NCBI RefSeq assembly: GCF_002237645.1
Contig: NZ_MJUZ01000011.1
Coordinates: 1-64,000, forward strand
From: Desulfovibrio sp. MES5
GTDB taxonomy: Bacteria > Desulfobacterota > Desulfovibrionia > Desulfovibrionales > Desulfovibrionaceae
Reading direction: 5' to 3'
Length of the DNA stretch: 64,000 nt
The first letter of the stretch is position 1, and each line of letters opens with the position of its first letter. Below, one piece after another: positions 1 through 64,000 of this stretch. The position numbers and the translations under genes are program-made. The notes beneath the pieces were generated by a model. It ran no database searches. It saw only the letters and a program-made list of their open reading frames with translations, and had not been told where the DNA came from.

Positions 1-99
1 AAAAAGGAAGAGAAGCAGGGGGGAGTGGCAAAGGCAGTTGTGGTTCGCCGCAATTGCGGGCGAACATCCGATAAACTCATCCCAACAGGTACGGAGTAG
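1..99 (+). CDS. C-terminal end of an unidentified protein (5' partial)
   Basis: Frame 1 is open from the first base to a TAG at 97-99 and encodes about 32 basic residues ending in DKLIPTGTE. A strong rho-independent hairpin follows 34 bases later, which fits a real gene end. I do not recognise the product. It lies outside the left attachment repeat, so it belongs either to the host or to a neighbouring older insertion. Confidence 0.35.
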   Translation, partial: KKEEKQGGVAKAVVVRRNCGRTSDKLIPTGTE

Positions 100-132
100 A
101 AGAACATGCTTCAGACTTCGTTTTTGAAAACG

Positions 133-165
133 AAAAAAGGCTGCATTTTCATGCAGCCTTTTTTC
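133..165 (+). terminator. Rho-independent terminator
   Basis: A-tract, GGCTGCA, short loop, TGCAGCC, T-tract. The stem is flanked by A and T runs on both sides, so it could work in both directions. It closes the partial gene at the window start, just outside the mobile element. Confidence 0.85.
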
Positions 166-234
166 AAAACTAACCCCCGGGACTAACCCCCTGTGGGTAT
201 CTGGTGAGGTTTTTGTTATAACCTCTTGGAATCA

Positions 235-259
235 TTTGGCGTCCCCAAGGGGTTTTGAA
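235..259. repeat. Left attachment-site repeat of the integrated element (attL/attR)
   Basis: These 25 bases match 14973-14997 with one mismatch. Both copies contain GTCCCCAAGGGG. The right copy is the 3' end of tRNA-Glu including its encoded CCA, so this copy duplicates the tRNA tail. That is the classic footprint of a tyrosine integrase targeting a tRNA gene. The pair delimits about 14.7 kb. Confidence 0.9.
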
Positions 260-423
260 TATTCTATATAAGTCTACAATATTATTGATTGTTTTTAGAA
301 ATTTTTATTTTCTACGCGAAAGCTAATACACATCGGCATAACGGCGGCAATCCCTCATTGGGGGAATTGAACCGCTCCCTCATATGCTCCCTAAACAGGT
401 CGGATACAAGTGCAGCCCTATTT

Positions 424-684
424 TTAGGATTTCGTGACGTTAAAGCCCAACTCATCTTCCAGGGCGGCTATCAATTCGGACGGACGAACATTCAACGCTT
501 TCGCAATGATGAAAAGCATGTCGAGATGGGGCCATTTCCTGCCGACTTCCAGTGTGCAAAGGTAGCCAAGACTTATGCCCATTTTTTCGGATAACTGTTC
601 TTGTGTCAGCCCTGCCGCTAGCCGATACCGGCGTAAAACATGCTGAAAATTTAGTCGTGCTGCTGAATTAAGAGGATTTTTCAT
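424..684 (-). CDS. XRE-family helix-turn-helix regulator
   Basis: 86 residues, almost entirely one Cro/CI-type HTH (residues about 14-70; RLAAGLTQEQLSEKMGIS followed by LCTLEVGRKWP). No effector domain. It is divergent from the CI-like gene at 788, with a near-perfect inverted repeat between them, so the two probably form the element's regulatory switch. The start is the ATG preceded by an AGAGA-type ribosome site. Sure of the family; target unknown. Confidence 0.88.
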   Translation of the reverse strand: MKNPLNSAARLNFQHVLRRYRLAAGLTQEQLSEKMGISLGYLCTLEVGRKWPHLDMLFIIAKALNVRPSELIAALEDELGFNVTKS

Positions 685-721
685 TCTCTTATAATAGGCG
701 TTTGCATGTTTTTTGTTTCTA

Positions 722-752
722 GCCTACAGACTAGAAAAACTAGTCTATAGGC
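722..752. promoter_or_regulatory. Inverted-repeat operator between divergent XRE and CI-like genes
   Basis: GCCTACAGACTAG and CTAGTCTATAGGC are 13-bp arms (12 of 13 paired) separated by AAAAA. The site lies between the start of the minus-strand XRE gene and the plus-strand CI-like gene, where a shared operator is expected. Confidence 0.6.
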
Positions 753-787
753 AAGAAGGTCAGGATTGCCGTTGTGGAGGTGAAATT

Positions 788-1102
788 ATGAATTTTTGGG
801 AGCCGGAAGGGTATCACCAGTTAGGCCGGGATTTGTGCAAAGATATTGAGTGGGATGATGTGTACGCCCGTTTCAAAATTGCAACGGGAACCACAAATAA
901 AACAGACTTGGCTAACTACCTTGGGGCGCGGGTTTCGTGGCTCAACTTCTGTCGAAAGTATCAGATTGTGCCTGTGAAATGGTTGCGACGGTTAGTGTTT
1001 CTGAAAAGCGAATATACGCCGCAATGGGTCTTGCATGGCAGAGGCAAGCCAAAGTGGGAGGGGTGGGAGCTTGATAGTCCGCAAAGCCAAAGGATCCAAT
1101 AA
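788..1102 (+). CDS. CI-repressor-like DNA-binding protein
   Basis: 104 residues. The part DVYARFKIATGTTNKTDLAN continuing through LGARVSWLNFCRKYQIVP resembles the N-terminal HTH of phage CI-type repressors (Phage_CI_repr family), including the PxxWLxxLVFLKSEYTPQWVLHGRG stretch. I chose the ATG at 788 because GGAGG lies seven bases upstream. A start at 713 would run the gene through the operator palindrome. There is no peptidase domain, so it would not be cleaved in the LexA manner. It probably controls element excision or mobilization. Confidence 0.7.
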   Translation: MNFWEPEGYHQLGRDLCKDIEWDDVYARFKIATGTTNKTDLANYLGARVSWLNFCRKYQIVPVKWLRRLVFLKSEYTPQWVLHGRGKPKWEGWELDSPQSQRIQ

Positions 1103-1229
1103 ACCGCTTTTATTTTTGCTGACGGTAAGTAAGGGCTTTCTGGGTTGATTACGAACCAGTAGCCCCTTGGGAATGGCGGCGGATATGAAAGGCTGTTACA
1201 ATTTTTGAGTTGGCAGAGTATGAACTTAC

Positions 1230-1258
1230 TTGACACATATCAAATAATGTTGAACTAT
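1230..1258 (+). promoter_or_regulatory. Promoter and imperfect operator of the arsR-like gene
   Basis: TTGACA at 1230-1235 is followed after 17 bases by AACTAT. The imperfect inverted repeat TCAAATAATGTTGA (1240-1253) sits between them. This layout suits an ArsR-type autorepressor. If right, the transcript would start close to the ATG at 1265. Confidence 0.45.
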
Positions 1259-1264
1259 CAATCT

Positions 1265-1618
1265 ATGCAAACGAAACAAGCAACCAAAATCTTTGAGGCG
1301 CTTTCTTCCGACGTGCGCCTGGACTTATTCAGGCTACTGGTCAAACACGCGCCTGACGGCCTTGTGCAAGGCGATATTGCCAAAGAGCTTGATATTCCTT
1401 CGACCAATCTTTCCTTTCACCTCAAGGCCATTGTGCATAGCGGACTGGTGGACGTGGAACGGGAAGGTCGGTTTATGCGTTACAAGGCCAATATCCCGCT
1501 GATGCTGGATATTGTGGGCTATCTGACGGAAGAATGCTGTTCCGGCAACCCGGAGGCTTGCCAAAGGTTCAGGGATGCAAGCCCGGTGAGTGGCATCCTG
1601 CCCAAGCGTGTTGATTGA
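1265..1618 (+). CDS. ArsR/SmtB-family metalloregulator
   Basis: 117 residues from this ATG, with a winged helix (residues about 8-80; recognition helix near STNLSFHLKAI). The C-terminal tail carries Cys91, Cys92 and Cys99 (ECCSGNPEAC). This resembles the C-terminal As(III) site of Acidithiobacillus-type ArsR rather than the ELCVCDL motif in helix 3, which is absent. The start is uncertain: this ATG lacks a clear ribosome site, and in-frame starts exist at 1205 and 1220. Palindromes flank the gene at 1240-1253 and 1653-1668, and a permease and thioredoxin-like gene follow, so repression of an arsenical or metalloid efflux operon is the likely role. Confidence 0.87.
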   Translation: MQTKQATKIFEALSSDVRLDLFRLLVKHAPDGLVQGDIAKELDIPSTNLSFHLKAIVHSGLVDVEREGRFMRYKANIPLMLDIVGYLTEECCSGNPEACQRFRDASPVSGILPKRVD

Positions 1619-1652
1619 TAGGAGCAATTTTTTTTCACCTAAATATCAACTG

Positions 1653-1668
1653 GTCAACATATGTTGAC
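1653..1668. promoter_or_regulatory. Perfect 16-bp palindrome upstream of the permease
   Basis: GTCAACATATGTTGAC is a perfect palindrome sharing the CAA/TTG halves of the site upstream of the arsR-like gene. It lies 17 bases before the permease start. It probably is an operator of the ArsR-like protein giving separate control of the efflux genes. Confidence 0.6.
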
Positions 1669-1684
1669 ATGAGAACGGGAAACC

Positions 1685-2806
1685 ATGATGGATACTGAAA
1701 AGATGGGTTGTTGCTGTTCCGGGCAGACCCCGACCCCTGTGGCAAGCTCAGAAGGCTGGAATCGGAAATATTTGGCAATGATAGCGTCGCTGGCCGTGCT
1801 CTGGTGGCTGGCTTACAGCTATATTCTCCCGGCTTCACACTGGCTGGTTTTCGGGCTGTTCGGTATGAATCCTGAATCGCATCTCGGCGCTTCCTTGGAA
1901 TTTTTCATCTACGATACGGTGAAAATTCTTCTGCTACTGGTGGCGCTGATTTACGGCATTGCCTGGATACGCGCCTCGCTGAATGTGGAACGTGTGCGCG
2001 ATTATCTTGCCGGAAAACGGCGCGGCCTTGGGTATTTCCTCGGTGCTCTGTTCGGGTCGGTCACACCGTTTTGCTCCTGTTCCAGTATTCCGCTCTTTCT
2101 CGGTTTCACTACGGCACGAATCCCTATTGGCATCACCATGTCATTCCTGATTACTTCGCCGCTTATCAACGAAATCGCCGTTGTGTTGCTGTGGGGGCTG
2201 CTCGGCTGGAAATTCACGGTAATTTATGTGCTTGTAGGCATGGCGGCGGGAATCATCGGCGGCTTTTTTATGAACAACATCAGGGCGGAACGCTGGCTGC
2301 AACCGTTCATAATTGAAGCCATGAACAACGCCCCCGCGCATCAGTATGTCAGCGAGAGCGGCGAAGTGCAAAAACTGACTGTCAGGCAGCGGCATGTATT
2401 CGCTTATGGAGAAATGACTTCTATCTTCAAGCGCGTCTGGAAGTGGGTCATTATCGGTGTGGGCATCGGTGCGGCGCTGCACGGTTTTGTGCCGGAAAAC
2501 TGGTTTGCGGAAAATCTTGGAGCCGGTGAATGGTGGTCGGTTCCCGTGGCCGTATTGGTGGCGATTCCTCTTTATTCAAATGTGACGGGAATTGTGCCGG
2601 TTATGGAAAGTCTGCTGGTCAAGGGCTTGCCTATTGGTACGACAATGGCTTTCTGCATGAGTGCCGTAGCAGCCAGCATCCCGGAAGTGATGATGCTGCG
2701 ACAGATTATGACCATCAAACTGCAAGCGGCTTTCATCGGCTATTTATGGGTGATTTTTACACTGGTGGGTTGGCTGTTCAACATTCTTGGCCCGTACATA
2801 GATTAA
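1685..2806 (+). CDS. CSCSS-motif permease (DUF318/ArsP-like)
   Basis: 373 residues with about eight hydrophobic segments. The hallmark TPFCSCSSIPLFLGF lies near residues 127-141, followed by a second conserved membrane block with TSPLINE. The cytosolic N-terminus has CCC at residues 9-11. The family (YraQ/ArsP permeases) includes ArsP exporters of trivalent organoarsenicals. Placement after an ArsR-type regulator supports a metalloid or thiol-linked substrate here, but the substrate is not visible from sequence. The next gene, a thioredoxin-like protein, is 17 bases downstream. Confidence 0.87.
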   Translation: MMDTEKMGCCCSGQTPTPVASSEGWNRKYLAMIASLAVLWWLAYSYILPASHWLVFGLFGMNPESHLGASLEFFIYDTVKILLLLVALIYGIAWIRASLNVERVRDYLAGKRRGLGYFLGALFGSVTPFCSCSSIPLFLGFTTARIPIGITMSFLITSPLINEIAVVLLWGLLGWKFTVIYVLVGMAAGIIGGFFMNNIRAERWLQPFIIEAMNNAPAHQYVSESGEVQKLTVRQRHVFAYGEMTSIFKRVWKWVIIGVGIGAALHGFVPENWFAENLGAGEWWSVPVAVLVAIPLYSNVTGIVPVMESLLVKGLPIGTTMAFCMSAVAASIPEVMMLRQIMTIKLQAAFIGYLWVIFTLVGWLFNILGPYID

Positions 2807-2823
2807 TCAACAGGAGAGAGACA

Positions 2824-3114
2824 ATGGAAATAAAAGTATTCGGCCCCGGCTGCGCCCGCTGCACGGAAACGGAAAATCTGGTGAAAGAAGTGGCTGCGGC
2901 CAAGGGCGGCAATATCACAGTGCAAAAAGTGTCCGACCTGAAAGAAATGATGGCGGCGGGCGTGATGTCTACCCCGGCTGTGACTGTTGATGGCGTGGTG
3001 AAATCAACGGGAAAAATTCCAAGCAAAGAAGAAATCGCGGCTTGGATTGACGGCGCTGGCGGTTCGGCTGCTCCCGGTGCATCCGGTGGTTGCTGCTGCG
3101 GTGGTAAGTGCTGA
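2824..3114 (+). CDS. Small thioredoxin-like protein with Cys-rich tail
   Basis: 96 residues. The start follows a GGAGAG ribosome site. The fold is the small archaeal/TM0996-type redox-active disulfide protein: CARC at residues 10-13, a cis-Pro region STPAVTVDG, and C-terminal EEIAAWI. After a Gly/Ala linker come three consecutive cysteines (90-92) and Cys96, an unusual tail suggesting soft-metal binding. Such proteins often sit beside CSCSS permeases. A role in reducing or handing over the permease substrate is an inference. Confidence 0.86.
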   Translation: MEIKVFGPGCARCTETENLVKEVAAAKGGNITVQKVSDLKEMMAAGVMSTPAVTVDGVVKSTGKIPSKEEIAAWIDGAGGSAAPGASGGCCCGGKC

Positions 3115-3149
3115 AAAGGAAGCGGCGGGGAATTTAGCAAGCCGTTTTT

Positions 3150-4394
3150 TTATAGGCCCAATGCACTGGCAATGCGCCTGAGTTCTGCTTTTTCTTCTTC
3201 CAGAAACAGCTTTGCCTCGCCATATTGGAGCGCTATCCGGGAATATTTTATTGCTGACTCCCTATAATCTTTCCCGAGGCTGCCAAGATGGACAAGGGTT
3301 TTCTGGAGCCGTACCTGAACCTCGTAAGAAGCGGCTGCATCCCGAATCACCGGATTGAAAGCGTCTTGAAAAAGATCGTCAATGCAAAGTTCGGGTACCC
3401 AAAGGCGCTTGAATTCAGCTGCTTCATCTTTCCTTTCAACTGTGTACACTTCAAGTACACGACCTGCTCTGACAACAATGTCAATAGCCGTGCCCTGGTC
3501 ATTGACTGCCGGAGACATGGCCCGTGAGGCTACTTCCGCCAGGACGCATAGGCCGAAGCGCGGGTCTTGTTCAAAGGTGCGCTGGTCTGCAATGGTGAAA
3601 CATTTGCAGAATTCGCGATATGATTCAGATGTAAGTTTCTTGGTGAACAGAGCGAGCAGCGTGCCTTTTGTAACATATTTGCCCGGCGTGCTAGCAACGT
3701 ACACATCGACCTCATGTTCCTCCGCGAGTTGAGAAATTTTTTTGGCGTCGAAATATTGTAAATAGCCACTGGATTCCGCTTGTAAGTCAGTCCATTCCGG
3801 TAAAACATCAGGGAAAGTTTCAAACCGATTGCATCCATAGGTTGGTTTATGCGCGCGCCGCTTGATTGCATCGGTAGCGGCTTTTTCAATAAGACCGTTG
3901 GTTTCATTCACCCTGCCCAGAGTGGTCAGCCTGTCTACCCAGCGGATGAACGTCACCACGATGAAGATGACTGTAACGATGGTAAAGACGAACAGGATAA
4001 ACCTTCCGCCGCCCTCATACAAACCCATGTTCAAGGCGATAATCCCGACCAGACTGAACAGGAAGGTTCCTAGAAAGGTGCTAAGGGCATTCTGGGTTGT
4101 TTTGTCTTCTGTGATAAGCCTTGTGGCGCGGGGTGTTACATTTGATGTTGCCGCGCCATAGGCAGAAACCATCGTGGATAAGGAAAACGTAGTCACTGCC
4201 AGCATGCTTGAGGCCAGTATAGTCAAAATATTCCCGGCAGTTTCAGAGCCGACAATTTTACTGAGCTCTTCGGGAATATAGCTTTTAAAAATCACCGCTA
4301 CCAAGGCGCTCAGAACACCAAGCAGGGCGTAGGCGGAAACCTTGGGCCATATTTTTTTTGCCAAGGCCAGAATGGTAAATTTTACGTTCGTCAT
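3150..4394 (-). CDS. DUF2254-family membrane protein
   Basis: 414 residues. The N-terminal half has four hydrophobic segments (about residues 17-36, 55-80, 105-125 and 130-150). The long soluble C-terminal half contains the conserved stretch EVASRAMSPAVNDQGTA typical of DUF2254. Function is unknown in the family; a channel or transporter role is sometimes proposed from the topology. It is convergent with the thioredoxin-like gene and appears to be element cargo, perhaps linked to the ion-transport genes nearby. Confidence 0.85.
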   Translation of the reverse strand: MTNVKFTILALAKKIWPKVSAYALLGVLSALVAVIFKSYIPEELSKIVGSETAGNILTILASSMLAVTTFSLSTMVSAYGAATSNVTPRATRLITEDKTTQNALSTFLGTFLFSLVGIIALNMGLYEGGGRFILFVFTIVTVIFIVVTFIRWVDRLTTLGRVNETNGLIEKAATDAIKRRAHKPTYGCNRFETFPDVLPEWTDLQAESSGYLQYFDAKKISQLAEEHEVDVYVASTPGKYVTKGTLLALFTKKLTSESYREFCKCFTIADQRTFEQDPRFGLCVLAEVASRAMSPAVNDQGTAIDIVVRAGRVLEVYTVERKDEAAEFKRLWVPELCIDDLFQDAFNPVIRDAAASYEVQVRLQKTLVHLGSLGKDYRESAIKYSRIALQYGEAKLFLEEEKAELRRIASALGL

Positions 4395-4538
4395 ACGGCA
4401 TTATTCCTGTCGCCAATTCGGATTGTGGAGAACGTATATTCGGAGGAACTGCATAGTCAATTTTTGCTATTAAATAACTGGTTGTCTATTAGTTCTTATA
4501 TCCGCTCGTTCGGTTTTCTGTCCAGTTTTGTGCGCGAT

Positions 4539-4591
4539 ACCCCAAAGAAGTGCCGCGTTGCAAAAATCCGTGCTGCCCTGGTGAGTCAGCT
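4539..4591 (+). repeat. 53-bp dispersed repeat, copy 1
   Basis: 50 of 53 bases match 13173-13225 in the same orientation. The copy lies directly upstream of the truncated mob gene, at a point where its reading frame loses its beginning. This suggests a recombination junction. The identity of the repeat is not known to me. Confidence 0.75.
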
Positions 4592-4652
4592 CTCTTGCCC
4601 GGTTATTCGCCATGCCCGGAAGTTGGCACGTTGGAGAAATTTTTTGAGGTAG

Positions 4653-4976
4653 TTCGCGAAGAGCGCCGCCTTTGGTTGGAAATGCCTGCAAGCCCTGGTC
4701 ATAACCCTGTGCATCGTGACGGGCGCGATATTCAACGGCTGGGGCCTGTTGACCCTGGCCGAGAAGAAAATCACGACTTTGCACCGGGAAATAACCGCGC
4801 TGTCAGAACGGAAAGATTCCATGGAAGCCCAGAGCGCCCCGCTATGGGCCACTTTCAAGGGGCTGGAGCCGTATCAGTCGGAGGGCAAGGACTATCTGCT
4901 GACACCGGAGGGCTGGACAATCACCCACGGAGGAACGCTCGGCAAACAGAAAGCCTGGAGAATAGTGAGGAAATAG
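4653..4976 (+). pseudogene. 5'-truncated mobilization membrane protein remnant
   Basis: The frame opens after a TAG at about 4650 and encodes FAKSAAFGWKCLQALVITLC, one membrane helix, a short coiled coil (LAEKKITTLHREITALSERK), and a soluble end finishing GKQKAWRIVRK. No start codon or ribosome site precedes the helix. The first plausible start, GTG 4716, would cut the membrane segment. Placement just before a MbeD/MobD-like gene suggests it was a mobilization-cluster membrane protein. Its 5' end is lost at the 53-bp repeat. Whether the fragment is translated is unknown. Confidence 0.55.
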
Positions 4977-4979
4977 ACC

Positions 4980-5304
4980 ATGACCGAACTGGAGCGCACT
5001 CTCAAAAACACCTTGCTCACCTTGGAACAGGAATTGAATGCCACCCAGAAAATGCACGGCACATCCCTGGTCAACCACCAGCGCAGCTTGGAGAGCCACG
5101 CCCAAACCATTCGTCAGCTACAGGAGAACGTGGCCAGTTCCGAGTCGAACAACAGGAATCAGTGCGGCACTTGCAACGCGTTAGCGATATACATGCGAAC
5201 TTGAAACCGCTCTTGTCGCGTTTGAGCGCCTTGTTGAACGCCAAATAGAACGATTGCGGGCACAGGGGAGCCAACGCAGCCGTGGGCCGGGGTTGGGGAG
5301 GTAA
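4980..5304 (+). pseudogene. Frameshifted MbeD/MobD-like mobilization gene
   Basis: It starts MTELERTLKNTLLTLEQEL, resembling the start of MbeD/MobD mobilization proteins of ColE1-type plasmids, and continues as a coiled coil. Near 5150 the coiled coil carries on in another frame (QQESVRHLQRV), and near 5215 in a third (FERLVERQIERLRAQG), ending at TAA 5302-5304. Two frameshifts mean it is decayed. It is a relic of a second mobilization module, different from the intact MobV system at 8-9.8 kb. Confidence 0.55.
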
Positions 5305-5332
5305 GCCATTTCGGCACAAGTTTGGTTTGGGG

Positions 5333-5989
5333 TTATGGGACAATGCCCGATAACGCCTTTTGGTACCCAATGAGCAGCAGCTTATCGCCTCGCGCGAGCG
5401 GTTGATGCGGGTCTGGCACAAAAACGTACTCAGCTGCGTTTGCTGGACAGATTGCAGCCACCAAAAGACCGTTTGTGTCTCTCAATTTAAGCTCCGCCAA
5501 AGACTTCCCTGTCCATTTGTCTACAATAAGTTCCTGGATGAGCACTCCGGTACCAATTGGAAGCAGGTCCAGCATCCCAGGGGTGTTCAGGCGATATGCC
5601 ACTTGGGTGGCTACGTCTATTTCCGGCTCAAGCACCCGTCCTACGCCTAGTTTGCTAAGAACTTTACGGTGAGCCGCGCTTACCGCTTTTACCAAAATAT
5701 CTTTTGCTCCTATCTCTTGAAGGTTCAAGGTGATCAAAATGGAAGAATCCATTGTGCTCCCTACAGATACCGCAACAGTGTCACAGGATTGAAGCTTCAA
5801 CTGGTCCAGAGCTGTTTTGTCGGTAGCATCCGCCACATAAGTCTGTGGAAAAATATCCTGGACGGCATGCACACGTTGAGGATCAATATCTACTCCTAGT
5901 ACATTATGACCCAACTCTGTAAGCACGATGCCCAGTTGCCTGCCAAATTTTCCCAGGCCGATAATCCCGACTTCCAATGTCTTTTTCAT
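5333..5989 (-). CDS. KtrA/TrkA-type potassium uptake regulatory subunit
   Basis: 218 residues. An RCK-N Rossmann domain (residues about 5-125; GLGKFGRQLG nucleotide loop and acidic VDIDPQRV strand end) is followed by an RCK-C domain (about 135-215). It is a cytosolic octameric-ring type regulator that gates the membrane subunit. It starts four bases after the stop of the upstream KtrB-like gene, so the two are co-transcribed and probably translationally coupled. Sequence alone cannot separate Ktr from Trk; the single-RCK length favours Ktr. Confidence 0.92.
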   Translation of the reverse strand: MKKTLEVGIIGLGKFGRQLGIVLTELGHNVLGVDIDPQRVHAVQDIFPQTYVADATDKTALDQLKLQSCDTVAVSVGSTMDSSILITLNLQEIGAKDILVKAVSAAHRKVLSKLGVGRVLEPEIDVATQVAYRLNTPGMLDLLPIGTGVLIQELIVDKWTGKSLAELKLRDTNGLLVAAICPANAAEYVFVPDPHQPLARGDKLLLIGYQKALSGIVP

Positions 5990-5993
5990 GTAA

Positions 5994-7385
5994 TTACCCT
6001 ATTGGGATTGATTCTTCAGGATAGGCATAAGCGATTTCTGTATGGAATTGCTGAATGGTCGTTATCAGCCACACCGGGCCGAGCTTGCCTATGAACATAA
6101 CAAGACAAAGAACAATTTTTCCCCAGTCAGTCAACAAGGGGGTAATATTGAGCGATAATCCTGTTGTACTGAACGCCGAAACTACTTCAAAAAATAAACT
6201 GAAAAGAGGAATACGTGCGGCGCCATGATGCGTCAGCCCGTTTTCCGTAATAGCCAGGAGAAATGTTCCCATGAGAATTGTTAATATTGCATAGTAAAAC
6301 AGCAACATCGCATTATTGCGTATCTGGCTGTTCATAGCCCTGTTTTGGATAACGGCTTGCTTTCTTCCTTTGAGCTGTGCAGCCAAGCTCGCCAAAAGGA
6401 CACGAAACGTCGTGGTTTTAATTCCGCCAGCTGCCGAACTCGGTGATCCGCCAATGAACATTAAAAATACAGTCATAAGCAGCGTTATATCTGTAAACCC
6501 TACCAGATCCGTAGTTGCAAACCCGGCCGTTCGGCTGGTTACTGTTTGAAAGCATGCAGTAAGAAAGCGTTCTCCAAGTGAGGCATCGCTCCATATTGTA
6601 TTGCCAAGCTCGGACAGAAATATAAATATGCTGCCGGAAGCGAGCATTCCTATGGTCGTTGTTATAACTACCTTGCTATAGAAGCTCAACTTTTTGCTTT
6701 CTGCTGTGGAAAAAAGATTATAGTATCCGCTTTTTTTGCAGCTATGCTGCACTTTTTCCACTATCTCATTTATGACAAAGAAACCAAGCCCGCCTATGAC
6801 AATAAGAAGCATTATGACGATCTGAAAACTCCAACAGTGGCGTAATGGTATCAAACTATCGGGCCATGGGGCAAATCCCGCATTGCAAAAAGCTGAAACC
6901 GCCAAAAAAAGCGCGTCAAACGCCGTCACTCCTTTGGGAGAAAGCAATAAGAGAAAAATAAAGCCGATACATTCAAAAGCAAAAACAAAAAATACGATTC
7001 TTTTTATGAACTTTCGTAAGCTGAATACGTTGCTGCAGACGATGGATTGCTGCACAGCAAGCCTGTCTCTCAACGATATATTCTTACCGATAATATAAAA
7101 AATGAGCGTGGTGTAAGTTATTATGCCAAGGCATCCAAGCTGCATTAGAGCAATAATTATCCATTGCCCGGCAATAGTAAATTCTGAAAAAACGTCAATT
7201 GGCGATAATCCCGTGACACATACGGCAGAGGTCGCGACAAAAAAAGCGTCAACAATGCTGACAGGCTTGTTTGCTGAAAAAGCCTCCAGGCTCAGCAAGG
7301 TACCCCCTATCAGAATGGCCAATAAAAAAGCGATTATTGGCAAAACAAATGGAGTGAGATAATGACGTTTAAAGTACTGTTGCAT
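5994..7385 (-). CDS. KtrB/TrkH-family potassium uptake channel subunit
   Basis: 463 residues, many membrane segments. Four pore-loop filter motifs with the essential glycine are visible: TSAVCVTGLS, VSAFCNAGFA, TVTSRTAGFAT and VSAFSTTGLS. This is diagnostic of the SKT superfamily. Length and the partner RCK protein point to KtrB, a Na+- or H+-linked K+ uptake channel. It is part of the mobile element's cargo, which is unusual. It may help osmotic adaptation in a new host. Confidence 0.92.
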   Translation of the reverse strand: MQQYFKRHYLTPFVLPIIAFLLAILIGGTLLSLEAFSANKPVSIVDAFFVATSAVCVTGLSPIDVFSEFTIAGQWIIIALMQLGCLGIITYTTLIFYIIGKNISLRDRLAVQQSIVCSNVFSLRKFIKRIVFFVFAFECIGFIFLLLLSPKGVTAFDALFLAVSAFCNAGFAPWPDSLIPLRHCWSFQIVIMLLIVIGGLGFFVINEIVEKVQHSCKKSGYYNLFSTAESKKLSFYSKVVITTTIGMLASGSIFIFLSELGNTIWSDASLGERFLTACFQTVTSRTAGFATTDLVGFTDITLLMTVFLMFIGGSPSSAAGGIKTTTFRVLLASLAAQLKGRKQAVIQNRAMNSQIRNNAMLLFYYAILTILMGTFLLAITENGLTHHGAARIPLFSLFFEVVSAFSTTGLSLNITPLLTDWGKIVLCLVMFIGKLGPVWLITTIQQFHTEIAYAYPEESIPIG

Positions 7386-7420
7386 ATCTTTGTAATTGTA
7401 TAATAAAATTAGTGTCTTAT

Positions 7421-7768
7421 TTATTCTGTTGCATGTGGCTTGTTGGGCCGTGGGGCCGGTAGTCTATGGGGTTCAAGCAGAGGCGTCGGCTTGACCAGCA
7501 AAATGTTGTTCTTCCCTTCGTACCAAAGCTGGGTGACAGCCAGCAGCGCCTCGTAGGTTTTGCCGAGCGAACCTTCGTCACAAAGAATGACGCCTTTCAG
7601 GTAGGAAGAGCGCAGAGCGAATTGCGCGGCGGGTAATTCCGGATGTCCGAAGACGCGAAGGTACCAGCCTGTCGCGGCCATAGGCGTAGGCCGACAGCTT
7701 GCGGGCCTTGTAGATGGCGTGAAAAGGCGTAAGTAACGCCGTTTTTCGTGTTGGACATTGGTGCTCAT
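7421..7768 (-). pseudogene. Fragment of an SNF2-like helicase gene
   Basis: The 115-residue frame contains SYLKGVILCDEGSLGKTYEA, which matches the Walker A region of SNF2/DEAD-like helicases (usually DEVGLGKT). After KNNILLVKPTPLLE it breaks off into unrelated residues. The residues before the Walker motif also look scrambled by frame changes. A full helicase would be over 600 residues, so this is a truncated relic, probably left by recombination inside the element. Confidence 0.55.
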
Positions 7769-7869
7769 GTCCGAAAGGTATAACGCGGTGACCGGATATT
7801 TTCTATAGTCTGTGAGGGCAAAATTTGGCGGGGTTCAATCTGTGATTCAACCAATTGTCGTGACAGTGT

Positions 7870-7916
7870 AACGACAGACACGGCCCCTGGAATGTCCAAG
7901 GGCCGTGTCTGTCGTT
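7870..7916. terminator. Stem-loop downstream of the mobilization accessory gene
   Basis: AACGACAGACACGGCC (7870-7885) is perfectly complementary to 7901-7916, giving a 16-bp stem. It lies just after the minus-strand mobilization gene. There is no long T-tract, so it may stabilise the transcript end or act as a weak terminator. Confidence 0.5.
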
Positions 7917-7939
7917 GTCGGAAAAAGAGCGGAATGCCG

Positions 7940-8326
7940 CTACAATTCATCCAGCGGCATGTCCGGTGTAACGGTGAATTGTCCGCTACTCACCCTGGCG
8001 GACTTCTCCGGTTGCGACATGGGCGCGGCCTTTTCCGTCTGCACGGGCGGCGGGGGTGTGTCTTTTTTCTTGTCCTTACCGCGTCTGAACTCGTTCAGGT
8101 ATTTTGCCAGTGTGGGCGGCTTTATCTCAATGCCTTTCTCATGGAGTTTTTCGGCAATCTCTTGGGTATCGAAGCCGCGTTTTTTCATCCGTTCCAGTGT
8201 CGGGGCCAGGGCGAAGATTGTTTCTTTCACGGTCAGGCTGCGGTTGCCGTCCAGAGTGACTTTGGCGGGCTTCATCCTGGCAAGCTCCAATCCGATTTCC
8301 TTGACCTGGGCTGCGGTGATATTCAT
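7940..8326 (-). CDS. Mobilization accessory / HTH-like protein
   Basis: 128 residues from the ATG preceded by AAAGGAGAG. The N-terminal half has SLTVKETIFALAPTLERMKK, then GFDTQEIAEKLHEKGIEIKP, then TLAKYLNEFRR, a pattern seen in small plasmid and ICE mobilization proteins annotated as MobC/TraK-like. A helix-turn-helix probably covers residues 50-85. The C-terminus is a Pro/Lys-rich flexible tail. It sits between the MobV relaxase and the terminator hairpin, with the oriT hairpin just upstream, which suggests a relaxosome component. Confidence 0.7.
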   Translation of the reverse strand: MNITAAQVKEIGLELARMKPAKVTLDGNRSLTVKETIFALAPTLERMKKRGFDTQEIAEKLHEKGIEIKPPTLAKYLNEFRRGKDKKKDTPPPPVQTEKAAPMSQPEKSARVSSGQFTVTPDMPLDEL

Positions 8327-8414
8327 GCTTTTTCTCTCCTTTATTGTGGCGGGGCCATACCCCGGATTTTGCTTTTGGCGGTCGAGCGGCACGTTCGCCC
8401 ACACTTCGCGGAGT

Positions 8415-8436
8415 GAAGTATAGTGGGCTATACTTC
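8415..8436. other. Candidate oriT of pMV158/MobV type
   Basis: GAAGTATAG, TGGG loop, CTATACTTC form a perfect 9-bp hairpin. The plus strand reads AAGTATAGTGGGCTATACTT, closely resembling the pMV158-family nick region (AAGTATAGTGTG/TTATACTT). With an intact MobV relaxase next door this is a strong candidate. It lies downstream of the relaxase gene, not upstream as in pMV158. Confidence 0.72.
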
Positions 8437-8463
8437 TGCTCCCCGCAAAGATTCAGCGCGGAC

Positions 8464-9762
8464 TCAACGGCCCATGCCCATACCGCGCGGCCTCCGTTCC
8501 AATGACTGCGCTCTCTGCTGTTCGCGTTCTGCCCGCTGCCGCTCAAGCTCTGCGGCTTTTTGCTGCTCAAGCTCTTTAGCTTGGCGCTCTTTATCCGCTT
8601 GCTGCTGGCGCTCCTGCTGTTTGATTTCTTCGAGCAGCCGTTTTTGCTCTGCCGCTTTCCGTTGCGCTTCCTGCCGCTGCTCCCGCTCGTATTCATCGCG
8701 CATCATACTGGCGTCTGTATTCCAGCGGAAAAACTTCTCGGTTTCTTCCAGGCGGGCGAGAAGGTTCTGATTGGTGTTGTTCAAACTTCGGATGCTCGCG
8801 TTGATTTTCTGGCGTTCTTCGGCATGCTGCAGTTCAATGCCAAGAACTTTGTCGTGTAGCTCCTTGGCTTGGGCTTGCAATTTCTCGTTATCGGCTTTCA
8901 GCTTTTCATTCTGCGCGTCCACGATGCCCTTTGCCGCCAATGCCTTTTTCTGGTGTTCGATTATCCCTTGGGCAGCTTCCAGCACGGATTTGAAATTGAG
9001 CATTGACGCCTTGGGAATGTCCGTTTGCTCGGAGAGCATTTTTTCCGCTTCCTGGGCTTGCCGTTCAATGGACTGCAAACGCTCCTGCAATGCGGACTCC
9101 TCCCGCTGGCGCTGTACCAGTTCAGCGTTCACGGCCTGGGTTTCTTTTTCCAGACTATGAAGCGCCTCCTGCTGCTGTTTGAATTCACGAGTGTTCAGAT
9201 GTTTTTTCTTCGCTCCCGGCTCCTGCTCGACGCCGCGCTGCAAATCAAACCCACTGCTTTGCAGATGCCGGGGCAACTCGGTTTGCAGCTTTTTCAGACT
9301 TTCCCGTGTGTAGATTTCCTTAGCGTTCAGTCGGCCGTCCGGCGTCACCGGAACATGCAGGAAGTGCATGTGCGGCGTTTTTTCATCCATGTGGACCATT
9401 GCGGAAATGACGTTTTCCGCGCCGACAAACTCCGTAAGGAAGGCTTTGCTTTCCTCAAAAAAACGCCTGGTTTCTTCCGGGGGGAGCTTTTCAAAAAACG
9501 CGCTGTCAGAGGACACGATGAGGCCGCACATATGCACGGCGTCTTTCCGCACGGCCTTCACCAATAAGAGGTCGTCAATGCGATTCTGGATGGCCTCGGC
9601 GTAGTTTCCAGAGGCGGATTCGTGCAGATCGTAGTTGTGGCCGCTGCGCTCATAATCAATATCCGGGTTGGAATGACTTTCTCGCTCCCGGTTGTTGTGG
9701 CTCTGGATGCCGCGCACAGCTTCTTTTTTGAATTTATCCATGTGTAAAACGAGATAGGACAT
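8464..9762 (-). CDS. MobV-family (Mob/Pre) relaxase
   Basis: 432 residues. The N-terminal relaxase domain closely follows MobM of pMV158: MSYLVLHMDKFK start, HNNRERESHSNPDIDYERS at 22-40, and the metal-binding HMDEKTPHMH at 124-133. The C-terminal half (about 190-430) is a long coiled coil rich in Glu, Gln and Arg. I chose the internal ATG because the conserved family start begins there and AAGGAAG lies upstream. It nicks oriT and stays bound to the 5' end for transfer through a helper conjugation system. Confidence 0.93.
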   Translation of the reverse strand: MSYLVLHMDKFKKEAVRGIQSHNNRERESHSNPDIDYERSGHNYDLHESASGNYAEAIQNRIDDLLLVKAVRKDAVHMCGLIVSSDSAFFEKLPPEETRRFFEESKAFLTEFVGAENVISAMVHMDEKTPHMHFLHVPVTPDGRLNAKEIYTRESLKKLQTELPRHLQSSGFDLQRGVEQEPGAKKKHLNTREFKQQQEALHSLEKETQAVNAELVQRQREESALQERLQSIERQAQEAEKMLSEQTDIPKASMLNFKSVLEAAQGIIEHQKKALAAKGIVDAQNEKLKADNEKLQAQAKELHDKVLGIELQHAEERQKINASIRSLNNTNQNLLARLEETEKFFRWNTDASMMRDEYEREQRQEAQRKAAEQKRLLEEIKQQERQQQADKERQAKELEQQKAAELERQRAEREQQRAQSLERRPRGMGMGR

Positions 9763-9809
9763 AGTTGGACTTCCTTGTATCACTCGCTCTCTCGCTCTTT
9801 ATGCGGCGG

Positions 9810-9950
9810 GAAAGCGGTACATTTTTTCATTTTTTGTGGTACAGCAGTTGCAAACTTCGCTGGACATAGTTGCACTTCATTGGATTACTAATACGAGGAA
9901 TATTGCCGATGTACCGCTGTACCGCCCCTTAGGGGGTGATACAGCGATAC
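9810..9950. repeat. Iteron-like GGTAC/GTACC repeats and 20-bp hairpin
   Basis: Variants of GGTACAGCG and its complement occur near 9813, 9836, 9911 and 9939. The last two form a near-perfect inverted repeat (9911-9929 with 9931-9950). The block lies between the relaxase start and the end of the primase-helicase gene. It could be a replication origin, a relaxase-promoter control site, or a terminator for the upstream gene. Confidence 0.5.
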
Positions 9951-9966
9951 ACCTGAAAACGGCGGG

Positions 9967-11766
9967 TCAATTTCCTCCGTCCAGTTTCTTTTTCAACCGC
10001 TGGATTGCGCCCTTGGACTTGCCCATTTCCTCGGCGCAGTCGCGGATGCTGTAACCCTCGCTCAAAAGACGCTTGAGTGTTTCCAGTTCCACGTCTTCCA
10101 GCACTTTTATCTGCCAGTGCAGGGCATTGCCCTCCGTCACCAGATTGGCCTCAAAGGGCTTGGCATCATCGCCCAATACGCTCCGCGCTTTTGTCAGATG
10201 GACTTCAAATCGTGCGCCCTCGGCCATGCTGTATTCTCTGGGCCTCCGTAGACTGATTACCGTGTCCATAATATCCTCCCTGGCGCTGGTGCCGCGCTGG
10301 TCGCCGGATTTTCCGGCATGGTGAATAAGGAGCACGGTTATCCCTCTGCGGCGCAAGTCCAGCAGCCACGACTGCATGACTTGCCAGGATTGCGCCTCAT
10401 TTTCTTTCCCTGTGCGGCACAGGGTTGCGATATTATCCAGCACAACCATGTCCACGCCTTTCAGATACGGTTCCAACGCTAGTTGTCCGCTCATGGTGGA
10501 TAAATCCGGCATGGGGCAGGGCTGTAAATCCGGCGTGATGAGCGTCAGATTTTTTAAGGCATGGGGCGGAACCGCCATGCCGCTGATAAGAGCGGCAAGA
10601 CGGCTCTGCATCGCTGTAGCGGGCATTTCTCCATCCACATACAGCGTCCGTTTGGGGGTGGGAGCACGCCAGTCGAAAACAGCCCCGCCGGATGCCACGG
10701 CCACGGCAACGCTCAAGGCCACAAAGGTTTTGCCGATGCCACGCGGGGCATACAAAATGCCTATGCCTTGTACCGGGAGAACGGGCGACAGAAGTAACCC
10801 CCGTTCAGGAATGGACATGGAAAGAAACTCCCCCATATCCAGAGACACCAGGGCGGGGGCGCTGCCGACTGCGGCGGGATGGTTTTCAGACGCTTCCAAC
10901 TGACGGCGGACTTCCTGTAGGCCATCGCTTTCGTGCAAATCGTTGAAGTCCGTTCCGATTCCCAAGGCAAAGAATGGAAGAACGAGCCGGGCCAGCGCCG
11001 CTTGAGCGGCCTCTTGCCCTTTGTTGCTGCCCGCTTCATCATTGTCACCGCAGATGAGTATGGATTTGTCTGGAAACGCATTACGCACAGCGCCAGCCAC
11101 GATTGGGAGATTGTTTGCAGAAAACGCCACATACACGGTGTAACCACAAGCAAGGTGAATGCTGGCTCCGGTGGCGTAACCTTCGCAAACGGCAACAGCC
11201 TTTTCCGGCTTGCCCTGAATGACAAAATGCCCGCCGTGAACTTTGCCGCCAGTAAGGAAACGCTTTTCCCCATCCGGCGCTATGCGTTGCAGCGTTTGCA
11301 CGTTGCCGGAAGCGTCTTGTACGGGAATAAGCAAAGTGCCATTTGGGGCTTGTCGCACAGCCCCAAGTGGCGGGATGCCTTTACGCTGCAAGTATGGATG
11401 CTCCGGGGAGCAGGGAATGGAAGCGTTTAGCTCGCTCTGCGCTTTTTGCGCCGCCGCTGCCTGTCGCCGTGCAAATTCATCCTCACGTTGCTGTTTTACG
11501 ATAGCTTGCCGCTGCCGTAATGCCTCCTTTTCCGCTTGGGAAAATGTTCTTTCCTCGGTATCGGTGAACGTTCCTTGCTCTACGCTCTCCCAGTTGCACC
11601 ACCAGAGTGTCGCAGGGGTGTCCAGATGGGCGATATACGCGCCGTTCTGCTTGTTGGGCTTGGCTTGGGTGGGGCAACGGTGCAGTTTGCCGTCCGCAAT
11701 GATTTCAGCCGGTATCAGCCCTTTGCCGTTCAGAACATCACGGAAAGTTTGCAGGGCGTTACTCAT
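9967..11766 (-). CDS. Toprim/RecA-like primase-helicase
   Basis: 599 residues from the ATG overlapping the end of the AlpA-like gene (ATGAGTAA). The N-terminal half contains a Toprim-like region (AVCEGYATGASIHLACGYT, LICGDNDEAG). The C-terminal half is a RepA-type hexameric helicase (AAA_25): Walker A YAPRGIGKTFVA, Walker B VDMVVLDNIA, and sensor LLIHHAGKSGDQRGTS. The last about 40 residues form an HTH. It probably replicates the excised circular form of the element. The two activities in one chain resemble plasmid RepA/primase fusions. Confidence 0.88.
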   Translation of the reverse strand: MSNALQTFRDVLNGKGLIPAEIIADGKLHRCPTQAKPNKQNGAYIAHLDTPATLWWCNWESVEQGTFTDTEERTFSQAEKEALRQRQAIVKQQREDEFARRQAAAAQKAQSELNASIPCSPEHPYLQRKGIPPLGAVRQAPNGTLLIPVQDASGNVQTLQRIAPDGEKRFLTGGKVHGGHFVIQGKPEKAVAVCEGYATGASIHLACGYTVYVAFSANNLPIVAGAVRNAFPDKSILICGDNDEAGSNKGQEAAQAALARLVLPFFALGIGTDFNDLHESDGLQEVRRQLEASENHPAAVGSAPALVSLDMGEFLSMSIPERGLLLSPVLPVQGIGILYAPRGIGKTFVALSVAVAVASGGAVFDWRAPTPKRTLYVDGEMPATAMQSRLAALISGMAVPPHALKNLTLITPDLQPCPMPDLSTMSGQLALEPYLKGVDMVVLDNIATLCRTGKENEAQSWQVMQSWLLDLRRRGITVLLIHHAGKSGDQRGTSAREDIMDTVISLRRPREYSMAEGARFEVHLTKARSVLGDDAKPFEANLVTEGNALHWQIKVLEDVELETLKRLLSEGYSIRDCAEEMGKSKGAIQRLKKKLDGGN

Positions 11767-11977
11767 TGTCTGCCCCCTGCTTGCCAAGGTTCTCTATAAA
11801 CGCGTCGATGTCCTCGGCTTTCCAGACAGTAGTGCGGGGGCCGATCTTGATGGGTTGGGGAAAGCGTCCGGTGCGGCACCCCTCCAAAAATGAGCTTCTG
11901 CTGATGGAAAGGCGAGCCAGAACCTCTTTAATACGGAGTAGCCGCTTAATGGATGATTCAACTTGTTTCTGTGACAT
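11759..11977 (-). CDS. AlpA/excisionase-like regulator
   Basis: 72 residues with a MerR-like winged HTH (LLRIKEVLARLSISRSSFLE ... GRFPQPIKIGPRTTVWKAEDI), typical of AlpA-family proteins of P4-like elements. It is translationally coupled to the primase-helicase: its stop overlaps that gene's start. AlpA proteins activate integrase or act as excisionase. The 10-bp phased repeats 60-110 bases upstream of its start are candidate binding sites. Confidence 0.9.
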   Translation of the reverse strand: MSQKQVESSIKRLLRIKEVLARLSISRSSFLEGCRTGRFPQPIKIGPRTTVWKAEDIDAFIENLGKQGADNE

Positions 11978-12039
11978 AAAAAGCCTCCTAAGTTTTTATT
12001 GAACTTAGGAGGCACTAAAGCACTAAAAACACTGAAAAA

Positions 12040-12092
12040 CCGGGAGTGTAGGCTGGGAAATATCGGGAAAATCCGGGAAAAACCGGGAATGT
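12040..12092. repeat. Tandem 10-bp repeats upstream of the alpA-like gene
   Basis: Four contiguous units of YYGGGAAAAT type start at 12053, 12063, 12073 and 12083. A fifth related unit (CCGGGAGTGT) lies at 12040. The 10-bp period places each unit on the same DNA face. It lies between the alpA-like and hypothetical genes, fitting an iteron set or regulator array. Confidence 0.6.
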
Positions 12093-12100
12093 TGGCAAAA

Positions 12101-13102
12101 TTATTCTGTGTAGTAGCGTCCTTCTGCCAGTTCCAAATGCTTCCGGGCGTGTTTAGCTCTGGCGCTGTCTGTAATGCCTTCTCCGCGCAAAATAGTTCCG
12201 ATTTCTGTTATGCTTTTGATGCCCACCCAATAGTGGAGAGCATAGGCGATTGGAGCATCTTCCTTATACCCGGCAATCCGCATATCGTTACAGACTTGTT
12301 GCCCTGTCTTTCCTTCCCATAAAGAGCGGGGAATGAGAATCATACCCTCTTTTTGTCCATGCTCCGCAACTTCGGGCAGGGTATTCGGGGGCGCTTCCTC
12401 CCCAACGGACGACGGAATATGCGTTTCGGTAATTATATCTGATTGTTCGGGTTCGGGAACTGGCGGCATTTTTTGTGCAGCCCTTTTGATAACAAACTCG
12501 ACCATCTTTTCCGTGATGCCTTTTACTTCCTTGACGAAAGGGAAGCCCCGAATAACAGACCAGTAGTGAATGGCCGATAGATTATTCACGGCAACCGTAT
12601 CGGGGAATATATTTAACAGAACATGGGGAGCAGAAAGTTTCAGGTCAATGTTTTTCACCCCTTCTACCCTGGTGATGCTGGCAATATTTTTCTCCACCAA
12701 CTCAAGATGATAAAAGAGAAATGTTCTGTCAGAATCATTTACAGCGGATTTACTGTCATACGTTGTCTCGACTATGTAATCGAAACCACTTTCTAAATCC
12801 TTGAAAGATATGCGCCGTGCCATTTCATAGAAAAAATCGACTATCCATTTTGCATATGTTTCTGTTGGGAAGTATTTTTCCGGTATCTGGTGGGTTTCAG
12901 GGAAAGGCGGATTCTCTACCTTGTAAAGCCGGGAGCATTCAGCGGCGGGATATTTCCAATAAGAGGAATACGCCTTTTGCCACAGTTCATAGGGAAAGAC
13001 GCCATCAGGGGATAGGTAGTCCAGGAGTTCTTGAGGTTCATATTCGCCCAGGCCGTATGCCTGTTTGACTCTGAACAAAGGTATTTTTTGCGGCTCAAAC
13101 AT
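12101..13102 (-). CDS. Conserved element protein of unknown function
   Basis: I do not recognise this 333-residue protein. It starts MFEPQKIPLF (an upstream in-frame GTG at 13174 lies inside the 53-bp repeat and is less likely). No membrane segment or signal peptide. A Pro/Glu-rich linker near residues 215-260 separates the N-terminal two-thirds from a C-terminal unit of about 75 residues (GKTGQQVCNDMRIAGYKEDAPIAYALHYW...). The C-terminal unit looks like a small helical DNA-associated domain. It is part of the element backbone between integrase and AlpA, so a replication or regulation role is possible. Confidence 0.65.
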   Translation of the reverse strand: MFEPQKIPLFRVKQAYGLGEYEPQELLDYLSPDGVFPYELWQKAYSSYWKYPAAECSRLYKVENPPFPETHQIPEKYFPTETYAKWIVDFFYEMARRISFKDLESGFDYIVETTYDSKSAVNDSDRTFLFYHLELVEKNIASITRVEGVKNIDLKLSAPHVLLNIFPDTVAVNNLSAIHYWSVIRGFPFVKEVKGITEKMVEFVIKRAAQKMPPVPEPEQSDIITETHIPSSVGEEAPPNTLPEVAEHGQKEGMILIPRSLWEGKTGQQVCNDMRIAGYKEDAPIAYALHYWVGIKSITEIGTILRGEGITDSARAKHARKHLELAEGRYYTE

Positions 13103-13172
13103 GGATTTATCAGTACAACAAAGGCCACAGATGGGCAATAAGCAGAAGGGCGGCGCGGTTTTTGTGAGCGGC

Positions 13173-13225
13173 ACCCCAAAGAAGTGCCGCGCTGCAAAAA
13201 TCCGTGCCGCCCTGGTGGGTCAGCT
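13173..13225 (+). repeat. 53-bp dispersed repeat, copy 2
   Basis: Matches 4539-4591 at 50 of 53 positions, same orientation. It lies between the hypothetical gene and the 63-residue gene. The two copies bracket most of the cargo and the intact replication/mobilization genes. Confidence 0.75.
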
Positions 13226-13238
13226 TGTGTTTGCTCGA

Positions 13239-13430
13239 TTAGCTATACCACGCCCTGACCATATCAAGGCCATCGTAGCCGAATTGTTTCATATGCTCTT
13301 TTTCTTCTTCGCTCCAGCCGGTATCTTTGACGGTGATTTGAGCATTTTCCGGTATTTCCCCAATGGAAACGGTGAGTTCGTTTGTTTCGGCAGAATCATA
13401 TTCTATTGTATCAAGTTGGTATTCAAACAT
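13239..13430 (-). CDS. Small acidic hypothetical protein
   Basis: 63 residues, acidic, no membrane segment; the family is not recognised. A strong AGGAGG ribosome site seven bases before the ATG supports it as a real gene. It sits 27 bases after the integrase stop on the same strand, so it is likely co-transcribed with the integrase. Could be a small regulator or an antirestriction-type protein, but nothing in the sequence decides. Confidence 0.6.
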   Translation of the reverse strand: MFEYQLDTIEYDSAETNELTVSIGEIPENAQITVKDTGWSEEEKEHMKQFGYDGLDMVRAWYS

Positions 13431-13457
13431 ATTTCCTCCTGTATCACTGTTCTGCCG

Positions 13458-14792
13458 TCAAACGGCTATGCAATCCACTTGTTCAGTGCTGTCATGCTCA
13501 CTGGATACTTGCTTTTTTCTTTTCCGGGCCTTGTTTGCCTGAACATGCAGCCAGTCTGCGTATTTTTGTACCACTTGCCTTCTCATTCTAAGATACTTGG
13601 CGTGGTTATAGGCTTGTGACACTTCATTGCCGATATTATGGGAAAGCTGCTTTTCAACGGCCTCAAAATTGTAACCAAGCTCGTTGCCGGTCGTTGAGAA
13701 CATGCCTCTAAGCCCGTGTGTGGTCAGTTCGCCCACGGAGTAGCCCAAACCTTCAAGAATCAGCTTGCGTAGCGTTTCAGGAACTATATGGAGGTTGCCC
13801 GCTCCGCCGGGAAACATATATTCAAAGTCGCCGGTGATTTTGTGAAGCTCGGTCAAAACCTTCAACGCCTGTTCACTCAATGGACATTCATCGTTTTCAA
13901 GGCCGGTTTTGGTGTTTTCCGCATCTTTTCGCCAAAGTTTCTGCTCAAAGTCAATCTCGGTCCATTTGCCCTCGCAGACTTCGTGAGGCCGCTTCATAGT
14001 GTATAAAACCAGCCATAAGCCGTGGATGGTGTACGGAAGGGCTTTCGTTCCCTTGTACTTGGGCTTGTAATCTTCCAGGCGCACAACAAAATCACCGATG
14101 GCCGCTGGTTCCACAAGGGTGGCGTGGTGCTTGGCCTTTACCCGCTTCTTGCGGTATCTGCCCAAATTTTGCGCGACATTCGGGAGGCTTTTGTCGTGCA
14201 GCTCCGCGTATTCGTAGAGCTGCTTCCAGACACCCGCAACTTTTTTCGCCTGGGCATGTTTTTCCGATTCGGTGAGCAAGCGTATGCAGTCTTCGATCAC
14301 GGCATGGGTTATATCCCTAAGTTTCATGTGGCCGTAAGGTTTGACAATATATTTCTGCGCCCTGTCGCTCTTGGTCTTGATGGTATTTTTTGACCAGTTG
14401 GGGTCGCTTTTGAGCCACTTTTCGACATACTGCTTTACTGTCCAGTGTTGCGGCGAATCGGGTGGCGCGGGGGTATCGGGGTTTCTTTTTTGAGCTTTGG
14501 CTTTTCGCGCCATTTGAGGCGGAACAAAGAGGGCGGGGTGAAGCCCCTGGTCGAGATGGGCGCGGAAGGCGGCGTTTAATTGCCTTGCTTCCGCCAGAGA
14601 GGTATCGGGAAAAGCGCCGAGCGTTTTATTGTTGGCCTTGCCTTCCCAACGGAAGCGGGCAATCCATTTTTTCGTGCAACCCTTCCTTACGGACGGTTCG
14701 ACGTGAAGCTCCAGGGCTTCGCCGTCGCCGTAGGCTGCTTTTTTGTCGGTAGCCTTTACTCCCTCAACGAATTTGACAGTGAGTTTTCCCAT
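13458..14792 (-). CDS. P4-type tyrosine integrase
   Basis: 444 residues. An N-terminal DUF4102-like arm-binding domain (about 1-90), then a core-binding domain (about 118-215) and the catalytic domain. Catalytic residues are visible: Arg268 (KRPHEV), His359 and Arg362 (HGLRGMF), His385, and Tyr395 (AYNHAKY). The ATG chosen has GGAGC upstream; the longer frame would read through an 18-bp hairpin. The gene ends toward the element interior and starts about 180 bases from the tRNA-Glu attachment site. Confidence 0.95.
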   Translation of the reverse strand: MGKLTVKFVEGVKATDKKAAYGDGEALELHVEPSVRKGCTKKWIARFRWEGKANNKTLGAFPDTSLAEARQLNAAFRAHLDQGLHPALFVPPQMARKAKAQKRNPDTPAPPDSPQHWTVKQYVEKWLKSDPNWSKNTIKTKSDRAQKYIVKPYGHMKLRDITHAVIEDCIRLLTESEKHAQAKKVAGVWKQLYEYAELHDKSLPNVAQNLGRYRKKRVKAKHHATLVEPAAIGDFVVRLEDYKPKYKGTKALPYTIHGLWLVLYTMKRPHEVCEGKWTEIDFEQKLWRKDAENTKTGLENDECPLSEQALKVLTELHKITGDFEYMFPGGAGNLHIVPETLRKLILEGLGYSVGELTTHGLRGMFSTTGNELGYNFEAVEKQLSHNIGNEVSQAYNHAKYLRMRRQVVQKYADWLHVQANKARKRKKQVSSEHDSTEQVDCIAV

Positions 14793-14811
14793 GTGAAGCT
14801 CCAAAAAAAAC

Positions 14812-14849
14812 GTGAGTAGGTATTTGCTTTGTAGCAAATTCCTACTCAC
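14812..14849. repeat. Inverted repeat with CCTACTCAC units near the integrase start
   Basis: GTGAGTAGGTATTTGCT and TAGCAAATTCCTACTCAC form an almost perfect 17-18 bp hairpin. CCTACTCACA recurs at about 14893, between this hairpin and the att site. The units may be integrase arm-type sites. Alternatively, the hairpin is a leader structure controlling integrase expression. Confidence 0.55.
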
Positions 14850-14972
14850 ATTTCAACTCACATCGGCGCTGGACTGAAGCGGATAAATGCGGACCTACTC
14901 ACACATTTTTGGCTTCAAAGTATTGCTATTACAGCGACTTAAAAAACTTCCTCGAACCTCTGTGATAAAAGT

Positions 14973-14997
14973 TTTGGCGTCCCCAAGGGGATTTGAA
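14973..14997. repeat. Right attachment-site repeat inside tRNA-Glu
   Basis: Partner of 235-259. It covers the CCA, acceptor-stem 3' strand and part of the T arm of tRNA-Glu, so insertion regenerated an intact tRNA at this end. Confidence 0.9.
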
Positions 14998-15051
14998 CCC
15001 CTGTCGACGGCGTGAAAGGCCGTTGTCCTGGGCCGGCTAGACGATGGGGAC
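14975..15051 (-). tRNA. tRNA-Glu (UUC), CCA encoded
   Basis: The minus strand folds as a cloverleaf. The acceptor GTCCCCA pairs with TGGGGAC, followed by discriminator G and encoded CCA. Anticodon TTC lies in CCTTTCACG; the T arm is GGGGTTCAAATCCCC. It is the integration target of the element. Confidence 0.96.
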
Positions 15052-15062
15052 GCACTATGTTT

Positions 15063-15137
15063 TGGCTGGGCTGCAAGGACTCGAACCTTGATTAACGGAG
15101 TCAGAATCCGTCGTCCTGCCAATTGAACGACAGCCCA
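15063..15137 (-). tRNA. tRNA-Gln (CUG), CCA encoded
   Basis: The acceptor TGGGCTG pairs with CAGCCCA, and CCA is encoded. Anticodon CTG lies in ATTCTGACT; the T loop is GGTTCGAGTCC. It starts 11 bases upstream of tRNA-Glu on the same strand, so the two form one tRNA transcript. Confidence 0.96.
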
Positions 15138-15962
15138 ACACGAAGAGTGTGTATATGTGATGGCCGCTCGACTGTCAAGCAAGAATTTTAAAAAACTAAT
15201 TTTTCTTGTCTACTTGGTGAGCCAGCATAACTCCGCCTACCCTTCCGGCATGGCCTACCATAAGATGAAAAAAACCTTCCGTGCGGAAAAAAAGCGTGCG
15301 CTGCCAGTAGCCTCCGGTGCAAGTCTTCTAAAAACTGGCCCATTGTTAAACAACAGCCCCCTGACCAAGGGTGTGGCCCAACTGCTTCTACAACTCCCTC
15401 GGCTCCAAACCATCAGGCTCACAGACGTGTCTGCCTGATGGACTACTATCGACTTCATACCCATTCTTTCACAACCCATCAGGGCGGCAGTCAACTGAGC
15501 CCCACTTGTGCTCCTTTAGAGCAGGTCATCTTTGCGATCATACCTTGCCAGCAATGTGAGGCTCGGGTTTATACCATGTAACACATGGAATAAGCTGTAA
15601 TTACGTCTTTACAGCGCGCACTTTTGCACGTAGCCGCCAGGCATTTCGCTCTGAAATTGTCAGATCAACATATGGACGGCTATGCCCAGCCTCACCACAA
15701 CGCAAACTCCAAACAACCCACTAAAATACAATGATATGTGATGCAGGATAGAAACGTCTAATACTATAAATAAAATAATCTATACCCTGAGACGTATTAA
15801 TTCCGGATAAAAATCATCTGGAACACTCACCCCAAGAGCACAAAGATACTTGCGCTATCAGTTTTCTCATGCTACCCATACTAAACAACTAACCTCTAAC
15901 CCATAAGAATTTGTGAAAAAAATGTTTATCACCTAACATCTACACAATGTCGGAGGAAGACA
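15138..15962. other. Intergenic region without a recognised gene
   Basis: 825 bases between the tRNA pair and the YeiH-type gene. Short open frames occur on both strands (15157-15438, 15255-15494) but lack ribosome sites and family resemblance. A 9-bp hairpin (CCATCAGGC / GCCTGATGG, 15410-15441) is the only clear structure. The last 250 bases are AT-rich and should hold the promoter of the downstream operon. Confidence 0.6.
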
Positions 15963-17072
15963 ATGGAAGACAAAGGACTGCTGGGTAAAATCATAGCCAT
16001 TATCCCCGGCCTTGCACTCATGGTCGGCACATTGGCGTTACTGCGCATGTATGTGGTTCCCTGGTTGGGCGGCATAACGCTTTTTGGCATTAAGGGTTGG
16101 CCCGTTCAGGTGTTGAGCCTTAACTATATCCTGCTTTCCATCATTGCGGGCATGCTGTTCCGCAACGTGCTTTTTGGCGGCAAAATTCCCAACTGGGCTG
16201 ATGCCGGCTTTCGCACAACCCGCCTGTTCATCAAAACAGGCGTTATCATGTTGGGTTCCCTGTACACTATTCAAAGCCTTCTCAAGCTTGGCGTCAGCGC
16301 TGCGCTGCTGATCATGGCCTTTGTGTTTGGCACAGTCTTCCTCATCATGTTTCTGAGCAAATTATGGAAAGTTGACCGCTCCGTGGCGGCGGTTATGGCC
16401 GCGGCCTGCGGCGGGTGCGGCGTTTCCGCCGCTGTGGCTGCAGCCCCGGGCGTGCGCGCCCGACCGGTCGATCTGGCGCTTGCCATAGCCACCATCCTCG
16501 GTTTCGGCATTGTGACCATGTTCATCAGCCCCTTTATTGGCAAAGCTCTTAACCTGTCAGACCTGCAATACGGCGCATGGGTGGGCACAGGTATTCTGAA
16601 TTCAGGCCAGGTGCTTGCCACATGCCTTGCCTTCAACCCCGTGATCGCTCCGGGAACAGCCGTTGCCTACGGCGAAGTGTGGAACGTGGTACGCGTCATC
16701 AGCATTCCCTTCGTGGTGTTTGCCATCACCGTCTGGTACTGGAAGGGCGAAGGCGAGGCCGAGCATATCAGCCTCAAAGAAATCCTTGTCTCCAAGTTCC
16801 CCATCTTCGTTCTGGGCTTTTTCGGCATGACTGCCCTGTCCTCTTTGGGGATGCTCGGTGCCGAAGGGTCTGAGACGCTGCATTTTCTGCGTGACTGCAT
16901 GCAGTGGATCTTCGGTATCGGTCTTGTGGGACAGGGGGCGTACATTGACTTTCGCGAGATCAAAGCCGCAGGCGGCAAGCCTTTGCGCCTTGGCCTGACA
17001 GCGGGTATGGCAAAATATGTGTTGGCTCTTGTCGTTATTTTGTTGTTCATGCCCAAAACCGGCGCATTCTAG
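15963..17072 (+). CDS. YeiH-family (UPF0324) membrane exporter
   Basis: 369 residues with about ten membrane segments. Family signatures include a Gly/Cys-rich loop AAACGGCGVSAAVAAAPGV near residues 147-165 and TGILNSGQVLATCL. Members are annotated as putative sulfate exporters, though the substrate is not firmly established. A GGAGG ribosome site precedes the ATG. It heads a three-gene operon with a membrane-anchored barrel-sandwich protein (15-base gap) and a universal stress protein. In a sulfate reducer an oxyanion or sulfonate substrate is plausible. Confidence 0.87.
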   Translation: MEDKGLLGKIIAIIPGLALMVGTLALLRMYVVPWLGGITLFGIKGWPVQVLSLNYILLSIIAGMLFRNVLFGGKIPNWADAGFRTTRLFIKTGVIMLGSLYTIQSLLKLGVSAALLIMAFVFGTVFLIMFLSKLWKVDRSVAAVMAAACGGCGVSAAVAAAPGVRARPVDLALAIATILGFGIVTMFISPFIGKALNLSDLQYGAWVGTGILNSGQVLATCLAFNPVIAPGTAVAYGEVWNVVRVISIPFVVFAITVWYWKGEGEAEHISLKEILVSKFPIFVLGFFGMTALSSLGMLGAEGSETLHFLRDCMQWIFGIGLVGQGAYIDFREIKAAGGKPLRLGLTAGMAKYVLALVVILLFMPKTGAF

Positions 17073-17087
17073 TCAAAGGAACATACA

Positions 17088-17483
17088 ATGAGTAACGAAA
17101 AGCAGAAAATGACAGTATTTAAAAATGACCGACATGAAGATGTCGCTTCCATCATTTTCGCCGGACTTGTGGTACTTTTCGTGCTTGGCTACATGGCCTT
17201 TATTGTGCCAACGGTGAAGGTGAAAGCCAGCCAGGATGGAAAGCTCATTTCCGTAGCGGTAGAAAAAGGCGCTCAAGTCAAAAAGGGAGACACCATATAC
17301 ACCCTCGAAGTTGTTGAAAAAAAATGGAAAGACAACGTGATGGAAGAAAAGGTGGTCACCCGCGACGTGAGCGTAAAAGCCAATGGCAAGGTGCTTGAGG
17401 TGCCGGGAAAACCTGGTTCTGCGGTAAAAAAAGGTAAAGATACCATCATCGTACTGGACCATGAAAAGGGCACGTTACCTTAA
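17088..17483 (+). CDS. Membrane-anchored biotinyl/lipoyl-like barrel-sandwich protein
   Basis: 131 residues. One membrane helix (about 23-43) is followed by two half-motifs of a barrel-sandwich hybrid: QDGKLISVAVEKGAQVKKGD and VSVKANGKVLEVPGKPGSAV. The attachment Lys motif (xMKM) of true biotinyl domains is absent, so it is more like the periplasmic hybrid domain of HlyD-type adaptors, and modification is unlikely. Its stop overlaps the next gene's start by one base. It probably works with the YeiH-type exporter. Confidence 0.75.
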   Translation: MSNEKQKMTVFKNDRHEDVASIIFAGLVVLFVLGYMAFIVPTVKVKASQDGKLISVAVEKGAQVKKGDTIYTLEVVEKKWKDNVMEEKVVTRDVSVKANGKVLEVPGKPGSAVKKGKDTIIVLDHEKGTLP

Positions 17484-17935
17484 TGATGACAGCAACCCCT
17501 CAAAATATCTTGCTGCTCCTTGATGAGGACAGCCCCGCCGCAGCTGAAGCCGTACGTATTGCTGAGGCAAGTTCCGCCCGGCTGACCGCACTTTTTGTGC
17601 TGGACGCCACCTGGAACGATTATGTCGGGCATGACTGGCTTTCTGGCAGCGGCTCGCGGGCCGATTTCATCGACTACGTGCAGCAGGAAGAAGAGAGAAG
17701 CTCAGTCAAAGCCTTTTCACGCCTTAGAAACCTCGCTGGCGAAGAGATGGAAATCCAGTGCATCATCAAGGCCGGCAATGTGGTGGACGAGGCCAGGCAC
17801 GAAATGGATAAAGGCTATGACCTTCTTGTGGCCTCCAACCCTTTACAGCGGGGGCTTGAGCGGATCCGTGGCAATATTGCCGCGCTCTGCGATAATGCGC
17901 CTTGCCGGATACTGCTTGTACCAGCGGACATTTGA
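17483..17935 (+). CDS. Universal stress protein (UspA family)
   Basis: 150 residues with the UspA fold order: ILLLLDEDSPAAAEAVRIAE strand-helix start, and a C-terminal ASNPLQRGLERIRGNIAALC followed by PCRILLVP. The ATP-binding G-x2-G-x9-G(S/T) motif is degenerate. The ATG overlaps the TAA of the previous gene; a second ATG follows directly at 17486. Co-translation with a transporter fits USP proteins that regulate membrane carriers. Confidence 0.88.
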   Translation: MMTATPQNILLLLDEDSPAAAEAVRIAEASSARLTALFVLDATWNDYVGHDWLSGSGSRADFIDYVQQEEERSSVKAFSRLRNLAGEEMEIQCIIKAGNVVDEARHEMDKGYDLLVASNPLQRGLERIRGNIAALCDNAPCRILLVPADI

Positions 17936-17982
17936 TACACCGGCACGCCCCGCCGCATTACGGTGAGGCAGCGCCAAAGCCA

Positions 17983-18041
17983 AACCCCCGGCATGATGCC
18001 TGTCCTCCAGTCGATCTGGGGGCAACAGCATGCCGGGGGTT
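17983..18041. terminator. Stem-loop between convergent genes
   Basis: AACCCCCGGCAT and ATGCCGGGGGTT are perfect 12-bp arms with a 35-base loop, between the universal stress gene and the convergent M15 peptidase gene. No T-tract; probably a bidirectional transcription barrier. Confidence 0.5.
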
Positions 18042-18096
18042 GCGTATGCGCCTGCAAGACATACCTGCGTCATGAACGCGCCGCAGGCAAGCTACT

Positions 18097-19077
18097 TCAT
18101 TGTAAAGCCTTGTCGCGCACGGCCCTGGCCTTGCAGATAATTTCAGGTCGATACTCGAAATGCATGATGTCATACTCGTGCCATTTACCGCCCCAGATGA
18201 ATCCCGCCCCCTCCATCCTGCTGACAATGGCTGAAGGATAGCTGAACTGAAGAGGATGCGGGCGCATCTTGCTCCAACGCCAGTAAGGAGCGATGCGCGA
18301 ACTCAAATCCACCGCAATGCCAAACGCATGCGGGCTTAAACGCGACTCCCCCGCTATGCGACGCCACATGAAGCCGCCATCCATTTTAAGAAAAGCCTTC
18401 AACTGTGGATCCTCACGCACAGCTTCAACAAGCGCAAGATCAGCCGCAGCCAGAGCCTTTCCCGCTGGGGCTGAAAGACGCAGAGGCTGCCCAAGGAGCT
18501 GTACGGGCACAAGCTGCTTGCCCACCTGCGCGGGTGTGCTCCCATAGAGGGCAGTCAAAAGATCATACGAACGCTTTCTGCCGGGTGATACGCCAAGGGG
18601 AGTATCTGGCCGCTCGGGGTCAAGGGGATACGGGTCCGCCATGCTGGCGCGAACGTCCACCACCCAGCCATCAGCCGTTTCCGCCACAGTGGTCATACCC
18701 TCAAGGGAACCATGCCGGGAATAAAGAACCCGAACCTTGTCCCCAACCAGCAGCCACAGGCCTTCGGCATCGACAACCAGCCCGGTAATCTGCGGATAAG
18801 AAGCTTTCAGGCACTGTATGTCCAGGCGAGTGTTCGCGTCCAGATTGTCCAGATCATCCGACACTTCTGTTTTCGGGACAGGGCCACTGTCGCACAATGC
18901 GCGGCTGCCAACCGGAGGCGCGACAGCCTCGGGCATTACGACGGCGCTGCCGTCGGCCGGAGTGGGAAAATGGCCGGGACTCCCGGAGCCCTCGCCTGCG
19001 GCAACAGGTGAAGCTTCAAACAACGTCAGGCTCAGGCACAAAAAAAAGACCAAGGTTTGCATTACGGTACGTATCAT
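18097..19077 (-). CDS. M15-family peptidase (D-Ala-D-Ala carboxypeptidase-like)
   Basis: 326 residues. A signal peptide covers about residues 1-28 (hydrophobic TLVFFLCLSLTL, cleavage near SPVAAG). The C-terminal domain has the zinc ligands of M15C peptidases: SPHAFGIAVDLS, and WHEYDIMHFEY near the end. It probably trims cell-wall peptides in the periplasm. The middle region (90-200) is unassigned. An in-frame GTG two codons upstream is an alternative start. It is divergent from mtaB. Confidence 0.87.
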   Translation of the reverse strand: MIRTVMQTLVFFLCLSLTLFEASPVAAGEGSGSPGHFPTPADGSAVVMPEAVAPPVGSRALCDSGPVPKTEVSDDLDNLDANTRLDIQCLKASYPQITGLVVDAEGLWLLVGDKVRVLYSRHGSLEGMTTVAETADGWVVDVRASMADPYPLDPERPDTPLGVSPGRKRSYDLLTALYGSTPAQVGKQLVPVQLLGQPLRLSAPAGKALAAADLALVEAVREDPQLKAFLKMDGGFMWRRIAGESRLSPHAFGIAVDLSSRIAPYWRWSKMRPHPLQFSYPSAIVSRMEGAGFIWGGKWHEYDIMHFEYRPEIICKARAVRDKALQ

Positions 19078-19136
19078 GTCCACAACCTACTCGCGCCGCG
19101 CTTGTCAAGGCAAGCGCTTTTGCGTACATCTGCGCC

Positions 19137-20663
19137 ATGCCTACCTGGAAATTTTTTTTGGTCACGTTCGGCTGCAAGGTCAATCAGTACGAAACCCAAG
19201 CCCTGCGTGAGGCATGGCAAAACCTTGGCGGCGTGGAATGCTCCACCCCGGCCGAGGCTGAAGTTGTCTGCGTCAACAGCTGCGCCATCACATCCAAGGG
19301 TGAGAGAGACGCCCGCAATGCCGTTTTTCGTCTGCGGCGCGAAGCGCCGAAGGCCCGCCTTATTCTTACAGGCTGCGCGGCGCGCCTGTTTGCCGATTAC
19401 AAACCGCGCCCCGGAGCGACATGGGCAGCCCCTGACCTTCTCATCGCGCAGGAGCATAAAGACGTCCTGCTGCAAGGGCCGTGGGTTACCCCTCCTGTCG
19501 GGCTGCACAGCCTGACGCCGCATGTGGAGCGCCCGGATGACGCCTCCCCCACAGGAGCGGATACTAAGCCCGCCTCGGTGATTCCAGCTCCTGCCCCCGT
19601 CACTGAGGGAAAAACCAGCCAGCCTGCGCAGCCACAGGCATTTCCGCCATTTGCCATTTCCACCTTCAAACGCGCCCGTCCCGTGCTCAAGGTGCAGGAC
19701 GGCTGCGCCCACCGGTGCACCTACTGTATCGTGCCCCTGACACGAGGGCGGCCCCACAGCCGCCCGGCGGATGATATCATTGCCGAAGCCCGGCGACTGC
19801 TTGAAGCCGGACATGTTGAAGTCATGATTTCCGGCATCAATCTTGGCCAGTATGGCCGTGGCAACGAGCACATGGGGGACTTCTGGAATCTTTTACGCAC
19901 GGTGGATGCGGCGCTGGCGCCTGAATTCGCCGGTCAGGCGCGTTTTCGCATCAGTTCTCTGGAGCCTGGGCAACTCAACGAACGCGGGCTGGACACCCTG
20001 CTCGGCTGTCGCTTGCTGTGCCCACACCTGCATATTTCTCTGCAGCACGGCAGTCAGAGCGTACTAAAACGCATGGGCCGCGGGCATTACAATGCCGCCA
20101 TGCTGGAAAAAGCCGTAACTTTGCTGGGCGCACATTGGCCTGTCATGGGACTGGGCGCAGATATTATCGCCGGATTTCCCGGTGAAACCGAAGAAGACGT
20201 ACAGGAACTGCTGGCGCTTATCGAGCGCCTGCCCCTGACGTACGCTCATGTATTCCCCTACTCTCGTCGTCCGGGCACCGCTGCCGAGCGCTTTGACAAG
20301 CAGGTGCCCCATGCGCTCAAGCTGGAACGCGCCGCCAGAATCCGCCAGGCCGTCACGCAAAAGCAACGCGCCTTTCTTGAGGCGCAGCTACGGCTCCCGC
20401 ACATGCTGCTGGCTGCGGACGTTGCGGATGTTTCTGGCACTGCCCTGAACAGGGCCGAAAACGGCGCTGCAAAGACCCTCAAGGGCGTCAATGAGTACTA
20501 CGCAGCCTGCTTTATGCCCCGTACGCCACAGGTAATGAATGAAAACATACGCTCCGCTGGCGCGCAACCTTGCTCTGGCTTGCTGGCTGTCCGCCCTGTG
20601 GCCGTAACGGATAAGGGCTTGCTTGTGGAAGAACTGCCCTTTCCCAATGACCAGACGGCATAG
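19137..20663 (+). CDS. mtaB: tRNA t6A37 methylthiotransferase MtaB
   Basis: 508 residues. The N-terminal UPF0004 domain has cluster-binding cysteines Cys13, Cys49 and Cys80. The radical SAM triad CAHRCTYC is at 190-197 and QHGSQSVLKRMGRGH follows downstream. It converts t6A to ms2t6A at position 37 of ANN-decoding tRNAs. The protein is longer than the usual about 430 residues because of a Pro/Ala-rich insert (about 118-180) between the UPF0004 and SAM domains. The start follows no strong ribosome site but matches the family N-terminus. Confidence 0.92.
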   Translation: MPTWKFFLVTFGCKVNQYETQALREAWQNLGGVECSTPAEAEVVCVNSCAITSKGERDARNAVFRLRREAPKARLILTGCAARLFADYKPRPGATWAAPDLLIAQEHKDVLLQGPWVTPPVGLHSLTPHVERPDDASPTGADTKPASVIPAPAPVTEGKTSQPAQPQAFPPFAISTFKRARPVLKVQDGCAHRCTYCIVPLTRGRPHSRPADDIIAEARRLLEAGHVEVMISGINLGQYGRGNEHMGDFWNLLRTVDAALAPEFAGQARFRISSLEPGQLNERGLDTLLGCRLLCPHLHISLQHGSQSVLKRMGRGHYNAAMLEKAVTLLGAHWPVMGLGADIIAGFPGETEEDVQELLALIERLPLTYAHVFPYSRRPGTAAERFDKQVPHALKLERAARIRQAVTQKQRAFLEAQLRLPHMLLAADVADVSGTALNRAENGAAKTLKGVNEYYAACFMPRTPQVMNENIRSAGAQPCSGLLAVRPVAVTDKGLLVEELPFPNDQTA

Positions 20664-20816
20664 GGCTTTTTCATTTTAAAGTGCTCTATAACAGCAATGA
20701 ACGTGGGCCCGCCGTGAAGGCTCGCGCGCAATCAGCACTGTTATGAGCTGCTCCAGGCTGGAATGGGCATGCGTCCGTGCAACGTGCCCTATGCGTTGCG
20801 ACGGCTCATGCGCCCA

Positions 20817-21065
20817 TCAGCGTCTAAACCTGCCGTAAATAATCAGAACAATCATGGCTCCAAGCACGGCAATAAAGAAGCTGGGCAAATTGAAGCCGGT
20901 GACTTTTCCAAAACCCAGCGAAGTACCCACAAAACCGCCCACACAGGCCCCCACAATGCCAAGAAGGGAAGTCATGATAAACCCGTCTTCCATCCGACCG
21001 GGCATGATGAACCTGGCTATGGCGCCCGCGATTACTCCGAAGATTATCCACAAAATTATGCCCAT
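20817..21065 (-). CDS. GlsB/YeaQ/YmgE-family stress membrane protein
   Basis: 82 residues, nearly all hydrophobic, three membrane helices. Family pattern: MGIILWIIFGVIAGAIARF, then GIVGACVGGFVGT, then a final helix ending YGRFRR. The start has an AGAGGA site seven bases upstream; a longer open frame upstream is ignored because it lacks family similarity. Members are induced by envelope or acid stress; mechanism unknown. Confidence 0.9.
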   Translation of the reverse strand: MGIILWIIFGVIAGAIARFIMPGRMEDGFIMTSLLGIVGACVGGFVGTSLGFGKVTGFNLPSFFIAVLGAMIVLIIYGRFRR

Positions 21066-21433
21066 ACTGTCCTCTTTTTGTTGTTTGCCCATGTTGTGGG
21101 CCTGCAAGCGCAGCAACAGCTGACTATTTTGGCTCCTGAAGCAGAGTTTCCCAGAAGGCAGACATTCCCGGGGGGCACCACCGCCCGCCGCCACGCCGGA
21201 GCATGTAATGCTCAGCGGGCACGGTGCGGCAGCCTTGAGCGTCTCTGGCATCGTATGAGTGACGTCAACCATTGCAGAAATCAGAAAAGATAACCCTTGT
21301 GTTGGTGTGATGCCTGAAAGGCGTTTCTCTGCCCCTTCAGAGCAGAACATCCCTTGCACCATACTAGATCAGATGAACTTTGAAATATGCAGCATTTCAA
21401 AGTGTCCTTCTTCCGAAAATTTTCTTTTCTACA

Positions 21434-21512
21434 GAATACACGTCACGTTGCGGAACGCGGCACTCTCGTGCAGCGTTAGAGCATGTAACTTTTTCAGAGC
21501 GCAATGCTCTAA
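21434..21512 (+). repeat. Intergenic repeat family C, copy 1
   Basis: Contains CACGTTGCGG...CTCGTGCAGCGTTAGAGCATG, shared with 22796-22876 and, inverted, with 48781-48829. Ends in a GAGC...GCTCTAA palindrome. Confidence 0.65.
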
Positions 21513-21545
21513 AAGACAATAAAGATTTTAGCGGGTCGGGCGTGA

Positions 21546-21579
21546 AGGAGGAGACCCTTTTGCAAAGGGGCCTCCCCCA
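21546..21579. terminator. Stem-loop of the CCCTTTTGCAAAGGG type
   Basis: GGAGG..ACCCTTT TGC AAAGGGG.CCTCC folds as a long stem. The same core hairpin recurs at 60612-60651. It lies downstream of the minus-strand GlsB gene's upstream region and just past the end of the DUF421 gene (minus), so it can terminate that gene. Confidence 0.55.
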
Positions 21580-21658
21580 CTGAGCAGTGTAATGCTCGGG
21601 TGCCCTGACGACACGCATGAAAGCGTATGTGGCGTCTGCGCGGCAGAAACGCGCGATG

Positions 21659-22405
21659 TCAGGCCGGTTGTCGGCTTTGCTCGGGCGGAATGGGCGCGCT
21701 GGTGTCCTTGCTATCTTTTTTATCATCAAGTCTTACAACATAAAGATTTCCGGCAAGTTTCCCAGATTTATCCCGTTGCTCATTCCATTCCGCAAAAAAA
21801 ATGTTTTCGTATGAATCGTACCCTTGTTTGTGCAGTTCGGCTTTCAGCCACGCCTCATCCTTGTCGATCACTTCAAGGGCGGGCTCAAGAACTGCCCCAT
21901 TGTTGAGCACCACATTGGAAATATGGGGATCTTCCCTTTTTTGCACTGTAAGCTGCCCATTGGGTTCTATCTGGGCATTCCAGATATCTTTCATAGAATG
22001 AATGCCCTGCATTCTTATGAGCGTTGCGAAATCGCCAATATCGAGCCCTGCGTCACTAAATTTATCCTGAAGAAACTTCCCCTTGATGACAATGGGGATG
22101 GGTGATCCCACTATCATTTTTCGGCCTGATTCTGTCCGCATGCGTAAAGAATTTACTGCAACGATCAGAATTTGCCATATGACGAGAACAAGAATGAACT
22201 GTGCGATGCCAATAGCTGGATTGTATATTACGCCACCTATAATTCCGCCCATGACAAAGTTGCCAATAAGGTCAACCGACGTCATTTGCGCAAGCTGGCA
22301 ACGATTTGTGGTGCGAAAAACAAAGATGAAGGTGGCAAGACCCACGGCGAGTTTGACGGCAATGTTGCCGTAGAGCTGGGCTGACTGCCAGAAAGCTTGG
22401 TCCAT
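21659..22405 (-). CDS. DUF421-family membrane protein
   Basis: 248 residues. Three N-terminal membrane helices (about 15-35, 48-65 and 70-92) are followed by the conserved DUF421 domain (GSPIPIVIKGKFL ... DIGDFATLIRMQGIHSMKDI). The tail is charged and poorly conserved (DDKKDSKDTSAPIPPEQ). CAGGAG precedes the ATG. Family members (YetF/YrbG-like in other bacteria) have no settled function. Confidence 0.88.
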   Translation of the reverse strand: MDQAFWQSAQLYGNIAVKLAVGLATFIFVFRTTNRCQLAQMTSVDLIGNFVMGGIIGGVIYNPAIGIAQFILVLVIWQILIVAVNSLRMRTESGRKMIVGSPIPIVIKGKFLQDKFSDAGLDIGDFATLIRMQGIHSMKDIWNAQIEPNGQLTVQKREDPHISNVVLNNGAVLEPALEVIDKDEAWLKAELHKQGYDSYENIFFAEWNEQRDKSGKLAGNLYVVRLDDKKDSKDTSAPIPPEQSRQPA

Positions 22406-23075
22406 AGCAGACTCCTGGAGAAAGGAGGTTGAGCGGGAGGGAAAAAAAAGCAGGCGGGAGGGCGGGAATTCTTACCCTAGGGCAAGATTATCGAATGCAG
22501 ACAGTAATTGCAACTGACAGGCACGACAACGCAGCATGCTGCGTTGTCAGGTCACTTTTGTGCACAACCATCCAATTTGTACTTTTGTCCCTGGCGGGGG
22601 CATACGCTGGCACAACTGCTTCTCATCGGCAGAAACGCTTCAATTCGGCTACTGGCGGCATGGCGGATAATGGCACAAGCCGCCTGCGCATCCGCGAATC
22701 CACAGCAAGGCCAGGAGACAGCAGCCAGATCAGAGTAACCTTGAAATGCTTCACCTCTCAGTTTGCCATTCTGCCGAAAAATGCGGGCATCGGCAGAATT
22801 CACGCCATGTTGCGGCGCGCAGCACACCCCGTGCAGCATTAGAGCATGTTACTTCTTAAAAAGTAACATGCTCTAATAATTGCCTCATGCGGTGGCGTCA
22901 CCCAGCAGGCGCACCTGTCATGCCTGAGGACTATGACTTGGCGGAGTATCTATGAGGGTACGCCTCCGCAGGGTTTACGGCATGAGCGCCACGGCGCGTA
23001 CCAGCACCGCCAAACCCAGCTCGCGCGGCCGCCAGACCTCGGGCAAAGTGAACCTGCCCCGAAAAATCGCCTGTA
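22406..23075. other. Intergenic region holding repeat C2, no gene recognised
   Basis: About 670 bases. Open frames at 22429-22842 and 22552-22839 lack starts with ribosome sites and overlap the repeat. The only strong structure is the perfect 16-bp hairpin at 22839-22876. Confidence 0.6.
22796..22876 (+). repeat. Intergenic repeat family C, copy 2, with perfect hairpin
   Basis: Matches copy 1 over GAATNCACG...GTGCAGCRTTAGAGCATG. It then ends in TTAGAGCATGTTACTT (22839-22854) perfectly paired with 22861-22876. Confidence 0.75.
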
Positions 23076-24095
23076 TCAGCAAAGCTCTTTGAGCTCAGCG
23101 ATACATACCCGATTTCTTCCTTCTTTTTTTGCCTGATACAATGCCTCATCTGCGAGCCTGATGACATGCGCCTGCAAAGCGCTGCAGCTGTGCGTCCGCG
23201 CCCACGCGGCAAGCAATCCCGCCACCCCAAGGCTGGCGTGCAAATGCACAGTTTTGCCATCGTCAAGGGCCAGGGGAGTGTTTTCTATGGCAGCCCTGAT
23301 TCTCTCTGCTGCGGCGTACCCTTGTGTGAGATCGGCATTAGAAAAGAAAAAGATAAACTCTTCGCCGCCGTAGCGCCCCATAATATCTGATTGACGCAGG
23401 CTGCTTTGAGCCATGTCAGCCACGAATTTCAAGGCCTTGTCGCCCTCTATGTGGCCATGGGTATCATTGAAGACCTTAAAATAGTCGATGTCCAGCAAGC
23501 AGAAGCAGCAATCCTTTTTCAGGCCGATGGAACCAACCAGGCTCTCCTGCGTGAGCGCAAAAAAAGAACGGCGGTTAAAGACACCAGTAAGCGGATCATG
23601 CTGTGCAAGATACTTGAATTCAGCTTCACTTTTTTTCAGTTTCAGCAGCGTAGCACTACGCCGCTTCACTTCCTCCTGAAGGGAAACGGCAAGGCTTGTC
23701 AGAGCTTCTTCTTTTTGCTGCAAAGCCTCGATGGTGGATTCAAGCTGCACCACCATCTTGTTGAACGATGATGAAAAATCACCCATAAAATCCATACGCT
23801 GGGTGTAGTCGCCCTTTTCAATCTGCTGCACCTTCCAGGCCATATGCCGCAGGTTGGCCTGCAAAGCCTTGCAGGAACCTGCGACAACCCCTCGCATCTC
23901 AATCTGTTGCGAGAGGTCGCCGCAAGCAAAAGAAGCCATTATTTCGCGCAGGGCCAGGATCTTTTCCTGAAACTGAATAAACACCTCATCCCCAGCGAAA
24001 TCCTCTGGAATTGGCGGAGGATCCATCGCATCGAGCAGTTTTTCGGCATGCTCAAGAACCATGTGGGCAATTTTGATGCGATCAGTATCGCTCAT
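23076..24095 (-). CDS. Cytosolic diguanylate cyclase (GGDEF)
   Basis: 339 residues. The N-terminal half is helical, with a HAMP-like segment (LREIMASFACGDLSQQIEMR) and a coiled coil (about 110-160; ALQQKEEALTSLAVSLQEEV). The GGDEF domain covers about 175-335 with active-site GRYGGEEF and DPLTGVFNRR. No membrane segment is visible, so it is soluble. The I-site RxxD upstream of GGEEF reads LRQSD, so product inhibition may operate. It begins 33 bases after the V4R gene on the same strand, suggesting the V4R protein supplies the signal. Confidence 0.92.
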   Translation of the reverse strand: MSDTDRIKIAHMVLEHAEKLLDAMDPPPIPEDFAGDEVFIQFQEKILALREIMASFACGDLSQQIEMRGVVAGSCKALQANLRHMAWKVQQIEKGDYTQRMDFMGDFSSSFNKMVVQLESTIEALQQKEEALTSLAVSLQEEVKRRSATLLKLKKSEAEFKYLAQHDPLTGVFNRRSFFALTQESLVGSIGLKKDCCFCLLDIDYFKVFNDTHGHIEGDKALKFVADMAQSSLRQSDIMGRYGGEEFIFFFSNADLTQGYAAAERIRAAIENTPLALDDGKTVHLHASLGVAGLLAAWARTHSCSALQAHVIRLADEALYQAKKEGRNRVCIAELKELC

Positions 24096-24128
24096 AACAA
24101 GCTCTATCCCGGTAAATATCTTGCAAGG

Positions 24129-24653
24129 TTAGCCCACAGCGTTGGCACTGAACCGGCAGGTTCGCGCGCCTGTGCACCAGCAGTCAACCTCGCGCACTTT
24201 AAATTTTTTACCTGTATAACTTTCAAGAATACCCTGAATAAAACCTTCATCATACACACAAATCTGTTCGCTTGTGTCAGGGAGGCCAGAGCAGTCAAGG
24301 TCTTCTTCAACATTCAAGGTAAAGGTCATATCTTCCAGGTTGATGGATTCAACTCGAAAAATGCCGATGCCCAGTTCTTTAAACTTTTCTTCAATGGTCT
24401 TTACCAGGCAGGAAATATCTTCGGCCTCCAGACAGAATTTGTTGAAAAATTCCCTTCCGGCAATGGCCCCTGCCTTACGGAACATTTCATCTGTCCTTTG
24501 GTGCCCAAATTCTTCTTCAAGGACATCACGCAACGTGTATTGCAGCAACCTGTAAACTTCAATGCGTGTTGTTGGTCCAAGGCTTGGCCGCGCAATGGCC
24601 AGCTTTTCGCCAATAGTGCTCCAGGAAAAGGTATATTTTCTTTCAGTCGTCAT
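24129..24653 (-). CDS. V4R-domain sensor protein
   Basis: 174 residues. The last about 65 residues form a V4R domain (GILESYTGKKFKVREVDCWC then TGARTCRF), as in the C-terminal part of bacteriochlorophyll 4-vinyl reductases and XylR/DmpR-type sensors, where it binds small hydrophobic ligands. The Cys pair near the end may bind metal. The N-terminal half is predicted helical and may dimerise. It probably acts as the sensory partner of the downstream GGDEF protein. Confidence 0.85.
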   Translation of the reverse strand: MTTERKYTFSWSTIGEKLAIARPSLGPTTRIEVYRLLQYTLRDVLEEEFGHQRTDEMFRKAGAIAGREFFNKFCLEAEDISCLVKTIEEKFKELGIGIFRVESINLEDMTFTLNVEEDLDCSGLPDTSEQICVYDEGFIQGILESYTGKKFKVREVDCWCTGARTCRFSANAVG

Positions 24654-24697
24654 TGGTTGTCATCCCTATAGCATCGCGGATTTTCACGTGGTAACGG

Positions 24698-25333
24698 TCA
24701 ATCCTGCTTATTTGTCAAAAAATCTCCGACCCGCCCGACCAGGTCTTCAGAGGGGGTCAACACCTCCTCGCCTTCTTTCCAGGCGGCGGGGCATGCCTGA
24801 TGAGGATGCTTTTCAACATACACATAGGCCTGCATTTTTCTCATGAGTTCAGCCGCGTTTCGTCCAACATTGTAAAAGTTGATCTCTGAACCAACTAATA
24901 CGGACTCGGGATTAATGATAAACGTGCCGCGCAAGGCAGTTCCTGCTTCGTGGTCGTAGACGCCAAAAAATTCAGCTATCTCACCGGTTGTGTCAGAAGC
25001 CATTTGAAAATTGACGCCGCTGAGCAGCCGCTCGGCCTTGCACCATGCCAGATGCGTAAATTTTGAGTCCGTCGAGATGGAAATAATTTCAACACCCATA
25101 TCTTTGAGCCGCGTGTAATATTTTCCAATGTCAGCCAACTCTGTGGGGCAGACAAAGGTGAAGTCAGCAGGGTAAAAATAAATAATTACCCATTTGCGCA
25201 GCTGGCTATATTCAGAAAAACTGTGTTCTTCAAAGCTGTCAGTTTCCGGGTTATACGTAGAAAAGGTAAAATCTTTTATTTTCTGACCCAGTCTGGCTGA
25301 ACACAAGCTTTTATTATCATTGGTTTCTTGCAT
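24698..25333 (-). CDS. 2-Cys peroxiredoxin (AhpC/Prx1-type)
   Basis: 211 residues from the ATG with GAGGA upstream; an in-frame GTG at 25348 is an alternative. The peroxidatic motif FYPADFTFVCPTE has Cys62; the resolving Cys is in HPHQACPAAW near residue 180. It reduces H2O2 and organic peroxides using thioredoxin or AhpF-type donors. No reductase gene is adjacent. Useful in an anaerobe facing oxygen. Confidence 0.93.
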   Translation of the reverse strand: MQETNDNKSLCSARLGQKIKDFTFSTYNPETDSFEEHSFSEYSQLRKWVIIYFYPADFTFVCPTELADIGKYYTRLKDMGVEIISISTDSKFTHLAWCKAERLLSGVNFQMASDTTGEIAEFFGVYDHEAGTALRGTFIINPESVLVGSEINFYNVGRNAAELMRKMQAYVYVEKHPHQACPAAWKEGEEVLTPSEDLVGRVGDFLTNKQD

Positions 25334-26542
25334 CAGATGATTCCTCACTTACAATCCGTTAGTCGTTGCAACCGGTCTGCGTAAAAAACAGAAACCATGC
25401 GTGGTATCCGCACAGATTACCGTTCATATTCGGCAGATGACATTTTTACAAAGGCATTAAAGCGCCAGAAAAACGCGCAGCGCATGGGGTTGCCCTTAAA
25501 CAGATTGTTTTGTTAGTGGAACAAAATCCCCTGCACAACGCAATATTATCATACTACAGATATGACGATAAAAACAATCTAATAGTCACACTTGTTGCCA
25601 AAGCAACAAGCAATTCGTAACAAACCGCAATCACAGCGAGAAATACCGCATACTCCGGAGCAGGCACTCGCGATGTTCAATAGAAAATTGATACTGCTTT
25701 TGACAAACTCTTTGGCTCTACAAAATTTATGACGGACCATTTTTGAGGGAGTCATTGGGTGTTGCAACGATTGCAGCAAATTTGGCCAGAGGGCAAACAG
25801 CATGCCGGTTTATTTTTTAAGCGCAGTAAGCGCCTGCAACCGCAACAAACATTTTACAAGCTGAACGAGTATTTTAAAAGAGCCCAATAATACTCAAAGA
25901 TAGCAACTGGCTGACGCAACAAGCTATTTTTTAACATATCTTTTTATGGGTTGAAAAAGTTCTGCAAGGCATCCTTAAGCTAAAGGCCAGCCTCGCAGTC
26001 GGCGCGGCTTACGCCAGGCGGCCTACCTTCCTTATTGCGCACCAGCCGTTCCCAAGCTCTTGCGCACTTACCATTCAGATAATCACACCATACATAATTA
26101 CAAGTAAATCTATATAAAAAATTGCAGCAATCCTCTGCTCGCCGCGCGCCGCAACCAAAACAACCACCGTAAGAAGCAGGTATGGTCAAATACCCTACGG
26201 CAGGCATTCTGCCGCCAAACACTTAGCGCACGGCCAAGCCAGCACGCGGCAAGCCTTAGCAACCGATATGCTTATCTTATTGCATTACAGCGTGCAGCGC
26301 CCACACGCAAAAAACTGGGGTTTTCTGACGCTGTTTTACTATGAAGCCGCACAACGTCTGCACGCAGACAGCCGCCGTAATATTACAAGTACATCCTGTC
26401 TGTGCTGCCGCACGCCAAGGCCGCGCACATAACAGGCATGTCGTATGCCTTGAGCATATATATTCTCAAATGTACTTCAGCTTAAAGCAATTTTTGCATA
26501 TATGCATCAGGGCATATTGATAAATTTCATATTCAGCAATAA
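25334..26542. other. Long AT-richer intergenic region without a recognised gene
   Basis: 1.2 kb between the peroxiredoxin gene and the GDYXXLXY gene. Open frames of 74 and 80 codons on the minus strand lack ribosome sites and family resemblance. I see no tRNA-like fold, insertion sequence or direct repeat. It could hold the peroxiredoxin promoter, a small RNA, or a decayed gene. Confidence 0.5.
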
Positions 26543-27088
26543 TCACTGACTTTTTTTCTCGCCACTGCTCTGAGGCTGGATCAGTTTTCCCTCATTATTG
26601 CAAAGCCCGACCAGAACCGTTTTTCCATTCATGGCTATCTTGAACTGGCCGAAGCGGGCATTTTCATAACGTCGCGCGGATCCTTCCTGAAAATAATAGG
26701 CAGTGGCCGCAGTTATGACCCTGCGCCCGCGAAGCTTGTAGGCCAGATAGAGTTCATCGTCCCGCAAGGGGCTGCCATCGTCCAGTCTGACAAAGTCCGC
26801 CACCTGCGGCACAGGCTCACTGCGCACCCGCAGCACAGCAAGGCCTTCAGCCCCGTCATCCACCCTGCCGGGCGCAGCTTTCGCCTCATGCAGCGCATTG
26901 CGAATGCGATCATTCACCGTATACCTGAGGTCCATATAGTCACCCATGAGCAAGGCACGCGGGTCAACAGGCGCAAGAGGCAGCAGGATTGTTTTGCCCT
27001 CAGCAAGAACTGTTTCCATCCGCTGAACAGACACGGCGTAACCAGCAAAAAACAGCCCCAGTACAAGCAGGATATAGAGCTTACGCAC
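26543..27088 (-). CDS. GDYXXLXY-domain protein
   Basis: 181 residues with one N-terminal membrane or signal segment (LYILLVLGLFFAGYAV) and the signature MGDYMDLRY at residues 48-56. GTG start with GGAGG upstream; it overlaps the end of the DUF2157 gene by eight bases, so the two are coupled. The pair DUF2157/DUF4401 plus GDYXXLXY recurs widely in bacteria. Function unknown; probably an envelope complex. Confidence 0.9.
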   Translation of the reverse strand: MRKLYILLVLGLFFAGYAVSVQRMETVLAEGKTILLPLAPVDPRALLMGDYMDLRYTVNDRIRNALHEAKAAPGRVDDGAEGLAVLRVRSEPVPQVADFVRLDDGSPLRDDELYLAYKLRGRRVITAATAYYFQEGSARRYENARFGQFKIAMNGKTVLVGLCNNEGKLIQPQSSGEKKSQ

Positions 27089-29366
27089 GGCCCGCCTCCT
27101 CTATGGATGATTTTGTCTGCCAGACCCGCAGAACCAGGGCAAGCAGCAGCAAAACAAGTCCTGATACAACGAGATAGGTGGACTTGGCGGAAAAAGGAAC
27201 CGCAAGATTGTAATAATAAAAAATCATGTACGCAAAAAAGTACACCAACACTGCTCCCTGCATGACAACATTGCCCATCTGCCTGGCCATAACGAGCCCA
27301 AGAAGCGCTAAAGCCGCCCCCGGCAAATACCACCCAAGCACAAAAAGCAAGGGCACACTGGCCATGCCCGCCACTCGTGCGGTCAAGCTCTGCTTTCTTG
27401 TTAAAAAAAAGATCAGAACCGTCACCCCTGCGGCTGCTCCCAAGCCCATGCCCCCTGATCCCCAGAGCGGCAGATCCAAAAGACCACCGAGACCGTAGGA
27501 CAAGCCAAGGCTCCATATCTGGATCATAAGCATGCCCGTATATGCGCCAAAAAACCATGCGTCAGCAGTTTGCCCGCGCATACTGCCGCGCCATCGTTTT
27601 TCTTGCAGGCAAAAATATACAAGGCCCAGGCACAACAAAATCCACCAAACCCGAGGCAACAAGAGAGCGATATCAAGCCTTGCTGAGTCCGCAAAACCGC
27701 CCCTCGCGCTTGTATAAATAAAATATGAAATGCCCTGGGCCACGCAGCCCACAATGCCGATGGCCGACAAAAACGTGTACGCGACGTTGCGCATAAAAAC
27801 GCTGATGACGGCAAGCGCCGCAGCAAGCACAAAACAAGCAAGCATCACACTGTTGAGGCTGAGAAACAGCGCGATGGCGATTCCAGACGTACCCGCGATT
27901 GCCAGCGCGAAGCCAAAATGCCGTGAAAACAGCGTGTTGCCAGCCAGCATGGTTCGCCCCAAAAGCAGCACCGGCACAGAAACAATAAAGATGGTCAATT
28001 CTTCATGTGAACTGATATTCAGCGTTTCGAACAGCAACAATCCCAAAAAGCACATAAAAAGAACGGCTGCCAGCCAACCGCCCAAGGCCAGCAACAGCTT
28101 GATATACCAGGGCGAGTACGGTTCTTTCGCGTCAGCTATGGGATCGTCGCGCAGCGCCTCGCCATAAGCCTGAAGATTCTCCCACAGCATCTGCCATGAA
28201 ACGCCGGGGCGGGCACGCCCCAAAAACGATGGCAACTGGATGATACGCGAGGCTTTTTTGCCTTCTTCCGTCGACATGGCTTTTTGCAGGTGCAGTAAAA
28301 TCTTCGCCAGCCCTGCCGTAAGGCCTGTAACAAACAGGCCCCAGAACAAAAAAGCGGTAACAACCCCAAGATCAAAAAACAACCCGGCCTCGGCCAGGAC
28401 AGCAAGCAAAACAGCCGTCCCTGCCCCGAGCAGTGTCGCCAGCATAAAGAGGTCGGGCTCTTTTTTCCGGTACCACCACCAGGCAAACCCGGCCATTGCC
28501 ACGGCAAAATAGGGGACAATCTGGTGCGGCAGCCACAATTGCCACGCATCTGTCCAGTTGTATGACTCAAAAATGCCTGCAATCAGGTAGCATGCCGTTC
28601 GGGCTGCTAAGTCAAGAAAAAGCAGCCTGGGGAGCCACCGCGACCGCAACCAGCTCTGCGCGTCTTTTTGCCCTGCCCTTTGTGCCGCCCATTCCCAAAG
28701 AAGTATGGCGCACGCAATGGCCACCAGCCATTCAGGAATCGCAAAAAAATGGCTGAAGGCGTCAAAGGGTGATGTAAGGTTACGCCCAAGCCACAACGCG
28801 GCAAATACATTGCCCGAAAGCCAGGCGGCAAACCACAGGCCAGCCTGTTTGCCAGCGATCGCAAGCGCAACCAGCAACACCGTCCATACCCTGAACAGTT
28901 CCCAGAGTTCCGCTCCCGTCTGGTAGGTCTGACCGAATACGGCCAGCAATGGCCCCATTGCCACGCCACAGGCCAGCAATAAAGCCTGTCCCGGGCGCGA
29001 ATCCGGCCCCACGGCCACAGCCCCGATGCCCGCGCCAGCCACAATCACCCCCACAAGCGTCATGCGCGCAAAGGGCTGCATGTCGTCCCAGTTCCAGGCG
29101 ATGAAGCAGATGATTCCCGCCAGAAAAAAAAGCACTCCACCAAGCAGAAACACCTGACGCCAGTAGGTCAGCCAAGCCCTGCCGTCTGGCCGGAAACCGC
29201 AAAAATCAAGAGCCTGAGACCAAGCTGCAGGTGAAATGCGGCCCGAATCACATAAATGACTCAGGGAATTGCGTGACAGAGGCGGTAAGGAGTCTTTGGA
29301 GCTGGAGGCGTGTTCTGGGGATTGTATATTCATATCCGCGTATGAAGAAGCGTCTGTTTTGTTCAT
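27081..29366 (-). CDS. DUF2157-DUF4401 fusion membrane protein
   Basis: 761 residues. A soluble N-terminus (1-65) leads into a DUF2157 region (LTYWRQVFLLGGVLFFLAGI onward, about 65-350). A charged loop (about 350-410) precedes a DUF4401 membrane region (about 420-750). More than 15 hydrophobic segments are visible. In many genomes these are separate genes; here they are one chain followed by the overlapping GDYXXLXY gene. Transport or envelope role is inferred only from topology. Confidence 0.85.
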   Translation of the reverse strand: MNKTDASSYADMNIQSPEHASSSKDSLPPLSRNSLSHLCDSGRISPAAWSQALDFCGFRPDGRAWLTYWRQVFLLGGVLFFLAGIICFIAWNWDDMQPFARMTLVGVIVAGAGIGAVAVGPDSRPGQALLLACGVAMGPLLAVFGQTYQTGAELWELFRVWTVLLVALAIAGKQAGLWFAAWLSGNVFAALWLGRNLTSPFDAFSHFFAIPEWLVAIACAILLWEWAAQRAGQKDAQSWLRSRWLPRLLFLDLAARTACYLIAGIFESYNWTDAWQLWLPHQIVPYFAVAMAGFAWWWYRKKEPDLFMLATLLGAGTAVLLAVLAEAGLFFDLGVVTAFLFWGLFVTGLTAGLAKILLHLQKAMSTEEGKKASRIIQLPSFLGRARPGVSWQMLWENLQAYGEALRDDPIADAKEPYSPWYIKLLLALGGWLAAVLFMCFLGLLLFETLNISSHEELTIFIVSVPVLLLGRTMLAGNTLFSRHFGFALAIAGTSGIAIALFLSLNSVMLACFVLAAALAVISVFMRNVAYTFLSAIGIVGCVAQGISYFIYTSARGGFADSARLDIALLLPRVWWILLCLGLVYFCLQEKRWRGSMRGQTADAWFFGAYTGMLMIQIWSLGLSYGLGGLLDLPLWGSGGMGLGAAAGVTVLIFFLTRKQSLTARVAGMASVPLLFVLGWYLPGAALALLGLVMARQMGNVVMQGAVLVYFFAYMIFYYYNLAVPFSAKSTYLVVSGLVLLLLALVLRVWQTKSSIEEAGRA

Positions 29367-29538
29367 TATCTATTCTCTTTCATTGATAAAATCCTTGATA
29401 AACCTGTTGCGCATGCTGGTTTTTCGCCTATTTTATAGCATAATATGGGCAAATGGCGAGCATATTCAGCACAGCCAATCAACTATACAAATATACGTAC
29501 ATATATTGGAATAAAAAAACAACGCGCCGTTTAAAAGC

Positions 29539-29568
29539 AAAAAAGCGGGGCCTGAACCCCGCTTTTTT
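29539..29568 (-). terminator. Rho-independent terminator
   Basis: A6 GCGGGG, short loop, CCCCGC T6. Symmetrical A and T tracts make it bidirectional. It lies after the minus-strand small membrane protein gene and upstream of the DUF2157 gene. Confidence 0.85.
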
Positions 29569-29589
29569 GTAATGTCATCATGACATACG

Positions 29590-29892
29590 TCAGCTGAAAT
29601 AGCCGCTCTGGCGCATAAGCTCCTGGCCGTTGGCGAGTGAGGGCAACAGGGTAACAACCATGATAAAATAGTGTATGGCCACAATGCGGAACGAATATTT
29701 CGGCAAAACAAAGATGAAGATAAAACAGATGGCGGCAATGGCGAAAACCAGAATGTTGGCCTCCTGCGACCCCCATGCGATGCCCGCAAGCCCGATGAGC
29801 GCATAGACGCCCCAGGCTAGGGCCATAGCGCTGAGAAAGAGCGCGTTAAAGCGTGGCTGCTTTCTCCAGCATTCAAGATAGTCAGCTATCAT
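29590..29892 (-). CDS. Small membrane protein of unknown function
   Basis: 100 residues with three hydrophobic segments (about 18-38, 45-63 and 68-88) and a short polar tail. I do not recognise the family. Its ATG directly follows the TAG of the glycerate kinase gene, and a terminator lies just downstream, so it is the last gene of the sugar-acid transcript. Could be an auxiliary membrane factor; no evidence beyond topology. Confidence 0.7.
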   Translation of the reverse strand: MIADYLECWRKQPRFNALFLSAMALAWGVYALIGLAGIAWGSQEANILVFAIAAICFIFIFVLPKYSFRIVAIHYFIMVVTLLPSLANGQELMRQSGYFS

Positions 29893-31056
29893 CTATTTTC
29901 CCGTATTGGCCACAGGGCCAAGCTGGCTTCCGATGGCAATGCTCGCGGCGATGTTACGGGCCGCAGTGCGCAGGTTGTTCTCCCCTGCCTCCAGAGCTTC
30001 GGCAATGGTGCACGGGCTGGAAAGAATGCTGAACACCGCGTCAATGCCGTGCCCATGCACAACAGCAGCATCATGACGCAACGAACCGCCGATGGCGATG
30101 ACAGGCTTGCCGTGGAGCTTGGCAACGCGGGCGACGCCTACAGGGGCCTTGCCAAAGGCCGTTTGCCCGTCGATCCGGCCTTCGCCGGTTATGACGAGAT
30201 CAGCGTCACGCACTACAGCGTCTAGCCCCACAGCCTCGGTCACAATTTCGCTTCCAGGGCGCAAACGCCCCCCAAGAAAGGCGTACATGCCGCCGCCCAT
30301 GCCCCCGGCAGCGCCAGCGCCAGGTATTTCGGACATATCCACGCCGAGGTCGCGAAGCGTGATTTCGGCAAAATTTCTGAGGTAGCCGTCAAGCTGCTGC
30401 ACCAGTTCCGGCGTTGCGCCTTTTTGCGGGCCAAAGATGGCCGACGCGCCGCGCGGGCCGCACAGGGGATTGTCCACATCGCAGGCCACGTCAATGACGC
30501 AGTCTTTCAGCCGCTCGTCAAAAGTAGACATATCGATGCGGGCCAGTCTGCCAAGACCGAGCCCTGTGGCTTCGATTTCCTGCCCGTCGGCATCCAGCAG
30601 CCGTACGCCAAGGGCCTGAAGCATGCCGGCTCCGCCTTCGTTGGTGGCGCTGCCGCCAATGCCAAGAATAAATTTGCGGGCTCCGGCGTCGAGAGCGGCG
30701 CGGATAAGCTCGCCCGTGCCGTAGCTTGTGGTTTTCAAGGGGTTGCGTTTTTCTGGCGGCACAAGGCCCAGTCCGCTGGCAGTGGCCATTTCGATGACAG
30801 CCGTGCTGCCGTCGCCCGTAAGACCGTAAAAGGCCTCTACCGGTTCGCCGAGGGGGCCTTTGACCGTCACGGCGACACGCTGGCCGCCAGTGGCCTCGAC
30901 CATGGCCTCCACTGTGCCCTCGCCGCCGTCGGCCACAGGAACCTTGACGTAGTCTGCATGCGGAAACACTTCTCGAAAGCCCAACTCAATGAACGTGGCT
31001 ACCTGCAGGGCTGACAGGCACTCCTTGTACGAGTCCGGCGCAATGACAATTTTCAT
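29893..31056 (-). CDS. Glycerate kinase (GarK/GlxK type)
   Basis: 387 residues with family motifs: [16 protein letters not shown] start, [13 protein letters not shown] near 42-54, [15 protein letters not shown], and [15 protein letters not shown]. It phosphorylates D-glycerate, to 2-phosphoglycerate in the class II family, feeding glycolysis. AAGGAG lies nine bases before the ATG. It is in the sugar-acid locus downstream of the GntP permease, so glycerate may be taken up directly or arise from a longer acid. Confidence 0.93.
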
Positions 31057-31134
31057 GAAATGCTCCTTGTGGATGACGCTGACGTTCAGCCAGGATTCAG
31101 TACGTCAGAACAATATAGAAATGGGGGTAACGGC

Positions 31135-31164
31135 TCCGGGCCGGGAAGGCAAGCTCCCCGGCCC
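31135..31164. terminator. GC-rich stem-loop between glycerate kinase and permease genes
   Basis: TCCGGGCCGGGAA and TCCCCGGCCCGGA pair over 12 of 13 positions. It separates two same-strand genes without a T-tract, so it may tune mRNA decay between permease and kinase. Confidence 0.45.
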
Positions 31165-31179
31165 GGACTGCCGCAAAGG

Positions 31180-32544
31180 CTAAAGGAACATTTGCAGCAG
31201 AAGCGTGCCGCCAAGACCAAGCACAGCCGCAATGGTGGTACCGGCCGTATAGGTCGCATACATCGAGCCCATGGGGATGCCAAGCGACTCCTTGACGAAC
31301 CAGAAGCCGGAGTCCGTCACGTGCGAAGCGCCGATGGCGCCAGCGCCGATAACAATGGCCATAAGGGCCGGATCAAGGCTGGGATTGGCGCCGAGCACAG
31401 GCAGGATAAGCCCCGCCGCGGTCATCATGGCCACAGTGGCGCTGCCCAGGGCAAAGCGCAAGGTGATGGCGATAACCCAGGCGAGGATCAGGGGGCTGAT
31501 GTGGATGCTGGTAAGCACCTGCTTGAGCACAAGCCCCACGCCGCTGTCGGTGATGATCTGGTTAAGCGCGCCAGCCGCGCCGATGACGAGCATGATGGAG
31601 GCCAGGGGAGCCATACCGGCTTCGCTGAAACGTCCCAGCTGATCCCAGGTGAAACCACGGCCAAGGCCCAACACAAAGTAGGCCACCACCGCCGAGATAA
31701 ACAGGGCGATCATGGGCGTGCCGATAAAGTTCACATAGGTCATGTAGGAAGGCGGATTCTGCTTGTCGATGCTCAGTTCCACGACGGTTTTGGCGATCAT
31801 GAGCAGCAGGGGCAGCAACACCACGAAGAGGGTTCTGCCGAAGGGCGGCAGTTCCGATTCTTTGCGGGGTTCGGTGCCGGCGTACGCGCCGGTCAGGGGA
31901 ACGGCGGGCAGGCGCTTGGCAATGAACTTGCCATACATGGGCCCGGCAACGCAGGCGGCGGGCAGCCCCACAAGAAGGCCAAAGAAGATGACCTTGCCCA
32001 CATCAGCCTTGAGCAGGTCGGTGACCGCCATGGCCGCAGGGTGCGGCGGCACGATGCAGTGAACCGTGGTCAGGGCCACCACAAGCGCCATGCCCACCTG
32101 GATGAGGGGCAGCTTGGATTCCTTGACAATGGAGAACATGAGAGGCGTCAGCAGAATGATGCCCACCTGAAGAAACACAGGGATGCCGCACACGTAACCG
32201 ACAATCATCATGGCCCAGTGCGCCCTGGACTGCCCAAGAATGCGAATGAGCGTCCGCGCCAGCCTTTCGGCTGCGCCCGAAACTTCCATAAGCTTGCCGA
32301 GGATGGCCCCAAGGGCAAGAATCGGCGCAAGAAAACCCAGGGTTTTTCCAAGGCCGCCTTCAAAGGCCACGACAATTTTCGCCAATTCCATATTGTGCGT
32401 CAGCGCGAGGAACAGGCTTGCGGTTGTAAGGGAAACAAATGCATGAATTTTGAACCAGATACACAGCACAATAACTATGGCAATGGCAATGGCCAGCATT
32501 GTCATTGAATAGCCAATACCAAAGGCTTGGGCGGTTCCCATCAT
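31180..32544 (-). CDS. GntP-family gluconate/sugar-acid permease
   Basis: 454 residues, about 12 membrane segments. GntP-family motifs include VHCIVPPHPAAMAVTDLL and FALGSATVAMMTAAGLILPV, with GASHVTDSGFWFVKE near the end. H+-coupled uptake of gluconate-type acids; threonate, erythronate or glycerate is suggested by the kinase and dehydrogenase neighbours. The ATG pair at 32544/32541 has TGGAGA upstream, so the longer frame start is not used. Confidence 0.92.
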   Translation of the reverse strand: MMGTAQAFGIGYSMTMLAIAIAIVIVLCIWFKIHAFVSLTTASLFLALTHNMELAKIVVAFEGGLGKTLGFLAPILALGAILGKLMEVSGAAERLARTLIRILGQSRAHWAMMIVGYVCGIPVFLQVGIILLTPLMFSIVKESKLPLIQVGMALVVALTTVHCIVPPHPAAMAVTDLLKADVGKVIFFGLLVGLPAACVAGPMYGKFIAKRLPAVPLTGAYAGTEPRKESELPPFGRTLFVVLLPLLLMIAKTVVELSIDKQNPPSYMTYVNFIGTPMIALFISAVVAYFVLGLGRGFTWDQLGRFSEAGMAPLASIMLVIGAAGALNQIITDSGVGLVLKQVLTSIHISPLILAWVIAITLRFALGSATVAMMTAAGLILPVLGANPSLDPALMAIVIGAGAIGASHVTDSGFWFVKESLGIPMGSMYATYTAGTTIAAVLGLGGTLLLQMFL

Positions 32545-32601
32545 CAGTCTCCAGACAGGTGTTACGGTGAAAAGCCGGAGCAACCGGCCTCAAAAACTCC
32601 C

Positions 32602-32633
32602 AAAGAGCCCCCAACCCTCAAGGGGCTCTTTTT
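32602..32633. terminator. Stem-loop between the dehydrogenase and permease genes
   Basis: AAAGAGCCCC and GGGGCTCTTT are 10-bp arms around a 10-base loop, with a T-tract on the plus side. In the minus-strand operon it lies between the PdxA2-type and GntP genes and could lower downstream expression. Confidence 0.6.
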
Positions 32634-32645
32634 ACGGAACAATCC

Positions 32646-33647
32646 TCAGACATTGGCCCTTTTAAAGCTATATGCGTACAGCGCTGCAAGGCGGATGGCC
32701 TCCACCATGCTTACGGGACTGGCCTTGCCCTTTCCGGCAATGTCAAAGGCAGTGCCATGGTCGACCGAGGTGCGCAGTATGGGCATGCCCAGAGTGAGCG
32801 AGATGGTGCGCTCAAAATCCACCATCTTGGTGGCGATGTGCCCCTGGTCGTGATACAGTGAAAGCACCGAGTCCCACGCGCCCTTGAGGGCAAAGTGGAA
32901 AACGGAGTCCGCCGGATTGGGGCCGTGCACGTTGAAGCCACGCTTCTTGGCTTCTTCAATGGCGGGCACAATCTCCACGTCTTCCTCGTTGCCGAACAGG
33001 CCGTGCTCGCCGCAGTGGGGGTTCAGGCCAGCCACCACGATACTGGGATTATCAATGCCCAGCAGGCGCATGGCTTCGGAACAGCGGGCAATGTAGTCGA
33101 GCACGCGGTCTTTCTTCACGGCGCGGCAGGCGTCCATGAGGGAAAGATGGCGGGTGAGGAAAAACACGCGCAGGCTGTGCACCTGAAACATGGTCAGGGG
33201 GTCTTTTGTACCCGTAAGGTCGCCCAGAATTTCTGTGTGCCCGATGTAGGGCACTCCCCCTGCCTTGAGGGATTCCTTGTTGATGGGCGTGGTGGCCAGG
33301 GCGTCGGTCTTGCCTGCCATGGTCAGCTCAACGGATTTTTTGATATACTCGAATGCAGCCTTGCCGCAGTGCGCCTGCACCTTGCCATAGGCAAACCCGG
33401 CCAGGTCCACATTGTCCAGATTCAGGATGTTGGCCGCGCCATCGCGCCAACCTTCAAGATTCTCGCCCACTTCATTGAAGTCGGGGCTAACGTTCATGAT
33501 GGCGGAGGCGCGCTTCATGATCTCGGTATTGCCCACCACAAGCACACGGGCCACATCGGTCACAACGGGGTCCACCAGAGACGCCGCCAGAATTTCCGGC
33601 CCGACACCGGCCGGATCGCCCATGGGGGCGCAAATCAACGGTTTCAT
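32646..33647 (-). CDS. PdxA2-type 4-phosphoerythronate/threonate dehydrogenase
   Basis: 333 residues of the PdxA family: [12 protein letters not shown] at the N-terminus, [21 protein letters not shown] in the middle, [13 protein letters not shown] and the metal ligand region [14 protein letters not shown]. Beside a DUF1537 kinase and GntP permease this is the PdxA2 subgroup, which oxidises 4-phospho-threonate or 4-phospho-erythronate, with decarboxylation to dihydroxyacetone phosphate. A vitamin B6 role is less likely. The ATG fits the AAGGA site better than the upstream TTG. Confidence 0.9.
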
Positions 33648-33711
33648 ATTCAATATCCTTATTTTTGTATTTCAGGAGCTGGACTTCACCGGCAACGCCA
33701 AACGCCCCACA

Positions 33712-33840
33712 CTAGAGCATTTAACACTTCAAATGCTCGCTTACGGCAGGCAAAAGCCTGCCTTCTCGCATTTCGCGGCAAGGATTTTCAGGAAAATCCT
33801 TGCAGAGCAGTTAACTCATTTCATTGGTTAGCTGTTCTAG
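33712..33840. repeat. Intergenic repeat family A, copy 1
   Basis: 129 bases bounded by CTAGAGCA and TGTTCTAG. It shares ACGGCAGGCAAAAGCCTGCC and the hairpin AAGGATTTTC AGGAAAATCCTT with copy 2 at 45404-45532. The stop codon of the minus-strand kinase gene (33837-33839) lies in its terminal CTAG. Confidence 0.8.
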
Positions 33841-35168
33841 GCCGGGCGCTTGCGCGTGGAAATCTTGGTGAAAAGGTACTCCACGCATTCCACCAGACTG
33901 CCCTTGTCGCCGACAAAGCCGCCCTTGGTTATCATCGGCAAATCGGCCTGAACGCCGCCGATAATGTGTCCGTACACAGCCAGGGGAAGAACCTGGTCGC
34001 GCACCGTAAACCCGCCCGCTTTCAGCGTGCGGATAACAGACACCGTGACTTCGCCGCCCGAAGTGTACAGGCCGCCAATGCGCAGGTCTTCGCGGCGCAG
34101 CGCCGCATCGGTCACGCTGGCAATGGCTTCGTTTATGCGCTGCGAAATCTCCGAGTGCGTGATGTTCATCTTGCGCGACATCTCGTCCAGAGAAAAAACG
34201 TCTTCCTTGCTGGCGGCAGTGCAGACGCCAAGCACGGTGACGCCGCTCGGCGGCGTAGCCACGGCATCAAGCACCCGCGCGCACTCGCTGGCGGCTTCGT
34301 CCTTTCCGGCCAAAATCTTGTGTACGTTCATGGGCACCAGATGGCAGGGATGCGCCAGATGCAGGGCTTCCATCTGAACACGGGTAAGCTCGCTGGTGCT
34401 GCCAATGGCAAGAAACACGCGGTTTTCATACTGCGAGCGAGGGGCCTGCACGCGCACGGCCGCCAGCTCGGCAGTGAAGGGGCCGGGATCAACCGACACG
34501 AGCGGATACGGAGCATCGGCCAGAGACTGCGCGATGGTGGTAATATCTTCATCAGCCACAGCGTCGCACACCACAACCCGGCACCCTTCCCCACGCAGTT
34601 CTTCAATGGCCTGGCGCACGATTGCAGCGCCTCCCAAAACTTTTTCAAGGGGAACAAATCCGCACTTCATGGCGCTCTGCCCGGCAAAAATCCTGAGGAC
34701 GGACGTGTCCTTAACGGGCGTGGCCGCATCCTGTGCAATGGGCGAGCGCTCCAGCGGCACGCCGTGCACGATCTGATAACCGCCCACGCAGATACGCCCG
34801 GAGGACGGATAGGACGGCACCAGGACGGCAAGCGACTGTTCATGGCCGTAGCTGTCGTCCATAGCCTTGATGGCGGCCTCAATCTCCGCGCCCACGTTGC
34901 CGCGCAGGGTGGAGTCAACACGCTTGGAAACCAGCGCGGGCTTTTCGGCGCAGAACATCTTTACTGCCGCATACACGGCGTCCCACGCTTTCTGGCGAGA
35001 AAGCAGGCGGCTTTCCGCATTCAGTGAAACCGCGGTGAAAGCCGAAAAATACTGGGGATCCCATTTGTCCAGCCCAAGGCAGGTGGCGCTGGAAAACCCC
35101 TTGGCGGTGAGCAGCGCCCCATTGGCGTTGGCTCCTGTAAAGTCGTCTGCAATTACAGCTATATTCAT
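33837..35168 (-). CDS. Four-carbon acid sugar kinase (DUF1537, DtnK/LtnK-like)
   Basis: 443 residues. The N-terminal domain begins MNIAVIADDFTGANANGALL, with SKRVDSTLRGNVGAEI near 80-95. The C-terminal nucleotide-binding domain has LYTSGGEVTVSVIRTL. Family members phosphorylate D-threonate, L-threonate or D-erythronate at C4. Product goes to the PdxA2-type enzyme next door. The conserved start excludes the 61-codon upstream extension. The TAG stop coincides with the edge of repeat A1. Confidence 0.92.
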   Translation of the reverse strand: MNIAVIADDFTGANANGALLTAKGFSSATCLGLDKWDPQYFSAFTAVSLNAESRLLSRQKAWDAVYAAVKMFCAEKPALVSKRVDSTLRGNVGAEIEAAIKAMDDSYGHEQSLAVLVPSYPSSGRICVGGYQIVHGVPLERSPIAQDAATPVKDTSVLRIFAGQSAMKCGFVPLEKVLGGAAIVRQAIEELRGEGCRVVVCDAVADEDITTIAQSLADAPYPLVSVDPGPFTAELAAVRVQAPRSQYENRVFLAIGSTSELTRVQMEALHLAHPCHLVPMNVHKILAGKDEAASECARVLDAVATPPSGVTVLGVCTAASKEDVFSLDEMSRKMNITHSEISQRINEAIASVTDAALRREDLRIGGLYTSGGEVTVSVIRTLKAGGFTVRDQVLPLAVYGHIIGGVQADLPMITKGGFVGDKGSLVECVEYLFTKISTRKRPA

Positions 35169-35238
35169 GGCAAACTCTTTTGGTCCTCGCGGCGTTTGGC
35201 CAGACCGGTACAAAGGTTTGAAAAACGGATAGCCCTGA

Positions 35239-36012
35239 TCAGGCTCCGGCATAAAGCAAGCGGGCCCCGACGCCTTCAAGGGCTTGCCGGGCGTCATGAT
35301 TGAGGCCTTCATCGGTAATGACGCGATAAAAATCTTCCACTCCGGCCACACGCCAGGGGCTGAATTTCGCGTATTTTGAAGAATCGGCCAGAAGAATGCT
35401 TTTGTCCGCGCTGGCCATAAGCTGAATCTTGCGGTGCATCTTCTCCGAAGAGCTGGTGGTCACGCCGTGCTGGGCCCCCCACACGTTGATGCCCACAAAG
35501 GCCACGGTGGTGCGTATGCGGCGCAGATACGCCACAGAGTCAGTATCGTTGCAAGCCCGGCTGATGGGGTCTATCCGCCCCCCGGTAAGAAAAACCTCAA
35601 TATGGGGATGGCCGGAAAGAAGCAGCGCGATTTCAAGATCCGGCGTAACCACGGACAGATTCTTGAATGGCAGTGAAGGCAACAGGCGCGCCAGCTCAAG
35701 GGTGGTCGTGCCCGCGTCAAGGCCGATGAACGAGTCATCCTGTATAAACTCGCATGCGGCACGCGCTATGGCAACCTTTGCCTCCAGCATGCTGCCCGCC
35801 TTGTGGGACCGGGGAATGTCGTGCGCCTCAAACCCCACGGGGACAGCCCCGCCCCAGGTAATTTCAAGCTGCTTTTGCTCTTCCAGCACCTTGAGGTCGC
35901 GGCGTACCGTCATAACAGAAATGCCCAGAGCCTTTGCAAGCTCCCGGCTGTTGACCGCGCCCTGACTCTTGATAAGCCGGGCCATCTTTCTACGGCGTTC
36001 GACTGGCAGCAT
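35239..36012 (-). CDS. DeoR-family transcriptional regulator
   Basis: 257 residues. N-terminal winged HTH (residues 3-55; SRELAKALGISVMTVRRDLK) and a DeoRC sugar-phosphate sensing domain (about 75-240; DAGTTTLELARLLP and SSSEKMHRKI). It probably represses the kinase-dehydrogenase-permease genes until a phosphorylated acid appears. An upstream in-frame TTG at 36057 would lengthen it by 15 residues but falls in the TTTTGTTA repeats. Confidence 0.91.
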   Translation of the reverse strand: MLPVERRRKMARLIKSQGAVNSRELAKALGISVMTVRRDLKVLEEQKQLEITWGGAVPVGFEAHDIPRSHKAGSMLEAKVAIARAACEFIQDDSFIGLDAGTTTLELARLLPSLPFKNLSVVTPDLEIALLLSGHPHIEVFLTGGRIDPISRACNDTDSVAYLRRIRTTVAFVGINVWGAQHGVTTSSSEKMHRKIQLMASADKSILLADSSKYAKFSPWRVAGVEDFYRVITDEGLNHDARQALEGVGARLLYAGA

Positions 36013-36057
36013 GACAAACCCTGCTTCTGTGACAGTTTGATGTTGCTTTTTAGTCAA

Positions 36058-36075
36058 TTTTGTTATTTTTTGTTA
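36058..36075. promoter_or_regulatory. Direct-repeat operator candidate of the DeoR regulator (site 1)
   Basis: TTTTGTTA occurs at 36058-36065 and 36068-36075, a 10-base spacing. An identical arrangement is found about 110 bases upstream. It lies just before the DeoR start. Confidence 0.5.
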
Positions 36076-36114
36076 TGCTCGCATATGATTAAATCGTCAA
36101 GACGTCAAACGGAA

Positions 36115-36143
36115 AAAGCCCCAGAACTCTTTTCCGGGGCTTT
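36115..36143 (-). terminator. Terminator on the minus strand
   Basis: Read on the minus strand: AAAGCCCC, 13-base loop, GGGGCTTTTT. It probably ends transcripts coming from the sigma-54 activator gene before the DeoR promoter. Confidence 0.65.
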
Positions 36144-36167
36144 GATATTTCTATATATTTTTTTATG

Positions 36168-36185
36168 CTTTGTTACTTTTTGTTA
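36168..36185. promoter_or_regulatory. Direct-repeat operator candidate of the DeoR regulator (site 2)
   Basis: CTTTGTTA (36168-36175) and TTTTGTTA (36178-36185), spaced 10 bases as in site 1. Two such paired sites about 110 bases apart suit a looping repressor. Confidence 0.5.
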
Positions 36186-36278
36186 CCCTGCACTCATTTC
36201 CTCCTGACCTGAGTCAGGTTTGTTGACGCCCAGCGACACGCTGCGCTTTGCCCTGCCTTGATCTCTGACTGCGCGATC

Positions 36279-36425
36279 AGAGCAATTTAACTTTTAAATT
36301 GCTCCGACGGCTGCGTGAGCAGACGTTCGCTACGGAGGCGTAAGCGCAGTTTATCTGGCGGTTAAACGCTGAAGTGAGCGTGCCTTAAACTTTGAAAATG
36401 TATATTCTCAAAGTTAATCTGCTCC
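36279..36425 (-). repeat. Intergenic repeat family B, copy 1 (inverted)
   Basis: Its minus-strand reading aligns with 45529-45679, sharing GGCTGCGTGAGCAG and AGCGCAGTTT on the plus strand. Ends AGAGCAATTT and GCTCC. Confidence 0.7.
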
Positions 36426-36580
36426 AAGAGGCACGCGCCGCAACAGAGCAGGAAACGACATGGGCCGCAAACCTGCACCCCCAAACCAAAGTCCACACAA
36501 CGTCTGCCAACTGCGCCAGCCTGAAAGGCCGGATACGTGATTGGCATTATTAATCCTGTGCAGTTCTGCCAGATAAAGAA

Positions 36581-37501
36581 CTACTGCCCCAGGCCATATT
36601 TCTTCATTTTTCTGTAAAGAGTCGTTCTGGCGATGCCCAGAGTCTCAGCAGCCTTGCTGATGTTTCCCCCGGCCGCTTCCAGTGTTTTACGAACCATATT
36701 TTCACACAAATCGTCCATGGAGGCATGCCCCGGCGCAATCTCTGGCTGCCCGGCAGCCAGACCCGTCACATTTTTCCCTGAAATATGGCGAGGCAGGCAG
36801 TCAAGCCTGATGGAGGCCCCGTCAGAAAGCACCAGGGCTCTTTCGCACACGTTCTGCAACTCGCGCACGTTGCCCGGCCAGGGATAGGCCTTGAGCATTT
36901 CCACCACGGCAGGCTCAACGGTCACCATGGGCAGGTTCAGCCGCGCGCAAAGCTTGCGCCAGAATGTTTTTGCCAGCAATTCCACGTCCCCTTTACGCTC
37001 GCGCAGGGGAGGCAGTTCAATTTCCAAGACATTGAGGCGGTAATAGAGATCAGACCGAAAAGTTCCCGCCCGCACCTCATCCGCCAGATTTACATTGCCT
37101 GCGGCGATCACACGAAGGTCAAGACGAACGAGGCGATTGCCGCCAAGAGGTGAAAAAGCCATTTCCTGAAGTACGCGCAAAAATTTTGCCTGCACTGCCA
37201 ATGGCAGACTGTTCACCTCATCCAGAAAAAGCGTCCCGCCATTGGCGGCTTCAAGTCGGCCCTTCTGCCCGCCCTTTCGCGCTCCGGTAAAAGCGCCCTC
37301 TTCATAGCCGAATAGTTCGGCTTCGATAAGGTCATTGGGAATGGCTGCGCAGGAAATGCCGACAAAGGGCCGTTCGGGCTCATCTCCGGCATTGTGAATC
37401 GCCTGGGCAAAAAGCTCTTTGCCAGTACCGCTTTCGCCAAAAATAACGATACGCGAGGCCATGCGCGAAGCGCGCCGGGCCAGGTCGATAGCCTGCCGCA
37501 A
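36581..37501 (-). CDS. AAA+ and Fis-HTH part of a sigma-54 activator (after in-frame TGA)
   Basis: This is the distal part of one reading frame running from 38650 to 36581 that is cut by TGA at 37586-37588. The AAA+ domain has Walker A GESGTGKE, the sigma-54 contact loop GAFTGA, Walker B GGTLFLDEVN and the Fis-type HTH at the end (GNISKAAETLGIARTTLY). All look intact. No ATG with a ribosome site lies between the TGA and the AAA+ domain; the frame's first alternative start is the TTG at 37501. Either the protein is made by read-through or restart, or the regulator is dead. Confidence 0.8.
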   Translation of the reverse strand: MRQAIDLARRASRMASRIVIFGESGTGKELFAQAIHNAGDEPERPFVGISCAAIPNDLIEAELFGYEEGAFTGARKGGQKGRLEAANGGTLFLDEVNSLPLAVQAKFLRVLQEMAFSPLGGNRLVRLDLRVIAAGNVNLADEVRAGTFRSDLYYRLNVLEIELPPLRERKGDVELLAKTFWRKLCARLNLPMVTVEPAVVEMLKAYPWPGNVRELQNVCERALVLSDGASIRLDCLPRHISGKNVTGLAAGQPEIAPGHASMDDLCENMVRKTLEAAGGNISKAAETLGIARTTLYRKMKKYGLGQ

Positions 37502-37585
37502 CGCGGGGCTTGCCCCAAGTATGTCTGTGAACTGGTACGTTGCTGTGTGAACCGGCGTGACCTCACGGGTCAGCGGAACAGCCGT

Positions 37586-38650
37586 TCAGGAGGTCGGCGG
37601 CGGCCCGCTGGCAGTTCTGCCCCTGTTTCGTCCGCCTGTGGCAGTCATGTCTGGATTCAGGGCAAGGGCCATGCCCACGGATTTTCCCGCGCTCAGTTCC
37701 ACAGGCGAAAATGTGCAGGCGATGCGTTGCGGCCCCTGGCCTGTGAGGAACGTCAGAGTGTCCTGCCCTTGTCGTTGCCCGGCCAGAGCCCTTTGCAGCC
37801 TTTGAACATCAAGAGAACTCACCAGAGAAACCGCGCTTCTGCCAGGAAGTTCAAGTTCGCCAGACGTGAACAATGTTGACGCATGTTTGTTAGCGTGGGT
37901 GATGCCCCCATTGCCATCAAGCACCAGCAACGGGTAGGTCAGGGAATCGTGGGCATTCCGCAATAAAGCCTCAAGCTTCTGCCCGGTGGTTTCTATGGTC
38001 TGCTGGCGCACGCGCATGCCTATATAGTTGGCAAAAGTCGTCACCAGGGCGAGGGCCATTATCTCGGGGCTGGCAATATTGCCCGAAATGGTCAGCACTG
38101 CCAGAACGCCCGAGGCATCGGCCAGAATGGGAGCAGAAGCGCAGCGCCACGAATGCAGACCGGCATTGTAATGCTCATAGCCGCATATCTGCACCGGACA
38201 ACGCCGTTGCAGCGCCATGCCTATGGCTGAAGCGCCAACCTTGTCGATATTCCTGTCAGCGCCCGGCATGTTGTATTGGGTGCGGGCCACATTCAGCAGA
38301 TCCTTGTCGCCCACGGTAGCAAGAATGTGCCCGGACGAACCCGTAAGAATTGCCATGTGGCCGGTGCCGCTAATGCTCGAATCAAGCATCTCAAGCACCG
38401 GAGCCGCCGCGTTGAGCAACATGGCGGACTGGCTGCACAAGTCGTCAAAGGGCACCCTTTCCAGCACCGGCACTTCGGGAACCCGCACAGGGTCGATGCA
38501 GGCATTGCGACTAAGCAACCAGCCATCCAGGATGTGATCAGGCACACGCCCCCGGATTTCATGGCCATCAATGAAATCCTTCCAGGCTTCGTGAACCGTC
38601 TGCTGATACACGGGATTTTGTGGTGTGAAATCGACCGGAAGACACCTCAT
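37586..38650 (-). CDS. Sensory half of an AcoR-like sigma-54 activator, ending at TGA
   Basis: 354 residues. A GAF-like domain (about 60-200) is followed by a PAS-like domain (about 225-325), as in AcoR and other activators sensing small metabolites. The start has AGGAGG upstream. The frame continues without shift beyond TGA into an AAA+/Fis module, so the natural product should be about 689 residues. The TGA lies in a Pro/Ser/Thr-rich linker where selenocysteine would serve no obvious purpose. Adjacent palindromes and sigma-54 promoters suggest the intact protein controls the hydroxyproline genes. Confidence 0.82.
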   Translation of the reverse strand: MRCLPVDFTPQNPVYQQTVHEAWKDFIDGHEIRGRVPDHILDGWLLSRNACIDPVRVPEVPVLERVPFDDLCSQSAMLLNAAAPVLEMLDSSISGTGHMAILTGSSGHILATVGDKDLLNVARTQYNMPGADRNIDKVGASAIGMALQRRCPVQICGYEHYNAGLHSWRCASAPILADASGVLAVLTISGNIASPEIMALALVTTFANYIGMRVRQQTIETTGQKLEALLRNAHDSLTYPLLVLDGNGGITHANKHASTLFTSGELELPGRSAVSLVSSLDVQRLQRALAGQRQGQDTLTFLTGQGPQRIACTFSPVELSAGKSVGMALALNPDMTATGGRNRGRTASGPPPTS

Positions 38651-38691
38651 GTCGCCATTCCTCCTGATCGTGTAGCGGAAGCAAACACGAC

Positions 38692-38708
38692 TGTAGCGTT
38701 ACGCTACA
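38692..38708. promoter_or_regulatory. Activator palindrome TGTAGC-N5-GCTACA (site 1)
   Basis: TGTAGCGTTACGCTACA is a 6-5-6 palindrome 42 bases upstream of the activator start. It lies about 120 bases upstream of the expected start site of the -24/-12 promoter at 38795. A lone TGTAGC half-site lies at 38671. Confidence 0.72.
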
Positions 38709-38794
38709 ATTATCTTTATATTACCAATCTAAAAAATTTTGTGCAACACAGGCTATCCTGATGGCATCAGTATTTTTTGTACTTCTGTGCAACA

Positions 38795-38811
38795 TTGGCA
38801 GATTTTTTGCT
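38795..38811 (+). promoter_or_regulatory. Sigma-54 promoter for the phosphatase/transporter genes
   Basis: TTGGCAGATTTTTTGCT has GG and GC separated by exactly 10 bases, matching TTGGCACG-N4-TTGC. It lies 250 bases before the IMPase-like gene. Confidence 0.75.
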
Positions 38812-39060
38812 ATTCAATAATAAAATAGATCACTGCCAGCCATAAACACATCTTATTTTTTTGCGAAAAACTTTTACATATTATATTTTCAAATTAATTA
38901 TCCTCAAAAAGATGAAATATGAATATTTTTTATAGAGAATTACATTTACGCATGCCCACGAAACAATCAGGCACAAATGCCTGCTGCAAAACGGCAGTGA
39001 ACGCCTTTGCAGAATCTGCCGGTCTGCATCCTTTCCACCTTTACCGACGGAGACAATGCC

Positions 39061-39855
39061 ATGCCAGAATATGAAGCATTTTTAGATATAGCCATGCGGG
39101 CTGCGGACGTTTCACGCCAGATACTCACTGAGCACAGACAGAAATACCTGCGTGGAAACTATGATTTCAAAACAAAAAACGACGCAAGCCCGGTGACGGA
39201 AACCGATGAGCGCGTGGAGCGTGAGATACGCTCGATCATTTCTGGCGCTTTCCCGGAGCACGGCATGCTTGGCGAGGAATACGGGGCCAACGCCGCCACC
39301 GCCGAATACGTATGGGTGATCGACCCCATCGACGGCACACGGCAGTTCATTGTGGGCTATCCATTTTACGGCACGCTCATTGCCCTGTGCCGCAACGGCA
39401 TACCCGTGCTTGGCGTTGTGGAAATGCCCGTCATGGCTGAACGCTGGGTGGGCGTAAAGGGTCGACAATCCACAGTCAACGGCCTGCCCATACAAACCCG
39501 CCCCCATACTGACCTTGCCACCGCCCTGGTGGCTTCCAGCAATACCGAATTCGTCTTTGATTCAGACAGGGCAGCCTACAATCACCTCATTGCGTCCACC
39601 AAATGGCGCGTCTACGGCGGCGCTTGCTATGGCTACATGAGCCTTGCGGCAGGCAAAATAGACCTCTGCTTTGACAGCGGCATCATGCGTGAAGTGGATT
39701 ATTGCGCTCTTGTGCCCATCATTGAAGGCGCGGGGGGCGTCATGTCCGACTGGGATGGCAACCCTCTGACCATGCACTCCGGCATGCAGGTTCTGGCATG
39801 CGGCGACCACAGGCTGCATGAACAGGTTTTGCGTGAAATCAAGGCACATCGCTAG
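39061..39855 (+). CDS. Inositol-monophosphatase-superfamily phosphatase (HisN-like)
   Basis: 264 residues. Metal and substrate motifs: GEEYG (about 75-79), WVIDPIDGTRQFIVG (about 88-102), and DYCALVPIIEGAGG near 220, where the usual WDxAAG is altered. Such enzymes remove phosphate from inositol phosphate, histidinol phosphate or other small phosphoesters. The start has GGAGA upstream; a longer frame from 39007 is not needed. It stands directly behind a sigma-54 promoter and upstream of an organophosphate-type transporter. Its TAG stop lies in the tip of repeat B2. Confidence 0.86.
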   Translation: MPEYEAFLDIAMRAADVSRQILTEHRQKYLRGNYDFKTKNDASPVTETDERVEREIRSIISGAFPEHGMLGEEYGANAATAEYVWVIDPIDGTRQFIVGYPFYGTLIALCRNGIPVLGVVEMPVMAERWVGVKGRQSTVNGLPIQTRPHTDLATALVASSNTEFVFDSDRAAYNHLIASTKWRVYGGACYGYMSLAAGKIDLCFDSGIMREVDYCALVPIIEGAGGVMSDWDGNPLTMHSGMQVLACGDHRLHEQVLREIKAHR

Positions 39856-40002
39856 AGCGGATTCCCTTTGAGAACATACATCCGCAAAGCTTTGCACACG
39901 CCAGCCCCGCGCTTGACAGCGCAGGCAAGCGGCGTTCACCGCTTCACGGCGGGCGTCAGCTTACGCAATCGCCAGAGCAATCTTTATGTGACGTTGCTCT
40001 AG
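39852..40002. repeat. Intergenic repeat family B, copy 2
   Basis: 151 bases from CTAGAGCGGATT to GTTGCTCTAG. It aligns with copy 3 at 45529-45679. The first CTAG includes the stop codon of the phosphatase gene. Confidence 0.78.
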
Positions 40003-40044
40003 CCATTCGATAGCGTACCCGCCCATCTTGCACAAGGATACGCC

Positions 40045-41355
40045 ATGTTAGACTTCTTTAAGGCCTCACCTGCGCGCCCGGTTACCAAGAGTTCAGAAGA
40101 AATAGACAAAGACTATGCCTATTGGCGCATACACATGATGGCGTCCATATGGCTTGGTTACGCCATTTTTTACTTTACCCGCAACAGTTACAAGTCCATC
40201 ATGCCAGCCATGCTCAAGGATCTTGACTGGCAGCTCTCGGACGTTGGCATCCTGAGCACCATTTTCTATATTGTTTACGGCTCGTCACGCTTTCTGGGCG
40301 GCATCATAAGCGACAAGTCCAATCCCCGATATTTCATGGGCGTTGGGCTCATCATCACAGGCATCATCAACATTGCCTTCGGCATGAGTTCGTCCCTGCT
40401 GGCGCTGGCCATTCTGTGGGGACTCAACGCCTTCTTTCAGGGCTGGGGCTGGCCGCCCTGCACCAAGATTCTCACCACATGGTACTCGCGCAACGAACGC
40501 GGCTTCTGGTGGGCCGTGTGCAACACCTCGCACAACGTGGGCGGAGCCATCATTCCGTTGCTCGCGGGATGGCTGGCCATACACTACGGCTGGCGCTACG
40601 GCATGATCATCCCGGGCATCATAGGCATTGTGGCGGGCGTCATTCTTTGCATCGTCATGCGTGACAGGCCGGAATCTATGGGATTGCCCAAGGTGGGCGA
40701 ATGGCGCAAGGACCAGCTGGAGCTTGAACAGGTCAAGAAAAGCGAAAGCTCGCTCACCACATGGCAGGTGTTGCGCCTTTACGTCTTCACCAACAAATAC
40801 ATCTGGCTTCTGGCCATCTCCTATGTGCTTGTGTACGTCGTGCGCATCGGCGTCAACGATTGGGCCAACATGTACCTTGTGAAGGAACATGGCGTTGATC
40901 TGCTTGTGGCCAACAGCGCCATCACCATGCTTGAGATCGGCGGCTTCATCGGAACCATCGTCGCCGGATGGGGATCGGACAAGCTGTTCAAGGGCAACCG
41001 CATCCCGATGAACATCATTTTCATGCTGGGCATCATGTGCTCTGTGGGCGCGCTCTGGCTTCTGCCCCTGAGTTCCAAAATTGCCCTTGGCTCCGTATTT
41101 TTTCTGATCGGCTTTTTCATCTTTGGCCCTCAGATGCTCACCGGCATGGCCGCCGCCGAAGTCTGCCACAAGGAATACGCGGGCACGGCCACAGGCTTTG
41201 TAGGACTTTTCGGATATCTGGGAGCCGCCTGCACCGGTCTGCCGCTGGCAATGGTCATTGAAACCACAAGCTGGAACGGATTCTTCATCGTCATGACCGC
41301 AGCATCGCTGCTTTCGGCCATACTTATTGTGCCCATCATTGGTGGAAAGAAATAG
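40045..41355 (+). CDS. MFS transporter of the organophosphate:phosphate antiporter type
   Basis: 436 residues, 12 membrane segments. OPA-family (GlpT/UhpT/UhpC/PgtP) features include YFTRNSYKSIMPAM near the first helix and the GWPPCTKILTTWYSRNERG loop. Substrates of the family are phosphorylated C3-C6 compounds exchanged for phosphate. Paired with a phosphatase, it might import a phosphoester and release its carbon skeleton, but the sigma-54 site links both genes with the hydroxyproline regulon. AAGGAT precedes the ATG. Confidence 0.88.
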   Translation: MLDFFKASPARPVTKSSEEIDKDYAYWRIHMMASIWLGYAIFYFTRNSYKSIMPAMLKDLDWQLSDVGILSTIFYIVYGSSRFLGGIISDKSNPRYFMGVGLIITGIINIAFGMSSSLLALAILWGLNAFFQGWGWPPCTKILTTWYSRNERGFWWAVCNTSHNVGGAIIPLLAGWLAIHYGWRYGMIIPGIIGIVAGVILCIVMRDRPESMGLPKVGEWRKDQLELEQVKKSESSLTTWQVLRLYVFTNKYIWLLAISYVLVYVVRIGVNDWANMYLVKEHGVDLLVANSAITMLEIGGFIGTIVAGWGSDKLFKGNRIPMNIIFMLGIMCSVGALWLLPLSSKIALGSVFFLIGFFIFGPQMLTGMAAAEVCHKEYAGTATGFVGLFGYLGAACTGLPLAMVIETTSWNGFFIVMTAASLLSAILIVPIIGGKK

Positions 41356-41364
41356 ATTCTGACA

Positions 41365-41387
41365 AGGTGTAGCACAAGGCTACACCT
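41365..41387. promoter_or_regulatory. Activator palindrome (site 2)
   Basis: AGGTGTAGC, five bases, GCTACACCT: a perfect 9-bp inverted repeat with the TGTAGC-N5-GCTACA core of site 1. Further TGTAG half-sites follow at 41387 and 41412. It is about 130 bases upstream of the start site expected from the promoter at 41487. Confidence 0.75.
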
Positions 41388-41486
41388 GTAGTATTGTGAC
41401 GCATCAAAATCTGTAGCGTGCCGCACGCAGACAAAAAAGCAACCCAAAACAGCCATATTTTCTACGTACTTATATTTTATCTACTG

Positions 41487-41503
41487 TTGGTAGCTTTTTT
41501 GCT
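41487..41503 (+). promoter_or_regulatory. Sigma-54 promoter of the hydroxyproline operon
   Basis: TTGGTAGCTTTTTTGCT has the GG-N10-GC spacing of -24/-12 promoters. It lies 33 bases before the DapA-family gene, and its upstream palindrome is at 41365-41387. Confidence 0.78.
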
Positions 41504-41536
41504 AGAGCCGATGCACAAACATCCAATGGAGGATAC

Positions 41537-42424
41537 ATGAACAACATTCACGGTATTTTCGCAGTAACGGTGACGCACTTTAATCAGGACGGCAGCATCG
41601 ACTACGGCGCTATATCCAAACATATCCAGTGGCTGCTCAAATCCGGCGTACACGGCATCATGCCCGTGGGAGCCACTGGCGAATGGCCGGCGCTTTCCAC
41701 CGACGAACGCAAGCAGGTTGCCGAATTCACCATGAAGGAAGTAAACGGCAAGGTTCCGGTGATTGTGGGAGCCATTTCGCCCAACGTCGATGTTTCGGTT
41801 GAACTGTCAAAACATGCGGGGTCCATAGGCGCTGCGGGCGTCATGATTCTTCCTCCTCCCGCCGTGCATCCCAGCCAGCATGAAATTTATGAATTCTACA
41901 AATACATTTCCGGCAAAAGTCCCCTGCCGGTAATGGTTTACAACAATCCCGGCAGCTGCGGCGTGGCCGTGTCGCCTGAAACTCTGGTAAAGTGCGCCCA
42001 ATTGCCCAACATGGGCTTTCTTAAAGAATCCAGCGGCGACATCATGCGACTGACCCGTTCTGTGGACGAGGTGGGCGACAAATTGGTGGTTTTCTGCGGA
42101 TGCGAAAGCCTGGCCTATGAAAGTTTTGTCATGGGCGCCAAGGCCTGGGTTTGCGTGCTTGCCAACATTGCCCCCGCCATGTGCGTCAAGCTGTACAACC
42201 TTATTGTCAAAGAAAACAAACTTGACGAGGCCCGGCAGGTATACCGGCAGATGCTGCCCTTGCTGCGTCTGCTTGAAGACACTGGCGAGCTCTGGCAGGT
42301 GGTCAAACACGCGCTTGCGCTCAAGGGATTCGGGACAGGCACTCTGCGCATGCCCCGGCAGCCCATTTCTGAAGAAGTGCGCGTTGAACTTGAAAAAATT
42401 CTCAAACAGGCCGACTTTTGCTAG
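41537..42424 (+). CDS. DapA-family deaminase/lyase (hydroxyproline pathway)
   Basis: 295 residues of the DHDPS/NAL superfamily: GATGEWPALSTDER near 48-61, the catalytic Tyr in VMVYNNPG, and the Schiff-base Lys in GFLKESSGD. A lysine-synthesis role is unlikely because it is followed by dehydrogenase, aldehyde dehydrogenase and racemase genes. In this setting the family acts as pyrroline-4-hydroxy-2-carboxylate deaminase, giving 2-oxoglutarate semialdehyde. It is the first gene behind the sigma-54 promoter; GGAGG precedes the ATG. Confidence 0.86.
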   Translation: MNNIHGIFAVTVTHFNQDGSIDYGAISKHIQWLLKSGVHGIMPVGATGEWPALSTDERKQVAEFTMKEVNGKVPVIVGAISPNVDVSVELSKHAGSIGAAGVMILPPPAVHPSQHEIYEFYKYISGKSPLPVMVYNNPGSCGVAVSPETLVKCAQLPNMGFLKESSGDIMRLTRSVDEVGDKLVVFCGCESLAYESFVMGAKAWVCVLANIAPAMCVKLYNLIVKENKLDEARQVYRQMLPLLRLLEDTGELWQVVKHALALKGFGTGTLRMPRQPISEEVRVELEKILKQADFC

Positions 42425-42497
42425 CCTTTTTCATGAGGGGCGGCTTCGGTCAGCCCCTCATGCACATATCAGAGAAACTGAAGCAAAGGGAACAACC

Positions 42498-43703
42498 ATG
42501 AGCAGCAAACGCACCGCCGGAGCCGTTGTCATCGGCGGGGGGGCGGTAGGTACCGCTGTGGCCTGCTATCTTGCCATGGACGGGGTTGATGTGACCCTTG
42601 TTGAGCGTGGCGAGTTTGCCTGGGGATCCAGCCGCCGTTGCGATGGGCATGTGGTCACCTATGACACGCCGCCCGGCGCATACAGCCAGTTCTGCAAATA
42701 CGGGCAGGACATGTTTCATGATGCAGCAAAGTTTCTGCCCGTGGATTTCGAGTTTTCGCCCGAAGGGCTCGGACTGCTGGTTGATGACGAACGGGATCTC
42801 GACACTGTGCGCGCCAACTATGAAGGCAAGAAAAATGAGGGCATTGACGTCACCCTGTGGGACAGGGACGATCTGCGCCACCATGAGCCGAATATTGGCG
42901 ACAGTATTCTGGCCTGCCTGAATTTCAACGGCGACTGCAAGCTTAATCCCATGCGTCTTTGTCAGGGGCTGGCCCTGCATGCGGAGGCCAACGGCGCCAC
43001 CCTCATGACCAGAACCAGCGTCACTGGCCTGCGCACCGACGGGGGGCGGATCACCACTGTTGAAACGGACAAGGGACTCATCCAGACAGAGAACGTCATT
43101 CTTGCCGCAGGCGTCTGGACGCCCCTGCTTGCCGACATGGTGGGCCTTGCCGTTCCCGTCAGACCACGGCAGGGGCATGTTGTCGTGACCGAGCGCGTAC
43201 GCAATCTGGTGGGCAAAAACTATGCGGAATATGGCTACCTTCTGGCAAAGGGCGGCAAGACGCGCAGCAATGCCACGCCAGAAATGGAGCACTTTGGCGT
43301 TGCCTTTGTGCTTGAGCCCTCCCACGCGGGAACAATCCTGCTTGGCAGCAGCCGCCGCTACGTTGGCATGAACATCCGCCCCGATCCCAGGGTCATGCGC
43401 ATTATCGCCCAACGCGCCCGCCATTTCTACCCTGCCCTGGCAGATACGAGAGTCATCCGCTGTTATGCGGGCTTGCGCCCCTGTACCCCGGACGCCAAGC
43501 CCATCATTTCGCCCACACCTCTTCAGGGGCTTTTTGTGGCCACCGGACATGAGGGAAACGGCATAGGCCTTTCACTCATTACGGGCAAACTCATTTCAGA
43601 AATGGTGCGCGGGCAGGCTCCTTTCATGGACATCAGCTACATGGGCCTCGACAGATTCGGCTCTGGCGCTGCGGCACTTTCTGCCACAACAACCACCGCC
43701 TGA
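42498..43703 (+). CDS. FAD-dependent D-hydroxyproline/D-amino-acid dehydrogenase subunit
   Basis: 401 residues of the DadA/sarcosine-oxidase-beta group (DAO family). Dinucleotide-binding GGGAVGTAVACYLA lies near residues 14-27, and the C-terminal FAD loop contains GHEGNGIGLSLITGKL. The next two genes encode a small [2Fe-2S] subunit and an FAD/[2Fe-2S] subunit, so it is the substrate-oxidising subunit of a hetero-oligomeric membrane-independent dehydrogenase (LhpBEF or HcnABC/opine-oxidase style). Substrate cis-4-hydroxy-D-proline is inferred from the neighbours. Confidence 0.86.
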   Translation: MSSKRTAGAVVIGGGAVGTAVACYLAMDGVDVTLVERGEFAWGSSRRCDGHVVTYDTPPGAYSQFCKYGQDMFHDAAKFLPVDFEFSPEGLGLLVDDERDLDTVRANYEGKKNEGIDVTLWDRDDLRHHEPNIGDSILACLNFNGDCKLNPMRLCQGLALHAEANGATLMTRTSVTGLRTDGGRITTVETDKGLIQTENVILAAGVWTPLLADMVGLAVPVRPRQGHVVVTERVRNLVGKNYAEYGYLLAKGGKTRSNATPEMEHFGVAFVLEPSHAGTILLGSSRRYVGMNIRPDPRVMRIIAQRARHFYPALADTRVIRCYAGLRPCTPDAKPIISPTPLQGLFVATGHEGNGIGLSLITGKLISEMVRGQAPFMDISYMGLDRFGSGAAALSATTTTA

Positions 43704-43714
43704 GGAGGACAATC

Positions 43715-44026
43715 GTGTTTGCCAAAACCACCCCTTCTGCGGGCAGGCAGGTGACCATTTATTTTGAAGGCCAACCCCTTGAGGTTGAAGAAGGCATATC
43801 CGTAGCCGCCGCTGTACTTGGTCCGTCGCACGGCTGGACACGCACCACACATGGCGGCCACAAGCGTGGTCCATATTGCCAGATGGGCGTTTGCTTTGAA
43901 TGCCTCATGACCATTAACGGCGTCCCCAACCAGCAGGCCTGCCTCGTTCCTGTGGCTGAGGGCATGCGGGTGAACCGCCAGAATGGGGTTCCCGACTTCG
44001 GCAAGGAGGGCTGCAATCATGCGTAG
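43715..44026 (+). CDS. Small [2Fe-2S] ferredoxin-like subunit
   Basis: 103 residues, GTG start with GAGGAG upstream. The cysteine set CQMGVCFECLM plus a later Cys (NQQACLVP) matches the Fer2_4 subunits of D-hydroxyproline dehydrogenase and hydrogen-cyanide-synthase-type oxidases. It passes electrons between the two flavoprotein subunits. The last eight bases overlap the start of the next gene, so the subunits are translationally coupled. Confidence 0.9.
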   Translation: MFAKTTPSAGRQVTIYFEGQPLEVEEGISVAAAVLGPSHGWTRTTHGGHKRGPYCQMGVCFECLMTINGVPNQQACLVPVAEGMRVNRQNGVPDFGKEGCNHA

Positions 44027-45407
44027 CGCATGGGACGTAATTATTGTCGGCGCTGGCCCCGCAGGCATGTGCGCAGCCATCGAAACAGCACGCCAGGGGC
44101 TGCACACGCTGGTGCTTGACCGGCAAAGCGAACCCGGCGGTCAGATATTCAGAAGTGTCGGCTCCTCTGCCCTCGTTAACCGTCTTGGTTCAGACTATTC
44201 TGCCGGTCGGCCGCTGGTGGAAGAATTCAAGAACTGCGGCGCGACGTTTCTGCCAAGCGCAAACGTGTGGGACATAGCCCCGGACAGGGTATATTTCAGC
44301 GTACAGGGCCAAAGCCGCTGCATGACTGCCCGGCAGGTTGTGCTCGCCACAGGAGCTATGGAGCGCCCTGTTCCACTGCCAGGCTGGACCCTGCCCGGAG
44401 TTATGGGCTCCGGGGCTTCGGATATTCTGCTCAAGTCAGCCGCGCTGTTGCCCCAGGGCCCTGTGGTGCTGTGCGGCAACGGCCCGCTCATTCTTCAGGC
44501 TGCGGTGCATATGCGCCACTTCAAGGTTCCGGTGGCTGGCGTGCTGTTCACGGGCAGGATCAGCAACCTGCTGCGGGCCATGAAACATATTACCGGCGCC
44601 CTGGCCCGTCCCGGGTATTTTTTGCACGGCATCGGCATGGCCGCACAAACCGTTTTCTCGCAAAAATGTACCTTTGCCGCACGCGACCTCAGTGTAGAAC
44701 AGGTTGAAACAGAGCGTCTGAACATAAAGTTCACCAGCATGAGCGGCAGCAAAAAAAGCCTTCAGGCCGCAACAGTGCTGCTGCATGAGGGCGTCATTTC
44801 CGAAAGCCGCATTACCCGACTGGCCCGATGCCGCCATACCTGGGATGAACGCCAGCGCTACTGGCATGCAAGTGCCGATGAATGGGGCCAGACCAGCGTG
44901 CCAGGCATTCGCACGGCGGGCGACGTGGCCCGTGTGCGTGGCGCGGCAGCCGCACAGGCTGAAGGCCGTCTGGTCGGCCTGGACGTCTGCCACGAACTGG
45001 GTCGCCTGAACATGAACGAACGCAACCGGCTTGCAGATTCCCATATGCGCATTGTCAGGCGTTGCCGGGCCTTGCAGCCCTTTCTTGATGAATACTTCGC
45101 CCCTACGCCATCTCTGTTGCAGCCAGCTGATGATGCCGTGGTCTGCCGCTGCGAAGAACTCACAGCACAGGACCTTCAGCAGACCATCAAACAAGGGTGC
45201 TTTTCGCCAGATGGTCTCAAGGCCCAGGCCCGTCCCGGCATGGGCACCTGCCAGGGCCGCATGTGCGGACAGGCAGTGGCCGAAATGATCGCCCATACTC
45301 AGGGGCTGCCGCTGGATCAGTTGCCGCAGTACACGGCCCAACCGCCGCTCTTTCCCCTGAACCTGGGCGAGTTGGCGGACATGCCAATGCCCCCTGACCT
45401 CAGCTAG
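44019..45407 (+). CDS. FAD/NAD(P)-type subunit with BFD-like [2Fe-2S] domain
   Basis: 462 residues. N-terminal FAD-binding GAGPAGMCAAIETA (about 10-23), central second nucleotide site VVLCGNGPLILQAAVH, and a C-terminal BFD-like [2Fe-2S] domain with CRCEELTAQDL and MGTCQGRMC. This is the alpha-type subunit of three-component D-hydroxyproline dehydrogenases or HcnB-like enzymes. The start is the ATG with AAGGAGGG upstream, overlapping the previous gene. Its TAG stop (45405-45407) is part of the CTAG tip of repeat A2. Confidence 0.88.
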   Translation: MRSAWDVIIVGAGPAGMCAAIETARQGLHTLVLDRQSEPGGQIFRSVGSSALVNRLGSDYSAGRPLVEEFKNCGATFLPSANVWDIAPDRVYFSVQGQSRCMTARQVVLATGAMERPVPLPGWTLPGVMGSGASDILLKSAALLPQGPVVLCGNGPLILQAAVHMRHFKVPVAGVLFTGRISNLLRAMKHITGALARPGYFLHGIGMAAQTVFSQKCTFAARDLSVEQVETERLNIKFTSMSGSKKSLQAATVLLHEGVISESRITRLARCRHTWDERQRYWHASADEWGQTSVPGIRTAGDVARVRGAAAAQAEGRLVGLDVCHELGRLNMNERNRLADSHMRIVRRCRALQPFLDEYFAPTPSLLQPADDAVVCRCEELTAQDLQQTIKQGCFSPDGLKAQARPGMGTCQGRMCGQAVAEMIAHTQGLPLDQLPQYTAQPPLFPLNLGELADMPMPPDLS

Positions 45408-45532
45408 AGCATTGAACATTTGAAATGCTTGCTTACGGCAGCCAAAAGCCTGCCTGTTCGCATTTCGTGGCAAGGATTTTCAGGAAAATCCTTGCAGAGC
45501 AGTTACCTCATTGCATTCGTAAACTGCTCTAG
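45404..45532. repeat. Intergenic repeat family A, copy 2
   Basis: 129 bases, CTAGAGCATT ... ACTGCTCTAG. It is highly similar to 33712-33840, including GCTTACGGCAG, AAAAGCCTGCC and the CAAGGATTTTC hairpin. It shares its final CTAG with the start of repeat B3. Confidence 0.82.
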
Positions 45533-45679
45533 AGCGGATTGCTGTCGAGAACATGCAGCAGCAACGTTTTCGACACGCCCGCTACAGCGCTTAACAGCGC
45601 AGACAAACTGCGCGTGCGCCTTCACGGCCAGCGCCTGCTCACGCAGCCGCCTCAGTGATTTCGAAATGAAATTGCTCTA
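45529..45679. repeat. Intergenic repeat family B, copy 3
   Basis: 151 bases from CTAGAGCGGATT to ATTGCTCTA, the same length as copy 2. It abuts repeat A2 so that the two fill the whole gap between the dehydrogenase and aldehyde dehydrogenase genes. Confidence 0.8.
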
Positions 45680-45711
45680 ACCGCAAAGGCTTTTACAAGA
45701 GGAGAAACCCA

Positions 45712-47214
45712 ATGTCTCAATTCCTTACCTGCCAGGAGTACGAAAATCTGGCGGCCAACCTGAAATATCCCACCCTGGCCTTCATTGGCGGCAAATTTGT
45801 TCCTGCCGTTTCGGGCAAAACCTTTGCCACCATCAACCCCGCCACAGGCAAAGAACTGGCTCAGGTTGCAAGCTGCGGCAAAGAAGACGTGGACAAGGCC
45901 GTGGCTGTGGCCCGCAAAACCTTTGATTCCGGGGTGTGGTCCAAGATGCACCCCACTGAACGTAAAAAAATATTTCTCAAACTTTGCGGCCTGATGGAAA
46001 AACACATGGTCGAGCTTGCTGTGCTTGAAAGCATCGACAGCGGCAAGCCCATCCGCGAAAACCTGTGCACCGACCTGCCTGAAACCATCGAATGCCTGGA
46101 GTGGCATGCCGAATTCAGCGACAAGCAGTACGGCAGCACCTCGCCTTCCGGCAACCTCAAGCGCGGACTTATCATACGGGAACCGGCAGGCGTTGTTGCC
46201 TGCGTGTTGCCCTGGAACTTTCCCCTGCAGATGGTCGGGTGGAAGCTTGGCCCCGCTCTTTCCGAAGGCAACAGCGTCATCATAAAACCCGCCAGCGTCA
46301 CCTGCCTTTCAACGCTGCGACTGGCCGAACTGGCGGCAGAGGCCGGGGTTCCCGAAGGCGTGCTTCAAGTGTTGCCCGGCCCCGGCGGCCTTGTGGGCGA
46401 AGCCCTGGGCCGCCACATGGATATCGACGTTCTCTCGTTCACCGGCTCCACCGATGTGGGCCGCCTCTTTCTGCAGTACTCCGCCGAAAGCAATCTCAAG
46501 CGTGTGGTGCTGGAGCTCGGCGGCAAAAGCCCCTTTGTGCTGCTTGAAGACTTTACGGACTTCGAGTTCGCCGCAAGCCATGCCTGCTCCGCCGCATTCT
46601 GGAATATGGGCGAAAACTGCACCGCCAATTCGCGCATTATCGTGCCCGCGAGTAAAAAAGACGCCTTTTTGGACGCTTTTGTGGCTAGCCTCAGTGAATG
46701 GCGGATGGGCAACCCCCTTGATCCCGCCAATGCGCTGGGGTCAATGGTCAGCGAGCAGCAGTTCAAGACTGTCATGGGCTATATTGAAAAGGGCAAAGCC
46801 GAAGGCGGGCGCATTGTCACGGGTGGCAAAGCTGCCGCCATCGGCAGCGGCCTTTTCATCGAGCCCACGATTTTTGACAATGTGAAGCGCGATGCCACAG
46901 TGGTGCGCGAAGAGATATTCGGCCCTGTTACGGCCATCCTTACAGCCACTTCTGATGAAGACGCGCTGGCCATGGCCAACGACACCTGCTACGGCCTGCA
47001 CGGCTCCATCTTCACCGAATCGCTGACCAAGGCGCACGCCTTTGCCAGTGAACTCAAGGCGGGCACCGTGTCCGTCAACTGTTTCAGCGAAGGCGACAAT
47101 ACAACGCCCTTTGGCGGATACAAGCTTTCCGGTTTCGGCGGCAAGGACAAGGGGCGCGAGTCTCACGACCAGTACACCGAGCAGAAAACAATATTCATAA
47201 ATCTTGACAGGTAG
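45712..47214 (+). CDS. Aldehyde dehydrogenase (PuuC/2-oxoglutarate-semialdehyde type)
   Basis: 500 residues. Catalytic Glu in VLELGGKSPF and Cys in NMGENCTANSRI (near residue 303); the PWNFP and FTGST nucleotide loops are present. In this operon it should oxidise 2-oxoglutarate semialdehyde, the product of the DapA-family enzyme, to 2-oxoglutarate. By sequence it is close to gamma-glutamyl-aminobutyraldehyde dehydrogenase PuuC, so specificity is inferred from context. The 304-base gap upstream is filled by repeats A2 and B3. Confidence 0.9.
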   Translation: MSQFLTCQEYENLAANLKYPTLAFIGGKFVPAVSGKTFATINPATGKELAQVASCGKEDVDKAVAVARKTFDSGVWSKMHPTERKKIFLKLCGLMEKHMVELAVLESIDSGKPIRENLCTDLPETIECLEWHAEFSDKQYGSTSPSGNLKRGLIIREPAGVVACVLPWNFPLQMVGWKLGPALSEGNSVIIKPASVTCLSTLRLAELAAEAGVPEGVLQVLPGPGGLVGEALGRHMDIDVLSFTGSTDVGRLFLQYSAESNLKRVVLELGGKSPFVLLEDFTDFEFAASHACSAAFWNMGENCTANSRIIVPASKKDAFLDAFVASLSEWRMGNPLDPANALGSMVSEQQFKTVMGYIEKGKAEGGRIVTGGKAAAIGSGLFIEPTIFDNVKRDATVVREEIFGPVTAILTATSDEDALAMANDTCYGLHGSIFTESLTKAHAFASELKAGTVSVNCFSEGDNTTPFGGYKLSGFGGKDKGRESHDQYTEQKTIFINLDR

Positions 47215-47285
47215 CCACGACAGGCCTGGCCAGTCCGCCGGATGCGGAACTGGCCAGGCCAAGCCATAACTCAAGAGGAGCCGCC

Positions 47286-48293
47286 ATGAAACTGTCTCAC
47301 ATGATCCAGACTATTGACACCCATACGGCTGGCAATCCCACACGCAATGTGGTGGCTGGTTGCCCTGCCGTTCAGGGAACAACCATGCAGGAGAAAATGG
47401 CCTACGCCATAGAACACCTCGACTGGCTCATAAGCTCTCTCATGCTCGAACCGCGCGGGCACAGCAACATGTCAGGCACCATATGGGTTCCCCCCTGCAA
47501 TCCTGAAGCTCATATGGGCATACTGTTCATTGATGCTGGCGGACTTATGCCGATGTGCGGACACAGCACCATAGGCTGCGTCACCGCCATGCTTGAAAGC
47601 GGAACGATCATTCCTGAAGGCGAAGTGTGCAACGTCAATATCGACACCCCCGCCGGTCTGGTGCGAACCAGAGCGGAAATGAAGGACGGCAAGGTAACTC
47701 GCGTAACCTTTCGCAATGTTCCCTCCTTTCTGTTCTGTTCCGGCACGGTCGACGTGCCCGGCATAGGCGAGGTGCCCTACGACGTGGCCTATGGCGGCAA
47801 TACATATGCCATTACTGACGCCAAATATTTTCCTGGCCTGAACCTGCGCTCCGGCTACCGATCCATCATTGAAAAAGCCGCCCAGGCATTTGGTGGGGCC
47901 GTGCGCAAGGCCGTGGACTTCAAACATCCGGAACAGCCCTTTATCAATGTCATCACCCACGTGATGTTCTACACCACACCTGACGATCCCAAGGCCACGT
48001 ACCGTAACACAGTGGTTTTCTTGCCAGACTCCCTCGACCGCTCGCCTTGCGGCACTGGCACTTCCGCACGCGTGGCTTCACTCTTTGCCAAGGGCGAACT
48101 GGGCCTGAACCAGGAATTCGTGCATGAGAGCGTCATCGGCACCCAGTTCACGGCGAGAATTGTGGAGCCAGCCACAGTGGGCCCCTGCAAGGGCGGCGTG
48201 CCGGAGGTCAGTGGAACCGCCTATCTTACTGGTTTCCACAAGTTTGTTATTGACCCTTCGGACGCGCTTGCCAAGGGATTCAGGCTGGATTAG
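47286..48293 (+). CDS. Proline-racemase-family epimerase (4-hydroxyproline 2-epimerase-like)
   Basis: 335 residues. Two catalytic cysteines are in MCGHSTIG (near residue 91) and SPCGTGTSA (near 257). That is the Cys/Cys pair of proline racemase and 4-hydroxyproline epimerase; dehydratase members replace one of them. It would convert trans-4-hydroxy-L-proline to cis-4-hydroxy-D-proline, the entry step of the pathway encoded upstream. GAGGAG precedes the ATG. Confidence 0.92.
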   Translation: MKLSHMIQTIDTHTAGNPTRNVVAGCPAVQGTTMQEKMAYAIEHLDWLISSLMLEPRGHSNMSGTIWVPPCNPEAHMGILFIDAGGLMPMCGHSTIGCVTAMLESGTIIPEGEVCNVNIDTPAGLVRTRAEMKDGKVTRVTFRNVPSFLFCSGTVDVPGIGEVPYDVAYGGNTYAITDAKYFPGLNLRSGYRSIIEKAAQAFGGAVRKAVDFKHPEQPFINVITHVMFYTTPDDPKATYRNTVVFLPDSLDRSPCGTGTSARVASLFAKGELGLNQEFVHESVIGTQFTARIVEPATVGPCKGGVPEVSGTAYLTGFHKFVIDPSDALAKGFRLD

Positions 48294-48347
48294 GGCAGAA
48301 GGCCTTTGGACGGGCGTACCCAATGTTTGCTCCACGCCCGTCACGCT

Positions 48348-48399
48348 GACGAACAGCGCAGACGAACAGCGTAGACGAACAGCGTAGACGAGCAGCGAA
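48348..48399 (+). repeat. Four tandem 13-bp units
   Basis: GACGAACAGCGCA, then GACGAACAGCGTA twice, then GACGAGCAGCGAA, in direct contact. Probably slippage within a decayed repeat B (CAGCGCAGAC is a B motif). Confidence 0.8.
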
Positions 48400-48780
48400 A
48401 CAAACCGCGCGATCACTTCAGGGCACCGCCTGTTTATGCGAGCGACCGGAGAGATGTAGCGTGAGATTGCGCTGACCGCGAGCCGCCTTGAAAAACCTGC
48501 ACTGCTTTGAGGGATGAACCCCGCAGGAAAAATGAAAAGCGTTGTGCCTGCGCCCATCCGCAAACACCTTCAGACATGACAGAGCACCTCTTTGTTTTTG
48601 ACACAGGCTTTGCGCCAGAATTTGCGCCATTCCCACTCCCCCGGCGCAAAGCCTGTGCAGTACAAACATTTTCGTCCTGCGCCGCGTCCCTAGATTTTGA
48701 TCTGCAGGACAATGCGTGAAGGACGACATGCGCAAATATTCAGTCCGCCGCCAGCACACAATGAAAAAGATGCGCCGCCT

Positions 48781-48829
48781 GCTCTAACGCTGCACGAAAG
48801 TGCAGAGCGCCACAACGTGGCGTGGATTC
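48781..48829 (-). repeat. Intergenic repeat family C, copy 3 (inverted)
   Basis: The minus strand reads GAATCCACGCCACGTTGTGG ... GTGCAGCGTTAGAGC, matching copies 1 and 2. Confidence 0.65.
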
Positions 48830-48885
48830 ATCGGCTGTATGAAAACTTTGAAGTGTGAAGCAGGTCAAAGGTAATCTGCTCTGGA

Positions 48886-48964
48886 TCAGACAAACTGCGC
48901 CTACGCCCACACGGCGAGCGTATGTTTGCGCGGCGGCCAGGGCAATTGCAAAGTGGATTGCTCC
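48886..48964 (+). repeat. Intergenic repeat family B, copy 5 (partial)
   Basis: CAGACAAACTGCGC ... CACGGCGAGCG ... GATTGCTCC aligns with the right half of copy 3. Confidence 0.55.
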
Positions 48965-49070
48965 ATTTTTTCTCTCATCGCGGGGCGTGGCGCGTCATGT
49001 CAAAGAGTGCTTACGCAAAAACATATACAAAATAGTATCACCACACAGCATTGTTTCAAATAAGTACATT

Positions 49071-49087
49071 TGTAGCATTTTGCTGCG
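49071..49087. promoter_or_regulatory. Degenerate activator palindrome (site 3)
   Basis: TGTAGCATTTTGCTGCG fits TGTAGC-N5-GCTACA except for the last three bases. It is about 100 bases upstream of the start site expected from the promoter at 49150. Confidence 0.55.
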
Positions 49088-49149
49088 TTGCAATAATCTG
49101 ATGCTTATGAGCGCATTTTTATAATTTAATTATTGCAGGCAGTTTCGTT

Positions 49150-49167
49150 ATGGCAACATTTTTGCAA
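49150..49167 (+). promoter_or_regulatory. Sigma-54 promoter of the amino-acid permease gene
   Basis: ATGGCAACATTTTTGCAA contains GG and GC separated by 10 bases, with the TTTTTGC end seen in the other two promoters. It lies 126 bases before the permease ATG. Confidence 0.7.
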
Positions 49168-49292
49168 AATGATGCCGTCAGGTAACGCCCGAGCACAGAT
49201 GCTTTAATTTCAATGTGGCTTTTGAGTGGGGAAAAGGTTCACGACTGGCTTAAATAACACCGGATACCCATAGACAGCGGGAGGAAGATTTT

Positions 49293-50861
49293 ATGGCTGA
49301 ACAAGGGAAATTCAAAAAAGAATTGAATACCACAGACCTCACGTTTGTGGCACTGGGGGCTATCTTTGGATCCGGGTGGTTGTTTGGAGCAAGTTATGTC
49401 GCGCAATATGCGGGACCTGCCGGGATCTTTTCTTGGATCATAGGTGGTATCACAGTATTCTTTCTTGGCCTTGTGTACTGTGAACTTGGCGCGGCCTTGC
49501 CCAAGGCTGGCGGCATCATTCGCTTTCCTGTTTTTTCTCACGGGGAGCTTGTCGGGTATCTGCTTGCATCATTGACCGTCATTGCCTTTTCAAGCCTCAT
49601 CGCCATAGAAGTGGTGGCTGCACGCCAATATGCCGCAGCCTGGCTGCCCTGGCTCACGGCGGACGCCTCCGGTTCACCTACCCTGGCGGGCTGGATAGCC
49701 CAACTTTTGCTGACGGTCTTTTTCTTTGTAATCAACTATAACGGCGTCAAATCTTTTGCCATCGCCAACAACATCATCAGTCTCTTCAAGTTTGTGGTCC
49801 CCGCGCTGGTGATGGTTGTTCTGATGTACTATTTCAAGCCGGAAAACCTGACGTCGCATGGTTTTGCACCCTTTGGAAGCCACGGCGTGCAAATGGCGGT
49901 GACCGCCGGGGGCGTCATCTTTGCCTACCTTGGCCTGACACCAGTGGTTTCAGTGGCCAGCGAGGTAAAAAATCCCCAGCGCACCATTCCCATTGCCCTG
50001 CTGCTGTCCATCGTGCTTTCCACCATCATATACATTGTCCTGCAACTGGTTTTTCTGGGCAGCATTCCCCCGGACATGCTTTCTGAAGGCTGGGGCAGCA
50101 TAGCCGCAAAGTTTTCGCTTCCCTACCATGACATCGCCTTACTGCTGGGTCTTGGCTGGCTGGGCATTCTTGTGGTGGCCGATGCGGTCATCTCCCCCGC
50201 TGGCACCGGCAATATATATATGGTCGCCACTCCACGGGTGATATACGCCTGGTCGCGGAGCGGCACGTTCTTTGACCGCTTTTCCGCTGTGGACAAAAAA
50301 TCGGGCATCCCCCGTCCCGCGCTTTGGCTCACGCTGGCTCTTTCCATATTCTGGACCATGCCCTTCCCCTCCTGGAAGGAACTTATCAACGTGGTTTCCG
50401 GCGCTCTGTGCCTCAGCTATGCGCTTGCCCCCATTGCCTGCGGCGCGCTGCGCATAAACGCCCCTGATCTGCCCCGTCCCTTCCGTGTACGCGGACTGGA
50501 AATCATATCGCCGCTGACCTTCATCATTGCGTCCCTTATCGTGTACTGGTCAGGATGGAGCGTCATCTGCTGGCTGTTCCCCATCGAAATAGTGCTGTTT
50601 GTCGCCTACATTCTTGCCAGTCAAAAAGTACCCACCCAGCACGTAAGCCTGCAGCAGCAAATCAAGTCATCCCTCTGGCTTGTGGGCTACTATATAATGA
50701 CCTTGATCATTTCCTATCTTGGATCCTTCGGGGGCAAGGGGATTCTGACCGCGCCCTGGGATGTGGTCGCCATGGGTCTCGTGGCTTTGGTTTGTTATTA
50801 TTGGGCCATGAAAACATGCCTGCCAACGGCCAATATTACCGAAGCTCCCGACGCTGATTAA
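49293..50861 (+). CDS. APC-family amino-acid permease
   Basis: 522 residues, about 12-13 membrane segments. N-terminal TFVALGAIFGSGWLFGASY is the APC substrate-binding unwound helix; SEVKNPQRTIPIALL is the conserved loop. It probably imports hydroxyproline or proline for the operon upstream, because it has the same sigma-54 promoter type and a related palindrome. Substrate not proven. GGGAGG precedes the ATG. A strong terminator follows. Confidence 0.88.
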   Translation: MAEQGKFKKELNTTDLTFVALGAIFGSGWLFGASYVAQYAGPAGIFSWIIGGITVFFLGLVYCELGAALPKAGGIIRFPVFSHGELVGYLLASLTVIAFSSLIAIEVVAARQYAAAWLPWLTADASGSPTLAGWIAQLLLTVFFFVINYNGVKSFAIANNIISLFKFVVPALVMVVLMYYFKPENLTSHGFAPFGSHGVQMAVTAGGVIFAYLGLTPVVSVASEVKNPQRTIPIALLLSIVLSTIIYIVLQLVFLGSIPPDMLSEGWGSIAAKFSLPYHDIALLLGLGWLGILVVADAVISPAGTGNIYMVATPRVIYAWSRSGTFFDRFSAVDKKSGIPRPALWLTLALSIFWTMPFPSWKELINVVSGALCLSYALAPIACGALRINAPDLPRPFRVRGLEIISPLTFIIASLIVYWSGWSVICWLFPIEIVLFVAYILASQKVPTQHVSLQQQIKSSLWLVGYYIMTLIISYLGSFGGKGILTAPWDVVAMGLVALVCYYWAMKTCLPTANITEAPDAD

Positions 50862-51430
50862 TATTTTGCGTCCACCCTTAACACATGCGCCGGAGCTTAA
50901 CGCTCCGGCGCATGTCTTTGTTTGTGCGACAGGATGCATAATTCAAAACAACATAAGGCATACAGTCGGCATTATACCGCACACAAAAAACTTAATTGAA
51001 GGCATGTTGCATACGCAACATTAAAACAAATTCGCAAACCTGACAGATACAGCACGTTTTATATCTTTTTGTATGACACTCATACCTTTAATTTACCCTA
51101 ATGACATATTATATTACACTTTTTACATTAAAAAAACCATTCAAACATGATACTTTTCAAAAAATAAAGTTATGATATAGTATGTCCTAGCAATTTCGTC
51201 GTGAACTTGCCTCGTGCCTGCGGAGCAGGCGCACGCCATAAAAAATTTGGCGCGTTTTATCATCGCTGCCATACCGTGAAGCGGCGAATCATAAGCTTTG
51301 ATGGCGATATTTTCAAAGCTGCTCTGCTCCACAGGCAGGACCCGAACTGTCTTTCGCCTTCGATACATTTTCGTATCTACTTGAACCACAACACTAAACG
51401 TATGTTGAAAAACAATGCTCAGGAGATCAT
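50862..51430. other. AT-rich intergenic region, terminator only
   Basis: After the terminator at 50883-50915 there is about 500 bases of AT-rich DNA with no supported gene. The promoter of the YbjN-like gene should lie near its right end. Confidence 0.6.
50883..50915 (+). terminator. Strong stem-loop terminator
   Basis: ACATGCGCCGGAGC, five-base loop, GCTCCGGCGCATGT: a perfect 14-bp stem followed by CTTTGTTTG. It ends the permease transcript. Confidence 0.8.
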
Positions 51431-51916
51431 ATGAACAAGTTATTAACCATTGCGCTGGGGGTATGTCTGACATGCATTATTGCCAGCAGCGCCATGGCCA
51501 GCAATGATATTATCACCACCTCCGATCAGGAGGCGGTACTTGAGATCGCCAAAGGCTTTGGCAGTGCAGATTTGAGCACAACAGGCAAGGGAACGCCCGT
51601 CCTCAAAGGCCGTATGGACGGCACCAAGTACGCCATATGGTTCTCCGGCTGCACTGACGGCAAACGCTGCAGCGCTTTGCAGTTTCTTGGCGTGTGGAAA
51701 ATCAAGGATTTTTCGTCAGAAAAGATCAATACCTGGAATGCGCAAAAAATGTATTCCAAGGCTTATATTGACAAAGACGGAGACCTTATTCTGGAAATGG
51801 ATGTCTTCATGCGCTATGGCATGACCAAAAAAAATCTGGAAGAAGTGTTTGACCTGTGGCAAACGTCGCTCAAGCATTTTTCTCAGCAGCTTTCTCAAGG
51901 GACGCAGCCGAACTAG
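51431..51916 (+). CDS. Secreted YbjN-domain protein
   Basis: 161 residues with a signal peptide (about 1-23, cleavage after SAMA) and a YbjN-like fold (WFSGCTDGKRCSALQF, WNAQKMYSKAYIDKDGDLIL, MDVFMRYGMTKKNL). The two cysteines in CTDGKRC could form a disulfide. A GGAG site precedes the ATG. The family has no clear biochemical role. It is a single-gene unit between two terminators. Confidence 0.85.
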   Translation: MNKLLTIALGVCLTCIIASSAMASNDIITTSDQEAVLEIAKGFGSADLSTTGKGTPVLKGRMDGTKYAIWFSGCTDGKRCSALQFLGVWKIKDFSSEKINTWNAQKMYSKAYIDKDGDLILEMDVFMRYGMTKKNLEEVFDLWQTSLKHFSQQLSQGTQPN

Positions 51917-51940
51917 GCCGACCTTCACGCAATCAGCCAT

Positions 51941-51971
51941 AAAAAAAACCGGCCAGGTGGCCGGTTTTTTT
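51941..51971. terminator. Bidirectional rho-independent terminator
   Basis: A8 CCGGCC AGGT GGCCGG T7. It serves the YbjN-like gene (plus) and may also serve the phosphodiesterase gene (minus). Confidence 0.9.
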
Positions 51972-52105
51972 ATGGCTGTCTAAAGAGCGGAGTGCGCAAG
52001 CTTCTGTCTTGAGCGCTGCTTTCATGCCGCGCTCAGTCCGACCGGGCAGCGCCAGCCGACATACGCAGCCATGCTCTCAAGTCCGCGTCACTCCCTGTTC
52101 AGGCC

Positions 52106-52936
52106 CTACGCAGAAGGCTCTACCGGGTTGACGGAACCCGCAAAAGGATACGGCCCGTCAAAGGTCACATTCGTCGGAATCTGACAGACGTGCGTGTTCA
52201 GGGTCTGGTTTTCCCAATGGTGCAAAAGGTATCCCGGCGCTTCCATAACAAACGTGTCTCCGCCTTGGGGCGAAAGATCCAGGTCTATCTGCATGGCCGC
52301 CGAAGGCGCGGTCACGCACAGCCGCCCCTGCCACTGCGTGATTATGGGCCGGTGCATGTGCCCAAAGCACAGCCGCAACTGCGGGTTGTCTGCGACCAGA
52401 GCGGCAAACTCTTGCTGATTTTCAAACGGTTCGTCCATAACGCCCAGCCCCGTGCTGAACGGCGGATGGTGCATAAAAAGCAGGGTCTGCACCTGCGGCC
52501 TTTTGCGCAGTTCGCCAGTGAGCCAGGTCTCCACCGTCGGAAAAAAATGACCGGAGTGGGAACCGGGATGCATGCTGTCCAGCACGATCAGGCGCAGATC
52601 GTCCATTTCAACCGTGTAGCATATGTGCGGAGCAACGTTGGGGTCTGAGGGGCACCAGTCCTTCAATACGGTCTGCATCCTGTCGCGCCTGTCGTGATTG
52701 CCGGGCAGCGCATAGATGGGAATGTTCAGAGGCGTGAACGACTCCACCAGGATATGGTAGGCGTTCAGATCGCCGCTGTCGGCCAGGTCGCCGCTGAGGA
52801 CAATAACGTCAGGCTTTTGCGCCATGCTTTTCAGGTGCGCCACGGTGGCGTCCAGGCATCGGCGAGTGTCGACGACTCTGAATGACAGCTTGTTATCGCC
52901 GCGCAGATGCGTGTCAGATAATTGCAATATACGCAT
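52106..52936 (-). CDS. GpdQ-like class III phosphodiesterase
   Basis: 276 residues of the calcineurin-like metallophosphoesterases. Metal motifs: LSDTH at the start, SGDLADSGD, PGNHDRRD, LFMHHPP and GHMHRP. The order and length match the cAMP/glycerophosphodiester enzymes GpdQ and CpdA. Being next to a symporter and close to glpABC, hydrolysis of glycerophosphodiesters to glycerol-3-phosphate is the better guess. I take the ATG rather than the GTG six bases upstream. It starts 15 bases after the symporter stop. Confidence 0.85.
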   Translation of the reverse strand: MRILQLSDTHLRGDNKLSFRVVDTRRCLDATVAHLKSMAQKPDVIVLSGDLADSGDLNAYHILVESFTPLNIPIYALPGNHDRRDRMQTVLKDWCPSDPNVAPHICYTVEMDDLRLIVLDSMHPGSHSGHFFPTVETWLTGELRKRPQVQTLLFMHHPPFSTGLGVMDEPFENQQEFAALVADNPQLRLCFGHMHRPIITQWQGRLCVTAPSAAMQIDLDLSPQGGDTFVMEAPGYLLHHWENQTLNTHVCQIPTNVTFDGPYPFAGSVNPVEPSA

Positions 52937-52950
52937 GATCACCCCTGATA

Positions 52951-54312
52951 TTACAGCTTTGCCCCGGCCTGGACGCCGTTGAAAGCCTGCGCCTGGCGCT
53001 CGGCCCTGTTGTGCCTGCGTTGGATGGTGAAGGCGGAAAATGCGCTGGTTGCGGCCGCGATGAGCACAAAGATGCAGATATAGAACGGATTGCCGTCATT
53101 CCACTGCATAAGCGCCGTGCACACGCCAGGCACGATGCCAGCCACAAGAAAGCCCGGGAACTGATACACTATTGAAATGCCCGTATAGCGCACCTCTGCC
53201 GGAAAAAGATCAGAAAAGAGCGCGGCTTCCGGCCCGAAAACACCCGCATAGCAGATACTGAGAGGAATGGCTATGGCCAGACCGATGATGAACATATTGC
53301 CGCCGCTGCCCTGCATGAGCCAGAACGCCGGGAATATGGTCAGGCCGCAGGCCAGGCTGGCCAGGCCGTAAATGCGGCCCCGCCCGAAACGGTCGGCAAG
53401 GCGTCCCGCGATAAGAATGAAGGGGCACATCAGCAGCGCCGCGATCATGACCGCCGTCAGGGCCTCTGTGCGCGTGACGTTTATATACTGCACAAGATAG
53501 CTGATGGAAAACACGGCAAGCACGTTGAAGAACACGCCGTCAATCCAGCGCGCTCCCACGCCAAGGGCGATATTGCCAGGATAGTTTTTGCACACCGTAA
53601 CGATGGGCATGACCTTTTTTTCAGTGTGCCCTTCGTCCTGAGCCTTGCGGAATTCCGGAGTTTCAAGGATGTGGGTACGCACATAGAGGGCAATGGCGAT
53701 AAGCACGATGCTGAGGATAAAGGCGAGCCGCCAGCCCCACTGCATGAACTGCTCGTTGGTCAGCAACCAGGAAAGCAGGGCCACCACGCCGGAAGCAAGG
53801 CAAAGCCCCGTAGCCAGGCCCATTTGCGGGATACTGGCATAAAAAGCCTTTTCGCGTTCATTGGCATATTCATACGTCATAAGAACCGCCCCGCCCCACT
53901 CGCCGCCAAGGCCAAGCCCCTGGCACAAGCGCAGTGTTTGCAGCAGGATGGGAGCGGCTATGCCGATGGATGCATAGGTAGGCACAAGCCCTATGCCCAC
54001 GGTGGCGATGCCCATGATAAGCATGGTCAGGATAAGCATACGCTTGCGGCCCAGCTTGTCGCCATAGTGGCCGAAGATGAAGCCGCCCAGCGGGCGCGCC
54101 AGATAGCCGATGGCAAAGGTGCTGTACGCCAGAATGGTTCCGATGAACGGATCTGCGGTGGGGAAATAGAGCTTGTTGAAAACGATGCCGGCAACGACCC
54201 CATAAAGGAAAAAGTCGTACCACTCAATGGTGGCGCCAAGCAAACTGGCAATAACCACCTTGCGCATTTCTTTTTTGCTGGTGGTATGTTTATCCATTCC
54301 TGCGTTGGGCAT
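52951..54312 (-). CDS. Metabolite:H+ symporter (MHS family)
   Basis: 453 residues, 12 membrane segments. MHS hallmarks: GATIEWYDFFLYG near residue 25, ARPLGGFIFGHYGDKLGRKR, and LCQGLGLGGEWGGAVL. The family carries organic acids, betaines and similar small molecules (ShiA, KgtP, ProP). Here it should import the substrate of the downstream phosphodiesterase or a related metabolite. GGAGGGA precedes the ATG. It diverges from the LacI-type regulator with palindromes between. Confidence 0.88.
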   Translation of the reverse strand: MPNAGMDKHTTSKKEMRKVVIASLLGATIEWYDFFLYGVVAGIVFNKLYFPTADPFIGTILAYSTFAIGYLARPLGGFIFGHYGDKLGRKRMLILTMLIMGIATVGIGLVPTYASIGIAAPILLQTLRLCQGLGLGGEWGGAVLMTYEYANEREKAFYASIPQMGLATGLCLASGVVALLSWLLTNEQFMQWGWRLAFILSIVLIAIALYVRTHILETPEFRKAQDEGHTEKKVMPIVTVCKNYPGNIALGVGARWIDGVFFNVLAVFSISYLVQYINVTRTEALTAVMIAALLMCPFILIAGRLADRFGRGRIYGLASLACGLTIFPAFWLMQGSGGNMFIIGLAIAIPLSICYAGVFGPEAALFSDLFPAEVRYTGISIVYQFPGFLVAGIVPGVCTALMQWNDGNPFYICIFVLIAAATSAFSAFTIQRRHNRAERQAQAFNGVQAGAKL

Positions 54313-54358
54313 GCTCCCTCCACTGCTGCGGGCAGGGGGCTTTCCCTACCGCACGGTA

Positions 54359-54373
54359 ATTAAAAGTTTTAAT
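54359..54373. promoter_or_regulatory. Palindrome ATTAAA-N3-TTTAAT (site 1)
   Basis: ATTAAAAGTTTTAAT is a perfect 15-bp palindrome upstream of the symporter start. The same 6-3-6 pattern recurs at 54516-54530, so both may be operators of the LacI-type regulator. Confidence 0.5.
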
Positions 54374-54406
54374 AATTTTTATAACTCTCAGAAAAAACAA
54401 TTAAAT

Positions 54407-54440
54407 TTTTGAGCTAAAAAAATTAAATATTAGCTCAAAA
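54407..54440. promoter_or_regulatory. Inverted repeat in the symporter/lacI-type divergent region
   Basis: TTTTGAGCTA and TAGCTCAAAA are perfect 10-bp arms separated by 14 AT bases. Could be another regulator site. Confidence 0.45.
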
Positions 54441-54515
54441 CTTAAACTACTCAGACAAAAAAGCGCTTTGCACTCGCAATACCACGCTGCAGATTTTTAT
54501 GTCAATTGAAACATT

Positions 54516-54530
54516 ATTAAAGTTTTTAAT
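54516..54530. promoter_or_regulatory. Palindrome ATTAAA-N3-TTTAAT (site 2)
   Basis: ATTAAAGTTTTTAAT matches site 1 in halves and spacing, 157 bases away. Two matching sites would allow DNA looping by a LacI-type tetramer or dimer pair. Confidence 0.5.
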
Positions 54531-54934
54531 TTATTTTATTGACTCGCCAAGGTCAACATGGGAAGTTACAGCAATAGAAAGTTGCGGCCATTCCCGATTC
54601 GCTCCTGCCCGGCCCTGTGGCGGCATCTCTGCGGCGGCAATGTCCTGTAACCAGCGACTGTACCCTGGCATTGCTCTGGCCACAGCATGCGGTCGACTGC
54701 GACCGGGCAGAGTCGCAACCCCTGCACGCAGTGCCTGCCGCAGCATTTTGTCCACACCGTCTGCCCGAACCGCTGACGGGGCCACTGCGCTCCACGCTGC
54801 CAGGCAGAATATCGGGGGCGCGAGCATGCCTGCTCCGCTGCTTGCAGCGCTGTGAAAAAATGTGTCAACACGCTGATAAAATTTGATAATATCTTTCAAA
54901 AATACAACACGCCGTGGGAACAAAGGAAGAGAAG

Positions 54935-56023
54935 ATGACTCCTGATGGTGAAAACCCGAGAATCGCCAAAAAAACCACGCTGAAGGACGTAGCCCGTATG
55001 GCGGGCGTATCCTCCGCGACGGTTTCAATGATACTCAATGGGCGTGAAGGCGTATCCTTTGCGGAAGAAACCGTGAAAGGGGTTATGGCCGCCGCCGCCA
55101 AGCTGAACTATGGCCGCGAGCGCCGGGCCAAAGCGGTCATTGAGGGCGGGCCTGTCATACTGATTGTCGTGCCCAACGTCACCAATCCCTACTACGCCAC
55201 CATCATCCAGGCCGTACAGCAGGCCGCCGCTGAAAAAAATTACGCCACCTGCATATCCACTACCTACCGCAGTCTTGAAAGTGAACTTGCCGCAGTCCAA
55301 CTGGCGCAATCCACCGGTATGGCGGGCATCATCTTCGCCATGCTGGCTCACCCGGATGAAGTTCTTTCCCGCGTGGGGAGCAAGATGCCCATAGTGGTCA
55401 TGGGCGACAGGCGCGTGGACCTCAGCGTGGACACGGTTGAGCTGAACAACTATGATACAGGCAGCCTCATTGCCCGGCACATGTGCGAACTGGGCCATAA
55501 GCATATGGCCTACATTTCCACAACGCTGGACTCCTGCAACCCTATCCGCATGCAGCGCCTCAAGGGCCTTCAGGCCACCATCAGCCAGCTTTGCCCCGAA
55601 GGGACCCTGCTGGTCAAAAGCCGCACCATCTCGCCAAAGGTTGAACTGGATAACCTGCTCATTGAGCACAGCGTTGGCCATGAGCTTGCCCGCGGCTGCT
55701 TCGAGGACAAGAAGATCACCGCTTTTATAGCCGTAAACGACATGGTCGCCTATGGCGTCATGGACGCAGTGCTCGAAGCGGGCTTCAGCATACCAGGAGA
55801 TTACAGCGTTTGCGGTTTCGACAACCTTTTGCCGTCGCAGTTCAGCAAAGTGGCCCTGACCACAGTGGAACACTATATTCAGGATAAAGGGCACAACGCC
55901 CTGGATCTGCTGCATGCAAGAATCGGCGGGCAGATCTCAAGCCGCAACATCACCAGGGTTGAGATCAGCCACAAACTCATTGTGCGCTCGTCCACAGGGT
56001 TGCCCCGGACGCGCCCCATATAG
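54935..56023 (+). CDS. LacI-family transcriptional regulator
   Basis: 362 residues. N-terminal LacI HTH with hinge helix (TTLKDVARMAGVSSATVSMI, about 14-70) and a periplasmic-binding-protein-like sensor domain (about 75-355). The ATG has AAGGAAGAG upstream; a GTG at 54914 is less likely. It lies between a divergent symporter and the glpABC operon on its own strand, so it probably controls both with glycerol phosphate or a related effector. Confidence 0.92.
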   Translation: MTPDGENPRIAKKTTLKDVARMAGVSSATVSMILNGREGVSFAEETVKGVMAAAAKLNYGRERRAKAVIEGGPVILIVVPNVTNPYYATIIQAVQQAAAEKNYATCISTTYRSLESELAAVQLAQSTGMAGIIFAMLAHPDEVLSRVGSKMPIVVMGDRRVDLSVDTVELNNYDTGSLIARHMCELGHKHMAYISTTLDSCNPIRMQRLKGLQATISQLCPEGTLLVKSRTISPKVELDNLLIEHSVGHELARGCFEDKKITAFIAVNDMVAYGVMDAVLEAGFSIPGDYSVCGFDNLLPSQFSKVALTTVEHYIQDKGHNALDLLHARIGGQISSRNITRVEISHKLIVRSSTGLPRTRPI

Positions 56024-56302
56024 CGAAAAAACGTAGGCCAGCTGACGCCATTATCCCCGAATACGGTTCGGCACAGGCGGCCAGCTTGTTCGACTTGAAA
56101 TTGCCGTGGCAGTCCGCAGGCCGTCGCTCGGGTGATGGCGTAACAGCCGGGTATTTGCGCTGTCGCGCGCCAGAACGGGCGTCTTCAAACATCGGACATA
56201 CATATTGGCAAAGACAATCCGCTCTGGTTGCTGCGGCTCTGCAGAGCGCGCAGCTACAGCGCAGGGTCGTTTACGCAATATGGAAACATAGCAGGATATA
56301 AC

Positions 56303-57910
56303 ATGCTGGAAACCACCGTCGTAGTTATCGGGTGCGGAGCCACAGGCATCGGCGCGCTGCGCGATCTGAGCATGCGCGGCATTCCCGCCATCCTTCTGGA
56401 ACAGGGGGGCATAGCCCACGGCACCAGCTCGCGCTTCCACGGTCTGCTGCACAGCGGCGCGCGGTATGTCGTCAATGACAACGAGTCCGCCCGTGAATGT
56501 ATTGAAGAAAACATGATCGTGCGCCGCATCGGCAGACAGTGCGTTGAGGAAACTGAAGGCTTTTTCGCGCTCACCCCTCAGGACGACCCGGCCTATGTTG
56601 AGAAATTCCTTGAAGGCTGCCGCACGGCAGGCATCAGCGCGCAGGAGGTCGAGGTTGCCGAGGCTTTGCGTCTTGAACCGAACCTCTCGCCCCAAGTGCG
56701 CCGCGTTTTTCGAGTGCCGGACTCGTGCGTTGACGGTTTTCGTCTGGTTCTGCATAACGCCATGTCTGCACAAAGGCATGGCGGGCAGGTACTCACCTAC
56801 CATGAAGCCACGGGCATACAACTGAGCAATGGCCGGGTGCAAGGCGTTACGGCGGTTAACCGCCACACCGGAGAACGAGTTGAAATAGCCTGTCAGGTCG
56901 TGGTCAACGCCGCCGGTTCATGGGCCGGGCACATTGCGGGCATGGCGGGGCTTGACGTTTCCCTTTCGCCCGACAGGGGCACCCTGATTGTCTTCAACCA
57001 CCGCTTTACCTCCAGGGTAATCAACCGGCTGCATCCAAGCGGCGATGGCGATATTTTTGTGCCCCACGGTTCCATTACCATTCTGGGCACCACATCCGCC
57101 CCCACAGACAGACCCGATGATACGACGCCCACCACCAAGGAAGTGCTGCGCCTGCTCGACATTGGCGAACCGCTTTTTCCGCAGGTGCGCCAGTACCGCA
57201 TTTTGCGCGCCTTCGCCGGAACACGCCCCCTGTATACGCCGGGCGGAGCATCGGGGCGCAAGGCCAGCCGCAATTTTCATATTGTCGATCATGCTGATGA
57301 AGGGCTTGAGGGCTTCATCAGCATCTTTGGCGGCAAGCTCACCACCTACCGCCTCATGGCCGAACGCGTCACCGACAGGGTTTGCGCCAAGCTCGGTCAC
57401 AGCGCGCCGTGCAAAACCGCCGATGGGCCATTGGTACACGATGTGGATGAAAGCACTCTCAAACGCGCGGCCCGCTTTTTTCCCATGCAGGGCTTGCGCC
57501 TTATGGCCGACCGCCTTGGGGACGACCTGCCGGGCGTGCTGGAGCTGGCAGAAAAACAGCCAGACAATCCCCTGCTTTGCGAATGCGAAATGGTAAGCAT
57601 GGCTGAAATCGAATACGTGGCGCGCCAGCCTTCCATTTTTTCCCTCACGGACATCCGCCTGCGTACGCGCCTGGGCATGGGGACCTGTCAGGGGGCCTTT
57701 TGCTCCCTGCGAACGGTAGGCGCGCTGACCGAACATGGCGTGCATCTGGAACGCAAGCCCACGGACAATGTCCGGCGCTTTTTGCAGGAACGCTGGGGTG
57801 GGCTGCGCTTTGCCCTCTGGGGCATGCAGGCCCGTGAAATGGAACTGAGCCGGGCCATCTACGCCGCTACCCTCAACCTTGACGGAGCCGAACATGAACA
57901 GGATTGCTGA
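56303..57910 (+). CDS. glpA: Anaerobic glycerol-3-phosphate dehydrogenase subunit A
   Basis: 535 residues. FAD-binding VVIGCGATGIGALRDL at the N-terminus, GTSSRFHGLLHSGARYV substrate-domain motif, GGKLTTYRLMAE, and a C-terminal BFD-like [2Fe-2S] domain with CECE and MGTCQGAFC. It oxidises sn-glycerol-3-phosphate to dihydroxyacetone phosphate. It overlaps the start of glpB by 17 bases. The longer upstream frame is ignored because similarity begins at this ATG. Confidence 0.95.
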   Translation: MLETTVVVIGCGATGIGALRDLSMRGIPAILLEQGGIAHGTSSRFHGLLHSGARYVVNDNESARECIEENMIVRRIGRQCVEETEGFFALTPQDDPAYVEKFLEGCRTAGISAQEVEVAEALRLEPNLSPQVRRVFRVPDSCVDGFRLVLHNAMSAQRHGGQVLTYHEATGIQLSNGRVQGVTAVNRHTGERVEIACQVVVNAAGSWAGHIAGMAGLDVSLSPDRGTLIVFNHRFTSRVINRLHPSGDGDIFVPHGSITILGTTSAPTDRPDDTTPTTKEVLRLLDIGEPLFPQVRQYRILRAFAGTRPLYTPGGASGRKASRNFHIVDHADEGLEGFISIFGGKLTTYRLMAERVTDRVCAKLGHSAPCKTADGPLVHDVDESTLKRAARFFPMQGLRLMADRLGDDLPGVLELAEKQPDNPLLCECEMVSMAEIEYVARQPSIFSLTDIRLRTRLGMGTCQGAFCSLRTVGALTEHGVHLERKPTDNVRRFLQERWGGLRFALWGMQAREMELSRAIYAATLNLDGAEHEQDC

Positions 57911-59177
57911 CGTTCTTGTAGTGGGCTCCGGCATGGCCGGATTTGTGGCTGCCCTTACCGCCGCCAGCCGGGGGAAAAAGGTGCGCATGCTCACGACCGG
58001 CATGGGTTCTCTTGCCATCAGCGGCGGCACGATCGATCTGCTCGGCTATGTTGACGGCAGATATGTTGCCGATCCCTGGACGGGCATGGCCATGCTGCCT
58101 GCCAACCATCCCTACAGGCTTATGGACGAGGAAAACGTGCGCGAGGCTTTGCACTTTTTCCAGCAGCACATGGCCGATCAGCGCTGGCCCATGCGGGCGG
58201 CCACCAACGCCGATGGTCAGCCTTGCAATGTGCATATGCCAACCATTATGGGCACGCTCAAGCCCACATATCTTCTGCCGGAAAGAGTGAATGTTTCTGC
58301 CCTGAAATCCGCGCGCCGCGTGCTTGTGGCCAGCGTTGAGGGCCTGCGCGACTGCCGCCCGGCCCTGGTCATAAGCCAGTTGCGCCGCTACAGGTCATGG
58401 GCCGACAGGGAATTTTCCGAGCTGACAATGCCCTCCCCGCTTGGGCAAGCCCACCGCAGCGCAAGCGCGCTTGATCTTGCCCGCCTCATGGACAAGCCCC
58501 AGAGCCGCCAATGGCTCACCGACGCCCTCGCAGCCCGTGCGGACTCCTGCGACCTTGTGCTGCTGCCCCCTGTTTGCGGCAGCAAAGCGCAGCCGGAAAC
58601 CTGGCAGGCCATTGAAAAGGCTGCGGGATGCCCGGTGGTGGAGATGCTGTCCATCCCCCCTGGCGTGGGCGGCTTGCGCCTGCGTGACGCCTTGCTGCGC
58701 GCGTTGCGCTGTTACGATTTCGAGATGGTTGAAAACGCCAGGGCGCTGCGCGCCGAGACAGACGGCAGCAAATGCACGGCCCTTATAGCTGAAGCTTCGG
58801 GGCAGGAGCGCAGGCACGAAGCCAGAACCTTTGTGCTTGCCACCGGGGGCATTCTTGGCGGCGGGCTCACGCTGCAACCCGGCATGGTACGTGAAAGCGT
58901 CATGGGGCTGGATGTGGCAGCGCCTGCCAATGTGGAACAGTGGTCTTCACCCGAACTGTTTGGCAGGCATTTTTTTGCCCAAATGGGCGTGCTTGTCGAC
59001 AGCGCCATGCGCCCGGTGGATTCCCAGACGTCCGCCTGCTGGTCCAACGTCTTTTTTGCGGGGCGCAGCCTTGGCGGATATGACTATGCGGCAGAAAAAA
59101 GCGGGCACGGCGTTGCCGTGGCCACGGGATGGCAGGCAGGCAGCATGGCTGCCGCCGCTGCGGAGGAAGGAAGATGA
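57894..59177 (+). CDS. glpB: Anaerobic glycerol-3-phosphate dehydrogenase subunit B
   Basis: 427 residues with FAD-binding VVGSGMAGFVAALTAASRGK, SGGTIDLLGY and a C-terminal GRSLGGYDYAAEKSGHGVA. GlpB joins GlpA to the iron-sulfur subunit GlpC. GGAG lies before the ATG. Its TGA overlaps the ATG of glpC. Confidence 0.94.
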   Translation: MNRIADVLVVGSGMAGFVAALTAASRGKKVRMLTTGMGSLAISGGTIDLLGYVDGRYVADPWTGMAMLPANHPYRLMDEENVREALHFFQQHMADQRWPMRAATNADGQPCNVHMPTIMGTLKPTYLLPERVNVSALKSARRVLVASVEGLRDCRPALVISQLRRYRSWADREFSELTMPSPLGQAHRSASALDLARLMDKPQSRQWLTDALAARADSCDLVLLPPVCGSKAQPETWQAIEKAAGCPVVEMLSIPPGVGGLRLRDALLRALRCYDFEMVENARALRAETDGSKCTALIAEASGQERRHEARTFVLATGGILGGGLTLQPGMVRESVMGLDVAAPANVEQWSSPELFGRHFFAQMGVLVDSAMRPVDSQTSACWSNVFFAGRSLGGYDYAAEKSGHGVAVATGWQAGSMAAAAAEEGR

Positions 59178-60382
59178 GCGGCCGTATCAACCCTGACAAC
59201 TGCATAGCCTGCACCACCTGCGTGGTGCATTGCCCTGTTGCCGATGCGACGCCCAAATTTCTTGGCCCGCGCATGATCGGCCCGGCCTATGAACGCTTTC
59301 GCCTGCTGGGCCTGAACGAAGACCCCTCGCTGCACTACTGCTCAAACTGCAAAAACTGCGATATTACCTGCCCGCACGGGGTGCCTGTATCCAGCCTGAA
59401 CATGATGGCTCGTGCCGACCAGTGCCGCAAGACGCCTCCCGGCCTGCGGGACTGGATACTGGGACATGGCGAGCTTATGGCCAAATGGCTGCACCGCATT
59501 CCGGCTGCCCTGAAAAACTTTGGCATGCTCAACCCGGTCACGCGCCAGGTGCTGCACAGGCTCGGCATCCACAGGAGCGCCCCTTTGCCCGCATTTGCGC
59601 GCCGCAGTTTTCGCAGCCTCGCCAAAGAGGTGCGCCAGCCGGATACCGGGCGCAGCGTGGTTTTCTACCCAGGTTGCTACGTTGACGTTTACGACCCGCA
59701 GACAGGGCTGGACATGATATGGGCCATGAACCGCGCCGGTTACAGGGTTATTGTGCCGCAGGACCTCGTTTGCTGCGGCCTGCCTATGGTGGCCAATGGG
59801 TTCTGGCAGCATGCCAGAAGCAATGCGGAGTATAACCTTCGCGCGCTGGCGCAGTGGCGCGACCAGGAATTGCCTGTGGTCACCGGCTGCCCCAGTTGCG
59901 CACTGATGTTCCGCGTTGACCTGCCGGAATACTTTCCTGATCTGGGCGAAAAATATGGAGCCTGCCGCCTGGACGACGCGCAGGACTTCCTGCTGGCCTG
60001 CGCCGATTCCGGCGAACTGGACCTTACGCCCGCGCCCAGGCGGGAACATGAGCCCGACATGAGGATCATGTACCATGCGCCCTGCCATCTGCGGGCCCAG
60101 GGCAACGGTTTGCCCAGCCTTGAATTGCTGCGGAGGCTGCCCGGCGTCAGCGTAACTGACGCCCATGCGGGGTGTTGCGGCATTTCCGGCAGTTACGGCT
60201 TCAAGACTGAAAAATATGAAATAGCCCAGCAGGTCGGATCAACCCTGTTTTCCACCATACGTGAAAGCGGAGCGGACATTTCCGCTTCAGAATGCGGCAC
60301 TTGCCGGGTGCAGATTGTGCATGGCAGCGGCACTGCCTGCCTGCACCCCGTCAGCATTCTGCGCAGTATACTCGAGCCATAA
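59174..60382 (+). CDS. glpC: Anaerobic glycerol-3-phosphate dehydrogenase iron-sulfur subunit C
   Basis: 402 residues. Two [4Fe-4S] motifs at the N-terminus (CIACTTCVVHCP and CSNCKNCDITCP) and two CCG-type cysteine-rich domains (VCCGLP near 190-200, GCCGISGSYGF near 330). It passes electrons from GlpAB to the quinone pool at the membrane. It starts inside the glpB stop, so the three subunits are made together. GGAAGGAAG precedes the start. Confidence 0.95.
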   Translation: MSGRINPDNCIACTTCVVHCPVADATPKFLGPRMIGPAYERFRLLGLNEDPSLHYCSNCKNCDITCPHGVPVSSLNMMARADQCRKTPPGLRDWILGHGELMAKWLHRIPAALKNFGMLNPVTRQVLHRLGIHRSAPLPAFARRSFRSLAKEVRQPDTGRSVVFYPGCYVDVYDPQTGLDMIWAMNRAGYRVIVPQDLVCCGLPMVANGFWQHARSNAEYNLRALAQWRDQELPVVTGCPSCALMFRVDLPEYFPDLGEKYGACRLDDAQDFLLACADSGELDLTPAPRREHEPDMRIMYHAPCHLRAQGNGLPSLELLRRLPGVSVTDAHAGCCGISGSYGFKTEKYEIAQQVGSTLFSTIRESGADISASECGTCRVQIVHGSGTACLHPVSILRSILEP

Positions 60383-60511
60383 CGCAGGCCAGCCCCTGAC
60401 TGCCCCCCAGGACCGGGGAAGGCCCGCGCTTCACGGCGAAAACGTAGATCAAGGACGCAAAAAGGCGTCTGTGCCAGCAATACGCTGACACAGACGCCTT
60501 TTTGGCCTTTC

Positions 60512-60597
60512 AGAGCTTTTAACACTCGAAATATTCGTATACGGCAGGCAAAGAGCATACAAGCTTTTCAAAGGCAACATGCTCTAAAACAAGAGTT
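60512..60597. repeat. Intergenic repeat family A, copy 3 (short)
   Basis: AGAGCTTTTAACACTCGAAA and ATACGGCAGGCAAAG resemble the left part of copy 1, ending in CATGCTCTAA. The internal hairpin part is missing. Confidence 0.55.
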
Positions 60598-60611
60598 TTA
60601 GGGGTGGGGGC

Positions 60612-60651
60612 GTGGGGGATGGACCCTTTTGCAAAAGGGTCCATCCCCCAC
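60612..60651. terminator. Perfect 19-bp hairpin between convergent genes
   Basis: GTGGGGGATGGACCCTTTT pairs with the following AAAAGGGTCCATCCCCCAC across GC. It lies between glpC and the convergent FabH-like gene. Same CCCTTTTGCAAAAGGG core as at 21546-21579. Confidence 0.75.
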
Positions 60652-60677
60652 AAAGTATTTCAAAAAGCTGCTTTGCC

Positions 60678-61763
60678 TTAGGCTTTGTCCTGAGGGCTGT
60701 ATATTTGCGGCTCAAGGCAACAGGCCTGGCGCAGACGCATCTGGCACGCCCCCCACGAAAGCCCCACGCCAAAGCCCTGCAATACGACGTTCAGGTCTCG
60801 CTCGCGGGCCACGGAGGCCAGTTCGCCGCAGAGTACGCCGGGAATCGACGCGGAATTCAGATTGCCGTAGCGCGAGAACGTGGCCATGGGCGCTTTTTGT
60901 GCGGGAATAGCGGATTTTTTCGCTACCGTTTCAACAATATACCTGTTTGCCTGATGCATGACAAAGTAGTCGATGCTCGCGGCATCGCAACCGGAAAACC
61001 GCATAAGGTCACGCAACAGCTGGGGCTGTTCGGCCATGGTGAAGGAAAAAATCCCGACGCCGTCCATATGCAGGTCATCAAGGGAACGGACGCTTCCGTC
61101 ATCATACGTCTGCTCGGCCCCGGTCGCTGCGGACGCGGGCATACGCGCGCCGCCCGCCGGAATGTAGAGCTTGTCCAGCTCACGCCCGTCTGCCCGCAGG
61201 ACAAAATACGTGTTTTCCGCATCCGGGCAGTACCGGACCCAGGCGGCGCTTCCCGCATCCCCAAAAATGGGCGCGGTGGTATAATCTTTCTTGTTTGCTG
61301 CACGGGAAAGCGTGTCGCCCGCGCAAAGCAGCACGCCGCCGTTGCCCGAGGCGCGGGACATCATGCCAGCCAGCCACAGGCCGTATACAAAGCCAGCGCA
61401 TCCCTGACAGACATCGACTGCAACGGTTTCTTTTGAAAGCCCAAGGGCGGCATGAAGCACGTAGGCGTTGCCCGGCATCAGATAGTCCGGGGTCTGGGTA
61501 ACGGAAATGATGGCTGTCACATCCTGACGGTCAATACGCATTTCCTGCATGAGCGACGTGGCGGCCTGGCGGCACAGATCGCTGGCGGTGGTGCCGGGTG
61601 CGGCAACGCGCCTTGTATCCAGCCCCAGCCGGTTTTGAAGGCGAGCCAGCTGTGACCGGTCATTGCCCCAGTACTGCGGCTCATCCTCAAGGCGCTGCAT
61701 ATTTTCGCCCAGCACTACGGAGCAGCCAGCAAGCTCCACATTATCCAGCGTATAATTGCCCAT
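60678..61763 (-). CDS. 3-oxoacyl-ACP synthase III-like (FabH family)
   Basis: 361 residues. The thiolase-fold triad is visible: Cys122 in VCQGCAGF, His in FVMHQANRYI and Asn in GNLNSASIP. No fatty-acid or polyketide genes are nearby, so it may act in a special pathway (initiation of a branched or secondary chain, or a quorum-type signal) rather than housekeeping. I use the ATG with GGAG upstream; the longer frame would run into repeat B4. Confidence 0.87.
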   Translation of the reverse strand: MGNYTLDNVELAGCSVVLGENMQRLEDEPQYWGNDRSQLARLQNRLGLDTRRVAAPGTTASDLCRQAATSLMQEMRIDRQDVTAIISVTQTPDYLMPGNAYVLHAALGLSKETVAVDVCQGCAGFVYGLWLAGMMSRASGNGGVLLCAGDTLSRAANKKDYTTAPIFGDAGSAAWVRYCPDAENTYFVLRADGRELDKLYIPAGGARMPASAATGAEQTYDDGSVRSLDDLHMDGVGIFSFTMAEQPQLLRDLMRFSGCDAASIDYFVMHQANRYIVETVAKKSAIPAQKAPMATFSRYGNLNSASIPGVLCGELASVARERDLNVVLQGFGVGLSWGACQMRLRQACCLEPQIYSPQDKA

Positions 61764-61800
61764 ACCGCTCCATTCAGGTTGTGTTGCAGCCGCCAGTTCC

Positions 61801-61950
61801 GAGCAGATGAACCGTTTGAGAATGTGCATTCCCAACGCTCTCGGCACGCCCGCCTCGGCGTTTTCCAGCGCAGATGCCCTGCGTTTGCGCCTTTACGGCG
61901 AGCGCCTGTTCACGCAGCCGCAGTACAGTTTCAACGTAAAACTGCTCTTA
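61801..61950 (+). repeat. Intergenic repeat family B, copy 4
   Basis: TTTGAGAATGTGCATT ... CGGCACGCCCGC ... TACGGCGAGCGCCTG ... CACGCAGCCGC ... CTGCTCTTA aligns with copy 3 along its whole length. Confidence 0.65.
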
Positions 61951-62014
61951 TAACATAGCGTACTTTCATTAAATGTGAAAGAAGGCAAGGGGCGACAGGC
62001 CCGATAGAGCCCTC

Positions 62015-62051
62015 AAAAAAAACGGCCCGGAACTGTACCGGGCCGTTTTTT
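62015..62051. terminator. Bidirectional rho-independent terminator
   Basis: A8 CGGCCCGG, seven-base loop, CCGGGCCG T6. It ends the large minus-strand surface-protein gene, about 160 bases after its stop, and could act in the other direction as well. Confidence 0.88.
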
Positions 62052-62208
62052 ATCTGGTCTGACGCCCAATGGGATTACCGGTGAGACCATGTATTCTCAA
62101 ACTCTACGGCATGCCTGTATGGCGGCGTCAACGAGGGCACATCCGCTTGCGACTTTGCGACGAGGGGCCGCCCCGCAGTTTCCAGAGCAATTGCAGAGTG
62201 CAAGGGCT

Positions 62209-64000
62209 CTACGCGCAGTTTTCGATGGTCATCTGCACATACATTGTTTCGCCGCTTTCATTGTTGTATTGCGTGTAGGTTTCGCCATTCAACACCCTGG
62301 TTTCAGTGCTGGCTGCCCATCCCGAATCAACCAGGGAGTCACTGGATTCGGTTCGGACGAAGATGTCAGTATTTTCATGGCTGCTGTTCTTCAGATCGAA
62401 CAGACGGTCCAGGCTGCTGCTGTGGGCAAACAGGGACTCATCACCCGACCCCACAAAATCAAGCAGGACGCTTTCATAACCGTCGCCCACATCGCCGATA
62501 TTGTGCATGGTCTGGTCAAACCCGTCCTGATCGGGATTTTCCGCGCCGTTGAACCGAACAAAGAGCAGGTCATTGTCCCCTGCATGATTATCGTGGGAAC
62601 CGAAATCATGCTCATAGGCGTTGGCCACCAGATCCACGTTGGTTCCCGCATCAATAACGCGCACGAGAATGTCGAGATCGCCGACACTGTTCTGGATCAG
62701 ATGGTAGGCATCCGACCCCATATCCACGCCTTGCAGGATGATTTCATTGAAGTTGTGAATATTGTTTTCAATGGCGCCGCTTTCAAACCAGCTCTTGTAG
62801 TACTGCATGAAGGTTTCGTGGTCGGGCGCTGAAAGGATCAGCAGATTATAGCCCTCGCCGCCGTCAATGGTAAGACCGTTTGACGAGCCGATGTCCACCG
62901 CGCCGTTGAGCTTCACAATGTCATCGCCGCCGCCAGTCTGTATGGTGACGTGCCCGGTGCCGTCGGTGACGATGCCGCCGTTGATTTCAACGTAATCGCC
63001 ACTGTCGCCGCGTGAGACAATCTGTACATGACCGCCGCTGATGGCTTCAATGGCTATGCCGTTGGTCATGCTTTCAAGGTCAGTACCGACCTTGGCGGAG
63101 ATGATAACCTTCAGGCCAGAATCCGAAGTCCCGCCCAGTATGGCATTGGAGATCGACACGTTTCCGCCCCCATCCGCATGAATTCCAACGCTGTGGTGAG
63201 CGTCTGCAGCCTCAATAGTGACGTCATTGGAGACGATATGCACCATGCTGCCCTCAACTGCGGCAATGCCGGTACTGCTGGACGTGCTGCCTGCCTCGGG
63301 ATTGCCTGTGGCCTTGACGGTCAGTGAGTCCGCCCGAATATCCACGGTTGAAGTCGCTTGATATAGGTGGCCGTATGTAGTGAATTCAACGCTGTCGGCC
63401 AGAATTCCCGTATTGTGCCACGCGCCTTCGGCTGAAACGGTCAGTTGATTAACGGCATCAAAATCGTATCCTATTGTATACCCAAGCGCTGTTGTGTTCG
63501 GCGCCTTGTTTCCGTACCCATCATCGCGCCACAGATTATCTTCTGAATCAGAAATGATGGCGAACTTACGGCCGCTGGCTTCGATGCCCACACTGCGGCT
63601 GTCAGCAGAAAGACCGGTTCCGGCTTCCACTTTGGCGGTAATTTCCGCCTCCTTGGCTCCAAGCGCCAGCACATAACTGGGGGCATTGTTGAAAAAGAAC
63701 CCTCCGTCATCGTCCGGATAAAAAGCGTAGCCGGCGTAAATGCCTGTGGCTGAAGTTGCGCCGCCATTGTCTACAGCGGCAACATTCAATGTGAACCGCT
63801 CATCCGCGCTGATGACAAAGGTTTCCTTTTTATGCGTGTGGGTGGCATTGATGCCAATGATGTGATTTATGGCTGAACTGCCGTCCGCCCCCACCGTACC
63901 GCTCAGGTTGATGTTCTTCCCGGTAATGGATGATGATGCCATCACTGCGGCATCCGGAACATATTCGTAGGGACCGCCAGCAGGAAAAGCTGTTGCCCCG
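62209..64000 (-). CDS. Large secreted/surface beta-helix protein (5' partial)
   Basis: The frame stays open from the stop at 62209 to the window end and beyond, so at least 597 C-terminal residues are seen. The sequence is Gly/Asp/Ser/Thr-rich, nearly free of Cys, with repeated short strands around a recurring GI-A pattern (SVGIEASGRK, STGIAAVEGS, SVGIHADGGG, NGIAIEAISGG), as in right-handed beta-helix adhesins. A GGGDDIVKLNG segment recalls RTX-type repeats. No C-terminal autotransporter barrel is evident, which suggests type I or other secretion. The start lies outside the window. Confidence 0.75.
   Translation of the reverse strand, partial: GATAFPAGGPYEYVPDAAVMASSSITGKNINLSGTVGADGSSAINHIIGINATHTHKKETFVISADERFTLNVAAVDNGGATSATGIYAGYAFYPDDDGGFFFNNAPSYVLALGAKEAEITAKVEAGTGLSADSRSVGIEASGRKFAIISDSEDNLWRDDGYGNKAPNTTALGYTIGYDFDAVNQLTVSAEGAWHNTGILADSVEFTTYGHLYQATSTVDIRADSLTVKATGNPEAGSTSSSTGIAAVEGSMVHIVSNDVTIEAADAHHSVGIHADGGGNVSISNAILGGTSDSGLKVIISAKVGTDLESMTNGIAIEAISGGHVQIVSRGDSGDYVEINGGIVTDGTGHVTIQTGGGDDIVKLNGAVDIGSSNGLTIDGGEGYNLLILSAPDHETFMQYYKSWFESGAIENNIHNFNEIILQGVDMGSDAYHLIQNSVGDLDILVRVIDAGTNVDLVANAYEHDFGSHDNHAGDNDLLFVRFNGAENPDQDGFDQTMHNIGDVGDGYESVLLDFVGSGDESLFAHSSSLDRLFDLKNSSHENTDIFVRTESSDSLVDSGWAASTETRVLNGETYTQYNNESGETMYVQMTIENCA

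What the first reader, a model, noticed from the sequence alone, without database searches (positions are those of the whole stretch)
38692..49167. Three sigma-54 promoters, each with the same upstream palindrome, define a local hydroxyproline regulon
Promoters at 38795, 41487 and 49150 all keep GG-N10-GC and a T-rich -12 side. Each has a TGTAGC-N5-GCTACA-type site about 100-140 bp upstream (38692, 41365, degenerate at 49071), the usual enhancer distance. They precede the phosphatase/OPA transporter genes, the catabolic operon and the APC permease. A sigma-54 activator gene lies at one end. The site has a clear consensus that can be searched genome-wide.
Basis: partly seen in the sequence, partly recalled or inferred. 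Interest (0 to 1): 0.85.

Follow-up and report, generated by a model that had tools for sequence, protein, structure and literature searches.

The report
Hydroxyproline regulon with stop-interrupted activator
A sulfate-reducing bacterium appears to switch on its hydroxyproline-breakdown genes through matching control sites, and the gene for the switch itself carries a stop signal in its middle that four related species have all kept, so the cell may read through it in a special way.

Summary
Two exact copies of TGTAGC-N5-GCTACA (38692, 41368) and a degenerate one (49071) lie 80-120 bp upstream of three GG-N10-GC promoters; the genome has no other exact copy. Sites are conserved in relatives and move with their genes, and the adjacent activator co-occurs with the epimerase gene. 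This is a local sigma-54 regulon of a known kind (TGT-N11-ACA enhancer, PrdR-like activator).

An in-frame TGA (37586-37588) separates the activator's PAS half from its AAA+/DNA-binding half. All four close orthologs (sensor half 78-100% identical) have TGA there, within a linker insertion that 8 distant homologs lack. Both halves are under equally strong purifying selection, and no start codon (ATG, GTG, TTG, CTG) shared by all four precedes the conserved beginning of the AAA+ half. A hairpin with loop CGUGA begins its loop 18 nt after the UGA, the register of one formate dehydrogenase SECIS type in these genomes, which have tRNA-Sec.

Best reading: the UGA is decoded (selenocysteine or leaky readthrough), giving sensor-only and full-length activator from one gene. 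A split two-protein activator is the main rival. Decoding is inferred, not shown; hairpin evidence is suggestive only.

The parts
37589..38650 (-). activator, sensor half (354 codons; PAS domain at residues 235-336)
37586..37588 (-). in-frame TGA between sensor and motor halves, conserved in 4 of 4 close orthologs
37555..37574 (-). hairpin downstream of the UGA (loop CGUGA begins 18 nt after the UGA)
   Evidence: covariation weak
36581..37585 (-). activator, AAA+ sigma-54 interaction domain and Fis-type HTH, ending with TAG
38692..38708 (.). palindrome TGTAGCGTTACGCTACA between activator and phosphatase gene
38671..38687 (.). weaker tandem site (3 mismatches), 21 bp from the exact one
38796..38811 (+). 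sigma-54 type promoter before the phosphatase gene
39061..39855 (+). inositol-monophosphatase family phosphatase (near HisN type, below its cut-off)
40045..41355 (+). OPA-type MFS transporter, UhpC subfamily
41368..41384 (.). palindrome TGTAGCACAAGGCTACA upstream of the catabolic operon
41488..41503 (+). sigma-54 type promoter of the catabolic operon
41537..42424 (+). DapA-family protein, probable pyrroline-hydroxy-carboxylate deaminase
42489..43703 (+). FAD-dependent oxidoreductase (DAO family), probable D-hydroxyproline dehydrogenase subunit
43715..44026 (+). 2Fe-2S protein, probable dehydrogenase subunit
43983..45407 (+). FAD/BFD-type [2Fe-2S] oxidoreductase, probable dehydrogenase subunit
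45712..47214 (+). aldehyde dehydrogenase, probable alpha-ketoglutaric semialdehyde dehydrogenase
47286..48293 (+). proline racemase / hydroxyproline epimerase family protein
49071..49087 (.). degenerate palindrome TGTAGCATTTTGCTGCG upstream of the permease
49151..49166 (+). sigma-54 type promoter of the permease gene
49293..50861 (+). APC-type amino acid permease

Best explanation
A one-component sigma-54 activator (PAS sensor, AAA+ motor, Fis-type HTH; its motor half is closest to PrdR) binds palindromic enhancers TGTAGC-N5-GCTACA 80-120 bp upstream of three -24/-12 promoters and, on sensing hydroxyproline or a related imino acid, turns on import and breakdown. The copy beside its own start probably also controls its own synthesis. 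In this species and three relatives the gene holds an in-frame UGA in a linker insertion between sensor and motor. Ribosomes decode that UGA part of the time, as selenocysteine helped by the hairpin 18 nt downstream or by near-cognate readthrough, so one mRNA gives a sensor-only protein and a smaller amount of full-length activator. Shown by computation: sites, conservation, co-occurrence, conserved TGA, selection on both halves. Inferred: binding, ligand, decoding of the UGA and its consequence.
For: Sites and promoters. Sites stay with genes in rearranged G082. Co-occurrence: the 8 genomes with the best activator matches (of 288) are 8 of the 9 genomes with the epimerase-family protein at 49% identity or more. 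TGA at the same place in 4 of 4 close orthologs with the frame open on both sides. dN/dS G000-G082: 0.078 before and 0.059 after the TGA, dS about 1.5. Of 26 flanking codons 2 are invariant in the four, and the TGA is. Codon-position pattern of coding sequence directly after the TGA (5, 2, 10 differences at positions 1, 2, 3) though no ATG, GTG, TTG or CTG shared by all four precedes it. tRNA-Sec in 10 of 10 genomes tested; in-frame TGA in formate dehydrogenase-type genes of 4 of 4 and SelD of 6 of 6 genomes tested. Hairpin in the register of formate dehydrogenase L067, energy within the range of 8 known selenoprotein UGA contexts.
Against: No protein, binding or start-site data. The UGA lies in a variable linker with no Cys homolog, unlike usual selenoproteins. 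The stem is 5-6 bp without a bulge, while SelD hairpins here reach 8-10. Covariation is one pair and not beyond shuffles (116 of 500). Synonymous shuffles reach stem plus G23-U24 in 2.4-4.1%, and the stem alone in 12-15%. Loose hairpin criteria are met by 4.3% of window TGAs with GU in the loop and 19.5% without that demand. Rfam finds no SECIS in 37400-37750. G198 has the catabolic genes but no activator was found (genome 69% complete). A TTG at codon +29 is common to all four and could start a shortened AAA+ protein.
Confidence: 0.55

Rival explanations
1. Split activator. The UGA is a true stop, and the AAA+/HTH half is made as a second protein from the same mRNA by reinitiation at a weak start. 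Sensor and motor act in trans, as recalled for PspF, which has no sensor domain of its own.
For: Both halves conserved separately. G017 and G113 have GTG and TTG 3 and 4 codons after the TGA, G000 has CTG at 5, and all four share TTG at 29.
Against: G082 has no ATG, GTG, TTG or CTG before +29, and none before +29 is shared by all four. Starting at +29 would drop the conserved DILGAS motif, although the stretch before it shows coding constraint. The shared TTG is not special: 6 Leu columns in the gene are TTG in all four.
Confidence: 0.28
2. The activator is an early pseudogene and the sites are served by another enhancer-binding protein, or no longer used.
For: A stop codon is present, neighbouring genes are broken in G017, and the genome has other activators with a similar sensor half (C41 and C1).
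Against: dN/dS of the downstream half 0.05-0.08 in all five pairs compared (AAA segment), no second premature stop in 4 genomes, sites conserved, co-occurrence with the catabolic genes.
Confidence: 0.07
3. The palindromes bind a different regulator, or act as terminators or structural repeats, and the GG-N10-GC elements are chance.
For: 37 equally good GG-N10-GC elements in the window; Desulfovibrio cuneatus has an exact palindrome before its separate aldehyde dehydrogenase without a GG-N10-GC element.
Against: Palindrome and promoter blocks are conserved together at the dapA-like and permease genes in four genomes, and TGT-N10-12-ACA is the usual enhancer form for such activators.
Confidence: 0.08

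Closest known systems
PrdR, sigma-54 activator of D-proline reductase genes (Clostridiales)
   Same: The AAA+/HTH half has PrdR as its best NCBIfam match (374 bits); enhancer of the TGT-N10-12-ACA class upstream of a sigma-54 promoter; imino-acid catabolism (PMC6615313, passages).
   Different: Below the PrdR cut-off (795 bits); controls epimerase, dehydrogenase and deaminase genes; in-frame UGA.
Desulfovibrio vulgaris sigma-54 regulons (Kazakov et al. 2015, PMC4641369; outline, section 6, passages)
   Same: Small local regulons; motifs of TGT and ACA half-sites 9, 11 or 12 bp apart.
   Different: The only 'proline' passage found there concerns an amino-acid substitution, so no hydroxyproline regulon was seen in the main text.
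Known hydroxyproline regulators: GntR-type HypR and LhpR of Pseudomonas aeruginosa
   Same: Control epimerase, D-Hyp dehydrogenase and deaminase genes (PMC6608401, passages).
   Different: HypR is a GntR repressor; LhpR is called AraC family in PMC6608401 while PMC8694187 lists a PAS domain for it (passages). I did not compare sequences.
Bacterial selenoproteins (formate dehydrogenase, SelD)
   Same: In-frame UGA followed by a hairpin, in genomes with tRNA-Sec.
   Different: No redox motif and no Cys homolog; UGA in a variable linker; no sigma-54 activator among the 87 families of PMC9312934 Table 1.
Conserved in-frame stops in bacterial genes (Belinky et al. 2021, PMC7918605; abstract and passages)
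   Same: dN/dS well below 1 downstream of the stop suggests readthrough.
   Different: Here the stop is kept across dS of about 1.5 and in an insertion between two domains of a regulator; that paper expects many to be short-lived.

Membership tests
Sigma-54 enhancer-binding protein and its regulon | AAA+ sigma-54 interaction domain with GAFTGA motif and Fis-type HTH | tested here: met
   Pfam 207 bits for Sigma54_activat and 52 for HTH_8; GAFTGA read in the alignment
Sigma-54 enhancer-binding protein and its regulon | upstream palindromic enhancers and GG-N10-GC promoters | tested here: met
   by sequence and conservation only
Sigma-54 enhancer-binding protein and its regulon | binding of the enhancer and sigma-54 dependent start sites | not testable with these tools
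   needs EMSA and 5'-end mapping
PrdR family | NCBIfam equivalog cut-off (NF041552) | tested here: not met
   374 of 795 bits, given the downstream half alone
trans-4-hydroxyproline catabolic operon | epimerase, dehydrogenase subunits, DapA-family deaminase and aldehyde dehydrogenase together | tested here: met
   families; pathway as in PMC6608401
trans-4-hydroxyproline catabolic operon | epimerase specific for hydroxyproline | tested here: inconclusive
   332.6 bits against a cut-off of 376 for one 4-hydroxyproline epimerase model and 349.1 against 556 for proline racemase
Bacterial selenoprotein | in-frame UGA conserved in orthologs, with coding sequence on both sides | tested here: met
   4 of 4 close orthologs; dN/dS 0.078 and 0.059
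Bacterial selenoprotein | Sec machinery in the genome | tested here: met
   tRNA-Sec 10 of 10, SelD 6 of 6; SelA and SelB not searched
Bacterial selenoprotein | SECIS hairpin downstream of the UGA | tested here: inconclusive
   right register and energy, but weak covariation, modest shuffles, no Rfam match
Bacterial selenoprotein | Cys homologs at the Sec position | tested here: not met
   position lies in an insertion absent from 8 of 8 distant homologs aligned
Bacterial selenoprotein | selenocysteine in the protein | not testable with these tools
   needs mass spectrometry or 75Se labelling

The most novel reading that the evidence does not exclude
The activator is a sigma-54 enhancer-binding protein made through selenocysteine insertion. 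The UGA would be a gate rather than a catalytic residue: the motor half is added only when Sec-tRNA is available, so selenium status sets the ratio of sensor-only to full-length activator and hence hydroxyproline use.
Probability: 0.28. Interest if true: 0.85.

Novelty: new variant of a known kind. Interest (0 to 1): 0.62.

Why it matters
The regulon adds a sigma-54 activator with a defined enhancer to hydroxyproline catabolism, where the regulators named in the passages I read are GntR or AraC types. The conserved in-frame UGA matters more: if decoded, a transcription activator is dosed by translational recoding, possibly by selenium, and automatic annotation would probably call it two genes or a pseudogene. 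A simple reporter can test it.

Tried and rejected
The relaxed palindrome search (3 mismatches) gave chance numbers. The 5 one-mismatch copies elsewhere in the genome were set aside as regulon members because they lie within long open frames; for C32:138964 a score-11 promoter-like element 144 bp downstream leaves a doubt. Two scans of genome contigs for further orthologs gave none and one, Desulfovibrio cuneatus DSM 11391, whose contig length equals that of G134:C1. Searches of 395 phylum and 348 order genomes at E <= 1e-35 gave no further copy with a frame ending at this place; three short frames (G011, G467, G722) begin or end near contig ends and were not examined. Rfam on 37400-37750 gave no SECIS match. 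A sequencing error was rejected because four genomes share the TGA. PMC8264665 was looked into and not used.
Full report
What was claimed. Three sigma-54 promoters, each with the same upstream palindrome, form a local hydroxyproline regulon with an activator gene at one end.

Check of the observation. TGTAGC-N5-GCTACA is exact at 38692 and 41368 and has two mismatches at 49071. The promoters are TGGCAGATTTTTTGCT (38796), TGGTAGCTTTTTTGCT (41488) and TGGCAACATTTTTGCA (49151), scoring 10, 9 and 10 of 12 against a recalled consensus, 104, 120 and 80 bp downstream of the site starts. Exact copies appeared in 0 of 300 Markov shuffles of the window. The whole genome (3.47 Mb, 52 contigs) has no further exact copy and 5 with one mismatch, against 3 for the control pattern; all 5 lie within stop-to-stop frames of 235 codons or more, though one (C32:138964) has a score-11 promoter-like element 144 bp downstream. 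Cautions: with three mismatches the pattern is at chance level, and the window holds 37 GG-N10-GC elements scoring 9 or more. The third site and the promoters therefore rest on conservation.

Conservation. In G017 and G113 (same genus) all three sites and promoters are kept. In G082 gene order differs, with the activator beyond the permease, and no tblastn hit to the phosphatase or OPA transporter was found in 53.7 kb. Yet the dapA-like gene, the permease and the activator each keep a palindrome (0, 1 and 0 mismatches). The dapA-like and permease promoters are kept, while no GG-N10-GC element was found beside the activator. This suggests that the site at the activator also serves autoregulation. 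G293 has the activator beside the operon with one 2-mismatch site.

Co-occurrence. Of 288 family genomes, the 8 with the best activator matches (E <= 3.8e-44) are G000, G017, G113, G082, G134, G162, G163 and G293; the next, G044 (8.6e-36), has no epimerase hit. The epimerase-family protein at 49% identity or more is in those 8 and in G198, which is 69% complete and whose 18.5-kb contig with the genes shows no activator. Six more genomes hold family members at 35-42% identity and no comparable activator.

The activator. Pfam finds a PAS domain in the upstream half and a sigma-54 AAA+ domain with Fis-type HTH downstream. Both halves are in one frame, separated by TGA at 37586-37588. In G017 and G113 (92% in the sensor half) and G082 (78%) the TGA is at the same place, and the frame runs on to the HTH with no other stop. 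The more distant matches listed have open frames of 657-789 codons, except G011 (310), whose contig is only 3.3 kb. The UGA sits in an insertion of roughly 18-20 residues in the PAS-AAA+ linker that 8 of 8 distant homologs aligned lack.

Selection. Nei-Gojobori dN/dS for G000-G082 is 0.078 in the sensor half and 0.059 in the AAA+ segment, with dS about 1.5; over the five pairs compared the AAA+ segment gives 0.053-0.084. Short segments are noisier: 0.10-0.69 directly after the TGA. Of 26 codons flanking the TGA, 2 are invariant in all four, and the TGA is. The 31 codons starting 8 after the TGA differ by 5, 2 and 10 at codon positions 1, 2 and 3 (G000-G082), and the 24 codons before it by 13, 10 and 11, so translation seems to cover the stretch after the TGA. 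Before codon +29, G000 offers only CTG (+5) and an Ile codon, G082 only an Ile codon, G017 and G113 GTG and TTG; TTG at +29 is common to all. Decoding of the UGA is the simplest explanation; reinitiation is the rival.

Selenocysteine? All 10 genomes tested have tRNA-Sec over the cut-off. Molybdopterin (formate dehydrogenase type) genes with one in-frame TGA occur in 4 of 4 genomes (11 of 14 matches), and SelD with one TGA in 6 of 6. In the formate dehydrogenase of L067 the loop begins 18 nt after the UGA: GTGGCC-GGTCT-GGCCAC. The activator hairpin has that register, with 5, 5, 5 and 6 bp, loop CGTGA and G23-U24; 2 of 2085 window TGA triplets meet this, one being this TGA itself. Its local energy (-7.6 to -10.0) lies in the range of 8 known selenoprotein UGA contexts (-7.0 to -15.6) and in the lowest 1.3-6.0% of window TGAs. 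HysA of G006 has a similar loop, CGTGC.

Against selenocysteine: SelD, HysA and other formate dehydrogenase types here use other registers, and the SelD stems are longer. Covariation is one pair, reached by 116 of 500 shuffles. Synonymous shuffles reach stem plus G23-U24 in 2.4-4.1% and the stem alone in 12-15%. Loose criteria are met by 4.3% of TGAs, or 19.5% without asking for GU. No Cys homolog exists and Rfam shows no SECIS. Selenocysteine is possible, not shown; a catalytic role is unlikely.

Literature. PMC4641369 (outline, section 6, passages) gives TGT/ACA half-site motifs for Desulfovibrio activators, and PMC6615313 (passages) the same class for PrdR. PMC9312934 (passages and Table 1) lists 87 prokaryotic selenoprotein families, none a sigma-54 activator. 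PMC12013277 (passages) adds nine families; its main text has no occurrence of 'regulator' or 'sigma'. PMC1914089 (passages) reports a TetR-type regulator with in-frame TAG. PMC7918605 (abstract, passages) reports widespread in-frame stops under purifying selection. Hydroxyproline regulators: PMC6608401 (passages) and PMC8694187 (passages). The listings of searches showed me no paper on a recoded enhancer-binding protein; they are capped lists, and the library holds open papers only.

Verdict. By comparative evidence the regulon is real and of a known kind. The new element is the conserved UGA inside its activator.

Noticed in passing
window 29893-36057: Minus-strand genes that look like glycerate kinase, GntP-type permease, PdxA-like protein, DUF1537-type kinase and DeoR regulator, a possible four-carbon acid sugar cluster beside the locus (read from the ORF list; family names recalled, not scanned).
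   Followed up: no
L019 (G017:C1:220000-239500), phosphatase and OPA-transporter region: Both genes appear broken in G017: the phosphatase matches over 135 of 282 residues and the transporter in four overlapping pieces, while the rest of the locus is intact.
   Followed up: partly
L049/L064 (G082), APC permease: The permease matches in two pieces overlapping at residues 358-363 in different frames, which suggests a frameshift or an assembly error.
   Followed up: no
L079:11957-12006 (Desulfovibrio cuneatus): A separate aldehyde dehydrogenase gene (start about 12146) has an exact palindrome and a 2-mismatch one upstream, but no GG-N10-GC element was found there.
   Followed up: partly
window 38736-38752: A further block, TTGTGCAACAC, is conserved in four genomes between the activator and the phosphatase promoter; it may hold an extra half-site or part of the activator's own promoter.
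   Followed up: no
L007 (G000:C32:137464-140480), 1501-1660: A one-mismatch palindrome with a score-11 promoter-like element 144 bp downstream, both inside a 1005-codon open frame of the other strand.
   Followed up: partly
window 48294-49070: An interval of about 0.8 kb between epimerase and permease sites holds no assigned gene; its length is similar in G017 and G113.
   Followed up: no
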